Assembly: GCA_015501585.1 (NCBI GenBank)
Contig: JADNRY010000210.1
Span: 1 to 64,000, forward strand
DNA from: Rhodocollybia butyracea
Taxonomy: Eukaryota; Basidiomycota; Agaricomycetes; Agaricales; Omphalotaceae
Direction: 5' to 3'
Length of the DNA: 64,000 nucleotides
In this document: positions 1-64,000 of the stretch, piece after piece
Position numbering within the stretch: position 1 is the stretch's first letter
How the letters are laid out: every line of letters starts with the position of its first letter
Made by a program: the position numbers and the translations under genes
The notes under the pieces: generated by a model
The model's input: only the letters and a program-made list of their open reading frames with translations
The model's database searches: none
What the model was told of the DNA's origin: nothing

Positions 1-11
1 GTTCAATGTAA

Positions 12-320
12 TCAGGGTGAGGCTCTGCCCCCAAGTACTCTTACAGCAATTTTACAGCAGTGTCGATCACCTACATGACGAGGTAAGAGGAAGGATAGCA
101 GATTGTTGGGATCGTTAGTGTCGACAGGATCGACGGCGTCCAAAAGAGGTATAGCCGCGCTGTATATATTTTCTGCGTGGCATTGGAGCGTGCCTACGTC
201 GCAGGCATCACAACATGCACCTCCATCATGGTACAATCCTTGAAGGTTCAAGCTGGGGTTCAACAAATAAGCAGCAGAATGAGTAATGAGATGTTGTATG
301 TAACGCTTTGATAATTCCAT
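12..320 (-). CDS. Hypothetical ORF, 102 aa, doubtful
   Basis: An open frame with an ATG start and a Cys/His-containing middle (residues around 35-50 hold five Cys). I recognise no family. It lies near the window edge and may be an exon of a gene extending left, or chance. Nothing nearby supports expression. Treat as unproven. Confidence 0.15.
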   Translation of the reverse strand: MELSKRYIQHLITHSAAYLLNPSLNLQGLYHDGGACCDACDVGTLQCHAENIYSAAIPLLDAVDPVDTNDPNNLLSFLLPRHVGDRHCCKIAVRVLGGRASP

Positions 321-1630
321 ATCGGATATGATACAACTCCGGAGTACTTACCAATCATTACTCACCCGGTTATTGATGCTTCGTATGTACCGGACTACCT
401 TAGAAATATTTATTATTCTGCAGTATATAAGGCCTTCTCTAAGGCCACTACCTATAGTATCCAATCTTATATCTTTCTGTCTCTCGAGCCTCACAGCTCC
501 TTCAGTCCTGCGCCGGATATTTACAACATGAGATTCATCACACAGGGCTGCAAAAATTATCAGTAGAATAAATTGGATGCACAAGCCTCCCCAATTCCAG
601 ACTTTGTACAACATGGTCCAAGTCATCATCGACGGCAGATAAGACAAAAGCTAGTCGTGAATTGGCCCGATGACAAGAGTTTGCATAGTCGAGACGATAT
701 CAACTCCAGGAGGGCCCTTGAAAGGTGCAGCCTCTACAGCAACACTGAAGAAACCATAAGAAATGAGCGAGTACGCAAGATGAGGATCGCGAAATATGGA
801 AGCATATATTAGTTTGTACCAGCAACGCCGAGCGAGAGCATCAGAAACAAAGCTAGAGTCAACGAGAGATGGAATTCAAGAGAAAAGAGGCAACAAGGCC
901 TGTATTTATATTATACAGACTCAATAATTTACGAATGGATAAGGGAACTATTGAATCATCTACCGACTTAAGGCTACATGTAACACCGATCGCCCAATCG
1001 GCGTATATCGGCAGAGCTAAAACATTGGGATACGCGGCTGCATGTGGCTTGCACCGATTTTAAAGATCTCTCACAAAAAATTATATTGAACAGCAGCTAC
1101 CTAAAGGTACGGGAAAACATACGGGAAAAATGCTCGGGCCGCGGGACTTGAGAATTCCGCGCAGGAGCACAGCCACATCAACGTAACTGCCACGTCGATT
1201 GGGCGTCTACACCGTTTCTTCAACCGATCGTCTTCTCTATAATCACGCCGTTTGCCTCAGAGGGTCTTTTCAGCGAAATTATGAACAGTGGTATTGTGAG
1301 TACCTCAATACTTGAACCAACGTGGGATTCTCAATTTCGTTCAGCTATTTTATCAAATGCAAGCTATCGCCGAGGGTCCTCATGGTGGTTCACCATTACC
1401 TGTACTGTCTTCTACGCTATCCGCTGCATCGCCGCTGCAATAATATCCGGAGATGCGCCATTAACATTCAAATTTGGCAATGTTCTTTTCATTCCTTTCG
1501 TGAACTCTTCCGGCGGCTGGATCGTCTTGACACAGTGCCAGCCGCCGTTGAAAGCGTTGTAGGCAGCTCGAGTCAGAGGCGATGAATTTCTCTTCCCCCA
1601 TTACCACTCTGGCGGCCCCTAAGCTCAATG
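321..1630. other. Intergenic stretch, nothing recognised
   Basis: Only short overlapping ORFs on both strands, none with a recognisable domain or repeated motif. The AT-rich composition and lack of a consistent reading frame suggest non-coding or decayed repeat DNA. Confidence 0.4.
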
Positions 1631-1769
1631 TTCAACGCCCAGAAGTCTGAAGTGCTCTTTCCTCATTGCTAGCAACAGAACCATTACGATCTAGCCAATG
1701 CCATTGTGCGGCAGTTACTTGGGTCATTCCAACGTACATTTGCATTGCCGTTAACTGTGTTTCCCCATT

Positions 1770-2190
1770 CTTACTGGTGGACATGCTCCGAGTTGCCACT
1801 AACCACGACTCCCCATCCTCGCTGGGGTATACGCTCCGCGTTGCCGCTAGCCATGTATCGCCATCCTCGCTGGTGGACATGCTCTGTGTCACCGCTAATC
1901 ACGTTGGCTCGTCCTCGCCGGTGGACATGCTGGATGCCACCGCTTGTCTAAAACAAACGCCACTAGCCATGTCTCCCCATCCTCGCCGTTGGACATGCTT
2001 CATGTCGCCGCTAACCACTGGGCCTCATCCTCGCCGATGGACATGCCGGACGCCACCGCTCGTCTAAAACGCCACTAGCCATGTCTCCCTATCCTCGCTG
2101 TTGGACATGCTTTGTGTCACCGCTAACCACCTGGCCTCGTCCTCGCCGATGGACATGCCGGACGCCACCGCTCATCTAAAAACTTCAGCC
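1770..2190 (+). repeat. Degenerate minisatellite, ~48-bp unit with ~112-bp higher-order unit
   Basis: The motif catcctcgcyg-tggacatgc recurs about eight times, spaced by roughly 48-50 bp, each followed by gtgtcaccgctaa- or gatgccaccgct-type sequence. A longer unit beginning gccatgtctccc repeats at about 1966 and 2078, 112 bp apart. ORFs across it are open on both strands, as expected of a frame-neutral repeat, so I do not call them genes. A shorter related motif (gcggcagttacttgggtc) occurs at about 1708 and 2330. Confidence 0.6.
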
Positions 2191-2659
2191 CGCCCATTCT
2201 CTCCATGTACGTCTGGTGCGCCAACGCCGTCATGTGACTTATGGCGGCCATGCCGGATGTCGTCGCTCTTCCAAAAGTTTCCGCCCAACCGGTCTCTCCA
2301 TCTACGTTTTGTGGGCCAACGCCGTTGTACGGCAGTTACTTGGGTCGTTCCACATGTTCACGTTGCCATCAATCACAATTTTCTTATCCTCACTGATGAC
2401 CTTGTCAGACGCCATCGCTTTTCCAAAAAAAACTTTTGCCTGTCCCATCCTCTCCACCGACGCGATGTTCAGGGGCGAAAGCCATCGTGTAGCAGTTACT
2501 TGGATTTTTCCTATGCACATGCACATCCCCGTTATGCTGGATGTCATCGCTCTTTCAAGAACCTCTGGCCGCCCATTCTTTCCATGTATGTTCGGTACAA
2601 TGGCCTTTTCGTTCCGTCATCCAAGTAGTAAGTTCGGGATATCTCTTCCCTCTTAATCA

Positions 2660-3180
2660 GTACCTATTTATGTGATTCTCCCCTTCAGGACAGTCGCTCT
2701 ATTCATTGCGGTTCAAACATCAAGCTAAGTTATTTTTCGCTACGGCTAACAATTTTTTCTAAAATCAATTTCCTTGTCGGTTTACTGAAGAATGTGCTTC
2801 CTTCCTTGGCCTTTGTGATCTGTCTTTTAGACACACGTTGTAGCCTTGAGTGTAACAGTCAAGTGCAAAGAAGGTGCACATTTGTTTTTAACACGTTTTG
2901 GTTCCCGCTGATGGGTCTTATGTTCCGAACGAGTGGAAAGCAAGCATCTGTAAGCTTTCGCCTCTTTGACTTTGACTTGGCTTCAGCTTACTGAAGCTTT
3001 CTAGCTTTATTTTGTGTGCTAAGACTGTTGATCTTGGGTTCGTACGCTTCATCTCTTTATTAGTTGTAGATTGCATACTTAGAAGGTGCCGCAGGTCATT
3101 GTATGTGCTGTATAAAATCCAAGATAAGTCATGTTCTTCTGTCTCTCCGGCTACTTGTAGAATCAATACCTCTTGAATAT
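2660..3180. other. No gene seen
   Basis: AT-rich sequence with two short ORFs on opposite strands (about 66 and 82 aa) and no recognisable motif. Confidence 0.35.
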
Positions 3181-3189
3181 ACTTTTACT

Positions 3190-3790
3190 GTCATATGAGG
3201 CCCTTCAGTAGTGATGGTGTAAGGCCCTCCAAATGATTGTTAAATGCACTCAGAATGATTGTCTAAGACACTCCAAAAGAGTGGCCAAGACAGCTGAAAT
3301 GATTGTTCCAAGCACTCAGAGTGATTGCTGAACAATCCAAATGATTGTCTCAAGACACTGTGACCCATTACTAAAAACAATTATTTAGACTGTCCTGAAC
3401 AGTCAGTTTGAGTGTTTCATACCATCATTTGGAGTGTTTTTGACAATCATTTAGATAGTCCAGAACTGTTATATAGAGTGGTTAAGACTATCATATTGAG
3501 GGGTTAGGACAATCATTGAAAGTAGTGCAGACACTCTTTAAGAGTAATTTAGACAATCATTAAGATTGGTTCAAACAGTCAATAAGATTGGTTTAGACAA
3601 TCAACAAGATTGGTTCAGACAATGTATAAGATTGGTTCAAACAATCAATATAAAGGTATAAGGCAATATTTTTGAGTAAACTAGACAATCATTAAGAATG
3701 GTTCAGACAATCAATAAGAGTGCAAGACAATCATTTAGATTGTGTTTTGGACAATCAAATTAATTGTTTTTACTTCCCGTAGTGATCCAT
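3190..3790. repeat. Cluster of short inverted and direct repeats, CACTA-like ends
   Basis: The core motif aatgattgtc (or its complement gacaatcatt) recurs more than ten times. It is mostly in one orientation at 3220-3350 and mostly inverted at 3420-3740, where the spacing settles to about 30 bp (agattggttcaaacaatca). The right end reads, on the minus strand, CACTACGGGAAGTAAAAAC. The sequence near 3366 (cattactaaaaacaatta) matches that end imperfectly in inverted orientation. Subterminal short repeats with CACTA-type ends are known for non-autonomous CACTA/EnSpm elements. No convincing 3-bp target duplication is visible, so the class is uncertain. Confidence 0.4.
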
Positions 3791-4575
3791 GAGTCCAAAG
3801 ATGGGTTATTTATGTTTATTCTTCATACTATCACTGTGTGAAAGTCCCTGACTCTGACTGAAGGGAAGGGAGGGTCTTGTAGGTGTCAATTGAGTGTTGG
3901 ATTCTTCCAAAACCGCCAGATCGGGTATTTCTTTCCCACCTGATGTTGAGCCGCCATGCCGGTTCATCCATTTGGCAAGTCTTCTGATCCCGATTTGATA
4001 CGGTCATCGGCTTGAGTTCCTTCCTATTCATACTTGCGGCTGTACCGGCACTTGCACAGCAACGCCTAGTTGCCCCCGTCGCCTTATCTCGTTCTACTTT
4101 CATAGGCATGCTCTCATGAATCCAAGGCATTGTAATTGTGAGATCTAATTTACAGAGCTTGGAACAAGTGCATAAATTTTGGGTCCACTCAGCGCTGTTT
4201 CTAATGCCAGGTCACGTCAATGAGGAGGATGAACTGCATGTGGGCTGGAATTTTGAATTTCAACAGATTGAAGCTGGACCTTTGCCTGTGCGTAGCTCAT
4301 GCAAAAAAAGTTTCTTGCAGTATACAGCGAGTTATCTTTTCAGGTATATGACAAGTAGCTTCTGGTTGCATACTACGAGTCACTTGTAGTGATGTACGTC
4401 TTTGACACATAACTTCACGCGCAACTTGTAAGCCAGCCTGTACAGTTCCACTCTGACACTACCATCATGTGGTCATCCAGTTGTTTGCATGATGACTGGG
4501 CCACCGCTGGTGTTTGCAGCACTGGACAGCTGTGAGTGAATCTGTTCCAAAGTGCTGTTTTTACACTGATTTTTT
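3791..4575. other. No gene seen
   Basis: Two short ORFs (3831-4130 minus and 4138-4389 plus) show no recognisable domain and no repeats. Confidence 0.3.
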
Positions 4576-4579
4576 GCTC

Positions 4580-4880
4580 CTTTGAAAATATCTTACATAG
4601 TCATTCTGTTGTGTGTTGGGTTGGAGACGATGGAATCAGCTGAGCAATTGATTTGCTTGCCGAGGTTTCTCTTGTGGTGTCGGTTGTTTATTTTCCCCGG
4701 AGTGCACGCTGTGCGGGATAATTATCTATTTTTCCTATGTTTTACTTTATGTTTTATGTATATTACTCCATATATTTCTCCGTAGCTGTAGTCTATTTAA
4801 GGTAGTTTACAATACAATTTTTCCCTGCGCGTTTGCTAGGGCTTCCTGCTATAGACCGGAGCGAACTTAGAGCTTATTCG
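4580..4880 (+). repeat. Diverged LTR-like repeat, copy A
   Basis: This stretch shares an ordered set of blocks with 6680-6925: a ttgcttgccga / ttgctcgccga block, a tatgttttatg block with repeated ccccgta- or ctccgta-type motifs, a TATA-like tatttaa followed by gtttacaatac or gcgtacaatat, and the block ctgcgcgtttgctagggctt followed by tagaccggag. A TATA-like box followed by a conserved downstream block suggests the promoter and R region of an old LTR. Ends and target duplications are not identifiable. Confidence 0.4.
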
Positions 4881-4945
4881 ACGTCTTGCTTAATTCACTC
4901 CAACATGTTGCTTGTGTGTCACTGCTGCTACTTGACCATTGTTTG

Positions 4946-5200
4946 TAGGGATCCGCACCGTAACCGTATGATACAGTTGACGGTACGGTTACGGGGGTAG
5001 CCGTAACCATACTGTATAGTTAATACTTTATAATATATATTGTTACGGCCGTACAATACGGCCGTAACCCGTATTTTTACCTGTACCGTACCGTAAGCTA
5101 TTTCCAAAGAAAAAATACGGTACGGGTACGGTACTAAGTACCAAGTACCGTATGAAACCGTAAGTGGTACGGCCGTAACCGTATCGGAACAACTCAGCCT
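4946..5200. repeat. Decayed inverted-repeat element rich in taccgta motifs
   Basis: Repeats of accgta/tacggt in both orientations dominate this stretch. It starts with tagggatccgcaccgtaacc, which recurs with minor change at 5844 (tagggatccgcactgtaccg). The composition resembles the terminal regions of hAT-type miniature elements, but I find no matching inverted end and no target duplication, so it is probably truncated. Confidence 0.35.
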
Positions 5201-5230
5201 TCAAGTTGTGAGATAGATAATTTATCAAGT

Positions 5231-6660
5231 ACCTAGCATATACTTAAATAAAGGCTGGTACACGTTCAAGCTCTTCGGAGCTATGTGTGTACAATCACTC
5301 AATGGTCACTGTATTCTCAACTTGAAGTCTGGAGCTTACAGATGGCTCACAGTGCCACCGTAGAGTGTATATATTTTGATTGTACATGTGCAAGGATCAA
5401 ACGAGGTGCAAACAAGAAAGCAAAGGTAAAAAAAGAACAGTAAGATGCGTTGAAACATACCTTCGGTTCACATTTCTACAGTCCCAGCTTCGAGCTTATT
5501 CTGACCTGAGCTGTTGCCTGTTCAGCAGCATGTTTTCGGAAGTGAGTCTGTTGGTCACTGGACATCGTTGACAGCGGTCGGGACAACTTGCGAGAACGTC
5601 GGGTAACAACCGACGTGTCAAGCGGATGTCAAGAGTCCCTGCATCCAGTTGATCCGAATGTTTGATACAGGTTGCCAAACTTCCAGCTTGACCTTTTTAG
5701 TGTGCGCTTAGATTATTATATATTATTGCATCCGGGCTTCTGGCAAAGCAACGGTGGGGTTCCTTAATAAGAATATGAGGGAAACCTGGGTTTCTGCTGG
5801 AAACGGGGTTCCCAAATAGAATAAGCCGTGCAAACAATTAGGGATCCGCACTGTACCGTATACCCTTATACACATCATGGCGGTATTTCAGATGTTTTCA
5901 GGTGCGTGATTTTTAGTGTTTGAGAAATTTAGCTTACGCTGTATGAACCCTCTCGACGTTGCTTATCCTTGATTTCTACAGTGGGAGGACTGCAGTTGTG
6001 ACTGTGATAAATAAATCATAGATTTTTGACTTATATGTGAAAGTCAAAAGTTTGTTCAAAAAGATTCTCACACCCAGTGAAATAAGTCACACGCTCACAT
6101 TCTTATTGAACATAATTTGAACTAATATGTCTTTCTCGCAAAGTACAACGATGTTTCACCAATGTTTCACGCATAGTCATTACTTAACGAAATCATGTGT
6201 ATTCAAGTAGTAAAATACATTAAGCATGTGCATATCCGGAGGGCCGCCATAATATGGTTTCTGATAGTTATCATACACCATACACTACTTACACTATACT
6301 TATTACCAGGCTTATTACAACAACTTATACCCTCACATGCTATAAAAATTGTTCAGAAAAAATTGAGCACAAAGCGAGACAATGAGCGCAAGGCGGGACA
6401 ATAGGCAGAGGGAGGGATAACCGTGACGGCACATTATGTACGGCGGCATACGATCATTACGAAGGCAGAAGGCCTCACCCATAAGAGCCTGTAAGCCGCC
6501 AAATATGCTGCTCAGCACACTCTGAATGTAAAATTTTTCCTCAGTAAAGTTACTGAGACTTTAAGATGTTTATTGTGCACTGAGATGTTGCCTCAAACGC
6601 TACAAATACATAGCGTACATGATCCGATCAAACCCTTATATATGTCCCGATAAGGGGGCT
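5231..6660. other. No gene; a few repeat relics
   Basis: Short unsupported ORFs only. The segment at about 5780-5835 (gaaacggggttcccaaatag) matches the segment at about 6975-7010, which in copy B lies just downstream of the LTR-like repeat. This suggests the 4.6-5.85 kb interval is copy A split by later insertions. Confidence 0.3.
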
Positions 6661-6679
6661 TATCAGGTGATCTCTCCGG

Positions 6680-7020
6680 GACATTGACTGAAGAAATTAT
6701 TGGGAATATTGACGTCAGCCAAGCAATTGGTTTGCTCGCCGAAATTTATCCTACCGAGATTTCTCCTGTGGAGCTTATGTGTTTTACCCTATGTTTTATG
6801 ATATATTTCCCCGTATGTTTCCCCGTATGTTTCCCCGTACCTAGTGTATTTAAACCAGCGTACAATATGACTTTCCCCTGCGCGTTTGCTAGGGCTTCAC
6901 TGCTATTAGACCGGAGTGATCTGATCCAACAGAAATCCTCTTGACCAGCACATTTTGACTGGGTTTCTCGAGAAACCCCGGAAACAGGGTTTCCAAATAG
7001 AAGAAGCCTGTTTGCACCAC
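6680..7020 (+). repeat. Diverged LTR-like repeat, copy B
   Basis: Colinear with copy A at 4580-4880. It includes a local triplication of tatgtttccccg at about 6800-6840, a tatttaa box near 6847, and the shared block ctgcgcgtttgctagggctt near 6880. The downstream ggaaacagggtttccaaata block also occurs near 5800. Probably an old solo LTR. Confidence 0.4.
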
Positions 7021-7478
7021 CAAAAGGTGAAATGTTTCATCATAGTACTGTTGCTAAACCTTTTGTTTTAGAGCTTGAATGGTTAACATTATACTTAGTC
7101 TGAATGGGCAGGTTGAGAATCAATGTCAATTCAGTCAATTCTGGTGAATCACCATCCCAGCCCTGGAGGAGGGACACTGGGACAAGGTGCCAGGCCAACC
7201 AATTGCAATTGACTGTTGATTCACATCCTGCAGTGACTCACCGGCTATATCTAGTACTCACCCCAAACTTGGAATTAGACTCAGAAAATGAGTAAATCCT
7301 AGAAACAACCTCAAGGAATTTGGTGGCACCTTGCATATGAATTGCTTATGGCAGCTCACTTGATGTGGTCTAGCTTCTCAATTTAGTACACAGACAGTAA
7401 CAGACTTGACACAGATAATATGATTTGAGTTGGTAATATTTAAGGTAAGGCTGGAAGAGTGGTCAAATTGATCTGTGA
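7021..7478. other. No gene seen
   Basis: One short plus-strand ORF (7104-7295) with no recognisable features. Confidence 0.3.
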
Positions 7479-7486
7479 GTTCTAGT

Positions 7487-8050
7487 TAGTGATGTGCCGG
7501 CTACGGCTCAGAGCCGTTGAGCCCCCAAAGCCGGCCGTCTTTGAGCCTAGCCTGGCCCCAGCTGTCATAGGGCTCAGAAGGGCTCAAGGCCCGGCTCAGA
7601 ATTCTCAAAGCCCTGGGCCGGGGCCTGAGCCGGAGCTCAGCGCTTAATGAAGCATTGAGCAGCACGTCAAAAATTACACTTTGCAGCAGCACATGTATCA
7701 TCACATATGGCCAATTTTGCTCCAGAGGTATTAACCAGGCTAAAAAAAGGCCTCATTAGTGTCAAACAATTTGTTCAGCCAACTGATGAATGTATTTGAT
7801 TGGCCTTCTACAATTTAAATCATCTCAACAAGCAGGTGTATAACCTGCACACACTCAACCAGAAAACCAAAAGTATCATGTTATAGAGTCCACCAAGGGC
7901 AGGGAGCTTAGCGCTTCAAGACATGTCTCTTTAGTGCCTGGGCCCCGGCCTGAGCCTGAGCCTGAGCCGGCTTTGAGCCCGGCTCAGATTTTTGACGAGC
8001 CCTGGCCGGGGCTTTTGAGCCGTAGCTGGGCCCCAGCCGGCACAACACTA
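7487..8050. mobile_element. Non-autonomous hAT (MITE), 564 bp
   Basis: The element starts tagtgatgtgccggct and ends agccggcacaacacta, imperfect terminal inverted repeats rich in ggctca/gagccg motifs. It is flanked by a perfect 8-bp direct repeat, gttctagt, at 7479-7486 and 8051-8058. An 8-bp duplication and TA.G-type ends are the hAT superfamily signature. It holds no transposase; the minus-strand ORF in its left end is an artefact of the GC-rich terminus. Confidence 0.85.
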
Positions 8051-8058
8051 GTTCTAGT

Positions 8059-9390
8059 CACAATTCACCAGCTGGGCTTACTTTGATCTACATGAGGGTT
8101 GTCTTGATGGCTAAGTTTATTGATGGATCACAATGTGATGCTATGCTGGCGTGGGGTCACCAACACTCAGGCTGAGAGCAGCTGAGAGCCTCAAAAGGTG
8201 GGGACAGTGGTGGAGGAGGCTGTTAGGACACTTTGTTGGTTGTTCATAGTCACTGAACTTGAACAATGGGTCAAATATCTTTTGAAGCAACTCATACTGA
8301 TGTCTGTAACTCTATACCAGACCACAAGTGGGCCTGCAAATTAGTAAGGACCTGATCTTCTTGAAGTTATCAAAGTCAACTGTCATGGACTTCCAACTCA
8401 TGGTTTTGTGTTTGATACCTTCAGGTCCTCTTGGTCAAAGGGTATCTTGAGACTTGGATGTATTGAAGTCAATTCTTGCTCTTCTGTTGCTTAAATTTTG
8501 TTGAAGATGTCCATGTCCTTGCTGCAATATTTGAATTTCAGGGCAAGGATGGATGGATTCTGGACAGCATACCAGAGGGTCTTGTACGGCTGTGTATGAG
8601 TACTGTATCATGAAACTTTTGAAACAGCATCCAGTGGCAGTTTACCAATAACTTGGGCTCACTTACATAGGCAAGGGGGCACGAAGAATTTTTTTTACCA
8701 CACTGGGTTGAGAAATTTTTTAACAGGCTTGGAGGCTGAACCGACCGACCAAGTGATGTCATACATTCCATATAAGGAAATATTTCACATGATCTGATCA
8801 CATTTAAGTATGTCTCACCCATGTCTACCTGATGCACTGCATTACAAATTCATCGAAGTGTAAGGCCCCTGGGCTGTGAGGCAAAGGGGCTGAGAGCGGG
8901 CTAGCTGATATAGCAAGATAAGAGCGGGTAAGGCTGAAAGCTTAGCTGATAGCAGCTAAAAGAGTCCTTAACTCCTACCAAGTGCACACAACCCAATTCT
9001 ATTGAGAGTACACACGAAGTGGCAGGAAGGAAAGGAACTAAAGATTACATAATAAGCGCTATTGATAATAACCAAAGCGGCGCCAATTCTGTAGCCGTTA
9101 CACGAAGTCTGCACATCTCATCAAAATCCATGTCCTTGAGAGTCAATAGAGTACTCACTATCCAGACTGCTTCACATCTGGATCTGGTTGGGCTTGTCAA
9201 ATTGCGGCGGGAGGTGGGTGGATTGCAGCAGTCATGTGTTGTGCCATCATGGCTCCAATGTCCAATAGATGCCTTTATCAAAGTCAAATCAAAGTTATAT
9301 AAGCTCAAAACTAGTAACTATTGCAAGTCTACAACTACTGATTGCTTGGCAAAAAAGGAAGCTTGAAGGAAATAAAGGCATTACCCAACA
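8059..9390. other. No recognised gene
   Basis: Two ORFs of about 100-115 aa (8538-8837 minus; 9019-9366 plus) have no recognisable domain. The plus-strand ORF overlaps an 87-aa minus-strand ORF. No repeats or RNA genes stand out. Confidence 0.3.
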
Positions 9391-9514
9391 CACTTTTAAT
9401 AATTATTGACTTGTTACAACAAGTCCAGAAATTTTACAATTATTTATTGTTAGTAACAATAGATATCAATGACAGGTGGCACATAATTAAATGTTAATCA
9501 AAGATTCTCATGTG

Positions 9515-9600
9515 CATATGGCAGAGTGGTTCTTCCGCTGCCACGACGTGATTCTGGGTGTTGATCAGGAGGCTAATGGTTCAATCCCGCCTGGTAATGT
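9515..9600 (+). ncRNA. tRNA-like sequence with A and B boxes (tRNA pseudogene or SINE head)
   Basis: tggcagagtgg at 9519-9529 matches the Pol III A box and ggttcaatccc at 9578-9588 matches the B box, about 50 bp apart, as in a tRNA with a variable arm or intron. I could not fold a convincing acceptor or T stem, so I do not call a functional tRNA. It may be the head of a tRNA-derived SINE. Confidence 0.4.
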
Positions 9601-9630
9601 TTTATTATTTCTCCGTTTTATTAAAAATAG

Positions 9631-9835
9631 GTTAGGGTTAGGGTTTTGGGTTTGACGCCGCCATAGGCGGCTCGCGCGAAGCGTGATGTTAGGGTTAGGG
9701 GTTTGGGTTAGGGTTTGGCGCCGCCGCAGGCGGCTCACGCAAAGCGCGAAATTTAGCGGTTAGGGTTAGGGTTAGGTGCCGCCGAAGGCGGCTCGCGCAA
9801 AGCGCGAAAGTTAGGGGTTATGAGTTAGGCATATT
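9631..9835 (+). repeat. Interstitial TTAGGG-type repeats alternating with GC-rich palindromic units
   Basis: Runs of ttaggg/ttagggg/tttaggg units appear in three blocks. They are separated by a repeated GC-rich unit, gccgccNNaggcggctc followed by gcgcraagcgcga, at about 9655, 9720 and 9778. TTAGGG is the common fungal telomere repeat, so this could be a telomere-derived or repair-derived insertion. Its position inside a TIR element suggests it moves with that element. Confidence 0.6.
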
Positions 9836-10041
9836 TTGATAGCGTAAACAAGGCTTTAGCGTGCCTGCCGACGACTTCCCGGCTTGGGGGACCCCCCAAA
9901 GGAGAGGGGAGGGAAGCGGAGGCAGGCCCAAAGTTTACGCGCCTGCGGGATTACAATAGAATAATTATTACACGGTCTTGTTATAACAATAAATAATCGT
10001 ACAATCTAGTTACTTATAATAACAAGTAGATAATTATTAAA

Positions 10042-11040
10042 TCTGTGTCCTGAGCTCATAAAGGTACCGAGTTCAGGTAGAAGCGCAGAATGTGCTTGAG
10101 CAAGGTTATTATGTAGATTATTGGACCAGATAGGGAGCCAACTTGGGACCAACTTCATCAACTTGAGATTGGCGACTTGAGCCAAAGAAAATGGTTCAAC
10201 CTTTGCTCAAGTTGCATTGAGTTCATATGACTTTTCCTGATGTGTCAGAAAGGCTCAAGCCCTCAAGATACAAGATTGAGCCTATGTGACCCCTTCCAGC
10301 TCCCTTTCTGCCCACTTATGTTCCCTTCACCAGCTTCCTAACCTACTTTTCTCCTAACTTGAAGTTCCCACTTGCTCTACCTTCAATTGCTTTTCACTGC
10401 GTCGATTTACTAGTGGGAAGTATTCATGCAAATACAGGTCACTCACCTCCTGACTCATGAGCATTCTGAACTTAAAATCGCTGGTGGCAATAATTTTATT
10501 GGACCCATGATTCCTGGGCATCTTCAGCACTTGTGGCCTCAGAATTGTTCATTACATCCTAATACCTGTGAATGCTTTACACTCCAATGATTGGTACCGA
10601 AAGTATTTTCTAAGATCTTCCAGGTATTGTCACGCAGACCTGCCTCTCAAATATATTATATGATAATCCAAGCTTGAATATTACTGGGATTACAATCATT
10701 ATGCCGAGTTAATGTACATTAGATTTCAGGCAAATACCATCTACTGGCAGCATTAAGGATAAAGTACTTGCAGGATAGGTATTGATAGTGCAGACTCGGA
10801 GCCCTAATACCATCATGTGGCATGTGGCCATGTGGTCAGATTATGCATCATTCCATAGAATCGGACTGAATGAGTTCATTTGACAGGCATATATATGAAT
10901 GATGGTTGTTGTGCATTCTTGTCTTTTGCCCATCATGTCTCAACACGTCCCAGTACAAACAGTCAGAGAACAAAGCGATAACAGGTATGAACACAGGATT
11001 TGTGACTGGTCTGGTACTCACTGATAAATGCTTCCATCTA
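10042..11040. other. Upstream region of the NLR-type gene, no exon identified
   Basis: No clear coding frame. Promoter or N-terminal exons of the downstream NLR-type pseudogene may lie here but cannot be assigned. The 70-aa minus-strand ORF (10848-11060) has no recognisable features. Confidence 0.3.
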
Positions 11041-11945
11041 GATTCTTTCCTGGTGCTCACAATTTTTTGATCAATGAGTCACAGTTTGTTCAGGACAATT
11101 CCACTACTATCAATAACTACCACCCAACAAGCCCAAGTAGGCGACTAGTTCCTCAAGCATGAGGAAACTGACTTTTTTTTTTAGGGAAAGACATCAAGCA
11201 GAAACTTCGAGAGGAATTGAAGTTTGTTGAAAATGCAGGAATTGATAATGATAAGATCTGCTTGCCAGACACAAGAAGAGAGATTATCAAGGATATCACT
11301 GATTGGGTCCAATGACAACACATCCAGGACATATATACTTTGTGGTGAGGCTGGCACGGGAAAGTCTGCCATTGCCCATACAGTTGGGAAAGAGCTTCAG
11401 GAACATCAACTTCTTGTTGCATTTTTTGCCTTTGACCGGTCATTGCTTGAGAGTCGGACACCTAGCAATGCCTTGCGCAATATTGCTAATATTCTGGGGG
11501 TACGTGACCATGACTTTGCAGAAGGATTGTTCCAGGCCTTTAAAGAAGAACCTACTCTTTCAGGAAGTACAAGTATTCAAAGACAATGGGAAAAGCTCAT
11601 TGTTGGACCTGCTCACAGGGTTGACCCATCCAAACAAGTAGTCATTATATTTGATGCTTTGGATGAATCTGGTCCCCAGATGCCAGATGAGCCAAGAGAT
11701 AGGCTGCTCTCAGTGTTGATGAGTGGAAAACGAGATCTTCCATCCAATTTTCAGGGCTTTGCAACATCTAGACTGGAAAATGATGTAATAGTTTATGTGG
11801 ACAAGTTCATAAAAAGGGACTCCTGCAAAAGTTCAGAAGATGACTGACATCAAAGGGACAGATGAAGATATATACAAATTTGTGGTAAAAAAAAATGACA
11901 AGTCAGGTAGGAGGGCTAGGTATTCTAGAAGATTCCCAGTGTAGG
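11041..11945 (+). pseudogene. NLR segment 1: N-terminal motif and NACHT domain
   Basis: The first exon encodes GAHNFLINESQFVQDNS, a short motif of the kind often found just before NACHT in mushroom NLRs. A 48-bp intron (11137-11184, gt...ag, branch-like ctgac) follows. The next exon encodes the entry to NACHT (CLPDTRREI), the P-loop GEAGTGKS (about 11350-11375) and a Walker B stretch VVIIFDALDES near 11640-11670. One extra base near 11311 and another shift near 11815 break the frame. The segment ends at ggtagg, where the copia element inserted; its coding sequence resumes at 18930. Confidence 0.85.
11137..11184 (+). other. Intron, 48 bp, in the NLR-type pseudogene
   Basis: Donor gtaggc, branch-like ctgac followed by a T tract, acceptor ttag. 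Removing it joins SP to RKDIKQKLREE in one frame, the expected entry to the NACHT region. Confidence 0.6.
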
Positions 11946-12461
11946 TGTTGAAACTAGATTACCGCTTATGAGTCGTATCTAATCAGTAATGTGAGTCGAC
12001 TAGACGCACTTGCTATACGATCAATGAACTGTCGATATATGCTATGTTGAAACTCACCCTCAAACACTGGACACAGCCTCTACGCAGGTTCGTATAGATG
12101 TAGTCAATTATGCCATTCGCTATTAGTCTTATGATACATAGTTTGTACGCTGCCTTGCAGTACCTATGAACAATACCTATAGAATTACCATATGGACTCC
12201 ACCTTCTAGGGTACATTATGCACATGTATATGCACTATGTTTAGCAGTACGACTCAAGTAGACTCATACATTGTTATAGGGTTTATTATATTCTGTAGTA
12301 TAAATACTGTAGATATTTTCCTGTAACAATAACCAAGAATCCTACTATTCGTCTGGACACTTGTTCTGCTCTCAACAAGCACTCTTACAACTCCTGTAAC
12401 ATCCTTACACTCTCAGGTGAGTATGCTGTCGACCTTGTGTTGACTGACCGCTGTTTCTACA
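11946..12461 (+). repeat. Copia 5' LTR
   Basis: Starts tgttgaaactagattacc and ends ctgtttctaca. A TATA box (tataaata) lies near 12299. Matches 18415-18929, 22045-22560 and the reverse complement of 63317-63832. Confidence 0.95.
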
Positions 12462-12484
12462 GGTTATGGGCCCCGGATCGCTTC
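12462..12484 (+). promoter_or_regulatory. Primer-binding site complementary to an internal part of initiator tRNA-Met
   Basis: The sequence directly after the LTR begins ggttatgggccc, the exact complement of the eukaryotic tRNA-iMet anticodon region (gggcccauaacc). The next bases end in cgcttc, complementary to gaagcg, a D-arm sequence of many iMet tRNAs. Drosophila copia and yeast Ty5 are known to prime from a tRNA-iMet fragment cut in the anticodon loop; this site fits that class, not the usual 3'-CCA priming. Confidence 0.75.
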
Positions 12485-15400
12485 AACACATGTTGTGCCC
12501 TCCATTGTGCTTACTGCACTTGGTTAGACAGTGTTCAATGAACGTCCAACGCTCATTCCTGGAGTGTACGAAGTTCGCGTGTTGTGCATAGCTGGTCATG
12601 GTACATGGTAACATTCATGGATCGCATTTCTCTCCATTCCTGCATTGTTCAAAAATATACATGACTTTGCACACTGACACAAACATGTATTTACATAGGC
12701 ACCCGATGATTGAACAAACTGTTTAAGGGCTTTGCTGTGATGGCATTCCCTTTAGGGTTTTATTCCCTGCCAGGTAGACTTGGGGTCACCGCTATAATAG
12801 CCATAAAAGCGTTCATGTGCATCCGCTGGCAAACTGCGAATGATCATTGGGTTCTTGGCCTCCGTAGAATAATTGTACATACACATTACCTACCTGCTGC
12901 TTGCCTTAAGTTCTTCACATGCTGAAGGGATACTGTTCGATTGTGCTGCAAAGCACATCTGAACGTTGACTGCACGCATATTCTTGGCATTCAGTTACCC
13001 TATTTGTGTTCCGATCAACTTAAGTGACTGAGTCCGAATTGGAATGATCGGATCGGTGGATGGAAAATGGATGGATAATTATATGCGATCAACACTGAAA
13101 ACACTTGTCATGGGTTTCCAACTTTGTTGTTGTGATCTGTGTTCATAACTTGTGGAAGCACGTCACTGACTGTTGCTCTACTTTTTCTAGAACCTTATCA
13201 AAACATGTCTCTCTCAAACCTCTCTAGTGTTCCTCTCCTCAATGGGGCTAACTACCCCTCCTGGTCCAGTTCAATGACAGCGCTCCTTAGAGCCTCTCGT
13301 TGTTGGTCTGTTGTCGTTGGACGAATGCCTCGCCCCAAACCAACATACCAAAAACCCACATCCGACGAAATTGCTGCAAGGACTTACAGGGCCAATGAAG
13401 ATATTGAGACCACCACTGCCGAACGGCAGAAAGAGATTGATGACTGGGACAGCATTGACGACCAAGCCATGGGCTTAATTGCCCTCCGACTTCCTGACGA
13501 CATCAGGGCTACTGTCCTAAAGTCTGACTCTGGTGAAACTTGGGACGAAATCAAAAAGATCTATGGCAAACCCGGCTCTGCCGGCACTTTTGGCATCTTC
13601 AAAGAGGCCATTAACTTCCAAATCGACGGAAGAAACGACCCTACTCTCGCCCTAGCATCTTTGAACTCCACCTTCTCCCGCCTTGACGGCTCTGGTCTTA
13701 TCCTTCCCGAACCGGTAAAAGCTATGATCCTCCTAGCTGCTCTTCCTACTCAATGGGATAATCTTGCGATGACAATCCTTTCTCGAGATGCTACTCTTCT
13801 TACTCCGTCCAACATCATGCCAATCATTCAGGACGAGTACCGCCGCCGCCAATCCAACGCTACCTCGCTTGCGGCCCGCATCTCCGGCATCAAACGTCAA
13901 TCTGACTCCAAGTCTTCTTGGAATGATCAGAAAAAGAAGAAAGACACTAAGAAGGGAGCGCCTTACCCGGCAAGCAAACCTTCCAATGACTCGTCCTCTT
14001 CTTCTGACAAAGACAAAAAGACACGCTGTGGAAAGAAAGGAGGAAAAGGCAAAGAAAAGGCTCATGAATCGGCTGAAGTGGAGACTTCCAATGTCTCTAA
14101 TTTCGCCACCTGCCTTGCCTCGCGCATTAACGACAGCTTCCTCCGTGAAGCCTCCCACAACTCCGTCCTTGACAGGATGAAGATTGAGGAAGTAGAGGTC
14201 AATCTCTCTGATCACCTTTGGCCTCAGACCAAACTCGAAATGGACATTGACGAGGAAATGTATGGCTCTGGAGATGTGCGCCTTATTTTCTGGCAAGCTT
14301 CCCTTAATAGTTTTAAGGAAAAATTCACTGACCAATTGCACTCATTACAACAGATGTTCAATAATATGGCTGGAATATTGAACGGTCCAAATGGACCTTA
14401 TGTATCACATTCTCCACGCTTCTTGAACTCTGTACCTCCTAGTGAGGGTAAATTAAATAAAATGGTTTCTAATGATGTGCATGGTGCGAATAAGAACCTT
14501 AGTCAGATATTTAACACATGGCTGCTTGATTCCGGTGCATCTGGATATTTTACCCCTTATCGGCAAGACTTTGTGTCTTATAAAAAAATTCACACATCTG
14601 ATACCTGTCCAGACTGCTGACAAACGTACGTCAACCTTTATTGAAGGTGCCGGAACAGTCTACATAAGGCATGACAACGGCGAAGGAAAAATCCTCACGA
14701 CTAAGTTACACCCAGTGTTTTACCAACCGCATTGCACACACCGACTTCTATCTGTTGGTTTATTAAATTGACAGGGTTGCTACACAACTATTAATGTTGA
14801 GAAATCAGTTATTCGTAAGACGGATGATGACTCAATAATCATGACCTTATATCCCAATAACGACAGGGATAATATTCACTGGCTAAAGGCCGATGTAGTG
14901 AAATCTGAGATAGGCATGATATCATCTCCTAATGATTTTAACACCTGGCATAACCGTTTTGCACATCCCGGTGATGTCGTATTACGCAATGCTCCTGGAA
15001 ATGTCAATGGACTACCTAAGTTGTCAATACCAGATAAAGAATCTCCATGCAAAGGTTGCGCGCTTGGAAAGGCTGCCTCCAAAGCATATCCTAAGTCTGA
15101 GAAACAAGCATCCAACCCTATGGATTTAATTCACGCAGATTTGGTTGAAATTCCAACCGTATCTTATCATAAATTTAAATTTGTGATCACTCTGCTGGAT
15201 GACTGCTCTTCTCATGCTACTTCGATCATGCTGCGACAAAAATCAGAAGCGTTTCAAGCCTTCAAGGATTTCAAATCTTGGGCTGAAAAACAAACTGGAT
15301 GCAAACTTGTGCGTTTCCGCATTGATCGAGGGGGAGAACTTATCTCAAAGGAATTTACTTCCTTTCTCAAGTCTGAGGGTATTGATATTCAAATGTCCGA

Positions 15401-17317
15401 ACCTTATGTTCATCAACAGAATGGTAGAGCGGAACGTATCAACCATACACTCATGGAAAAATCCGAAGCCATACGACACCATGCATGCTGCCCGGAGTCC
15501 TGGTGGCAATTTTCATATTCCACAGGAGTACATGTGTACAACCGCACACCGATCCGTCGATTGAACTGGAAGACACCAATTGAAGGTTTTCTCAAAAAGA
15601 AGCCTGATGTCTCGTACTTCAGAACCTTTGGCTGTGGCGCTTATGTCTTTATTCCTATTGACAAGCGAAAAAAATAAACAATCCCCACACTCTGAAGCGA
15701 TGACTTTCATTGGATATGACCAAGGAAGCAAAGGATATCTATTCATGCGTAGCAATAATTCCATAGTGCATGCTGCACAAGCAACTTTCTATGAGAAATG
15801 GTTTCCACGGTGCAAATCTGAATCTGATTCTGGAGTAAAACCCGCTATACCTGTTGCCCCCACGCCTGTGAAACCTTCGCAACCTTCAAATGGTAATGGT
15901 GCAGACATTCCATTTGATCCGGAATTCCCGGAAGATCAACCACAACCGTTTACTGAACCGGATAATGGACCGCACAGCCCACCAGCTGGCCCAGATCCAG
16001 ATCTGCCTGGTGAAGATGATGCTCCAAATCCCAATCCTCCGGTACCCTTGACAGTGAAATGATACCGGCTAAACACGAAGCCACTAGGAATAATCCTGAT
16101 AATTGGATTTCTCCAACATCATATCGTCATTTACCATCTGCTGAAAGAAAGAAATGGGATCAAGCATGCAAAGATGAGATCGATGGTTTGAAGAAACGAA
16201 ATGTCTTTGAAGTAGTTGATCTACCAAAAGGTCGCAAACCTATCCGTTGTCGATGGGTTTTTACTAAAAAATCTGACGGTCGCTATAAAGCCCGACTCGT
16301 AGCAAAAGGTTTTTCACAAGTAGAAGGTGTGGATTATAATGAGTTGTTCTCACCGGTCGCCCGGTTTGAAACTGTATGAACTCTCCTAGCTTTAGCCGCA
16401 TTAGAGGACTGGGAAATCCAGGCTCTTGACGTCAAACAGGCTTTTCTATATGGCAAGCTAGATGAAGAGATCTACATGGAACAACCTAAAGACTTCATTA
16501 AAGAAGGCACACCAAAAGTATGGCGGTTACATTGTGCATTATACGGACTGAAACAAGCTAGCTTATCCTGGTGGAAGGAATGTAACGCCTCCATGGGAAA
16601 ATTGGGATTTAAGCGCTGCTCTTCAGATGCTGGTGTATACGTCTTTAAATCAAATGGCAAAACCGTAACTGCCATCATCTATGTTGATGACGCCCTCTTT
16701 CTTGGCAAGGACAAAGATCTTGTTCTTAAAAAGAAAAACGAGTTTATGAAATTATGGGAATGTCGTGATCTAGGAGAACCAACTGAGTTCCTTGGAATGC
16801 AGATTACACGGGATCGTTCCAAATGTGTCTTAACACTTGACCAACAACCTTATCTTCGAAAGGTCATAGAACGTTTTGGACTGACTAATGCCAAAGTCAC
16901 CCCAACCCCATTACCTTCATCCTGGGTTCCTCGTGCAAACACTGGTTGTGTAGATGCCAAACTTAGACAACACTTCCAAAGCGTAATTGGATCTTTATTG
17001 TATCTGATGCTATGCACCCGACCCGACATTGCTTATGCCATTATAAAACTCTCACAGTATTCGGCGAATCCAAACCCAGACCACCTGGCCAAAGCACTTT
17101 ACATTGTGCGCTACTTAATTGGGACTTCTACTTACGTACTTGTCTTTGATGGTAGATCTGACCATGGCTTCTTAGCCTATTGTGATTCTGACTGGGCGTC
17201 AGATCCAGATGATCGAAAATCCCATACCGGGATGATTATCAAACTTGCCACAGGTCCAATCTGCTGGACTTCTCACAAACAGAAAACAGTTGCTCTTTCA
17301 TCGACTGAAGCTGAATA

Positions 17318-17994
17318 TAGAGATGTCCACAAGTCCAAGTCTTCACAAGTACTCGCAGGTAAGATCCGTGGGAAAACCCGCAAGTATGTGACTCGCGGAT
17401 CCCAGGATTCGTTTCCCACGGGTCAGGTGCGGGTCACAAGTCAGACATTTGCAATTTTTGGTTGACTTGCAAGTACTTGTGTGACTTGTGCAAGCAATAT
17501 GAACTCATATATTTGTTGTTGGTGATCAACACTTACAGTAATTAATAGTATCATATTTATTATAGTACTTATCAAGTACTGCCACACATGTTTGAGGTTG
17601 TAGACAGCTCACAGCGACTGAGCGCTTATTTTAGCGCCCAATCGCCGTGGGCTGTCTACAATCCAAAGCCTAACTGTCAGTACATTTTTACTTCATACCA
17701 TAGTATGAAATTAGTGTAACAAGTAAAGTACAGGTTCTTAATAGCATTATACACTGTACAATCACTGTATGCAAGTAAATAATGGTAAATACTTGTGAAT
17801 ATAGCTGTAACTACTTGATTAGTGTGCAGATCCACAAGTACTTGTGAGACCCGCAAGTACTTGCAGATAATACTTGCGAGTCAGTGACCCGTTTCCCACG
17901 AGTCAGCCGCGGGTCACGAGTCAGGCCTTTTAGGCCACGAGTACTTGCGCTCCGGATCCAAGTATACTTGGATCCGGACTCGTGGACATCTCTA
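17318..17994 (-). mobile_element. Non-autonomous hAT (MITE), copy 1, nested in copia RNase H, 677 bp
   Basis: Ends tagagatgtccac...gtggacatctcta with a perfect 8-bp duplication, gctgaata, at 17310-17317 and 17995-18002. It splits the RNase H motif between STEAEY and the conserved downstream MALSDSCRQLMWL. It is the same element as 20056-20660 in opposite orientation, with the same subterminal ggatccaagtatacttggat palindrome and a central hairpin at about 17598-17664. Confidence 0.95.
17598..17664. repeat. Central hairpin of hAT MITE copy 1
   Basis: The arms ttgtagacagctcacagcga and its imperfect complement tcgccgtgggctgtctacaa enclose gagcgcttattttagcgccc. The same hairpin is at 20370-20435 in copy 2, and a related one (tgtatacagctcacaggcgc) lies in the centre of the different hAT MITE at 23253. 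Confidence 0.7.
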
Positions 17995-18405
17995 GCTGAA
18001 TATATGGCTTTATCTGATTCGTGTAGACAACTCATGTGGCTTAAGTCTCTCTTTTCTGAGATCGGAATTACTATTGCTGTATTGCCCTTATGTGGTGATA
18101 ATCAAGGATCAATCTTTCTAGGATCTAATCCTGTACAAGAAAGAAGAACCAAGCATATTGATATACGATATCATTATATCAGAGAACGCATCGAATCAAA
18201 AGAAATAGAACTCTTCTATGTTCCTACTGATGATAATGTGGCAGATCTTCTCACGAAGAATCTTGCACTTGTCAAGTTTCAGAAATTCCGTAACAGTCTA
18301 GGAATTCTCTTTAACTGATTCGTCATAGACTGTGCAATATGTCTATAAACTATAATGCCGTTTAAAGTCGATAAAAAATTATACTTCTTAGCTACAATTC
18401 TTAGC

Positions 18406-18414
18406 GAGGGGGAG
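18406..18414 (+). promoter_or_regulatory. Copia polypurine tract
   Basis: gagggggag sits directly against the 3' LTR, the standard place for plus-strand priming. The reverse-complement version is at 63833-63843. Confidence 0.8.
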
Positions 18415-18929
18415 TGTTGAAACTAGATTACCGCTTATGAGTCGTATCTAATCAGTAATGTGAGTCGACTAGACGCACTTGCTATACGATCGATGAACTG
18501 TTGATATATGCTATGTTGAAACTCACCCTCAAACACTAGACGCAGCCTCTACGCAGGTTCGTATAGATGTAGTCAATTATGCCATTCGCTATTAGTCTTA
18601 TGATACATAGCTTGTACGCTGCCTTGCAGTACCTATGAACAATACCTATAGAATTACCATACGGACTCCATCTTCTAGGTACATTATGCACATGTATATG
18701 CACTATGTTTAGCAGTACAACTCAACTAAACTCATACATTGTTATAGGGTTTATTATATTCTGTAGTATAAATACTGTAGATATTTTCCTGTAACAATAA
18801 CCAAGAATCCTACTATTCGTCTGGACACTTGTTCTGCTCTCAACAAGCACTCTTACAACTCCTGTAACATCCTTACACTCTCAGGTGAGTATGCTGTCGA
18901 CCTTGTGTTGACTGACCGCTGTTTCTACA
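18415..18929 (+). repeat. Copia 3' LTR
   Basis: Same ends as the 5' LTR. Scattered substitutions and a one-base deletion relative to it show the element is not brand new. Confidence 0.95.
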
Positions 18930-20055
18930 GTAGGGTCCTTGCCACAAAAGCAGAAGGGTATTTCCAATGGGCATCCACTGTTTGCAAAGAACTCCGTGGG
19001 GGTGGGAAGGGAGGCATATCAGTCCAGATATGTTTCCAAGGATTCATGGCTACAGCCCCTGGGAGTAACAAGACCTTAACACCCCTTGATAAGCTGTACA
19101 TGACCATACTTGAACAGTGTTTTGACCAAGAGGCAATGGAAAGATACCAGGATGTGATGTGCCTTGTATTATCTGTATTTGAACCACTTTCAAGGACCTC
19201 ATTGAAAAGGATTCAAATCATGTGTCCTCAGCATCAGAGTAGAAACAGAGATGGAGAGAGAAGGGATACTACTATTGATGCAGTGGTCTGTTTTCTGGGA
19301 TCTCTCTTTGCTGGTGTGGATATGTTGGACACTCCAGTAAGGCCTGTGCACACATCCATCCGGGACTTTCTTTTAGATGATGGTCACAGTGGAAAGTTTG
19401 CCGTCGATACTTATCAAGGGCACACCACCTTGGTATGGGGTTCACTCCATCTGATGATGAAGGATTTACACTTCAACATGTGTGATCTTAAAAGTTCTTA
19501 TGTGTTCAATGCAGAGGTGGAAGATATGAAAAGATAGGATAGCCAAAGGAATTCCACAAGAACTTGAATATGCAAGCTGTTTTTGGGATGAACATCTATT
19601 TCAAATCAAGGTGGATGAGGGTCTGATAACCTTGTTAGAGGAATTTTGGTACAAATCCTCTCTATTTTGGTTGGAAGTCTTGAGTGTATTGCAGAGGATA
19701 CATGTGGTGTCGCGAGCAATTGAAAATGTCCGGAAATTTATTGGGTCAGGAGATAAGGTATGTAAACTTTGAGTATTGAGGAGAGTTTTTGGGTTGACCA
19801 GTATTAAGGCAAAGCAGAAAATTTACAAAATTAGAGATTCTAAGAAAGCATCTTTTTAGAGGTGCGGCAAGTGTTCAGGAGAGGCAGAAAAAGGTAGGAT
19901 GACATCAGCAGCGCCTAAATGAAGGGAGCTGACAACCATGTAACAGGATCAAGGAAGAAATAGTTTTCAGACATTATTGAATGAGACTCAACAGTTTGTG
20001 AGAGTATTTGGACAGGCCATCACAGACTCAACACCACGTCTTTATCTATCTGCAG
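18930..20055 (+). pseudogene. NLR segment 2: post-NACHT helical region
   Basis: Coding resumes directly from the split codon with VLATKAEGYFQWASTVCKEL, a conserved NACHT-following stretch of basidiomycete NLRs. It continues with LDKLYMTILEQCFD and VRPVHTSIRDFLLD. A one-base shift near 19530 breaks the frame; the next frame encodes IPQELEYASCFWDEHL and further helical sequence to about 19755, where gtatgt looks like a donor. The remaining part to 20055 is poorly resolved intron or exon sequence. Confidence 0.8.
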
Positions 20056-20660
20056 TAGAGATGTCCACGAGTCCGGATCCAAGTATACTTGGATCCGGAG
20101 CGCAAGTACTTGTGGCCTAAAAGGCCTGACTCGTGACCCGCGGCTGACTCGTGGGAAACGGGTCACTGACTCGCAAGTATTACTTGCGGGTCTCACAAGT
20201 ACTTGTGGATCCGCACACTAATCAAGTAGTTACAGCTATATTCACAAGTATTTACCATTATTTACTTGCATACAGTGATTGTACAGTGTATAATGCTATT
20301 AAAAACCTGTACTTTTAATTTCATACTATGGTATGAAGTAAAAATGTACTGACAGTTAGGCTTTGGATTGTAGACAGCCTACGGCGATTGGGCGCTAACA
20401 TAAGCGCTCAGTTGCTGTGAGCTGTCTACAACCTCAAACATGTGTGGCAGTACTTGATAAGTACTATAATAAATATGATACTATTAATTACTGTAAGTTT
20501 TGATCACCAACAACAAATATATGAGTTCATATTGCTTGCACAAGTCACACAAGTACTTGCAAGTCAACCAAAAATTGCAAATGTCTGACTTGTGACCCGC
20601 GCCTGACCTGTGGGAAACGGATCCTGGGATCCGCGAGTCACATACTCGTGGACATCTCTA
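20056..20660 (+). mobile_element. Non-autonomous hAT (MITE), copy 2, in the NLR-type gene, 605 bp
   Basis: Terminal inverted repeats tagagatgtccac...gtggacatctcta and a perfect 8-bp duplication atctgcag at 20048-20055 and 20661-20668. Inverted relative to copy 1 at 17318. It lies just before the WD40 exon and contains no ORF of its own. Confidence 0.95.
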
Positions 20661-22044
20661 ATCTGCAGTACCATTTATCCCAAAGGAATCAATTCTTGAA
20701 CAGGTTTATGGTCAACATTTGAATTGCTATATTTCTTTATGTAATGGACATAATGATGGGTGGTCTTACTTGCAAAGTGCACTGCTTGGGCACACTGCTA
20801 GAGTGCAGTCAGTTGCATTCTCTGTAGAGGGCAGAAGGATTGTGTCTGGCCCTTCTGACCACTCAGTGAGAGTCTGGGATGCAGAGAGTGGGAAACCAGT
20901 GGGAAAGCCCTTGCAAGGTCATACTAGCTCTGTCATGTCAGTTGCATTCTCCCCAGATGGCAGAAGGATTGTGTCTGGCTCTGAAGACAAGTCAGTGAGA
21001 GTCTGGGATGCAGAGAGTGGGAAACCATTGGGAAAGCCCTTGGAGGGTCATAATTGGAGTGTCAACTCAGTTGCATTCTCCCCAGATGGCAGAAGGATTT
21101 TGTCTGGCTCTTCTGACTACTCAGTGAGAGTCTGGGATGCAGAGAGTGGGAGACCAGTGGGAAAGCCCTTGGAGGGTCTAACTATGTCATGTCAGTTATA
21201 TTCTCCCCAGATGGCAGAAGGATTGTGACGGGCTCTTCTGACAAGTCAGTGAGAATCTGGGATGCAGAGAGTGGGAGACCAGTGGGAAAGCCCTTGGAGG
21301 GTCATACTAACTCTGTCATGTCAGTTGCATTCTCCCCAGATGGCAGAAGGATTGTGTCTGGCTCTGAAGACAACTCAGTGAGAGTCTGGGATGCAGAGAG
21401 TGGGAGACCAGTGGGAAAGCCCTTGGAGGGTCTAACTATGTCATGTCAGTTATATTCTCCCCAGATGGCAGAAGGATTGTGACGGGCTCTTCTGACAAGT
21501 CAGTGAGAATCTGGGATGCAGAGAGTGGGAGACCAGTGGGAAAGCCCTTGGAGGGTCATACTAACTCTGTCATGTCAGTTGCATTCTCCCCAGATGGCAG
21601 AAGGATTGTGTCTGGCTCTGAAGACAACTCAGTGAGATTCTGGGATGCAGAGAGTGGGAAACCAGTGGGAAAGCCCTTGGCGGGTCATACTGACCAAGTC
21701 AGGTCAGTTGCATTCTCCCCAGATGGCAGAAGGATTGTGTCTGGCTCTGGTGACAGCTCAGTGAGAATCTGGGATGCAGAGAGTAGGAAACCAGTGGGAA
21801 AACCCTTCAAGGGTCATACTTACTCTGTCAACTCAGTTACACTCTCCCCAGATGGCAGAAGGGTTGTGTCTGGCCCTTCTGGCATGCCAGTGCAAATTCA
21901 TGATGCAAACATTGACAAACTTCCAAATGAACATATAGACTCTATCTTACCCACTCAACCCTCCCCATACTCCAACCAGATCAATTATGAATTACCTCTT
22001 CTAACTCCTGGCCCCACCACTCCCTTGATGATGCAAGGCTCATC
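20661..22044 (+). pseudogene. NLR segment 3: nine WD40 repeats with duplicated frameshift
   Basis: After a linker (FIPKESILEQVYGQH) come nine WD40 units of 43 residues (129 bp), each GH...SVAFSPDGRRIVSGS.D.SVR.WDAESG.PVGKP. Such arrays form the ligand-facing propeller of NACHT-WD40 proteins and are hypervariable. Repeats 4 and 6 share an identical 4-bp loss in ggtctaactatgtcatgtca, shifting the frame near 21180 and 21434. Segments 4+5 and 6+7 are a 254-bp tandem duplication. The near-identity of units indicates ongoing homogenisation. The last unit is degenerate and leads to a proline-rich stretch cut by the solo LTR. Confidence 0.9.
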
Positions 22045-22560
22045 TGTTGAAACTAGATTACCGCTTATGAGTCGTATCTAATCAGTAATGTGAGTCGACT
22101 AGACGCACTTGCTATACGATCGATGAACTGTTGATATATGCTATGTTGAAACTCACCCTCAAACACTAGACACAGCCTCTACGCAGGTTCGTATAGATGT
22201 AGTCAATTATGCCATTCGCTATTAGTCTTATGATACATAGCTTGTACGCTGCCTTGCAGTACCTATGAACAATACCTATAGAATTACCATACAGACTCCA
22301 TCTTCTAGGGTACATTATGCACATGTATATGCACTATGTTTAGCAGTACGACTCAAGTAGATTCATACATTGTTATAGGGTTTATTATATTCTGTAGTAT
22401 AAATACTGTAGATATTTTCCTGTAACAATAACCAAGAATCCTACTATTCGTCTGGACACTTGTTCTGCTCTCAACAAGCACTCTTACAACTCCTGTAATA
22501 CCCTTACACTCTCAGGTGAGTATGCTGTTGACCTTGTGTTGACTGACCGCTGTTTCTACA
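22045..22560 (+). mobile_element. Solo copia LTR
   Basis: A full LTR of the 11946 family with an exact 5-bp target duplication, tcatc, at 22040-22044 and 22561-22565. No internal sequence remains, so it formed by LTR-LTR recombination after insertion. It interrupts the C-terminal tail region of the NLR-type gene. Confidence 0.95.
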
Positions 22561-22861
22561 TCATCAGCCCACCAGGATATTACAAATGTTTTCCCATCTC
22601 TGGTTACCTTCTGCTCCCACCCTGAGCACTATCTGTCATATCCACAATTCCCATTCTCAACTTTCCACCTTACCAATGAGGGCTGGCTTTGTGGCTCCAG
22701 CACATTGTTACTTTGGATTCCCCTTCACCTTCGACAAACACTTCTATTACCTCCCTTGCAGTTGGTGATAGATTTAAATACTGAAATAAACACTCTCAAT
22801 GTTCAAAATTTTTGTACATGGCAATGATTGGGTGAGATGTTACAAACAATCTCCCCTCTAA
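22561..22861 (+). pseudogene. NLR segment 4: conserved C-terminal tail
   Basis: Encodes a stretch with GWLCGSSTLLLWIPLHLRQ, the short conserved end seen after the propeller in many mushroom NACHT-WD40 proteins, then LVIDLN. A one-base shift near 22815 moves the final HGNDWVRCY into another frame, ending at TAA 22859-22861. It follows directly from the sequence before the solo LTR. Confidence 0.75.
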
Positions 22862-23252
22862 TGGTATTTACTACTCTGCAAGTGTAATGCCTGCTCTGTT
22901 AACCTAGTATCCGCCCTTGGATTTTCCTTGATTATTTCAATATTTGCCTACCACTACCACCTCTGGTGGAAGTTGCAAAAATTCACCATGACAGGGAACA
23001 TACAGTTACACTGTACACCGTTGCCAGCTCCACCTATGCGCAAATCACCACTAATCTGACTTTCTCTCATTCCCATCATTAGTTATTACAACTGTTATTT
23101 GGGTATTTACGTGTAGGTATGTGAAAGGTGCTATAAAACAACCTAACAAAAAACACTACCGCACCTAACCAGACTATTGATATGTCAGGGAGCGAGGGCG
23201 GGTTGTCAGAGATTCCCCGAGGGAAAGTCTTGTAATATCGGATGTACGCGCG
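22862..23252. other. Intergenic, nothing recognised
   Basis: AT-rich sequence downstream of the NLR-type gene with no ORF of note. Confidence 0.4.
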
Positions 23253-23914
23253 TAGGGTTTTAAAGTGCGGTGCACAAACCGACAACTGCACTGCACTGAA
23301 CCGTGGTGAGGGTAAATAAAGGTTGCACCGGTGCAGCGGTTTGCATCCGGTGCGGTTTGCGGTTCTTGGAAATTGAAGAATTTGCATAACTGATCAAAAC
23401 CGGTGGTAACTGGTGGTCAACTGGTGCAATTTACATAATGAAAATAATTTATTAACTGTGTTTTTCAAGCCTGACTTTATGCATTGTAAAGTAGATGTGA
23501 TCTGGTAATCAAAATTTTAATTGTATACAGCTCACAGGCGCCCATGTGCCACATTTGATTTGGGCGCCTGTGAGCTGTATACAATCAAAATCTTGATGAC
23601 CGCATCAAATTTACTTTATACTAATGTAAGAATACCTTTATACACTGTTCATAAGTAGAGATTATTTTATTAGGCAACACTACAGGGTATATGATGTTTT
23701 GAAACTGGTATAACCGCCGTTTTTTACCGGTTCCGCACCAGTTTGCACCGGGTTATTGCCAAACCGCATAACTGCACTGAACCGGCACCGGTGAGGCGGT
23801 TCTTATCAGTTCAGTGCAAGGTTTGCTGAAATTTAAAAAATATACCACCGGTGCAGTTATCGGTTTGCCCAAAATGGCTGACAAAACCGAACCGCACCGC
23901 ACTTTAAAACTCTA
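23253..23914. mobile_element. Non-autonomous hAT (MITE), second family, 662 bp
   Basis: Ends tagggttttaaagtgcggtg and, inverted, tagagttttaaagtgcggtg. Flanks tacgcgcg (23245-23252) and tatgcgcg (23915-23922) match at 7 of 8 positions. Subterminal accggtgcggtt motifs repeat in both orientations. A central hairpin at about 23520-23585 has arms tgtatacagctcacaggcgc and its complement. The 102-aa minus-strand ORF overlapping its left end is not a gene. Confidence 0.85.
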
Positions 23915-23922
23915 TATGCGCG

Positions 23923-24669
23923 CGACTGCTCCAGGTTCAAGACTGTAGCGCTAACGTGGGTAACTAAGCCTAGACAACTCTTAGAACTAAGTCGAGAGAA
24001 GCCTAGTTGGGGTGTACGAGTGTACGAGGGAACCAGGTGTGTATGTCCAAATCAATTAACCAAAACCAAAACCAATACAACAAAACTAAGATTCTCCTAG
24101 GCAAACTCTGGCTCTAGCTAGAATAGTAATCTCGAGGTTTGTCAACAACCCTAGGCAAACTCTGGCACTAGCTGCTGTGATGCCGTAAAGTCCTCGACCA
24201 AACTCTGGGCCAAGCTACGATATTGTGAGTGAACTTAATCACTAGGAACTCATACCACAATCTTATTGGCTTGTCTAACTTTGTGAAGAAGTCAACTAAG
24301 GAACCCTCACTCTGGAGCTGAATAATCCCTTACTAGAAGCCGTCCCCTCTAAGGAAGCAACTAGATTTGAGTTGATCTGGAGTTCGAGAGAACTCTACAC
24401 ACTTAAATTTGATCAAGATAATAATGGGCTTTGCGAAGCGCGTGAAGTTTATTACTTTCTTAAGATAACCAAGTCAGGAGGCGTCACGCTACTGATCCCG
24501 TGGGGACGTTCTACGGAGCACTGGTCTTAGCAGTCAAGTTGAGGGCAAGAAACTTGTCTTATTGAATAAATATATCTGACTTATATACTGAGTAGAGAGA
24601 GTTTAATACAAAAAATAGATGAAACAGATACGGAGAGAGATGGAAAGAGAGTGGAACAGAGGAATCTGG
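23923..24669. repeat. LTR-like or decayed repeat left of the chromovirus
   Basis: No gene. The motif caaactctggctctagct recurs with variation three times between about 24099 and 24215. A minus-strand TATA-like gtatataag lies near 24580. This may be part of another LTR cut by the chromovirus, but ends are not identifiable. Confidence 0.3.
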
Positions 24670-25418
24670 TGTAAGGATCTAGGCGGATCCTTATTGCGAC
24701 GGGTTGATGTACTATCTCGAATAGAAGCGGCGGAACGTTTCCGACGGGATGATTCGATGATAGTGTACTCGATCTGGGAATAGCGACGACGTGAAACGTA
24801 CGAGCGGAATCCGGAAGTGTAATAGAATGAACCGTACGAGTAAGCCTAGGAACGGAATAGGTTTCCGACTCTAAGGGTAGGACCCGCTGGGCGCAAGCGT
24901 TTTCGAATACGAGTTATTGGCGGCGGCAAGTCGAGCGGAAGCTGACTTGATAGAGCGCAATGAATCGGAATCGAAGAGAGTATATTGCGGAGTGAAGAAA
25001 ACGATAGAGTGAAGAAATAGAGCAAAAGAAACTGATAAGTCGGGAAATGAGTCGGTAACTGGGGGGTTGTTTCAATATAGCAAATCTAGAGTATCAGAGA
25101 TATCGACGAGTATTTAAGAGTAAGGAGGATATACAGGGTCGTGAAAAGTACGTAGACAATCAGTTAAGGTGAAAGGGAAAGTACTACAAGGGACGAGCGG
25201 GAACGGAAATAATACAAGGGCATATCTCGGAATGGAACAAGGCAAGTGGAGAGACGGAAAGGTAGTGAGTAAGACTTGTGGAAGAGTTAGTAATAGGTAA
25301 TTATGGCGGTTGTGATTGCGCCATCGAGAAGAAGTCGGGAGCGGAACTAATGGGATAAGTCGGGAGAGCGGAACCGACGGAATGAAACGAGAATAGAGCG
25401 GGAGTACGGGGCATGACA
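24670..25418 (-). repeat. Chromovirus 3' LTR
   Basis: Plus-strand ends tgtaaggatct...gggcatgaca. 749 bp, two differences from the copy at 40182-40930. Reads as the 3' LTR for the minus-strand element. Confidence 0.95.
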
Positions 25419-25433
25419 TTACCCCCCCCTTCA
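25419..25433 (-). promoter_or_regulatory. Chromovirus polypurine tract
   Basis: The minus strand reads gaaggggggggtaa directly before the LTR. This fixes the element's orientation as minus. Confidence 0.8.
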
Positions 25434-25634
25434 GGCTCCGAGCCCTCGAGGAGTAGGACTCGTATGTGATTGTGACTCGGGTGCTATCGGCGTCGTCGGG
25501 ATACGTAAGAATGCTCCCGAGAGAAGCTTCTCCGATCGTCGAGTCATGCAGGGTTGAACTTTTTGGTGGCTGAGTAATAACTTCTCCTTCTCTAACCACC
25601 ACCTGCATCGCTGCTGATCGTCCTCGACTGTACA

Positions 25635-28238
25635 ATGTCTGAAGCCGCCCACCGCTCTGCTTGCTTTAAAATCCACAGCGTCGAAACTTCGTTTATCCTA
25701 GAACATGCTGGCATTTTCGAATCCACTCGTGCTGAAGTGAGATGTTCCTTATGTCGAGAAACCGCTAGCGCCTGCATCCGACCCGACGAATCCCTTACTT
25801 GTAACTTGTGTCACAAGCGCAAGAAACAATGCGACTTTTTTACTCTCCTTCGGTTCTGCGCGTACGCGAATCTGGAAGGAATTCATGTATCGGAAGCTGT
25901 TGCTCGATTGCGCGGGGCTCCCAAAATCCTAGACTTCCCTGCAGAATTGTACAAGAAGGCGTTGAAGGTTTTAGAGGCTCGGAGTAATCGTCCCAGTGAA
26001 TTGGGCCGCATTATGGATGAACGGGAGCGTCTGTTTCCACAGGCTGACGAGGATACTGAGAGATTGAGGGAGTTCATAGCGACGGACAGGGCGCAAGATC
26101 CCAGTCGTGGTGGAGTTGTCGTCGAGAAACGTCGGAAACACCCCAAGAAGATGAAGAAGGCGAAGAATCCGGAGAAGTTGCGCGATGTTCCTTCATCACA
26201 GTCGCATGATCGTCACGGCCCTCTTCGTGTTCTCATCCCAGCACTTCCGCGAGTTGCCGCTCCCGTTCCTCTTGCTCCTATTCCGTTACCAACCATTGTT
26301 TCCCCAACTTCACCCCCTCATCCTTCTTCTTCGACGGACCCTTCTCTACGAACCAAGCGTGCGGCTCCCGTAGAAGCTGACTCGAACCGCAACGTTCGAC
26401 CTCGCTTAGACAACTCTATTCCATTGGCTCCTACCCGCGCTCCTGTCGATATGGGTAAGATGATTCCCCATGTCCCCCTTCCCTCGCAGGACTTGAACGC
26501 CCAATTCCACTCTCGAGGGTATAACTTGGAGCAGCAATCCTTCCTGGCGGATTTTGTTGGTAATCATCGCTCGACCGTCCAGGAACTTCAAGAGGAGCGG
26601 GATCGTGCAGCGCGTTATCGCTCGGAGAGGGATCACTTGCGACAGGAACTCGCTGAGGTAACTTCTCGTAGTGCGGGTTTCGAAGCGGAAGCGCACGTAG
26701 AACGTACTCGTGCAGAACTGCTTGCCGTGCAGTTGAAGGAGTCGACCTCGTCATCCGCGATGTTGCGGAAGGAATTCTTGAAATCCAGGGAACGGACTAA
26801 GGAACTTGAGCAGCGGCTTGCTGTGAGGCCCCCAATGGTAACGGATTCGGAGGAGTTCTTGCATTTGGAAGAAGTGAGTATTCTTCTGGGCAATTATCTT
26901 ACCGCTCCCTGACTTTTCCACTCGCAGGAGAATCGTCGTTTACGCGCCTCAGAGGATCACCTTCGCGAAGAGCTGAAGCGGGCGGAAGGAACTTTCGAGG
27001 CTATCCAGAGTAATCATGAAGAAGTGTTGCGTCGGAACGATCGCATTGTGGAGGCAAGTCGTCGAGTTCAATGGGGGAAGGAAGCTTTGGAATCTCAGTT
27101 GCGCGAGGCTCGGTACGAGATGAGTGCCTTGGGAAACATGCTGAAGAGTGCCGCTGGTTCCTCCAACGATTCCTTGGTCCGAAAGCTTCAGTCCGACCGG
27201 GAACTTTTGATACTGGAGCGCAACATTGCGCTCGAGTATGCGCTCATGCTCCGCCAACTGGATCTTCCCGGGTTCATCAACCGATTCGAGCAACGCGTAA
27301 CGGAACCCGTGTTCCGATTGTACAACTTGTTGAGCGTTTCCGACGATCCCGCCGTGGCCGATTCTCCTCTGTTTGTCGAAGCGCATTCCGCCCTTTCCGA
27401 CGCCATTCCTTCCATTACTAACGAAGCTTGTCGATCCCAATTGGCCCTTCGTATGGTTCTGGAAGACTTCGATTTGCAGTACCCGCACGTTCGCCGACTT
27501 CTGCAACGTTCTTCCAGCCATCGTAGTGAGCAAACGTTGGCCAGAAATGCCGGCTTTGAAGCGGTGATTTCATCCATCGAGCCTGTATTTGATCAGGATC
27601 GTACAATCCGGTACGGGCGCTTTCTACAATTCACCCCCGACCTCTTCCCGTTGCAAAACCTTCGTGACGCCCAGGGTTCCTCCCTCCGCGAGGCGATTAG
27701 GGGGTTACTGGATGGGTTAGATGTCGTGGCCTATTCCCCCAGCTCGCCAGTTCTTCCCGGAACCGTCAATTCCTCCGTGAATTACTCGCCGCTCGCCAAT
27801 CCTTCCTCCTCTCCTGCAGTGCCCGCTGAGCGTGTTATTCCCTCGGCGATGGTTACTGTAGGTACCCAAACGTCGCCCAATGCACCTGAACCACTAGAAG
27901 ACATGGAAGACCTTGATTATATGAGCGATGGGGAGATTTTCGGTAGTCGCAATGAGGAGGAGATCGAGGTGGATGAACTTGAAGACGAGGATTCTTCGGC
28001 TGGAGTCGTCGTTGTCGAGAGTGGGGCGTCAACGGGTATCCTGGATTTGGAGGTTTCCGTGGTCGTGGACGATGGTATGGATGTGGTTGTTGACGCAATC
28101 GGTTCCGTGGATGGTAATGCCGAAGTAGTTTCCTCCGTCCCGAGTCCTTCTTTGTTCCTTCCCGACCCCAATAATCCCTTGTTCCTTCCCTCCAGTGAGC
28201 CTAGTTCAACCGGTAGTACTTTGCTAGAAACGTCGTAA
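25635..28238 (+). CDS. Antisense gene inside the chromovirus: Zn2Cys6-like, coiled-coil protein, 849 aa, spliced
   Basis: Exon 1 (25635-26873) and exon 2 (26928-28238) join in phase 0 across a 54-bp intron (gtgagt...ctgac...gcag). The predicted protein starts MSEAAHRSACF. Cys 37, 40, 47, 56, 59 and 66 have spacing CX2CX6CX8CX2CX6C, matching the fungal Zn2Cys6 formula; the basic block HKRKKQ lies in the second half (CNLCHKRKKQC), whereas canonical activators carry it in the first. A basic stretch follows (KRRKHPKKMKKAKNP), then a proline-rich linker, a coiled coil from about 305 to 480 spanning the intron, and an acidic segment near 735-765. It is antisense and tail-to-tail with pol. Its role is unknown; DNA or nucleic-acid binding is an inference. 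The conserved frame through a splice junction argues that it is a real gene. Confidence 0.7.
26874..26927 (+). other. Intron, 54 bp, in the antisense gene
   Basis: Donor gtgagt after GAAGAA, branch-like ctgac at 26909-26913, acceptor cgcag. It contains an in-frame stop (tga near 26911), and splicing keeps the coiled-coil frame open: exon 2 continues ENRRLRASEDHLREELKRAE. Confidence 0.8.
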
Positions 28239-28544
28239 GGTAATAGAGGAGAAAGTGCGTTACTGTATATACTTAGTCGCTATTGTTTTCTTTTTTTGTA
28301 TTTTCTTTTTTCTTGTTAATCGTCGTTATCGTGTTTTGGTGTGCTTTGATTGTACATAGATCGTCTGTATATAGGTAATAAGCCAGGAATCTTTTGTTAG
28401 AAAGGAATGAATGAAAAGGATTTAGATTGTCTATGAGGCGGAGTTGAATCCGCCGATGTGAGTTGTCGTTTAGGGAGATAGGGAAAATGGAGATTGGTCG
28501 GAGTTGCGTCCGCCTGAGTGTGGGGTGTAAGGGTAGGGACTTGA
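28239..28544. other. Gap between the antisense gene and the chromodomain fragment
   Basis: Convergent 3' ends with no ORF of note. A cggagttg-atccgcc / cggagttgcgtccgcc motif is repeated twice (about 28440 and 28500). Confidence 0.4.
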
Positions 28545-28811
28545 CTATTCTTCACCCTCCCTTTCTTCGTCCTGCGCGAGGCTGTCTAGCTTTCGGAGTT
28601 GGGCGGGTGTGGGTCCGCGCTTTCTGGGGTGTTCCTGGTGCCATCGTTTTAGCATGTCGAGGGATCCTGCCATTCCCTCCCACGAAACCCATGAGTTGAA
28701 CGCGGCGTCGTATCCTGTCCATTTAATGAGGTATTCGATTTCCTGTGGTCTCCCTGCTATCGGTCTGGAGTTCTTTATGGTTTCGACCTCGTGCTCCAAG
28801 TCGCCTTGCAC
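28545..28811 (-). pseudogene. Chromodomain, C-terminal end of pol, severed
   Basis: Encodes VQGDLEHEVETIKNSR followed by IEYLIKWTGYDAAFNSWVS, the chromodomain core with the aromatic residues and the YLIKW strand, then a charged tail ending at the stop at 28545. In chromoviruses this domain follows the integrase and steers integration to modified chromatin. Here it is separated from the integrase frame by the palindrome at 28820-32202. The host-side frame is open up to the insertion junction, but an ATG in that frame (28842-28844) lies within the palindrome, so any product from it would be a free chromodomain peptide. Confidence 0.85.
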
Positions 28812-28819
28812 GTATACGG

Positions 28820-31800
28820 AGGCGATGTGGAGCCCATAATGCAATGTAAGATGGATGTGGCCACATCCTGCATTGCAATTTAAGATGGTTCTGTCCGCTG
28901 CGGCAAATGTGCCTGCATTGCAATGTGGTATATGTCACAGCCTGGCCTTTGAAAAATTACTGAATTAGGGAATTTTTCGCTGTGTGTAACATGAAGCTTG
29001 CATCTGCATGTCACATCACAACTGTTTTAGCCAAATTTAGAAATATAACAGTTGGCCATATTAAGCTATGGCTAAAGCGGCGGCGCGGGTACACATTTGA
29101 TGGGGTCATGTGACTCGCCGATTGCAGGTTTAGATAGCTTCGATAAAATAGGCAATTTACGAGCCTAATTGGGATGTTTCTGTATGGGTAGCTAGCCCAA
29201 AAAAGGCTATGGATAGTGTATTAATATTTTAGCACTGTACCTCGATGGATGGGGCACCGTAATGGGTTGGATTGAATGAAAAGATTTAGATTACCTTCGG
29301 TCAAAGCTGTACATCACTGCCTAATTGGGAATGCCAGCAAAGCGGCCTAAAAGCCTGCTTGTACAGCAGATATCCTTGCTAATGGGGATGTACATAGTGT
29401 CTTTAGATATATCAGAGGTCCCTGAAGCGAAATCACAGCCAGAGCGGCGGTCAAAGCTGTTTTATTACCATATTTAGAATGCCAGCAAAGTGGCCTAAAA
29501 GCTTGTTTATGCATGGGTATTCTACCTAATAGCAGTCTACACAGTGTTTATAGATGCACAGTAGGTACCTAGAGCAAAATTAAAGCTGGTATGTGGTGTA
29601 ATAGTGGCCCTGCTTCGAGGTTTGGGACTGTGGCTGTGCTTTAAAAAATCGAAGTAAAGGTAGGGATGTTTGATATACTAGTGGTACAGGCATGATTTCT
29701 ACATAGTATATATATACCTGAAGCGAAATTAGAGCATTCTGTGGAGAGAATAAGCTGTAATTGCCAGCTCTAGGCCGGAGGAGGTCAAAGCTGTATGTCC
29801 AAATAGGGAAATATATCATTACATACAGGTGGTGTTGAGTCGAAGTTGGGCTCAGTAATGGCATGGCCTCTCAAGGTCTGAGGTTTGGAATACATATCTG
29901 AGTAGTGTAGTATACTAGCTACGCCCTCCAGGTGTTATATTTCCCAATATGTGGGCAGGAGGATGTACATGGAGTGATCAATGGTGAGTAACCATCAAAA
30001 TTCGCATTTTTGAGGAATTAAATACTAATAATGAGTGCCTAAGCGCAGGTAGCACCTCAAAGCTTGGTAGGTAGACTTTACTACATGGTATACACTCGAT
30101 CCGTGTCCAAGAACCACTAATATGGCACCAGAGGCGATGGTATGTACTGATCTTTATAGATTTTGCCTGAAAACTCGATTTTTTGAGGAATTAGCATAGA
30201 ATATTGGGGCCTTGAGAGTAGCCAAGAGGCTAAAACGTCGTATATAGACTGTACTACATAGTACTAGACGTCGCCATATGCAAAAACGATTTATAGAGCA
30301 CCTGAAGCGATGGTATTCCCTGATCTGTATGGATTCTGCCAAAAAATGCGATTTTCAGGACATAAAACATGAATAGAGTACGCTATGGACCTCAGACTAT
30401 GCTCAAACTTTGAGAATCATGTATTCGAGTCATATATACGCCCGCCAGATTAAAAGGTTTCAGTATATACATCTCAATGTCACGATCTGAACTTTGAGCC
30501 AAGTAGAGATATCCTAGAGTGCACTTACCACAGTATCGTTCCATGGAGGTACCCAGATGCAGATATAACACCTGGTAATCGTTGAATTAGATTCGAAGAC
30601 ATGTTTCCCAAGTTTTTGGTTTGATCTGAGACTTGTAGCACACTCTATGCCTGTTTTATTTCCTGAGAATCGCATTTTTTGGCAGAATCCATACAGATCA
30701 GGGAATACCATCGCTTCAGGTGCTCTATAAATCGTTTTTGCATATGGCGACGTCTAGTACTATGTAGTACAGTCTATATACGACGTTTTAGCCTCTTGGC
30801 TACTCTCAAGGCCCCAATATTCTATGCTAATTCCTCAAAAAATCGAGTTTTCAGGCAAAATCTATAAAGATCAGTACATACCATCGCCTCTGGTGCCATA
30901 TTAGTGGTTCTTGGACACGGATCGAGTGTATACCATGTAGTAAAGTCTACCTACCAAGCTTTGAGGTGCTACCTGCGCTTAGGCACTCATTATTAGTATT
31001 TAATTCCTCAAAAATGCGAATTTTGATGGTTACTCACCATTGATCACTCCATGTACATCCTCCTGCCCACATATTGGGAAATATAACACCTGGAGGGCGT
31101 AGCTAGTATACTACACTACTCAGATATGTATTCCAAACCTCAGACCTTGAGAGGCCATGCCATTACTGAGCCCAACTTCGACTCAACACCACCTGTATGT
31201 AATGATATATTTCCCTATTTGGACATACAGCTTTGACCTCCTCCGGCCTAGAGCTGGCAATTACAGCTTATTCTCTCCACAGAATGCTCTAATTTCGCTT
31301 CAGGTATATATATACTATGTAGAAATCATGCCTGTACCACTAGTATATCAAACATCCCTACCTTTACTTCGATTTTTTAAAGCACAGCCACAGTCCCAAA
31401 CCTCGAAGCAGGGCCACTATTACACCACATACCAGCTTTAATTTTGCTCTAGGTACCTACTGTGCATCTATAAACACTGTGTAGACTGCTATTAGGTAGA
31501 ATACCCATGCATAAACAAGCTTTTAGGCCACTTTGCTGGCATTCTAAATATGGTAATAAAACAGCTTTGACCGCCGCTCTGGCTGTGATTTCGCTTCAGG
31601 GACCTCTGATATATCTAAAGACACTATGTACATCCCCATTAGCAAGGATATCTGCTGTACAAGCAGGCTTTTAGGCCGCTTTGCTGGCATTCCCAATTAG
31701 GCAGTGATGTACAGCTTTGACCGAAGGTAATCTAAATCTTTTCATTCAATCCAACCCATTACGGTGCCCCATCCATCGAGGTACAGTGCTAAAATATTAA

Positions 31801-32202
31801 TACACTATCCATAGCCTTTTTTGGGCTAGCTACCCATACAGAAACATCCCAATTAGGCTCGTAAATTGCCTATTTTATCGAAGCTATCTAAACCTGCAAT
31901 CGGCGAGTCACATGACCCCATCAAATGTGTACCCGCGCCGCCGCTTTAGCCATAGCTTAATATGGCCAACTGTTATATTTCTAAATTTGGCTAAAACAGT
32001 TGTGATGTGACATGCAGATGCAAGCTTCATGTTACACACAGCGAAAAATTCCCTAATTCAGTAATTTTTCAAAGGCCAGGCTGTGACATATACCACATTG
32101 CAATGCAGGCACATTTGCCGCAGCGGACAGAACCATCTTAAATTGCAATGCAGGATGTGGCCACATCCATCTTACATTGCAATATGGGAACCACATAGGG
32201 TG
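28820..32202. mobile_element. Palindromic (fold-back / long-TIR) element, 3.38 kb, in chromovirus pol
   Basis: The whole insert is an inverted repeat about an axis at 30510/30511. Outer arms 28833-30352 and 30669-32188 (1520 bp each) look near-identical wherever I compared them; the central 316 bp is a recognisable but diverged continuation. An 8-bp direct repeat, gtatacgg, flanks it (28812-28819 and 32203-32210; nine bases with one mismatch if the symmetric ends are used), the size range of MULE and foldback elements. It has no transposase. ORFs of 94 and 62 aa appear twice as mirror copies and are not recognised. Ends carry repeated tgcattgcaat and gatgtggccacatc motifs. A diverged relative lies near 44930. 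Confidence 0.9.
30353..30668. repeat. Diverged centre of the palindrome
   Basis: The inverted match weakens sharply at 30352/30669 (for example cataaaacatgaatagagt against aataaaacaggcatagagt) and becomes patchy towards the axis, leaving a spacer-like centre. Confidence 0.7.
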
Positions 32203-35200
32203 GTATACGGGGGGTGGCGGTGATGGGATTCGTCGGAATGGATCAGAGTGGTGGGGTTTTAGTCGGTTGACATGGAAGACGTTGTGGATGCGTCGGAGAT
32301 CACCCGGTAGATCTAGTCGGTATGCATGAGATCCAATACTTTCGAGGATGGTGTATGGTTCCGTCCACTTGTGGTCGAGTTTCTTTGTTGGTCTCCTTGT
32401 GCGGATATTTTCCATGTTTAACCAAACTTTGTCGCCTTTCTTCCAGTCTGGTGCTTCCCTTCGTTTCCGGTTGGCGTAGTGTTTGTAGTCCTCGTTTGCG
32501 TCGGCAATGTGTTTCTGTAGGGATCTATGAAGTTCCGCTAAATCCTGTGCGAAGGTGTTGGCTTCTGTTGCAGATACTCCCTCCTGTTCTAAATCGATAG
32601 TGAGTCTCGGGTGATATCCTTTGTTGGCGAAAAACGGTGAGACTCCCGTTGCCGTGTGAGGGGAGTTGTTGTATACGAACTCCGCGAGCGGGAGTAGATC
32701 CTTCCAGTCATTTTGGTCGTAAGCGCAATATACGCGCAAGTAGTATTCGAGCGACTGGTTGACACGTTCCGTCTGTCCATCCGTTTCGGGATGAAACGCT
32801 GTTGATAGTCGCGATTCGACGTGTAGGATTCTGGTGAGTTCTTTCCAGAACTGGGAGATGAAAAGAGAACCGCGATCGGATGTGATGTCGGATGGTAGTC
32901 CGTGCTTGGAGAAGACATGAGTGATGAATAGAGAGGCAAATGCTGGCGCATCGTCGGTAGTGTGGCATGGGATGAAGATAGCTTGTTTGCTAAGGCGACA
33001 AACTACTACCAGGATCGCATCGAATTTTTCGTCTCCGCTGGGCGGCAACTGAGTAATATGGTCTAAAGAGATGGAAGACCATGGTCGTTGTCCGATCGGT
33101 AGTGGTTTTAAATTACCGTAAGGCTTCTGTCGATTAGCCTTAGCCCGTTGGCATGGGTGACAGGAGCGGACATAGTCGCGAATGTCTGTAGTGTGATGTG
33201 GCCAGAAGAAAAGTTGATTGACCATCTTCTTCGTACGCTTCTCGCCTGGGTGTCCCCTTAGCTTGTGGTCGTGGAAATGCGCTATAACATCGCGTCGCAA
33301 ATCCTTCGCGTCGGGTACGTAGATACGCTTGTTCTTCATCAACAATCCTCCTATGAAGGAGAAACCGTTATCCTTTCCCGAAGTAATGTCTTCGATGCTG
33401 GACTCCATGAACTGGTCCTGCGTCGATTCGCGTATTCTAGAAATCAGTAGATCTTCGTTTAGTAGCTGGGAAGCGTTTAGACGTTCAGGCGGAATAAGGA
33501 TCCGTTCGTTATGTCCTTTAGCCTGCTTCCGTTCCCATCCCCGCTTCGGATAGACATCCGCCCTTCGTGTCAAGGCGTCGGGTTTCGCTCCTAAGGTTCC
33601 TGGGCGGTAGTTGATATTGAAATCGTATCCTGACAGTGTTTCCGCCCATCGCGCTTGGCGGGAAGTGAGTTGTTTCGTAGTGGTGAAGTATTGCAGGTTG
33701 TTGTGATCTGAATAAACCTGGATCCTGAATCTCGAACCTTCGCAATAAGCTCTCCATTCCCTGAAGCATGCTACGATGGCTAGTAACTCCTTGTCGTAGA
33801 TGTCGTAGTTGAGTTCCGCCGGAATCATCGAACGGGTATGGAAGGCGATAGGGTGGATTTCCCCCGTGGATGGATCGAGTTGAGAGAGTATTCCTGCGAT
33901 TGCCCAGTCGGAAGCGTCGCATTCGAGTATGACGGGTAAGTCGGGATTGAAATGGCCTAGTACGGGGGCGGTAGTGAAAGCTTTTTTCAGTAGTTCAAAC
34001 GCGTCCTGACAAGCGGAGTCCCAGACCCAAGCTACATCTTTCCGGGTTAGTCTAGTGAGGACCTTGGTAATACCCGAATAGTTATCTATGAATCTCCTGT
34101 AGAAGTTGGCGAAACCAAGGAAGGATTGGAGTTCTTTGACATTCCGAGGAGCGGGCCAGTCGAGAATAACGGATACCTTTGAAGGATCCATGGAAATCCC
34201 TTTTGGCGATATGATCATGCCTAGGTATTCGACAGTATCAGTATGGAAGAAACATTTCTCTGGCTTAACGTGAAGATTGTTGTCGCGTAGTCTTTGTAAT
34301 ACCGTCCGTACATGCTCCTCGTGTTTGTTCTCGTCGTCGGAAAAGATGAGTATATCGTCTAGGTAGACCACTACGCAAACATCGACGAGGTCGTGGAAGA
34401 TGTCGTTCATGAAAAACTGAAAGGCTGCGGGAGCATTTGTCAATCCGAAAGGCATAACCAGGTACTCGAAAGCTCCATATCGCGTTCTGAAGGCGGTTTT
34501 CCATTCGTGTCCGTCGGCAATGCGCACGTTGTTGTATCCTACTCGTAGGTCAAGTTTGGTGAAGACCTTGGCTTGGCTGAGTCGATCCACAAGAGTTCCG
34601 ACGAGCGGAAGGGGGTACCGATTCTTTATGGTGAGGCGATTGAGTGCTCGATAATCTACGCAAAGTCGAAGAGATCCGTCCTTCTTTTTTGCGAATAATA
34701 CTGGCGCTCCCGTTGGTGAACTAGATGATCGAATAAATCCCTTCCCTAGCATCTCGTCGATATAGTCTTTTAGCGATTTAAGTTCCGTAGCCGACATGTT
34801 GTAAAGTTTTCCTAGAGTCGGCATGGTGTCTCCTTCCGTCTCGATGCGGATATCATATGGTCGGTGAGGTGGAAGCTCTTTAGCGTCGCCAGGAGAAAAT
34901 ACATCGAGGTAGTCGTGGTATTGTGCCGGTACCAAGTCCTTCCATGCTTGCGCTTCCTTGTCCGCGGTTGTAGAAGCTTTATCCGAAGGATTGTCAGTCT
35001 CGGGGTTCGCTGGTTCTCCTAATGTACTGGCTTTAAGGTGTTCCGAATTATTAGCAGGGGACACATGAAGGAAAAATGCAGGAGTCCCGTCTCGAATTAA
35101 CCTATCCATTGCTGCGGCACCAATCATACTGATTTTTGGTCCTGTCGCGTCGGGATCTGATTCTCTTTCTACCCAAGCGGGACCTTTCCTCCTAAGGTAA

Positions 35201-36324
35201 TCCTTCTTTCTGGAAGCAGCTCCCTTTGGTGTCATCGGTTTTCGCGGAATCTTTCGAGCTTTGGTTGTCGTTTGGTCGGGTGTTGTGTTGTGACTCCATT
35301 TCTCTGTTCCTTTCTTCCATTGTCGGATGTCGTCCTCCATTGATTGGAAGGGTTCATCGTTGGGTAAGAGTAGTGGACCGTCTGGATCTTCGTCAAAGGG
35401 TAGAGTGGTCGGTTTGTTGGCTGTGTATTCATCCTCGTCGAGGATTTCTTCTATTGTCGTCGCATATTTAGATTCCGAGGGTGTTGGGGTTTGCGTTTTT
35501 GTACTTTGGTTTGCTGAATGGGATGTCGGAATGAATGGTTCGTCCATCGTTAATAGGATAGGGTCGTTTGGGTTTCCGTTGAATGGTAGTGTCGTTGGTT
35601 GGTTAGATGGGTCGTTATCCTCGTCAAGGGTGTCCTCGATAGTAACTGGGAATCTGGATTTTGAAGGTTGTGTTGTCGAGATGGTTGTCGGATGGTTTTG
35701 GCCATTCCCTACCCCCTCCTCTACGCCCGTACCTCCCTCCTCGTCCTCTATAATATCCGCTCCTACTACCGCTGAAATTCTAACGTTTCTATCCCGGAAC
35801 GTCATAGAAAGATCCGCCCAGTCCACGACGGGATTGTACTGGCGAAGCCACGAAAGTCCCAAGACGACCGGTGCCGCTGGATGTAATCGTGTCACTAGGA
35901 ATTCGACTAATTGAATAGTGCCGTCTTCGAAACTGATGGTGTCGGTGTAGGAATGGGTGATTTGACCTGCCGATGAAGGCTGGCCGTCGAATAACTCGAG
36001 CGGAATTGGTTCCTTCAGTTGAGTAAGGTTTTCTGGGTGTTCGTTGGCGACTTTCGCGTCAATGAACGGGCGGGATGCTCCGGAATCAACCAGAGTGTTG
36101 TGGCAGATGTCCTTTTCGTCAGACATAGGGAAGCGGGTTCGAATGATAAAGGAATTTTTGTGTAGAGATCGTAGACGTGCTGAAAAACCGTTATAGTTGA
36201 GGTATGGGGCCCTCAAGAGCATGGAACTATCGATGGGAGGACTCCCAGTTGTTCCCTCGTCCCCATGGGAGTCCTCTAAGCTTTTCCCGATTCCGTTTTG
36301 TCGTCCACTACCTCTACCTGCCAA
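32053..36324 (-). CDS. pol: Chromovirus Pol: protease, RT, RNase H, integrase; C-terminus replaced
   Basis: The open frame carries protease LVDSGASRPF (about residue 80 of the frame), reverse transcriptase with CVDYRALN, MPFGLTNAP and the catalytic YLDDILIF, RNase H with LECDASDWA and YDKELLAIV, and integrase with an HHCC zinc finger (H..H..CHPC) and the D,D35E residues in SLDHITQ, TSDRGSLF and the E of DGQTERVN. The frame has no ATG near its start (its first start-like codon is TTG at 36324); it is in the -1 frame relative to gag and is most likely made as Gag-Pol by frameshifting at 36282-36288. About the last 50 codons, from 32202 to the stop at 32053, come from the palindrome, so the product lacks the chromodomain. 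Confidence 0.95.
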   Translation of the reverse strand: MAGRGSGRQNGIGKSLEDSHGDEGTTGSPPIDSSMLLRAPYLNYNGFSARLRSLHKNSFIIRTRFPMSDEKDICHNTLVDSGASRPFIDAKVANEHPENLTQLKEPIPLELFDGQPSSAGQITHSYTDTISFEDGTIQLVEFLVTRLHPAAPVVLGLSWLRQYNPVVDWADLSMTFRDRNVRISAVVGADIIEDEEGGTGVEEGVGNGQNHPTTISTTQPSKSRFPVTIEDTLDEDNDPSNQPTTLPFNGNPNDPILLTMDEPFIPTSHSANQSTKTQTPTPSESKYATTIEEILDEDEYTANKPTTLPFDEDPDGPLLLPNDEPFQSMEDDIRQWKKGTEKWSHNTTPDQTTTKARKIPRKPMTPKGAASRKKDYLRRKGPAWVERESDPDATGPKISMIGAAAMDRLIRDGTPAFFLHVSPANNSEHLKASTLGEPANPETDNPSDKASTTADKEAQAWKDLVPAQYHDYLDVFSPGDAKELPPHRPYDIRIETEGDTMPTLGKLYNMSATELKSLKDYIDEMLGKGFIRSSSSPTGAPVLFAKKKDGSLRLCVDYRALNRLTIKNRYPLPLVGTLVDRLSQAKVFTKLDLRVGYNNVRIADGHEWKTAFRTRYGAFEYLVMPFGLTNAPAAFQFFMNDIFHDLVDVCVVVYLDDILIFSDDENKHEEHVRTVLQRLRDNNLHVKPEKCFFHTDTVEYLGMIISPKGISMDPSKVSVILDWPAPRNVKELQSFLGFANFYRRFIDNYSGITKVLTRLTRKDVAWVWDSACQDAFELLKKAFTTAPVLGHFNPDLPVILECDASDWAIAGILSQLDPSTGEIHPIAFHTRSMIPAELNYDIYDKELLAIVACFREWRAYCEGSRFRIQVYSDHNNLQYFTTTKQLTSRQARWAETLSGYDFNINYRPGTLGAKPDALTRRADVYPKRGWERKQAKGHNERILIPPERLNASQLLNEDLLISRIRESTQDQFMESSIEDITSGKDNGFSFIGGLLMKNKRIYVPDAKDLRRDVIAHFHDHKLRGHPGEKRTKKMVNQLFFWPHHTTDIRDYVRSCHPCQRAKANRQKPYGNLKPLPIGQRPWSSISLDHITQLPPSGDEKFDAILVVVCRLSKQAIFIPCHTTDDAPAFASLFITHVFSKHGLPSDITSDRGSLFISQFWKELTRILHVESRLSTAFHPETDGQTERVNQSLEYYLRVYCAYDQNDWKDLLPLAEFVYNNSPHTATGVSPFFANKGYHPRLTIDLEQEGVSATEANTFAQDLAELHRSLQKHIADANEDYKHYANRKRREAPDWKKGDKVWLNMENIRTRRPTKKLDHKWTEPYTILESIGSHAYRLDLPGDLRRIHNVFHVNRLKPHHSDPFRRIPSPPPPVYHPMWFPYCNVRWMWPHPALQFKMVLSAAANVPALQCGICHSLAFEKLLN
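36237..36288 (-). promoter_or_regulatory. -1 ribosomal frameshift signal between gag and pol
   Basis: In gag frame the minus strand reads TCG GGA AAA GCT TAG, containing the slippery heptamer G GGA AAA (36288-36282) two codons before the gag stop. After a 5-nt spacer (gctta) comes a perfect 11-bp stem, gaggactccca (36276-36266) with tgggagtcctc (36247-36237), around an 18-nt loop. A -1 slip continues exactly into the pol frame (SLEDSHGDEG). Heptamer, spacer and hairpin match the established -1 frameshift design. Confidence 0.85.
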
Positions 36325-38633
36325 TCCGTCAATGCTTCCCCGTCCTCACTCACCGAAAACACTGCTCGTAACTTCTGTCTAGGCACTTCCGTCCCCGGCG
36401 GGTCTGTCGCTGCCTTCGAAAGGTCTTCCGGTTTGGTGCATTCCGCTTTAAAATGTCCCATGCCTCCACACTGCAAACATAGGCCTCTTCTTCGTCGCTC
36501 ATTCATGAGCTTCCGCGTATTGTCGTCCCATAGGGTTCCCGCTCGTAAGAGCAATGATCCGTCGAAGTCACCCTGGTTACTGCAGCTGCATTCCTGTCCT
36601 GATTCTAGCTGAATATCCTCTTCGTTAATCGCGACAAGCTCGTCGGTAGTTGAGTTATCCTGCCATGCTGCTGCTCCCCTTGTTGCATTGTTTCCGCCTG
36701 GTCGTTGGGGGCCCTTATTCTGACCTGGGATGAAGTTCCGTCGTGGAACATACCAGTTACTTGTCTGGGTTTCCCCCGTCAGCGGGTTTTGGAATTGTAG
36801 CGGGGGCGGTAGCGTTGCCGACCAAGTGTTTGCCTGCGGAAGGAACCCTGGTAAGCCTCCCTGTTGCGTTCTACCTTGTTGGGACGGATTCTGACGCCAT
36901 GAAGCATCAAGTTCCTGGTAGCGACGAATCCATTCTGTCAGCGTCGTTGGCCTCATTGGTTGCGAAGAAATATTGACGTCAAGCCAGCTGGCGACGGATT
37001 TCCGGAGGCGGTTAATCATGGCGTGTTCGTTATACCCAGTGCGATACGCCAATTCCTCCCATCGGATGATGAAGGACGCGAAGTCTTCGTTTTGAAGCTG
37101 TCGAATCTCATCAAGTCGAGTTTGGGCATGGCCCATCGGATCGAATATACCAAACCTAGCCTGGAATTCCTGTACGAACGCGTTCCATTCATGAATCGCG
37201 GCATTCTCTATTCCTGTAGCTTCTTCCTGGCGCGTCAGGTTGTCGTAATGAGAGGCTGCTGCTTCCCGTAGGAATGAGATCGCATAGGCGACGCGACTGG
37301 CTTCGTCTTCGAATAGTGTTGGTTTCGCCTTAAACACTCGTAATACCGATGAGAGCCATGGAAGCCAAGCATCTTTATTCCTTCCCGTAAAATTGTCTGG
37401 TTTCGCCGTGTCTAGTTTCGATTCCAAAGCGATTTTCTCTTTCCGAGCATCTGCCAAAGCCCGGTCCACTCCGGGAGGAGTTTGATCCCCTCGTCCTCCT
37501 CGTTGGATGTTTAGCGGAATCCATTGATTTGGTGGGTAGTAGACATATGCCTGATCGTTTGGGGGATTCGCCATGTGTGGAGGTGGTTCTCTTCCTGGGG
37601 GTCCAGGAGGTTCTGGAGGGCCTTGGAAGCCTCTTCCTGGCGGTAATCTATGCGGGACCCCTGGCGGCGGCATTGGTGCCTCATCTTCATCGTCGTTGTC
37701 GTTATCGCTACCGTCGCTGTCTCCCCCGTCGTCGGGATCGTGTCCTCCTCCCCCTCGTGGCGGTCCTCCTCCCCCTGTAGCCCGTTGTGGAGCGGCTGTC
37801 CCCTGTTGGCGTGGTGGCGATCTTGGTGTTTGCGGCGCTATATTTCTGGATTCTCTGGGTAAAAATCCAGTTGCACGCGTGTCCGGCATGGAGTGTAAAT
37901 TCATCGTATGGGTTCTTGGTTGTTGACTTCTGGGCGATACTCCCTGACCACTGTATGCGAACGTGGATGGTACGAATGACTGAGGCGTTGGGATCGGTTG
38001 TTGGAAATACTGCTGAGGATTGTGCATTACGACTGGAGGTTGATGCAACGATTGCTGTACCGCGATTCTGGGTGGTTGAACGCTCTGCTGTTGTTCGTAG
38101 GGTACTGGCACTGGCAGATTGTACATCGAGGCTGTTGTCGCGTATTGTTCCCAAAAACCTGGTCGAGATTGCGTTGTTGCTGTCGCAATCACAGGGGGTT
38201 CTAACGGTATCTGGTGTGGTGGTTCCTGTCGATGGAATCCAAAATCCCAAGCCGTTTGCCCTTGTCCTGATAAGGTCGTCGCTGCTTGTCCCAAGGAATG
38301 CGCCGAATTACTGCCGCTAGCGAATGGGTTTTGGTCCGACATGAAATGAACAGGTAACGTGGACTGGGCAGGTGTGGATTCTAGAGGTGGACTCTTTGGT
38401 TTAGTAGCGTATGGAATGGGAGGAGAAGTAGTTTTTGGCCTTTGCAATTCCATATTCCCTGCTCGTGCCGTCCATTCGCTTAATCGCGCCTGGTCTCTAG
38501 GAGGTACTCCCCCTTGTAGAATTCTAGGTGATGTTGGCGCTTGTCCCGATGCTGGCCTGGAAGGCGGTTTAGGCGGTGAGAGAGGTCGGTCCTGGGCTCG
38601 GTTAACGGTTGCCGATTGTGAGGTGATAGTCAA
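36276..38633 (-). CDS. gag: Chromovirus Gag
   Basis: Long proline- and glutamine-rich N-terminal half, then a capsid-like retrotransposon gag region (PDNFTGRNKDAWLPWLSSV, ... FVQEFQARFG, ... ASFIIRWEELAYRTGYNE) and a C-terminal CCHC zinc knuckle CLQCGGMGHFKAEC. The frame's first start-like codon, 11 nt after the preceding ORF's stop, is TTG; the first ATG is codon 61 (38453). The gag frame also stays open upstream, overlapping the preceding ORF by at least 100 nt, so Gag may be made as a fusion with that ORF by frameshift or splicing, or from the internal ATG. Gag is unusually long (785 codons). Confidence 0.9.
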   Translation of the reverse strand: MTITSQSATVNRAQDRPLSPPKPPSRPASGQAPTSPRILQGGVPPRDQARLSEWTARAGNMELQRPKTTSPPIPYATKPKSPPLESTPAQSTLPVHFMSDQNPFASGSNSAHSLGQAATTLSGQGQTAWDFGFHRQEPPHQIPLEPPVIATATTQSRPGFWEQYATTASMYNLPVPVPYEQQQSVQPPRIAVQQSLHQPPVVMHNPQQYFQQPIPTPQSFVPSTFAYSGQGVSPRSQQPRTHTMNLHSMPDTRATGFLPRESRNIAPQTPRSPPRQQGTAAPQRATGGGGPPRGGGGHDPDDGGDSDGSDNDNDDEDEAPMPPPGVPHRLPPGRGFQGPPEPPGPPGREPPPHMANPPNDQAYVYYPPNQWIPLNIQRGGRGDQTPPGVDRALADARKEKIALESKLDTAKPDNFTGRNKDAWLPWLSSVLRVFKAKPTLFEDEASRVAYAISFLREAAASHYDNLTRQEEATGIENAAIHEWNAFVQEFQARFGIFDPMGHAQTRLDEIRQLQNEDFASFIIRWEELAYRTGYNEHAMINRLRKSVASWLDVNISSQPMRPTTLTEWIRRYQELDASWRQNPSQQGRTQQGGLPGFLPQANTWSATLPPPLQFQNPLTGETQTSNWYVPRRNFIPGQNKGPQRPGGNNATRGAAAWQDNSTTDELVAINEEDIQLESGQECSCSNQGDFDGSLLLRAGTLWDDNTRKLMNERRRRGLCLQCGGMGHFKAECTKPEDLSKAATDPPGTEVPRQKLRAVFSVSEDGEALTDWQVEVVDDKTESGKA

Positions 38634-38644
38634 AGTGTTCCTGT

Positions 38645-40153
38645 TTAGACCGGCGGTTGTTGCGCTATTGTCGAGAATGTTGGAGACAACTCGTATGGCT
38701 CGTGTGTCCTGGGTACTCGTTCCCCTATATCTAGTTGTCGTACCAGATATGTGGTGGGGTCCCTAGCATAGCGCCTTGCGTTCTCGAAAAGGTTTTCTCC
38801 TTGGATTGCTAATTCATGCGTTACGTGTGGCATACCTAGCATAAAGCGATCCGACCGAGCTATCCAGTAAAGGTAGCGATCCCTACTGCTGCTTAAATGA
38901 GAAGCGTTATCTTCGCGAATACTTGCCATAGCCCTTTCCTGGTCAGCGTCACTCCAAATTGGGGTGAACAAGTATTGCGTGTGTCCGAATTCAACGTGAT
39001 GTTCCCTAGTTTCGCGCGCCGGGTTGGGCATAACCATTGCGCTAGTTGCCGTGAGTACGCGTAGTCTTTCCCGACGAATATTAACTGTTCCGGTGGTTGT
39101 TGGCGGGATGGTTACCGTACGAGCGCGCTGTTCCAGGTAGATCCTTGTTTCGAATATAGGAGAGTATTCTGTTAGCGAAGGTTCTCTTCTATTGCGTGCA
39201 TCTATAGCCATTTCGTAAAGAGCGCGGGCTTCGGGATTCATAGTATCCAGGTTCCTGGTACCGTCTCCTACCAGCGGATACCCGGAAGGTATGGGCGTAT
39301 GTTGTTCGTTGTGAGTGGCGCGTCGCAATACGGTCGGGTCCAAAAGAAGATTGTACATCCAGAGTACGTCGTTATAGTTGGTGACCGATTCTAAGAAACT
39401 CCTGGTCGTGGCATTAGCGAGTACTTCGTCGAATTGAGTAGAAACTAATGCGAAGAACCGTTGCCGCAAGTCGTCGAAAGTTACAGTAGGTTGAACTCGA
39501 ATACCCATTTCGTGAAACAAGTAATGAAGGACAGCCAAAATACCGGTTGTAGTCACCCTTTGGATACGAATAAGATCCTCAAGATTGAGCATCGTCTGCG
39601 AACTCGCTGTTGGGAGGACCATGGGCATTCCGTTAGCGGTCATGGGTGGGCTGAGGACTCTATGTTGGCGGCTGTAGTCGGCCGTGTAGTTAATGCGCCA
39701 ATCCTGTGATCCATGGTGAAAGGTCGGTTGTGCCGGAGATGTGGTAGCGTCCCTAGGGGTTGGAATCCGTTGTTGAGCACCCGGGGTTATTACCTCTTCT
39801 GTGACGGGAGAGAGTTGGGTCCTGGTACTGGTAGGCGGAAAGTTAAACCGAATCTGAGGGACGTTTTCCGTGACGGGTGTTGGAACCAAGGTTGTGCCAT
39901 GAGCTGGTGGGTATTGGGGAGGCGTATAGCTTATACCCGGCGTCATGGGGTTATCGCCTGGTTCGGGAGGTGGATTGAATAGAGCAAAGTTTCCTGGGAG
40001 AATTTCGGTAGGGGTATCGTCAAAAGACGTCGATGATGTCTCTTGGGCTGGTGCCGAAGAACTCGAAGGGGCTGAAGTGTCTTTGTTCTTCCCCTTACGA
40101 TTCCTTTTGCTGTTTTTTGTCATGCTGGAGTCTCCGGTCGTCGTATAAGACAT
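38645..40153 (-). CDS. Chromovirus upstream ORF1, 502 aa, unknown function
   Basis: ATG at 40153, 29 nt after the 5' LTR. The N-terminus is basic and Ser/Thr-rich (MTKNSKRNRKGKNKD), then proline-rich, then a folded-looking C-terminal half (TGILAVLHYLFHEMGIRVQP, ... VTNYNDVLWMYNLLLDP, ... YLYWIARSDRFMLGMPHV). I recognise no domain. Well-studied Tf1/sushi chromoviruses have no such ORF before gag. It ends at TAA 38647-38645, with the gag frame overlapping in the -1 register. It could be an N-terminal extension of Gag or a separate accessory protein. Confidence 0.75.
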   Translation of the reverse strand: MSYTTTGDSSMTKNSKRNRKGKNKDTSAPSSSSAPAQETSSTSFDDTPTEILPGNFALFNPPPEPGDNPMTPGISYTPPQYPPAHGTTLVPTPVTENVPQIRFNFPPTSTRTQLSPVTEEVITPGAQQRIPTPRDATTSPAQPTFHHGSQDWRINYTADYSRQHRVLSPPMTANGMPMVLPTASSQTMLNLEDLIRIQRVTTTGILAVLHYLFHEMGIRVQPTVTFDDLRQRFFALVSTQFDEVLANATTRSFLESVTNYNDVLWMYNLLLDPTVLRRATHNEQHTPIPSGYPLVGDGTRNLDTMNPEARALYEMAIDARNRREPSLTEYSPIFETRIYLEQRARTVTIPPTTTGTVNIRRERLRVLTATSAMVMPNPARETREHHVEFGHTQYLFTPIWSDADQERAMASIREDNASHLSSSRDRYLYWIARSDRFMLGMPHVTHELAIQGENLFENARRYARDPTTYLVRQLDIGERVPRTHEPYELSPTFSTIAQQPPV

Positions 40154-40168
40154 TCCCTAGTCGATAAG

Positions 40169-40180
40169 AGATTTGCTATA
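40169..40180 (-). promoter_or_regulatory. Predicted self-priming primer-binding site
   Basis: Just after the 5' LTR (one nucleotide in) the minus strand reads tatagcaaatct. No complement to a tRNA 3' end is visible. The 12 nt are perfectly complementary to agatttgctata inside the LTR (40599-40588), which lies about 30 nt downstream of a TATA-like ttaaata (about 40629). This is the arrangement of Tf1-type self-priming, in which the mRNA's own 5' end anneals to the PBS. Confidence 0.7.
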
Positions 40181-40181
40181 A

Positions 40182-40930
40182 TGTAAGGATCTAGGCGGAT
40201 CCTTATTGCGACGGGTTGATGTACTATCTCGAATAGAAGCGGCGGAACGTTTCCGACGGGATGATTCGATGATAGTGTACTCGATCTGGGAATAGCGACG
40301 ACGTGAAACGTACGAGCGGAATCCGGAAGTGTAATAGAATGAACCGTACGAGTAAGCCTAGGAACGGAATAGGTTTCCGACTCTAAGGGTAGGACCCGCT
40401 GGGCGCAAGCGTTTTCGAATACGAGTTATTGGCGGCGGCAAGTCGAGCGGAAGCTGACTTGATAGAGCGCAATGAATCGGAATCGAAGAGAGTATATTGC
40501 GGAGTGAAGAAAACGATAGAGTGAAGAAATAGAGTAAAAGAAACTGATAAGTCGGGAAATGAGTCGGTAACTGGGGGGTTGTTTCAATATAGCAAATCTA
40601 GAGTATCAGAGATATCGACGAGTATTTAAGAGTAAGGAGGATATACAGGGTCGTGAAAAGTACGTAGACAATCAGTTAAGGTGAAAGGGAAAGTACTACA
40701 AGGGACGAGCGGGAACGGAAATAATACAAGGGCATATCTCGGAATGGAACAAGGCAAGTGGAGAGACGGAAAGGTAGTGAGTAAGACTTGTGGAAGAGTT
40801 AGTAATAGGTAATTATGGCGGTTGTGATTGCGCCATCGAGAAGAAGTCGGGAGCGGAACTAACGGGATAAGTCGGGAGAGCGGAACCGACGGAATGAAAC
40901 GAGAATAGAGCGGGAGTACGGGGCATGACA
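40182..40930 (-). repeat. Chromovirus 5' LTR
   Basis: Plus-strand ends tgtaaggatct...gggcatgaca. Carries a minus-strand TATA-like box (cttaaata near 40630) followed by the predicted transcript start at about 40599. Confidence 0.95.
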
Positions 40931-40931
40931 G

Positions 40932-41760
40932 TGACAAGGTCATGCAACCTAGGCCAGAATGGAAGCGGACCAGACGTAGTGCCGAAAGGCAAGATCAGAA
41001 TTGTGGGAAGAATATCCAGAGTAGACTACAAGGCCAAGGAAAAGGTGGGACTTTGGTGAAGCTATTAGCAACACCCCCAACACACCACCAAGGTTGTCCC
41101 AGAAGGAGAAGAAGTAAAGTGCAAGGAATCGCCAAGATCAGACCGAGGTATAGGCGTGAGAATAGTCCGAGGTATGTCCGAGGTAGGGACCGAGCCGAGT
41201 CGGCTGGTATCGGACAGAATGGTGAGAATAAGCAACAAAGAAAGACTTAAGGAAAGCTCGGAAAGTATGCAATAACTGGTATATCTTGATTTTTGGCTGA
41301 GGAACAATAGTACAAAGTACCTAGCTTATATACAAGTGACCTAATTGTTAAATAAAGACAATAAAGTCAGACCGAGGTAATGCCAAGGCCGGAACAAGGT
41401 GGAATCAATACAAATGATAAAACAATAAGCAATAGAGTAGAAAAGACAAAAGAGATGAACGTTGGTGCACTGCGGACTGCCATGGGAAAGTAATGAGTAC
41501 CGAAAGAGTCCGCCGATATATTGGGCCGAAGGTATGGCCGATAAAGGCATCGGAAATGTGAGTGCCAAAGTAGGAGTGAATTTGTGAAGTCCAAAGGTAT
41601 ATCGGAAGGGATAAAATAGAGAATGGAGTTTCAGAGCCACCAGAGGTCATGGGAGCTATCGGAGCCGTGAGAGACTGTGAGAGAAGGTGAGGGAGTCTCG
41701 GAGAGTCTCTGAATGAGTCGGAACACCTCGGAATAATGATGGAAAGGCATGAACGTAACA
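40932..41760 (-). mobile_element. Probable solo LTR of a different family
   Basis: Between the chromovirus LTR and a WD40 gene relic. On the minus strand it would start tgttacgttcatgcc and end catgaccttgtca (TG...CA, about 829 bp) with a TATA-like gtatataag near 41325. Repeated cgaggta and cggaa motifs resemble other fungal gypsy LTRs. No matching target duplication is visible. It abuts coding sequence at 41761, so it probably truncated that gene. Confidence 0.45.
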
Positions 41761-42600
41761 GGGGGTGAACAGAACAGAGATTTCCGCTATGGCATACGAC
41801 ACCACTTCAGGACAGTTGGCCGTTGTCCAATGGGCAGAGGCAATCCATCGATTTGTTGTTGACATAGGCATGATACCCAGGATACTCAAGTTGGTCACCA
41901 TTGCTAAACATTGGCCACAAGCAGTGACTCCCAGACAAGTTGGTGTACGAGGCCCCAAGCTATGGTCTTTCAGAAGAGAAGATGGGGTAATGTGAGTAGA
42001 CAGCATAAACCAAGGAGTCAAGCATTTAACTCGCCTCAAATAGATACATACTTAGCGACAAGGGAAAGATTCTAAAGTCAAAAATGACTGGTATGATAAT
42101 GTAAGTATCAGATTTCAAGGCATTGATGATAAACTTACAACTAGAACAGAGGACATGCCGTTGTGAACACCAAAGAGGATGCTGTTATTCTCAACGACTT
42201 CTTGGAGGGTGTTGCATTGATGAAGCTTGCTGGTACAGAAAGGGTGAAAACTTTCGAGGTGCCTCATTGAGAGCGGAGATTGCACAATGTAGCCTTTCAA
42301 GATGGCACCAGCATGGTCATCATAGGAAGCGACCATGGAAATGTTTATGCATTTGACTGTCAAACAGGTGAAATTATCAATACCATTCACATTGGTGTGA
42401 AAGACTGGGTGCAGTCAATTTCTGTGCATTTTAGCTTGTAGAGCTGTAGCTGCTGATAGACCTAGAATTTAGACTGTTGAACTCAATGGTGTCCCTTTGA
42501 TTATTGTGGGCCGTTTGGGTGAAAACATTGGCAAGACCAAAATTCAGATATGGGAAAAGGTTGTGGCAGCGCCTGTCAGCAGGAACACAGCAAGGAGGGA
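41761..42600 (+). pseudogene. WD40-repeat protein relic, 5'-truncated
   Basis: Starts in mid-gene with NRTEISAMAYD, then QVGVRGPKLWSFRREDGV, a likely intron (gtaagt near 42101 to acag near 42149), VVNTKEDAVILNDFLEGVAL and LAGTERVKTFEVP, a stop, then NVAFQDGTSMVIIGSDHGNVYAFD, and finally VPLIIVGRLGENIGKTKIQIWEK. These are successive blades of a beta-propeller protein with GSDHGNVYAFD-type WD motifs. It has frame changes, at least one in-frame stop near 42270, and no N-terminus because an LTR lies against it. Confidence 0.7.
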
Positions 42601-42729
42601 AGAGGGTCGGTGGTTGCTGCTGATTGCCCTGTCTTGCATATTGGTATTTGAGAATATCTTGGTAAGTTATCTCCAATGTTGCAAGTGCGGTTTTGGTGAT
42701 GCCCATTTTAGAAAATTCCAGTATTGAGC

Positions 42730-43680
42730 TACTGCCAGCACATAATTATTAGCATGATAAAGCAATATGTACATTGATGAGATTTACCGCTTAGTTAGAG
42801 AAAAGTTAGCTACAATGATATGACTGTTCTATGTCAAAAAGAAAGTGGAACTTACAAGTTTTTGCTGCTTTGTCTCCAGCATATGGAAGTTGAAGACGAA
42901 GTGACAAGAAGTTGCTCACGTGCTCATGCACATGTCTTGATGCGCCAACACTTGGATTCTGGCATGTAAAAGGAAAATCTAATCTTATCTTACATAGTAG
43001 TGCAAAAAGCAATATAAATGACACTAGCCATCCCCTCTGGGGATCATCTGACATAGCTTGCTATTTTTATTGGATAGTAGCAGAAGTGAAAACTTTTACA
43101 TCCACAGATGTATTTCAATTCTGTTGACTGGATGTGTTCGGTTGGTGTTTGGATGAAGATTAATGATAACCTAGTCCAAAGTATGAAATATCTTCCTTCC
43201 TAATATTTAAGATGCAGCAGTGGTGCAGTGTCTCAGCAGTGTTTGGTAGTGGTAAGTAATGCAACGACAACATAGAGAGACTTACGCCAAGTAACATGGG
43301 TACTAATCTGAATGATATTGTTCATAAATGAACCATGTGGTTGTACAATCTCAACACAGTTAATAAGACTGTTAAGTACTAGCTCTAAGCTTACTACTAG
43401 TACTATCAACATTGAGGATGTGTGTGAGTAGGATATCCAGCGAGATTCGGTGTATCAAATTTTTGTAAGTTTTAGATGCCAAATACTTTTATACTAAACA
43501 TTACTGAGGAAAATACTGAGGATTTTAAAAACGCACGTGCACTTAACATATCAGCATAGAGCTCATAGTATTGTGGGAATGATGGGGTGATGTAAAGCGG
43601 ACCGGCAATAACACATAGCAAGCTATGTCAAGGCATATCACTTGTACCAAAAACACAGACAAGAGGCACATTTGCTACAA
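42730..43680. other. No gene recognised
   Basis: AT-rich; two overlapping short ORFs near 42.8-43.1 kb on opposite strands, none recognised. Confidence 0.35.
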
Positions 43681-44870
43681 CAGTTGTAGATAACACGCAT
43701 TGGCTGCAGCAACAGTAGCACCTTCTCATTCTTGGCAATGGCCTCATGCACAGTTGGCTCATGGATGTTGGCAGCAACAACAGAGGATTTCAGGGAATGT
43801 CCAAAGTAACAAAAAAAGCTTTCCTCAGTCCACCTCTGACAGCTTCTTGTCCTGAGAAGCAGCTAAGAGGTTGATTTCAGGGGTCTTCCAGACTATCGTA
43901 AAAGTATTGCTGGTTAAGGGATCCAAGCATCAGGAAAAGCTGTTTTTGCCTAGGTGACCCCAGAGTGGCCTAAAGCAAACTAGGTGACCTATGAATCCTA
44001 TGGCATCCTAGGAATTTGGGCTTGTCCCTTGCCAGTCAAGGCTCTTGAGGATTCCCCAGGTTATTCTAGGGTATCCTAGGAAGCCCCAGGGAAACTCCAG
44101 GACAACTTTGGGAACACCTGGGCAAGCCTGGGCAAACCTAGGCTTGCCCTGGGTTTGCCTAGGATACCCTAGGGAATCCTCAAGGGACGAGCCCAAATTC
44201 CTAGGATGCCATAGGATTCATAGGTCACCGAGTTTGCTTTAGGCCACTCTGGGGTCACCTAGGCAAAAACAGCTTTTCCTGATGGATGCCCTTAATGGTT
44301 TCATACAGACAAACGAATGAGACACTACCTGATCAGAATGACCTGGATCTGCTATGGCTATGCCAGGGTTAGCAAAGAGCTTTACAAATGTTGCTGTGCC
44401 TTCCCACATTTCATAGTCTAGGAAAATGATGTGCTCTTTGATTTGCAGCTGGGGTACAGTGGGATCCATGAGAAAGGTGAAGACATCACAAGCGGAAAAG
44501 CCATAGCACTGTATAGCGTTGTCCAATAGCACCTCAATCACATTGTTGCAAGACTCCATTGACGCTGCACTTGTCAAAAGTTCTACGTGTGCCCCTGGAA
44601 GCCCTGTTTTCTGGCCCTGCACCCAGTGGTCAATGTTTTCACGAAAGTTGACGTATTTAGGATGGAAAGCCAGACTGAAAACGGGCTGTCAGTATAACAT
44701 ATAATATACAAGATAATGTCATACCTGGTGAGGAGCAGTTTCTTGTCCCACAGCGGTAGTCCAAAGTAAGGTGCATTTCTACTGCGACTCCAACCACGGT
44801 AACAGATAGGATTAGGCAAGGCTGATTGCACTGGAAAGATTGTTGCCAGCGCCAGCCGCTTCAGTAGCAT
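43680..44870 (-). CDS. Hypothetical gene, at least two exons, with MITE in a likely intron
   Basis: ATG at 44870 gives MLLKRLALATIFPVQSALP, a possible signal-like N-terminus. An intron of about 38 bp (gtatgac...gacag, about 44726-44689) joins to PVFSLAFHPKYVNFRENI and then the long exon GLPGAHVELLTSAASMES ... QCYGFSACDVFTFLMDPTVP ... PGIAIADPGHSDQ, ending at a gtagtg donor near 44330. A further possible exon (SLKSSVVAANIHEPTVHEAI) lies at about 43780 beyond the MITE. I do not recognise the family. If the MITE is spliced out the gene may be intact; otherwise it is truncated. Confidence 0.4.
43914..44295. mobile_element. Hairpin (fold-back) MITE, ~380 bp
   Basis: Almost wholly self-complementary: the left arm caggaaaagctgtttttgcc...aatttgggcttgtccc matches the reverse complement of the right arm with few changes over about 110 bp. 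Inside, tatcctagg/cctaggata motifs continue the inverted repeat. The outermost match may extend to ttaaggg/cccttaa. I find no clear target duplication. The ORFs on both strands across it are by-products of the palindrome. Confidence 0.75.
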
Positions 44871-44927
44871 TATGATAATAAACCCAGTAAGCTACTGTAC
44901 AGTAAGAGTGTAGGGGCATTTTAATCC

Positions 44928-45062
44928 CTCTGTGTTCGCATTTGATGAGGTCATGTGACTCGTTTGTTGCAGCTTTTGGGTGGCTGGACAAAAATAGGTT
45001 ATTTATGGGCCTATTTAGGCAATTTCTGGGATGGTAGCTAGCCCAAAAAAGACTCTATTCCT
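44928..45062 (+). repeat. Diverged copy of part of the palindromic element
   Basis: catttgatgaggtcatgtgactcg and, further on, taggcaattt and ggtagctagcccaaaaaa align in order with 29093-29211 of the left arm of the palindrome at 28820-32202. This shows the palindrome belongs to a dispersed family. Confidence 0.7.
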
Positions 45063-46740
45063 GCAACCAATTTGGCCATACAAATCTCTGTAATTGCCTA
45101 CCAGTTGCAATTCCCCTTCTTAATGAAGCTTATTGACTTTGTTAGGTTTCTTTTCCGTAATTTTATCCCTTGCCCACTGCTCGCCCAGTTCCCTATGCTC
45201 CTAGCACTCCAACTACTATTCTGAGCATCCCATATCTTTGTTAGAAGGCCTAAATTCAATGGAAAGCGAGGGGGAGAGGGAGAGGGGTGATTAAGTTGAA
45301 AACATACCTAGGGAGGGGTTTGAGCAACCAGGTCTGGGAGTGTAGGGGTCTCAATCTGGGCAGGACTCGTAGGCGGAGCGTATTCAATAAACCACTTGCT
45401 GTTTTTGACAGGATCGGTCCCTGGATTTGGGGCACAACTTGGGGAGAGATTCTGTAATTATGATCGGCAACACTGTAGAACGAGACAGGGAGTCATGAGA
45501 CGCGTAGACATTATCACCATTGTGCATACATATAATGCAATGAATTGGAAACAACGCAATCCAGAGACTAGATATCAATCATTCAAGGACAAAGTTGGAA
45601 GAAGAGGTAGACACTTGTTGCCTCTTTGACACGATACCTCAAAGTTTCACAAAGTTCAAGCTTCATTTTTTGTATTCAGCGACAGGATGCATCTATGCAC
45701 CAAATACGTTTTCCATTGAACCAAATCAACGGTTTGAGTCATATTTAAAGGTTACTATTGTAGCAAGCTAGCACAAGGAAACACCCAAGTTCCATCTGGT
45801 CGATAAAAAACACTTATCCTGGTATGATATCTGTTGTTCTACATTTGAGGTGCAAGGCAAAATCTTGCTAACAATGAGGAACCAACACTAACCAACACCT
45901 GACGTTGATATGTTCCTCATGACCCAAAACATCGCAAGTAAATATAATTTTACCATTACTTCTGCCTCGGTGACTCCTCCAGGCTCTTGCCGCTACAACT
46001 GAACCCTCTTCATCCACCAAAGAGTCACTGGCATTCTTTTCTCCGTCCCCTCACTGTAAAGGTACTGCGCTAGCGAGGTTTGCGTGTAATGCATCAATGC
46101 ATCATGGCCGGCCATACAAGGAATATCCTTTGCAATTGGTAGCAGACAATGGAAGTAGGCGCAAAAGTAGGCCTGCGCTAGGCACTTATTTATAGCCGCC
46201 CATAGTAAATAGCAAATCACCTCTTGTCAACATCCCTCTGTTTTTACTGCTTTTTACTCAAATCAAGTCGGATGCTGGTGAAACTGAAGCTGCGATAACA
46301 GTAGATTGGGACGGGCCAAATGATCCATAGAAAAAAGTATGTCCAATGACTGCAAATGGGCGTTTGTGTCTGCATTCACAGCCATCAGCTCTGTCTCTTC
46401 TTCAATGGTCGACCCAACAACCGATGTCATTGCTTTTCAGTTTTGGATAACAAACGAGGTGTTGATAGCAATGACTGCAAGTATATCTATCTTGGCTTAT
46501 GGCGAGTAATGTGTAGTTTCTTTTGCTCATGTCTCTTGCCATAGCTATAGGTCCTTTGTTCTGCCTAATATCTTTTGATGTCATTCACTCAATCTACCAT
46601 GTAGTTCCTCACAAGAAAGTACATGCCTTCTTCTTATTAGAGCATTTTTGCACCCATTTTCATCTGCCTGCTATCTGCCGGGTGACGTCACTTTGTCACA
46701 TATGGGCACACTGCAGGTCCGCAGGTTTCTAACTATTACA
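45063..46740. other. No gene recognised; left flank of the Harbinger element
   Basis: Short ORFs only. The left end of the PIF/Harbinger element is presumably in this stretch, but I could not identify its terminal repeats. Confidence 0.35.
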
Positions 46741-46743
46741 TCG

Positions 46744-48127
46744 ATGAACACGTCTTCTCTTTCTCTTGAACAGCTTGCTGCCATTGCTGCTTTGCCTGAT
46801 GATCAATGTATTGCTCTTGCTCAAGAGCAAAATTTTGCTGCTGTACGAGCTTACCTGCAACATGTATGTTTACGTTTTTTTCAGTGATTCTTTTGCGCTA
46901 AATGTTTATTTAGTCTTCCGATCCAGCATCAAGACAGTCCATGACAAACAACAAAGCTCCAGGACGCATAAGTCGCATTTTTCTTCTTTTTTTTCACTGC
47001 AAGATACTGACATCCATGTAGCCTTTAACGCTAGCCTTGTGTCCACAGTCTATGCGTGTTTCTACCGCTGGTCCCAGCTCAATTCACTCTTCAACCTCTG
47101 TAGCACACATTTCAGTCACCAATGAAATTGAATTTATCAAGGAGAAGGAGAAAGCACCACCCCCATTCATCAGCTGTGAACATATACGATCTGTTCTTCG
47201 CTCTATCCGTGATAATGATCCATATGCGGGATCTAGTGCTACCAAGAGCGCTGCCTGGGCAAAGGTCTTTGAAATGTTTGTAAAAGCGGGAGGGGTGAAG
47301 GATACTAGAGCGCAAATTTTGAAGGATAAGATTAAGGAACTGTTAGATTGCCATGAGGTACATGTGACACTGTGTAAAATCTTTGTAGATACTGACTATA
47401 GTACAGGGAGCGCAACGCAAGGCCCCAATTACCATTGCTATGTGTAAATTTCTTGATAATGAAGAGAACGCGATTGCTCTTGGTTCTACCTTAGACACTG
47501 TTGCAAGTATGCGTCATCGTTCTGCAGATGAGATGGCATCTGCCAGCGTTGTGCTGTGAAGTAAGTGAACTTCATGATTGTTTAACCCTTTCGCTAATAC
47601 TTACGAATGTAGAAAGAGAAGAAGAAGACCGAAGACCGAAAGTTCATCGCGCAAGCCTCTCTCACCACGATGACTCATAAGGCTCTTGATGAGAAGGCTG
47701 AACTCATCAATCTAAGCTCGGATTCAGAGAACGATCCTGTCAAGGAAGACGACAGCGATATCAAGATGGAAGTTACTCAATGTGATGATGCTCCTAGCAG
47801 TTCTGTACATTTATTCATCCTTTGTGACTCGTCCTGTACAAACATTTCCCATAGACTACCAACAAGAAGCCCAACGTCAAGAAGGAGAATAAATCTCCCA
47901 AAGCCAAAGTTAAAGTCCTGAAGTCGAAGAAGATTGTAGCAAAGTCACGTGTGCATAAGCGTAGCCATTGTGATGACAGCAACATCTTTTCAGAGATGCA
48001 GACAAGCATGGCCCAATTGATGAAACTTCACGAGCGGATTGTAGACAACATCAAGGAGTCGAACCGCAAAACAGAAGTGTTTCAGGACAAATTTCTCGAT
48101 ATCTTTGCACGTATGGTTGATAAATAA
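46744..48127 (+). CDS. Harbinger Myb/SANT-like accessory protein
   Basis: Exon 1 (46744-46863) encodes MNTSSLSLEQLAAIAALPDD; an intron with gtatgt...ttag follows (46864-46913). Later exons encode INEIEFIKEKEK-like and SCEHIRSVLRSIRDNDPYAG sequence, then AWAKVFEMFVKAGGVKDT, AQRKAPITIAMCKFLDNEEN, an acidic Ser-rich stretch (LSSDSENDPVKEDDSDIK), a lysine-rich stretch (KKENKSPKAKVKVLKSKK), and a C-terminal helix ending at TAA 48125-48127. In this superfamily the Myb-like protein binds the transposon ends and helps transposase nuclear import. Exon limits between 46960 and 47050 and near 47560-47860 are tentative. Confidence 0.55.
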
Positions 48128-48254
48128 TGATTTTGCGCCACTTGTATGCCTTTTTTCGCTTGTCACTTACTTTATTGCATAGTCATTGTTTGTTTATCAC
48201 AGAAAACCTAGTAGTAATTGTTGTATGTACAGTAGTAGTATCAAATTGAAATCG

Positions 48255-49781
48255 TTAATCATGGAAATAATCTTCTAATGTAGGAGGCATGCAATTGAAC
48301 CGCTGTGCAATCTGGTTTGGACAAACACAGTTTGCCGCATTCATGAGAAGGACACCGATACGGTAATAACGGCCAACAGGAGATGAAAGTACTTGCATTT
48401 TGCGAAAGTTGTTAAGAAAAGGCCAAAGATTTACAACGACACCAAATCCATGTTCTACCTCTATCCGCACCTTGCTCATTGCACAATTCCATGCCTGCTG
48501 TTCCTCCAAGAGATCATCATCAGCAAATGGACTGATGAGATGTGGTCCATAGCCGTAAGCTGTCGAGCTCCTCTTCCGTTTGGTCGAGGAACTCGTCATT
48601 TTACTTGATTGTATATATTTACTTACCATGTTACTTAGTTTCCATAAGTAGGTACTTATCTAACAGCTCTAGGCTGTTCTTTGTAAATTTTCACTTAGCA
48701 ATCTATCGACCTTTCTACCATCTATCTGTCTGATTGAGTCCTATCCTATCCAGTCTATAACTTGTTCAATCTACTCCATAAAGGAATTAAATCGACGTTA
48801 GGACTATCCGAGGCCCTCGTCAAACTCAAAACTTCTGTCTGCCCACAAAACAGACTTAAGTTTCACAAAGCCGGGTCTCCAAAGACGACAAAATTGCACT
48901 TGTTCATAGGTGCATCATCTGGGACATCTGGACGGAAACCGAACTCATGGAATTTGTCGAGAAATGCGCTGTCGGTGAGAAGATGGTTATCGTTTCGGCG
49001 CCCTTTGTACGGCCCTGCCAAATTACCAATGATTCCATTTGGAAGACACAAAGCTTGATATTTGAGAGCATGCATTTTCTTGTAGCCGTTGTATGCAGCT
49101 TCTTGGCCCTTGCTGGGACGGCACATCTTCCTAATGGTACAATCAAGAAATCCAACACAGTTTGACAACGGTGATCCATAGTCTTCGACAGCAATGGTGT
49201 AGTCAAGGAGGGTGTCAGGATGAAGAATACCGTCAGAATCACAGTCAAGGAGGTGTTTCCATCTGTTATCAAGCCAGGTAATGAGTTCATTGGTGATTTG
49301 AGAAATAGCAGCAATACTTCGGTTGTATCGAGCAACCATATCATAAAGATCGTGACCAGCACGGAAACGAGCAAGAAGAAGGCCCAAGGCTTCAACTGCT
49401 GGGAAGTTATGGCGCTCTTGGGTTATAAACGGGTCTGGTATTTGAAGGACCTCAGCAAGGTCAACGATCTCATCGGCTCTAAATCTGTGATAAAGATTAA
49501 CAGTGATTTGAGTGTAAAAACAAAACAAACACGTACCTAAACCACCACATACAGCTCCTACCAAGCCTATACAAAGAATCTTCACTGATACGTTCACCAC
49601 CTTGCTCTGGACGTGGCCGTTCTCCACAAGCTTCAATTTCCATCTGCAGTAACATCATTTCACAAAGTGTTTGTTCTTGATATTGAAGTAAGAATAACGA
49701 CGCAAGAAGAATTGGAGTGTTTCGCTCAGCACTAGAACATAAGAACAGCAGTGAAGCCAGTAGCAACTGAGGCCCAAGCAT
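48255..49781 (-). pseudogene. PIF/Harbinger transposase (DDE_Tnp_4 type), probably broken
   Basis: Exon 1 (49781-49537, ATG start) joins exon 2 at 49484 across a 52-bp intron (gtacgt...cacag), giving WWFRFRADEIVDLAEVL. The first catalytic Asp is in GFLDCTIRKM, the second in GRRNDNHLLTDS, and the Glu in VRIEVEHGFG. After FGDPA the frame stops (48863). The expected continuation YGYGPHLISPFADDD resumes only near 48555, about 290 bp on, and runs to the stop at 48255. No simple splice pair restores the frame, so I suspect an insertion or decay there. Family is confident; activity is doubtful. Confidence 0.75.
49485..49536 (-). other. Intron, 52 bp, in the Harbinger transposase
   Basis: Minus-strand donor gtacgt, acceptor cacag. 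Splicing joins TTTAG to ATTTAGA, giving a continuous frame into the conserved FRADEIVDL. Confidence 0.7.
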
Positions 49782-49915
49782 GATTGCAAGTGATAAGTAA
49801 CACTACGTAACACATCTTCCAGCTATCTTCGTGTGACATGTGACAAATTTAACGGGTGCGAAAACGCTCTATTCTTATTCAATCCCTCACTAACGCTTTG
49901 CGTTCTTTTGCAGCC

Positions 49916-51261
49916 TGTGACGCCCCCTGACGCCTCCCTCCTCCTACAACGGAAACCGCGAAAATCCAACAACAACTCACGGCAGACCTGGAAAAAGGCG
50001 GGACACTGAGAGAGGTGCGGACTGTGTATTCGAAGCGGGAAGGTCAAACGTACGCACCTCCAGATCCTTCTTCGCTAGCTCTCTCCAGCTAACCGATTAC
50101 ATTCTTTGTTCGCCATATCGTCACCTCAAAACCTCAAACCTTTCCATCCATTTAGTATCTTCAAACTCCTCCAGATGGCGAGAACTCTTCACGAAATCCC
50201 TTTATGCCCTTCTGGTCCTCGCACGGTTCATCGGAATATATATGGCGGTGTTTTTATATTTTGGTAATATTCACAGATATGTGTCATAAAAGTACCGGGA
50301 TCGGTACGTCTTTTTCCGTCTTTTCCCGTCTCTTCCCGTCTCTTCCATCCCTTCCTAAACTCCCTCCCTCATCTAGCCGGCCTCAACTACATCGGCCTCG
50401 GCATCGGGCTTACCCTCGCCTTCCAGCTCAACGCGCTCTACATAGACAAAATCTACAGCCCAAAACACCAAAAACGGCGGAACCGGCGAGGGCAAGCCAG
50501 AGTACTGCGTGCCGTCTATGATCATAGGGAGTATCGTTGCCTGTGGGGTTGTTGATGACGGGGTGGGCGGCGGAGAGGGGGGTTATAGTTGGGTCGTTAC
50601 TGATGTGGTGCGTTTGCGTTTTGGTTGATTTGCGCGTTTGCAATTGCTTGTGTTGAATATGATTGGGGTTTTGTGGTTATGTTGATTATAGGGCATGGCG
50701 TTCGTTGGAGTGGGTATCATCCTTACGTTCAATGCAGACATATGTTGTTGATTCGTTTACGCTGCATGCTGCTAGTGGTTAGTCACTAGTCACCTCTCCC
50801 TTGCTTGTATTCTCCTTCCTTCCCCTCCGCTTCCTTCACCTTTCCTTCCCTTCTTCCTTTCTTTTCATCCTTCCTTCCCTCCCTCCCCCTTCCTTTCCCT
50901 TTTCCCCCTATTTTCTCCAAAAACAAACACCAACACTTACTTACCTGACTCGCCCCCATATACTTACTAACCCCAAAAAAACAACCCTCGCAGGCTTCGG
51001 CTTCCCTCTCTTCGCACCGACGATGTACAACGCCCTAGGGTACCGAAAGGGCGACACAATATTAGCGGCGTTTAGTATTGCTATTGGGTGGCCTGCGTGA
51101 GTAGCGTTTAAGCGTTTTCCGTTTCCGTTTTTTGTTTTTTTTTTGTTTTCAATACTATGTTGATCATGTGCGTTGTCGTTTATATTCATATTTATAGACC
51201 CATACTTATCTGGAAATACAGTAAAGCTATAACGATGAAGAGTAAGCATGCGAAGAAGTGA
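49916..51261 (+). pseudogene. MFS transporter (DHA1-like), pseudogene copy 1
   Basis: Pieces in order: after an acceptor (tttgcag near 49913), LLLQRKPRK and, in another frame, QQQLTADLEKGGTLREVRT, the central cytoplasmic loop of fungal drug/polyamine H+ antiporters. A membrane segment follows, then KSTGIG with an intron (gtacgt near 50302 to ctag near 50373), GLNYIGLGIGLTLAFQLNAL, NGGTGEGKPEY and PSMIIGSIV, where two bases are lost relative to copy 2. Then come a relic of FVGVGIILTFNA, GFGFPLFAPTMYNALGY and, after an intron at about 51098-51198, PILIWKYSKAITMKSKHAKK and a stop at 51261. Frame changes make it non-functional. Confidence 0.75.
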
Positions 51262-51863
51262 GAAGTGAGCAAGGAAGGAAGAAGGAAGAAGTTAGATTGG
51301 GCAGCGGTGTTTCGATTACTCGAGTATTTCACTAGAAAGAAGTTCCTTTTCGGAGGATAGACAGTGATGCTGTTCCTTCTCCCTTCTTGCCCCCTGATGT
51401 TTTTCGCCCCGATGATTAGTACGACTTGTAGACACGCACATTCTACCCATACTACACATACGACCCATACGACTCAAGCCCTTTCTCGATCTCGATCAAA
51501 ATCCTAGTGTATCATTTCCTCCCTTTTTTCCTGCATCTACTGTTACTACTTGGTATAACGTACCTAAGAATACCTTGGCTTGAGAATACCAGCACTTGTA
51601 TTTCAATTTGGTCATATAGCGAACGGGAACGCAGCTCAAACTTTAGAGCTACTCGTATATTATATTGATTAGAAGATTCAAGCTTCTACTTTAAAAAATT
51701 TGCATTACTTACGAATACCAGTGTTCATACGTTTAAATAATACTTATGTGCCAAAACGAAGCAACCCGCGGTACCGTGGTGGGTCCAATGTCACGTGACT
51801 GGGTGATCTAATTAAGGCGCTCGAATATCCGATTCCTTTGTCTTTTCCTTTGTCTCTTCCATC

Positions 51864-54062
51864 ATGGCCATACCTCCGGAACAGTTCTATGGCCGTTCTC
51901 GCGAAATAACGCCAGAACCGTCGCTCCTCTCGCCTAATTCAGAAACACCTACTCGTAAAGGTCGAACTACCTCTTTGCCTTTCTCATCCGGTGGAATTTT
52001 GGTCGAACCTGCTTTCCAGGAGGCCGCTCAAGAGTTAAAAGGCAAATTCTCTGTCGTGTCTCCGCGAAAATTCCTGGCCACGTATCTTCCCGATGCACCC
52101 CTTCCAATGCCGGAATTTCACAAGGATCCTTTCAGAAACGTAGCTAAGCAGAGCAGTGAGAGGAAAATGTATGAACCTTTGGTGTGTTTTTTTTTGTTAC
52201 TTGCTCCGAAATAACATCCTAACGTTCGCAGATCGAAGCCTTGACTCCGTTTCTCAAGCAAGGTTGGACTTTGGCGAATACTTCCGACACACCAGACCCC
52301 GATTCCGGATTCTTTGACGGCCACTGTATCAAACCTGATATCACTCTTTATTCCGACAAAAAGCCTTCGAATGAAAATAAATGTCGCGCCCGCGACATGG
52401 AGACCTTCATTGAAGTAAAGTACGAGGAGAAACATGATGGTTTTGACGATGATATCGAAGAGCTTGAAAAGCTAGCTGGGGAACCTCGCGACACCCGTGG
52501 TCAGCTCGTAACTTATCTAAATGCCATGCAAGCTTCTCAGTACCGCACCCATGGCTTCGGCGTCGTTATTGCTGCGCAAAGATGTCACCTTCTCCGTCAT
52601 ACGCACTCTGGCATCGAGGTCACTACGCGATTCAACTACACAACCAGTCCCTATCTCGCCACCTTCTTGTGGCGTCTCTCCCATGCTTCACCCGCTGTTC
52701 GCGGCATCGACGACACCTTCGAGCCTGCTACTAGCGAGACGGCTACTACGATTCTCAATGCTGTCGGAAAACCCCTCTGGAAGGTTCGCGTAAAAGATCG
52801 TTACTACTACGTTTCTGCGGAATTCACGCGTAATCATCACTACCCTGTTGGTCGTGGAACCCGCTGTTTTGTGGCGGTAGACTGCGAGACATGGCAAAAG
52901 TGCGTGCTTAAGGATACTTGGCGGGTTATAGGCTACCATCGCGAGGGCGAAGTTTACAAGAGGCTTCATGATAATTCTGTCCGAAACATTCCCACCATTC
53001 TTGCTGAGGCTGACGTCCCTGGTGCCACGCATTCTTGTGGTGTCTTGGGTCCCGAGTGGCATTTTCCTAAATCGGGCCGTACGGCTCGTCAGCACCAGCA
53101 CTACCGTATTGTTCTCGGCGTTGTTGGAGAACCAATGACTGAATTCGAATCGACCTGGGAGCTCAATAACGTTGTGCTTCATGCCCTGCAATGTAAGGAT
53201 GCTTCTCGCTGTAATGATTCATTGATCTTCATTTCTCACATACAGCACACCATGACGCTGTCGGCAAAGCAAAGGTAGATCATCGCGATGTTTCTGTCGG
53301 AAATATTATTATCGTTCGCCATGGATACAGTCAGCCTGCTACGGGTATGCTCATCGATTGGGAACTTTCCAAGTACCACGAAGAGAACGAGGCGAGAGTA
53401 TATGAAAAGACTGTGCGTATACCTATCCCACACATTACTCTATCGTTCACGCTTCCTTCCCCTAGGGTACTCTACAATTCACCGCTGCCCGACTTTTGGA
53501 AGAACAGCCAGGGGTCCGAACGTTTGCTGACGATTTGGAATCATTCGTGCTCGTCTACCTCTGGTGTGCAGCTCGCTACGCGCCAAATACCATGACTCCC
53601 CGTTACCGCGGCCAGGTGTTGCAGAGGTTTGATAGTCAGGATTCAAGCGCAAGAGAAGCAATGTTAGCGTCTGGTCGCCTCACAGCCTACCGGTACAAAC
53701 TTTCTTCTCCCCATCTGTACTCAATTCTCGAGGAGATACTGGATCGCTATAAATATCGCTATTTTACACCTTCCCGTGACCCAGAGGAAAACAGACGGTC
53801 ACAAATGATCAAGGATGAGATTGAGAAGCATGATTGGATGGAAAATGCTCTGAGTAAAGCATCGGAGGAAAAGGAGTGGGAGGATATTCTTGATCGTTCA
53901 GTGGATCAGGAAATTGAGCTGGGGAAGAAGGATGAGCCGAGTTCAAGAAAGAGGAAGGCAATGGTTTCAGAGTATACTGCTGTTTCTGAGCAGAGAGTGA
54001 GGCAACGGGGTGAGCGGGGGCCAATTCCGCAGGAGGAAGACAACGATTCGGATGGTATGTAG
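51864..54062 (+). CDS. FunK1-type fungal protein kinase, four exons, 680 aa
   Basis: Exons 51864-52181, 52232-53192, 53246-53412 and 53466-54062 join in frame across introns of 50, 53 and 53 bp (gtgtgt...gcag; gtaagg...acag; gtgcgt...ctag). Early conserved parts are KPDITLYSDKK and METFIEVKYEE. The kinase region has FAVDCETWQK..VLKDTWR (Lys in the VLKD strand), the catalytic loop HRDVSVGNI, and LIDWELSK in place of the usual DFG, as is normal for this family (Pkinase_fungal). The C-terminal part FADDLESFVLVYLWCAARY is also typical; the end is charged and low-complexity. The family is greatly expanded in mushrooms, roles largely unknown. This is the clearest intact host gene here. Confidence 0.9.
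52182..52231 (+). other. Intron 1 of the FunK1 gene, 50 bp
   Basis: Donor gtgtgt, branch-like ctaac at 52219-52223, acceptor gcag; phase 0. Confidence 0.85.
53193..53245 (+). other. Intron 2 of the FunK1 gene, 53 bp
   Basis: Donor gtaagg, acceptor acag; splits a Ser codon and leads into HHDAVGKAKVDHRDVSVGN. Confidence 0.85.
53413..53465 (+). other. Intron 3 of the FunK1 gene, 53 bp
   Basis: Donor gtgcgt, acceptor ctag; phase 0, joining RVYEKT to GTLQFTAARLLE, the expected family sequence. Confidence 0.85.
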
Positions 54063-55003
54063 AGCTGTTAATACCTGTGTCGTAGAATGTAATGTATCTA
54101 AACATGTACAAGCTCATTGTCGTCCCGCTCCTTGGGACTCTCAACGGCAAACGTTGCCAATTAACGCGATTTTCACGGGGTATCGATCACACTTGCGAGT
54201 AGAAGCTTGATAATAGGACTCATTCTTTGGTGGAATTGAGAGGACCAACCGTACAGTGGTCGAGTGGTTACTCCTACTACTACTAGGCTCTGCATTTGCT
54301 CTGCATCAAACCCAACCTCTCCTCCAGCGTACCTCTCCTCCAGCATACCACGATCCCACGTACCACTACTACTCAAAAGTATCGGTACGTCCTTTTTCGA
54401 CTACTCCGTCCCTTCCTACACACCTATCCCCATCCAGCCGGCCTCAACTACATCGGCATTCACCCGCCCGCCCGTTTATGCTCTTCTTTCGGGATCCCAT
54501 CGCACAGGTCATCGGAATATGTCATTCGTTTATGGTGTTTTTCTAGTATTGAAGTTTTCTTTTTGCCTTGCTTTACTCTTCCTTTTCTATTCGATAACGA
54601 TGATCGATCACCCATTCTCCCACATACAGTCTATTACAGTAATATTCACCTAGATATATGTCATGAGAGTACTGGGATCGGTACGTCTTTTCCCGTCTTT
54701 TCCCGTCTCTTCTATCCCTTCCTAAACTCCCTCCCTCCCTCATCTAGCTGGCTTCAGCTACATCGGCATCGGCATCAGACTCTCCCAGCAGCACCCAGCT
54801 CAACGCGCCTCACGTGGACAAGATCTACATCTACCTCAAGAAACAAAACAAGAAAAACGGGGGCACCGGCGAGGGTGAACTCGAGTATGGCGTGCCATCC
54901 ATGATCATAGGGAGTATCGTGTTGCCTGTGGGGCTGTTGACGACGAGCTGGGCGGCGGAGAAGGAGATCGATTGGGTTGTTATGGATGCGGTGCGTTGGT
55001 TCA

Positions 55004-55294
55004 TGTAACGGAGTTGTGACTCGTTACGCAGGCGTCTAACACTTTCCTTAATTGTTTTGTTTACTCATCGAACTTTAGTAGATAATTCGCTCTTTACTTA
55101 CTCGTTTCGTATTTATATAATATCTACTTATAGTAATAGGTCTCAAGAAAGGTATATAAGGTAGAGTACTTTGCTGTAGGTAGATAGGTCCTCGTGATCG
55201 AAATCCCCCCGGTTTACAACGGTTCTCTCGAGACTACCTCTTCTCTCACACTTCCCGTGTTGCGCTACGGTGACTCTGTCACTCTAGCGTTACA
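55004..55294 (+). repeat. 5' LTR of the gag-only element
   Basis: tgtaacggagttgtgactcg...ctagcgttaca, with a TATA-like gtatataagg near 55152. Confidence 0.95.
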
Positions 55295-55338
55295 TATTTT
55301 GAACCCCCAACAACCGCACCTTTTTTTCATCGTCCTCG

Positions 55339-57402
55339 ATGGCCAACCCCACGTCTGATCAACGCGGACTCCGACCTGGACACCAAAATATTTCCACCAT
55401 GACCAACAACTCGACAAACAACCAACACCGCAACACTAGCCGATACCGCCTTCGGCACAGCCCAGGTCAGTATCATTACAAGGACCTTACCGTCCTTCCC
55501 GTCGGCTACGACGGTCAGTCTGCTAAACGCAGTCTGAATCCCCAAGTGGGAATATCTCCCTCGTCAGAGGTCAGAGATGAGGCTGGTGCCGTGAAACTCA
55601 CTCAGCAGGCATCGCGGGAGGTCATGGTATATGACCTCGCCGATGAAGGAAACCCACATGAGTGGGTGACCGTACAATACGGCTCTCGTCGTAGAGCCAC
55701 TAGTCTAGACAGTTCTGGAAATATTAATAAATTTCCATTACACCCTGTAAAAAATGTGAAACGCGTTAGTAGACAGGGTCGGGCCAAGAAACCCGCACCT
55801 TTGTCAGTTGCTCAAGGAGCTATTTGGGAAGCCAGAAATGGGCGTTCTCAATCTCACCGCAACGGCCTTCATAGACGTATGGAAGCCATTGAGCAGAACA
55901 CTGCTGCCGACAGCTGGAGCAGTGAGAAATCGGTTTCCCCAGTGAAAAAACGGCTCTTCGTTCACAAGGGACCTGACCCGAATAATTTGGATGTGGCAGA
56001 CATCTCTGATGGTGGCCACAACCTCGATGTTAACAAGGAGGCTTTAGACCATATTAGCCTGGCCTTCCGTGATATCCCGAAGGGAAAAAACGAGCCTGGA
56101 AGTAATAAAATTAGGCCAAAGAAGGCAAAGAAACGGCCGAAACACCGTGCCGGCTCAGAAGATTTAGTTGAAGCTCACATAAGAAATATTGTCGAGCACA
56201 GGCCGAGAAAGCCATCTAATAAATATTTGGTTCCAAATATTGAGCGTGTTGTGCGCCCTAACGAGCTTCTAGCTCCAACAAATCAGTTATCAAGATTACT
56301 GACTCCGGCCAAGGGCAAAAGGCAAGCCGGGAAGCAAAAGAACAAGGGTCGAGGATATCCTTCCGACTCCTCTTCCAACTCTTCCAGCTCTGATTCGAGC
56401 TCTTCGTCAACGTCAGATTTAGATTCCGACACTTCGAGTTCGGACAGCACCGATTCGGGATATAGACGCCGTGACAAGCGCCAGCGGAAACATCACAAGA
56501 AAAAGAGCAAGATGTTGCTCAAACCCAATCCCCCCGAGCTCTATAATGGCTCTGTGGATATTCGAGCATTTATTAAGTTCGTGACTGAAGGAACGGCATA
56601 TGTACGTGACGGACATGTCCCAAAAAATCGCCGTGTAATGAAATTGTCTAAGTACCTATCGGGAAAAGCATATCAGTTCTATTTAACGACGATTGCAGAT
56701 TCTCCATTTGACTGGAGATTGAATGAATTCTTTACCGGGTTGAATAACTACTGCTTCCCAGTGACGTACCGCATGGACCAACGTCGTAAGCTCAAAAAGG
56801 CGGTCCAGGATGATAAGTCGGTTCGAGACTTTCTTGCCAAATTAGGTGATTTATTTGACACTGTTGGCATTCTCGACGAACGCGAGAGAATCCATAAACT
56901 ATGGTCAGGCCTAAATGGAAATATCCAGAAAGGACTCTGGAGGCAGAAGTTGAACCCTGAATTCTCGACTTACAAGGATGTTGCTATGGCCGCAGAACTT
57001 GTCGAGATGATTGAAAATGTTTTGGACAGCAGTAACTACTCGACGGAACAGGAGAATGACCTGTCCGAGTCTAACTCGGAAAGTAATGATTCCCAGCAGA
57101 ATTTTTGTTTTAAGAATGAAACCTCGCGCAGTGATTCCGGGTCTGAAGGCAATAGCTTCGGCTCAGATCAGCCTTTTGCCAATGAATCTTTGAATGGGTT
57201 CTCAAGTAATGCATCCGAGCCCGAGGGCGGCAACTCCGACAGCGAATCCAGTAGCAGTGGTTCCAGTCAGCATGAAAATGATAACAGGTCAGACAGCTCT
57301 GCTCACCAGCAGGACTCCATCCGTGAACATCACAGGAATGGCCCATATTTGAATGGAAACCGCTATAAGCGTCGAAATCAGCGACGTGAGCTCTCTGAAT
57401 GA
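55339..57402 (+). CDS. gag: Gag of the gag-only LTR element, 687 aa
   Basis: ATG at 55339. The N-terminal half is basic, followed by a Ser/Asp-rich stretch (about residues 335-375) and a lysine/arginine block. The capsid-like gag domain runs from PPELYNGSVDIRAFIKFV through KLSKYLSGKAYQFYL and LNNYCFPVTYRMDQRRKL to KLWSGLNGNIQKGLW and ELVEMIENVL. A Ser/Asn-rich acidic tail follows. The frame ends at TGA 57400-57402, but the same frame continues immediately with a CCHC zinc knuckle, so this stop either is a mutation or is read through. Confidence 0.85.
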   Translation: MANPTSDQRGLRPGHQNISTMTNNSTNNQHRNTSRYRLRHSPGQYHYKDLTVLPVGYDGQSAKRSLNPQVGISPSSEVRDEAGAVKLTQQASREVMVYDLADEGNPHEWVTVQYGSRRRATSLDSSGNINKFPLHPVKNVKRVSRQGRAKKPAPLSVAQGAIWEARNGRSQSHRNGLHRRMEAIEQNTAADSWSSEKSVSPVKKRLFVHKGPDPNNLDVADISDGGHNLDVNKEALDHISLAFRDIPKGKNEPGSNKIRPKKAKKRPKHRAGSEDLVEAHIRNIVEHRPRKPSNKYLVPNIERVVRPNELLAPTNQLSRLLTPAKGKRQAGKQKNKGRGYPSDSSSNSSSSDSSSSSTSDLDSDTSSSDSTDSGYRRRDKRQRKHHKKKSKMLLKPNPPELYNGSVDIRAFIKFVTEGTAYVRDGHVPKNRRVMKLSKYLSGKAYQFYLTTIADSPFDWRLNEFFTGLNNYCFPVTYRMDQRRKLKKAVQDDKSVRDFLAKLGDLFDTVGILDERERIHKLWSGLNGNIQKGLWRQKLNPEFSTYKDVAMAAELVEMIENVLDSSNYSTEQENDLSESNSESNDSQQNFCFKNETSRSDSGSEGNSFGSDQPFANESLNGFSSNASEPEGGNSDSESSSSGSSQHENDNRSDSSAHQQDSIREHHRNGPYLNGNRYKRRNQRRELSE

Positions 57403-58518
57403 GAAAGAAATGAATACCTTGCGACTGGTCGGTGTTTCCGATGCGGCGAGTATGGTCATATAAGCCGCCACTGCCCGAATAGGCAACCAGTGCACCACGA
57501 TAACCATACCTCCCCAGACGCCGAAGATGGAGATCGGATCTCCGAACTCGACTTTGGGATGGTGAGCTTTGGCCTCCCTAATTCGGGTGCAGTGAATGAC
57601 AGGCCTCCGGTGAATGGTAGATACTCACATCTTCGCCCAAACTTATCTAGTCAGGGCCAACATGGTGAATACCTACTGCCAGAGAAACACAGATGTCCCA
57701 TTACGATGAAGGCATTTGCGCGCCAGCATGAGTCTGACGCTTTGAATATTGCAAGAGTCAAAGAAACTTGCCGAAAGAAGAAGAAGAATTCCGTTTTGCA
57801 CGATCCCCGTGAAGAAGAAAAGGAGGGCGGGAATACGGATATTGATCCATTCTCGTCAACTTCCCGCATACCTAGTAATGCTCCACTTCAGAAATCAACA
57901 TCCAGAGTTGTAGATGTCCCTCAGATGATGAACGGAGGGCGGGTCTATCTTCGACCTAGAAAAATTGAAAGAATAACAAAAATACCTGATAAACTCACCT
58001 CTACTTTTCAGAATCCCCTTCCCTGGCTTCAACAATCCCGAAACGGCAACATCCTTATTCCTTCTCCCACTGGAAACACCCATTTCATTTCCATTTCCGA
58101 TGTTCACACTTGCATTGAATTCGACCACATTCTACAAAGCAAAGATGTCGACTTACGCACAGCAGATATTCCCGCAATCTATCCATTCTTCGCTGAACAA
58201 GTCAATAGCGACCCATTTATTCGACCTCACGGACTTGCCACCTTTGATCTCAGCACTGGAGAAGTATTTGCAGGGATGCGAAGCATCGATTGGCAGCGCT
58301 TCGAGCGCATCGTGCATAGAAATGGTGTGCAAATTGATGGATTGACTACAGACAATCATAACCTACATGAAGGATTGAAGCAAAAATCGAGAAAGGAAAG
58401 GAAGAGAGGGCGGAAGGGACGGAAGGATAGGCACCAGAAGATTGGTTTGAAGTGCCATAGAGCTTCTGGGGTCCTCGAATTCTTTCACCAGCATCCAGCG
58501 TTGCCCCGACTGGTTTGA
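57403..58518 (+). CDS. In-frame continuation after the TGA: zinc knuckle plus unknown region
   Basis: In the same frame as gag, 11 codons after the TGA, comes CFRCGEYGHISRHC, a complete CX2CX4HX4C zinc knuckle. The following 300 or so residues include KRRK-type basic blocks, a KETCRKKKKNSV stretch, RVYLRPRKIERITKIPDKL, NGNILIPSPTGNTHFISISD and a very basic C-terminus (KSRKERKRGRKGRKDR). I recognise no enzyme. Without a natural ATG near its start (first GTG at 57490), it is most likely expressed, if at all, as a Gag extension. No protease or RT motif is present. Confidence 0.6.
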   Translation, partial: ERNEYLATGRCFRCGEYGHISRHCPNRQPVHHDNHTSPDAEDGDRISELDFGMVSFGLPNSGAVNDRPPVNGRYSHLRPNLSSQGQHGEYLLPEKHRCPITMKAFARQHESDALNIARVKETCRKKKKNSVLHDPREEEKEGGNTDIDPFSSTSRIPSNAPLQKSTSRVVDVPQMMNGGRVYLRPRKIERITKIPDKLTSTFQNPLPWLQQSRNGNILIPSPTGNTHFISISDVHTCIEFDHILQSKDVDLRTADIPAIYPFFAEQVNSDPFIRPHGLATFDLSTGEVFAGMRSIDWQRFERIVHRNGVQIDGLTTDNHNLHEGLKQKSRKERKRGRKGRKDRHQKIGLKCHRASGVLEFFHQHPALPRLV

Positions 58519-58843
58519 CCGGAGGTCATCCCGCTGATACCTTTCCACCAACTCGCAAAAATCCACACTCCCCTCATTCATGCCTCAATGCCTCGCTGAA
58601 CATCCCTTGTTGCTGCTCTACTGCGCTGTCTACACATATTCCTCCTCCGAATCCCCTTCCCGATGCTTTGAAACCCGAAACACAATCCTGCGTCAGTTTC
58701 AATGATGATCTTGCGCAATCTATTGATGATAATCAGTATCGTTATGGGAAAAGGAACTCACTTCGACAACGTTCAATTGGATGAAGCGCTGGGAGAGAGA
58801 AGGTTGAGAGATCTTCGGCCGTGAAGGATCTCTGGAGGGCATA
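58519..58843 (+). other. 3' untranslated part of the gag-only element
   Basis: No convincing ORF; a short overlapping frame reaches 58784. A modest purine-rich stretch (ggagggcata) precedes the 3' LTR. Confidence 0.5.
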
Positions 58844-59135
58844 TGTAACGGAGTTGTGACTCGTTACGCAGGCGTCTAACACTTTCCTTAATTGTTTTGT
58901 TTACTCATTGAACTTTAGTAGATAATTCGCTCTTTACTTACTCGTTTTGTATTTATATAATATCTACTTATAGTAATAGGTCTCAAGAAAGGTATATAAG
59001 GTAGAGTACTTTGCTGTAGGTAGATAGGTCCTCGTGAATCGAAATCCCCCCGGTTTACAACGGTTCTCTCGAGACTACCTCTTCTCTCACACTTCCCGTG
59101 TTGCGCTATGGTGACTCTGTCACTCTAGCATTACA
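58844..59135 (+). repeat. 3' LTR of the gag-only element
   Basis: Same ends as the 5' LTR, one base longer; about 98% identical. Confidence 0.95.
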
Positions 59136-59209
59136 GTTCACTTGACTTGCGCATTTGTGACTAATTGTGTTAATTATGATTATGATTTCGTGGTTACAAG
59201 CTTATTAGA

Positions 59210-61160
59210 CCCGTAACTACGTCACAGAGAGAAAGGAGGATGGTGGTATGGTGGTATTGAGCCTGGAACACCTGGGTTCTGAAATGCAACACACATTGCG
59301 CTGTATGTGTAGAATGCATGGATGAACCCAGTCCACTGAGCACTCTGCTGTGGCAGCAAAATTTGCTGGAAACTTTGAACATCAGGAAAAACGCCCACTC
59401 AAAATATTTCATAATTCTGAGAAATATTCTTGTAATATCAAAAGGGCTACTAAGATCACCCAAATATTCTTGTAATATTGAAAAGACTACTAAGATCACC
59501 CAAATTTGCATAATTTTGCAAATTGTGGCAATTTTGATAAGTAAAATACATAGGATTCAGATTTTGACAATTTTTTGCCAGGCTTTCCATTGGCTTTCCA
59601 GGTTTTGAAAAATTTTCTGGTATTATCAAAAATTTACAGACAGGATAGAAAAAAGTAACCCAGAGATGCCGATAAGATGGCGTGAAAGCTTGTGGTTGCA
59701 ATCACTGCATGACACGCAAGAATATGCTATGCCAGTGCTATGCTCTACGATATGCGAGTTCTTTTCGGCATGTAGTGCCAGACAACGCAGTAATCCCGCT
59801 ACGCTGCCAGGCAGCATAGTCATAATCAACATGAAATATTACTGGTAATAACTGAAATAAAAGTACACATTGAAGTAAGTAAAAGTCATAATGAAACACA
59901 AGCAAACGTACAATACAAACTTAAAAAGGCAGCAGCCGTGGAGGGAAGAAAGCGAGGAAGAAATCATCACAGTTCAATATGTATGTGACAGGTGACGTGG
60001 CTCTTTTGTTGTTGTAAGTTAAAATAAGGTCCTGCCGGAGCCAGCCGGATCCTGCCCTCAAGATCTCGTGATAACCACGTTGAAAAAGCTCGATCTTCGG
60101 CGTTTGTTGAACTTGCTTCTCGACGGCGATTTTCACTGGATTCTCCCTTCAGCTTCTTGCGCTGCCTTCTGACTCTCGCCATCACTCAATATTTTCTCTA
60201 CAGTGCTTCTCACCAGTGTTGCTTTCAACCTCTCACTGTCACCCAGTGTTTTCTCTCATTTGACTATCATGCTTGTATAAACATATTCACCCTGGTATGT
60301 TTTGCTTGTTCATTACGACGGCTACTGAATCCTGGCATAAATAGGCTCTGGCTTCGTTTAACCCATCCTCTATTTGTCGATCACTGAATTTTAAATGAGC
60401 TGCTCGGTGTGTTTGTTTTTTTTACCATCTATTTATCGTATAAACTCACCAGCTTCGTCGTCAGATTTATATCACGCTCTGTCACATGCTACTACTTTGC
60501 CTACCCTACGTTGCCCTACTACCACTACTTTGCCTACCACTATGTTGCCCTACTACCACTACTTCGCCTACCACTCCTACTATTACTATTTCACCTTAGT
60601 ACTACTGAGAGCTTGCTTTATGTATTTGTTTAGTAGTGTTGCTCATTGCAACATGACTTGCTACTTAGGATTGCTTTAATGAGAGTCCATTTACATTTTC
60701 TCTGTTATGAAGTGAAAAGTTGAGATGAATGTGGTAAATTGAAAATGATACTATGCTATGCTGAATTTTTGCGAAGCCTTGAGAAAATCTGGATAATTTC
60801 TGATAGTGTTTGAAAAAGGCACAAAAACCTATGAAAAATTACTGAAGTTTGCAAGGGGACTGTGTTATTTTTCAAATCAACGAAACAAGGGTAATTTAGA
60901 TAATTTTGAGAATTTCCAAGAATTTTCAGAAACTATGTCACAATTATCAAATATTTGGTGTAGGCAGTTTTCCTGATGAATAAGTAAAAGATGAGCACGC
61001 ATACTTACATAGTTAGTCCAGAAGGGTTCACTTGCTGATGGGAAAACCATGACTGAGAGATAGCAGCCAAATGGTACTGTGAGGTTATTGACCTGGTAGA
61101 GACTCAACTGCTTTGGTAGTGATAGCTACTACGGAGGAGCTCCAAAAGTAGGCGCTCAAG
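59210..61160. other. No recognised gene
   Basis: AT-rich. A tandem duplication of ttcttgtaatatYRAAA with the following ctactaagatcacccaaat lies at about 59427-59505 (unit 43 bp, two copies). At 60494-60590 an actaccactactttgccta-type unit repeats about four times. ORFs in this region are short and unrecognised. Confidence 0.35.
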
Positions 61161-61179
61161 GGTTGAAGTATTTCAATCT

Positions 61180-61680
61180 ATGATAATGGGACATGGGTTG
61201 CTGATATGTCAAGGAGACCAAAAACAACTTGAAACTTGGGAAAGAGTAAGTATAGCTAGTGCATGTGGGGATCCAGGATCTATACCTACAAGTAATCTAT
61301 GGAAGAAACAGCTTCTGTATCCATATATGAAATCATATATGAGATATGAGCCAGATAGAAGTCATACTCATGCTCATACTATGGTCCAGAACCACATTGA
61401 GTTGCTACAGATTGCTGTGTGGAAAATCATGGAAAGAGGGATTCAAAACTCCCAGCACTGCAAAATACTGTAGCAGCATTGGAGCACTTCAAGTATGCTA
61501 ATCTCATTCTCAAATAACATTGCAGTGGACCCCATTGGCTCATCCATAACCCCAAAGCAGAGGCATTGTTTCCCGGTAGATGATAATGCTGGGCCTTGGC
61601 TGCAACAGGACAGGCTGGATGTAAAGATCCGTTCACAATTGGATCTTCCCAATGTACAGTATAGTGAGGGGCCCGTTGGG
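61180..61680 (+). pseudogene. Relic of an unidentified gene
   Basis: A coding-like stretch (GDPGSIPTSNLWKKQLLYP, HTMVQNHIELLQIAVWKIME) runs to a stop near 61473. Another frame continues the same sense with VAALEHFKYANLILK, a stop, then HWLIHNPKAEALFPGR. The alternating frames suggest a decayed gene. Family not recognised. Confidence 0.35.
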
Positions 61681-61759
61681 CAGATTCACTACAATATTGA
61701 GTTTGGTGTTGCTGATTTAACAGTGTGGTTTCCGATGGTTCTTCTGTGTTAACAGGTAA

Positions 61760-62960
61760 TATTCTGGTATTCTGATCAAACAGATGTGACGTCTTCTGTG
61801 GTAAGCGGGTAAAAGTAGTTCTTTTGTGGTGAGCAGGTAAAGGTGGTTCTTCTGTAATAAGCAGGGATTCTTCTGTTGTAAGCAGGTAATTGGTGATGCT
61901 TCTGGATATTCACAGTTAGCAACTAAGATTCATATCAAGGTTCAATTCACAGCTATGCTGCACAAAGGTAATAGTTCCAAAATAACAAGGCTGGGGTACA
62001 ATGTATCTACTGAGCGGTATTTATACTAGCTACCTATCCGAGTCATGTTCCGAGTCATTTTGACTCATATAATATAATTCATTTCCGGTTCTGGGTTCCG
62101 GGTCATTATATTGCACCCGAAATTAGACCATATGACTTGTTTGTTATCAAATGTCATTAATACAATATTGAGACAATCATGTGCTCAATCATGTGTCCAA
62201 TTTGTCAGTCAGGAAATGTTCACTTCCTGACACTGGAGCACAGAAAAACTCCTGAGAGTCAGAATCATCACCCGGGTACATCATGGATGAAGGGTTGCTG
62301 ACTCTCCATCCCTCCGGCGGCACAAATTCCCATTTCAGGGAAAGGGAAAATGTTGAATTGCTGCTGTTTGTAACCTAGTTAGCAAGCAGTGGATTGAAAA
62401 ATCTGGGCAAACCTTACAGTCCCGTCTGTATCGTTCCCAGACCGAGCGATATCATTCCAGCCGACCCGACCCTCGTCCAAGCTGCTCCGTCAATGTACCG
62501 TAGATATGAATTGGCCATCACATTTTCTGCCCTGAGTATGACAGGGAGTTGACAGGGAGGGCATTGTCAAATTTGTACATACTTAAGTAGAACAATCCAG
62601 CTTTGCTGGCGTTTTCCTTAGGTTTAGCATACAGAGGAGGCGAGAGAATTCTTGATGCTAGGGTTGAGACATTATTACTCTAGTATATGCTCCACTATTG
62701 CAATGATGCAATTGTATGAACCTGTACTGTTTATTTGTGCGAGGTCTCATTGAGTTGTCAAAGGTGATCCTCCTTTGAATTGTGTGTCATGCCCTAGGCA
62801 TATACAGACTGCCAACATTTCCCGCTTACCATTACATAATCCTTAACGCTACTGCGCAGCAATCCCCGACTACAGGACAAATGAGTCATTGTCACTTCCT
62901 TCTGTTAAGCGGTCTGAGTCAAGTTAGAATATGAATTTTGCATTACGAGCCTATGGCTCC
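61760..62960. other. No gene; short direct repeats
   Basis: A unit like ggttcttctgtggtaagcaggtaa repeats about four times at 61735-61895. The rest is featureless. Confidence 0.35.
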
Positions 62961-62964
62961 AGGT

Positions 62965-63260
62965 AATGCAGAGTGGGTGAGCAAAGTAGATCCATGTCAA
63001 CAGGCGGCTCGGGCGCTGCGCATACTAGCTTTGGCTGGTCAAAGCATTCCAGCCTCTGCAGATTGAGGGTGTGCTTGTTCACAGCGGCACCTCCATCAAT
63101 GGGTTTCGCTTTGCTCACCCAATTACAACTTGGTCAAAGGCTTCAACCAAGTTGTACCATAGCTTTGCTTTGGGAGTTGATGTTGAACTTGCAGGTGTCA
63201 ACAATCTACTGGCTATGGACCAGCCGCTTTCTTTATATCCAGAGGGCTGCCGCTGATCAG
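62965..63260 (+). pseudogene. Short gene relic, family unknown
   Basis: QQAARALRILALAGQS and, after a frame change near 63065, VLVHSGTSINGFRFAHPITT and SFALGVDVELAGVNNLLAMD read like consecutive pieces of one protein. No family recognised. It stops just before the copia LTR. Confidence 0.3.
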
Positions 63261-63316
63261 CAAAATGTATGAATGGAAAGCCACTTTCTGACACCGTACA
63301 GTGCTGGGGGCCGCTG

Positions 63317-63832
63317 TGTAGAAACAGCGGTCAGTCAACACAAGGTCGACAGCATACTCACCTGAGAGTGTAAGGATGTTACTGGGGATAGAAGAGTGCT
63401 TGTTGAGAGCAGAACAAGTGTCCAGATGAATAGTAGGATTCTTGGTTATTGTTACAGGAAAATATCTACAGTATTTATACTACAGAATATAATAAACCCT
63501 ATAACAATGTATGAGTCTACTTGAGTCGTACTGCTAAACATAGTGCATATACATGTGCATAATATACCCTAGAAGATGGAGTCTGTATGGTAATTCTATA
63601 GGTATTGTTCATAGGTACTGCAAGGCAGCGTACAAGCTATGTATCATAAGACTAATAGTGAATGGTATAATTGACTACATCTATACGAACCTGCGTAGAG
63701 GCTGCGTCTAGTGTTTGAGGGTGAGTTTCAACATAGCATATATCGACAGTTCATCAATTGTATAGCAAGTGCGTCTAGTCGACTCACATTACTGATTAGA
63801 TACGACTCATAAGCGGTAATCTAGTTTCAACA
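63317..63832 (-). repeat. Copia 3' LTR at the right edge
   Basis: 516 bp, same family as 11946-12461, 18415-18929 and 22045-22560, in opposite orientation. Confidence 0.95.
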
Positions 63833-64000
63833 CTCCCCTCGCTAAGAATTGTAGCTAAGAAGTATAATTTTTATTGACTTTAAACGGCATTATAGTTTAT
63901 AGACATATTGCACAGTCTATGACGAATCAGTTAAAGAGAATTCCTAGACTGTTACAAAATTTCTGAAACTTGACAAGTGCAAGGTTCTTTGTGAGAAGAT
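63317..64000 (-). mobile_element. Copia element of the 11946 family, 3' part, runs off the window
   Basis: Reverse complement of the copia LTR at 63317-63832 (ends tgtagaaacag...tagtttcaaca), then the polypurine tract and the 3' end of the internal region including the terminal RNase H codons. It differs from the 11946 element by scattered substitutions. The window ends inside the element, so its integrity and target duplication cannot be judged; the left flank is cgctg. Confidence 0.9.

Follow-up and report, generated by a model that had tools for sequence, protein, structure and literature searches.

An apparently spliced antisense gene of a Rhodocollybia butyracea chromovirus, kept intact by evolution, suggests an element that makes its own regulator

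Does a gene that lies antisense inside an LTR retrotransposon belong to the element, and, if it does, what might it do there? The question is raised by a window of 64,000 nucleotides, the whole stretch of Rhodocollybia butyracea DNA that was analysed, in which a plus-strand gene of two exons lies between the chromodomain and the 3′ LTR of a Ty3/gypsy element, antisense to pol. Exon 1 (25635-26873, plus strand; 413 codons) encodes a six-cysteine cluster at residues 37-66, a basic segment and the start of a coiled coil, and exon 2 (26928-28238, plus strand; 436 codons and the stop) encodes the remainder of the coiled coil, a conserved helical region and an acidic C-terminus. The exons join in phase 0, to 849 codons plus stop, across a predicted intron of 54 nt (26874-26927, plus strand; GTGAGT...GCAG); a two-exon, 849-aa gene antisense in a gypsy element, as the preliminary description had it, is borne out with its coordinates. 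From the LTR and polypurine tract to the ATG runs a leader (25419-25634, plus strand). In position, on the opposite strand between pol and the 3′ LTR, the gene is an aORF-3R. We propose, at a confidence that is evenly balanced between acceptance and rejection, that its product would be an accessory regulator of the element’s own LTR.

The element reads along the minus strand. Its LTRs (3′ LTR, 24670-25418; 5′ LTR, 40182-40930) are 749 bp each, with 2 differences (99.73% identity). Between them, and likewise on the minus strand, are a 503-aa sense ORF ahead of gag (38645-40156), which is without a Pfam match and is perhaps the gag N-terminus or an additional ORF; gag (36276-38762), with a CCHC knuckle that scores under its own cut-off; pol (32053-36345), comprising protease, RT, RNase H and integrase; and an ORF with a chromodomain (28545-28934; Pfam Chromo, 28.8 bits vs a cut-off of 25.1). 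Retrotrans_gag, RVT_1, RNase H and Integrase_H2C2 all score above their Pfam cut-offs on the minus strand, and rve falls under its own. RT-RNase H lies ahead of integrase and the chromodomain is at the pol C-terminus, the order of a Ty3/gypsy chromovirus. The chromodomain ORF is split from pol by a palindromic insertion of 3.4 kb (about 28825-32196, no strand assigned; arms 99.4% identical over 1561 bp), in which the last codons of pol and the first part of the chromodomain ORF are located. Alignments show pol and chromodomain contiguous in another copy, L009, which passes the insertion point without the palindrome and so provides the empty site. Hence the description of the element as young holds for its near-identical LTRs, but not for the interrupted pol of this copy.

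A search of its own genome, in which all 99 candidates were scored, gave 89 matches to exon 1, and since, in addition, LTR-bearing copies are found in different flanks, the gene belongs to the element. The 12 flanks of 30 bp that were compared represent 11 sites, those of L017 and L018 being identical. A host gene standing beside an LTR by chance is ruled out, given that gene and LTR recur at the 11 sites. It had been suggested to test whether homologues lie antisense next to chromovirus LTRs; in 10 of the 14 loci from L009 to L022 pol of the same family is adjacent, invariably antisense. As for the others, L021 has a chromodomain piece and no further pol, L010 and L020 have the pol side cut off by the contig end (L010 with 35-39% pol pieces on the far side of its own LTR), and L022 has no pol beside the gene.

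Grouped by identity to the window protein, the copies form subfamilies A (86-99% where in frame; L009-L011, L014, L015 and L020, several of them decayed), B (about 68-78%; L012, L013 and L016), C (about 63-72% for L017 and L018, 41-73% for L019) and D (about 34-38% over exon 1; L023-L027, L029, L031 and L032), along with subfamily E (L028, L034 and L035) and a group F (L030 and L033); the degraded L021 and L022 were left outside this grouping. The D loci L023-L027 have a chromodomain fragment in five of five, plus a gag-like piece, and no pol match alongside except for an insertion-derived piece in L025. Because they have long flanks in common, the D copies L023, L024 and L027 are not independent. 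An LTR end precedes the gene in subfamily D, but no clean LTR pair was found there. In subfamily E, pieces of pol adjoin the gene of copy L034 in antisense orientation. Across subfamilies, an LTR end with a polypurine tract occurs 201-246 bp ahead of the ATG in 16 of 25 copies by pattern, and a variant form can be made out by eye in four more (L014, L028, L029 and L035), giving 20 of 25; neither was recognised in L019, L025, L030, L033 or L034. Seen from the LTR, the gene follows 13 of the 41 listed matches (from the best 40 of 271 candidates scored) at a distance of up to 1 kb, which in nine cases is 216-219 bp; those with no adjoining gene may be 5′ or solo LTRs.

These upstream sequences bear on whether the gene was originally a host gene, captured or ancestral, that was taken up antisense at the DNA level and that in some copies may serve the host. 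One locus looks the part: L030 on C561 (4125-6383, minus strand) is a diverged copy in which neither an LTR nor a leader could be recognised, the exons are long and open, an additional gap resembles an intron and a stop comes early at the C-terminus; it is a candidate for a domesticated or ancestral host gene. The LTR ends and polypurine tracts found upstream of 20 of 25 copies, four of them by eye, speak against such an origin for the family. So does the distribution of homologues, with none in protein searches beyond R. butyracea and one JGI source among the candidates sharing most words, although the absence from other named fungi carries little weight since those were the candidates scored. 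We consider a host-gene origin improbable; it concerns where the gene came from, and does not exclude that the product now regulates the LTR.

Several copies run counter to the regulator reading. The C620 pol copy (92-99%) has no exon 1 match among those listed, and the C463 pol copy retains only 33 residues of the gene. In many gene copies there are stops or frameshifts. Moreover, among the listed pol matches (best 34 of 958 candidates scored), none of those at 52-63% identity has, by eye, an exon 1 match within 10 kb, the closest being C567 at 10.03 kb, which belongs to another pol copy. This last observation would suit a replication accessory, a protein acting, much as a retroviral accessory factor does, in particles, in nuclear import or in integration targeting without a role in transcription, which those pol families would not need. 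A long coiled coil and basic runs would be equally in character for such a protein. However, the acidic tail and the six-cysteine cluster would seem better suited to a nuclear regulator, and an antisense promoter would uncouple the supply of the protein from the genomic RNA, so that we regard a replication accessory as distinctly unlikely.

The preliminary description held that a retroelement with an antisense gene of this kind is not a described fungal arrangement. This is wrong, for the Boty element of Botrytis has a chromodomain and carries the antisense gene brtn, and the arrangement therefore has a fungal precedent. The original paper on brtn of the Boty-like elements is reportedly that of Zhao et al. 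2011. In the accessible portions of the literature, brtn is described as an antisense gene of the Boty-like elements of Botrytis cinerea (PMC7264820, PMC8365987, PMC4227169), the gag-pol of which contains a CHROMO domain (PMC4227169), and a BRTN-like transcript is reported from Monilinia (PMC5987419). Thus, as far as those portions go, Boty and the window element agree in being fungal LTR elements with CHROMO and an antisense gene between pol and the 3′ LTR, but Boty has an ascomycete host, and the likeness of brtn to the window gene is one of arrangement. Within the available parts of the papers that our literature search returned, we recognised no basidiomycete case, no conserved intron in such a gene and no exchange with U3; the accessible part of PMC3248453 does not mention “antisense.”

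Plants offer further parallels in the antisense ORFs of Grande (gene23), RIRE2 and Retand (TRP28), according to the available sections of PMC7264820 and PMC11963269, with the TRP28 ORFs present in 97% of Retand clusters (PMC11963269). As these sections describe them, they too lie antisense between pol and the 3′ LTR; they are kept in most copies and are of unknown function, the Grande protein being nuclear and TRP28 predicted to bind DNA (PMC7264820, PMC11963269). They differ in their plant hosts, in that the window protein has no TRP28 match, and in that the word “intron” is absent from the accessible part of the Retand paper (PMC11963269), unlike the intron-bearing window gene. From a retrovirus comes HBZ of HTLV-1, an antisense gene with a spliced transcript from the 3′ LTR and a product that dimerises in zipper fashion and acts on LTR transcription, as stated in the available portion of PMC10186651. 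HBZ is a bZIP protein, however, and we draw the likeness without claiming homology.

Calculating dN/dS across copies, which had been suggested as a check, showed purifying selection. Nineteen loci were examined. Between A and B, dN/dS is 0.12-0.18 at dS 1.07-1.34 (exons 1 and 2: 0.14 and 0.15 for L012, 0.14 and 0.12 for L013, 0.14 and 0.18 for L016), and between A and C it is 0.13 and 0.16 for L017 and L018 and 0.18 and 0.33 for the decayed L019. Within A the values rise to 0.21-0.67 (L010, L011, L014 and L015; L009 is without synonymous change), as expected of dead copies, and in comparisons with D, E and F synonymous sites are saturated or nearly so. In wrong-frame controls on exon 1, four frames gave 1.22-1.73; the fifth, a complementary frame with a shared wobble position, gave 0.27, but stops interrupt it 8 times in A and 12-13 times in B. 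The gene frame alone is stop-free in both A and the B copy L012 over exon 1, at dN/dS 0.14; in the B copy L013 a single stop interrupts this frame. A chance ORF is ruled out by these controls. Third codon positions vary most, with 81, 65 and 193 changes at positions 1, 2 and 3 between A and L013 in exon 1.

The same numbers weigh on the notion that the antisense RNA itself acts, through double-stranded RNA or interference, with the protein as a by-product. Antisense transcripts of other elements can work as RNA, as the accessible portions of PMC7264820 and PMC10186651 relate. Yet codon-level selection here is confined to the gene frame, and frames remain open over some 800 codons in diverged copies. 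RNA-only function is disfavoured because the third-position pattern and the frame controls reveal selection on codons, and we rate it as highly improbable.

The intron, too, is kept. Its site and phase are retained in 28 of 29 loci (L004, L006 and L009-L035; L019, with a junction that is not alignable, is counted in the 29), and none of the 29 is intronless. Lengths are 51-56 nt, with 62 nt in L022, and the GT-AG donor and acceptor persist while the sequence between them diverges; L016 keeps the intron, its exon ends being about 1.5 kb apart, and L030 and L033 have a second intron-like gap within exon 1. Nine of 11 homologous protein models, which are gene predictions rather than RNA, use the junction; of the others, P0002 has a different donor, and P0006 (from the JGI source, 52% identical) appears, from the protein only, to continue into intron sequence from that very point. 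In sense RNA the splice sites of an antisense gene are present as their reverse complement. Replication via sense RNA would thus leave the antisense intron unspliced and copy it along, an explanation of intron retention already offered in the preliminary description and one that the absence of intronless loci fits. Taken together, these results describe an accessory gene conserved in a chromovirus lineage, antisense, with frame and intron retained and under purifying selection.

What would its product be? The six cysteines, at residues 37, 40, 47, 56, 59 and 66, have the spacing CX2CX6CX8CX2CX6C, which conforms to the Zn2Cys6 pattern CX2CX6CX5-12CX2CX6-8C. Of 25 copies, 21 retain all six; L016 and L034 have one cysteine altered and contain stops, and L020 and L026 have lost the frame. 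In several subfamilies more than six residues precede the third cysteine. Their retention across subfamilies about 35-41% identical counts for the regulator reading. The label “Zn2Cys6-like” stands as far as spacing goes, this being what the cluster has in common with the Gal4-type regulators (PF00172), but Pfam Zn_clus scores 8.1 bits in the window and 8.9 in L030 against a cut-off of 21, with no match listed for three other family members, and aligns only to the second CX2CX6C. Basic residues lie in the first half of the canonical Zn2Cys6 cluster, and in the second half here. Beyond the cluster follow basic runs (165-168 and 171-175), a Pro/Ser-rich stretch (201-250), Pro-free stretches (284-398 and 401-526), a strongly conserved region (about 495-690) and a tail in which the last 149 residues (701-849) include 31 D/E and 2 K/R, for a net charge of -29; a C-terminal peptide ending NPLFLPSSEPSSTGST is common to A, B and E and absent in D. 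Both the basic block and the acidic C-terminus noted earlier are evident in these figures. Gal4 has the order cluster, linker, coiled coil and acidic part, which the window protein resembles, and the domain order (six cysteines, basic segment, linker, coiled coil, acidic tail) is a point for a regulator.

AlphaFold2 modelled exon 1 at a mean pLDDT of 55.9 with a single helix at 298-397 (10-residue means of 72-92 from 301 to 400), and exon 2 at 43.2 with an initial helix over its residues 2-75, where pLDDT drops from 89 to about 52. A coiled coil continuing in frame over the intron, as first supposed, accords with this helix, the helical start of exon 2 and the proline-free 401-526. The cysteine region, for which structure prediction had been suggested (residues 30-70), was modelled under pLDDT 50. 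Foldseek with the exon 1 model gave 11 matches, none at E 0.001; solved structures searched by sequence gave 8, at E 0.063-0.65 only and mostly coiled coils; and no Pfam domain, TRP28 included, was above cut-off in the window protein. The low confidence of the cysteine region and the lack of a structure at E 0.001 or of a Pfam domain count against a regulator.

A different line of evidence is the pattern of divergence along the element. In comparisons A-B, A-C and B-C, a block at about 25120-28299 (plus strand) stands out, covering about 300 bp of U3, the leader, the antisense gene and about 60 bp past its stop. Up to about 25119, A and B are 92-100% identical; identity then falls to 52-90% (50-bp bins) over U3 and leader and is 62-80% (200-bp bins) across the gene, returning to 88-96% from about 28300. 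B-C identity inside the block is mostly 90-98%, dropping to 80-84% in three bins close to where the LTR ends, and is 60-92% over the first 300 bp of the LTR; the U3 block of C is mostly 80-95% identical to that of B. Whole-gene identities for A-B, B-C and A-C are 73.9, 91.7 and 72.3%, those of pol 90.3, 90.0 and 86.6%, and those of the first 591 bp of the LTR 90.9, 84.3 and 81.5%. Because the binned identities differ, the gene and about 300 bp of U3 have a history unlike that of the backbone. The simplest reading of these alignments is an exchange, in which the block would apparently be a cassette swapped, for example, by template switching. It may be explained by a regulator moving jointly with its target sites or by mere adjacency at the RNA 3′ end. 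The variation of A-B pol itself (79-100% per 200 bp) counts against the regulator reading, and the inclusion of U3 in the gene’s block mildly favours LTR regulation. CGG direct repeats are sites of Zn2Cys6 proteins. They exceed shuffled sequence in the LTR of A and in the LTR-leader regions of B and of D (the observed number is reached in 5, 1 and 0 of 300 shuffles, respectively), in a test of six regions and three pair types without correction. For C, however, 179 of 300 shuffles reach the observed number although its U3 block resembles that of B, which counts against the regulator reading.

The shared block would also be in keeping with an anti-silencing factor, one that attaches to the DNA or chromatin of the element and opposes silencing by the host, on the model of VANC from the VANDAL transposons of plants. 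Purifying selection that persists in a repeated element would fit such a factor, as would the cysteine cluster, basic runs and coiled coil, but neither Pfam nor the exon 1 fold search provides a sequence or fold link to known proteins; we think it unlikely, while taking it seriously. For LTR regulation, the preferred reading, the sequence of events would be as follows. An antisense promoter in or beside the 3′ LTR would drive transcription, and the transcript would be spliced to give a product of about 850 aa in which an N-terminal six-cysteine cluster is followed by a basic segment, then a flexible linker, a long coiled coil and finally an acidic tail. The cluster probably binds metal, presumably zinc, and the protein, most likely nuclear and dimerised via its coiled coil, would bind DNA at U3 sites and so regulate transcription of the element.

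More tentatively, and with doubt outweighing belief, we suggest that this chromovirus lineage may encode a Gal4-like, though not Gal4-homologous, regulator or anti-silencer from a spliced antisense gene, and that protein and cognate U3 sites may move between elements as a cassette. Were this true, a single genome would house elements with two or more regulator-promoter specificities, and the gene would persist in relatives without detectable pol (subfamily D). Plant and Botrytis elements are already known to have antisense genes, but not what these do. The present family offers diverged subfamilies in one genome, a conserved intron that would report antisense splicing, a conserved cysteine cluster and a mappable U3 block, and because of these features it becomes directly testable whether the accessory proteins encoded in antisense act on the LTR of their own element.

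A few minor features of the locus deserve mention. The leader contains a conserved block near 25522-25558, AGAAGCTTC...GAGTCATGCAGGGTTGAA, which is kept in 6 of 7 aligned subfamily sequences, the exception being L030; it includes GAAnnTTC, which we take to resemble a heat-shock element. GTATACGG is present at both edges of the palindromic insertion, the ends of which also match sequence beside the antisense gene in L025. There is no target-site duplication at the window element, since its outer flanks read TCTGG (24665-24669) and GTGAC (40931-40935). GTGAC is also the left flank of L009 (1031-1035 of that locus), which may reflect a mis-join, recombination between two copies or chance; no LTR match was found in the 2.4 kb further along the L009 contig. 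Rfam gave no match anywhere in the window. Outside the element, a unit of about 129 bp is repeated in tandem at 20679-22002 and by eye reads like WD40 repeats, and a direct repeat of about 515 bp (98%) is found at 18415-18929 and 22045-22560, with further inverted copies near 63300-64000.
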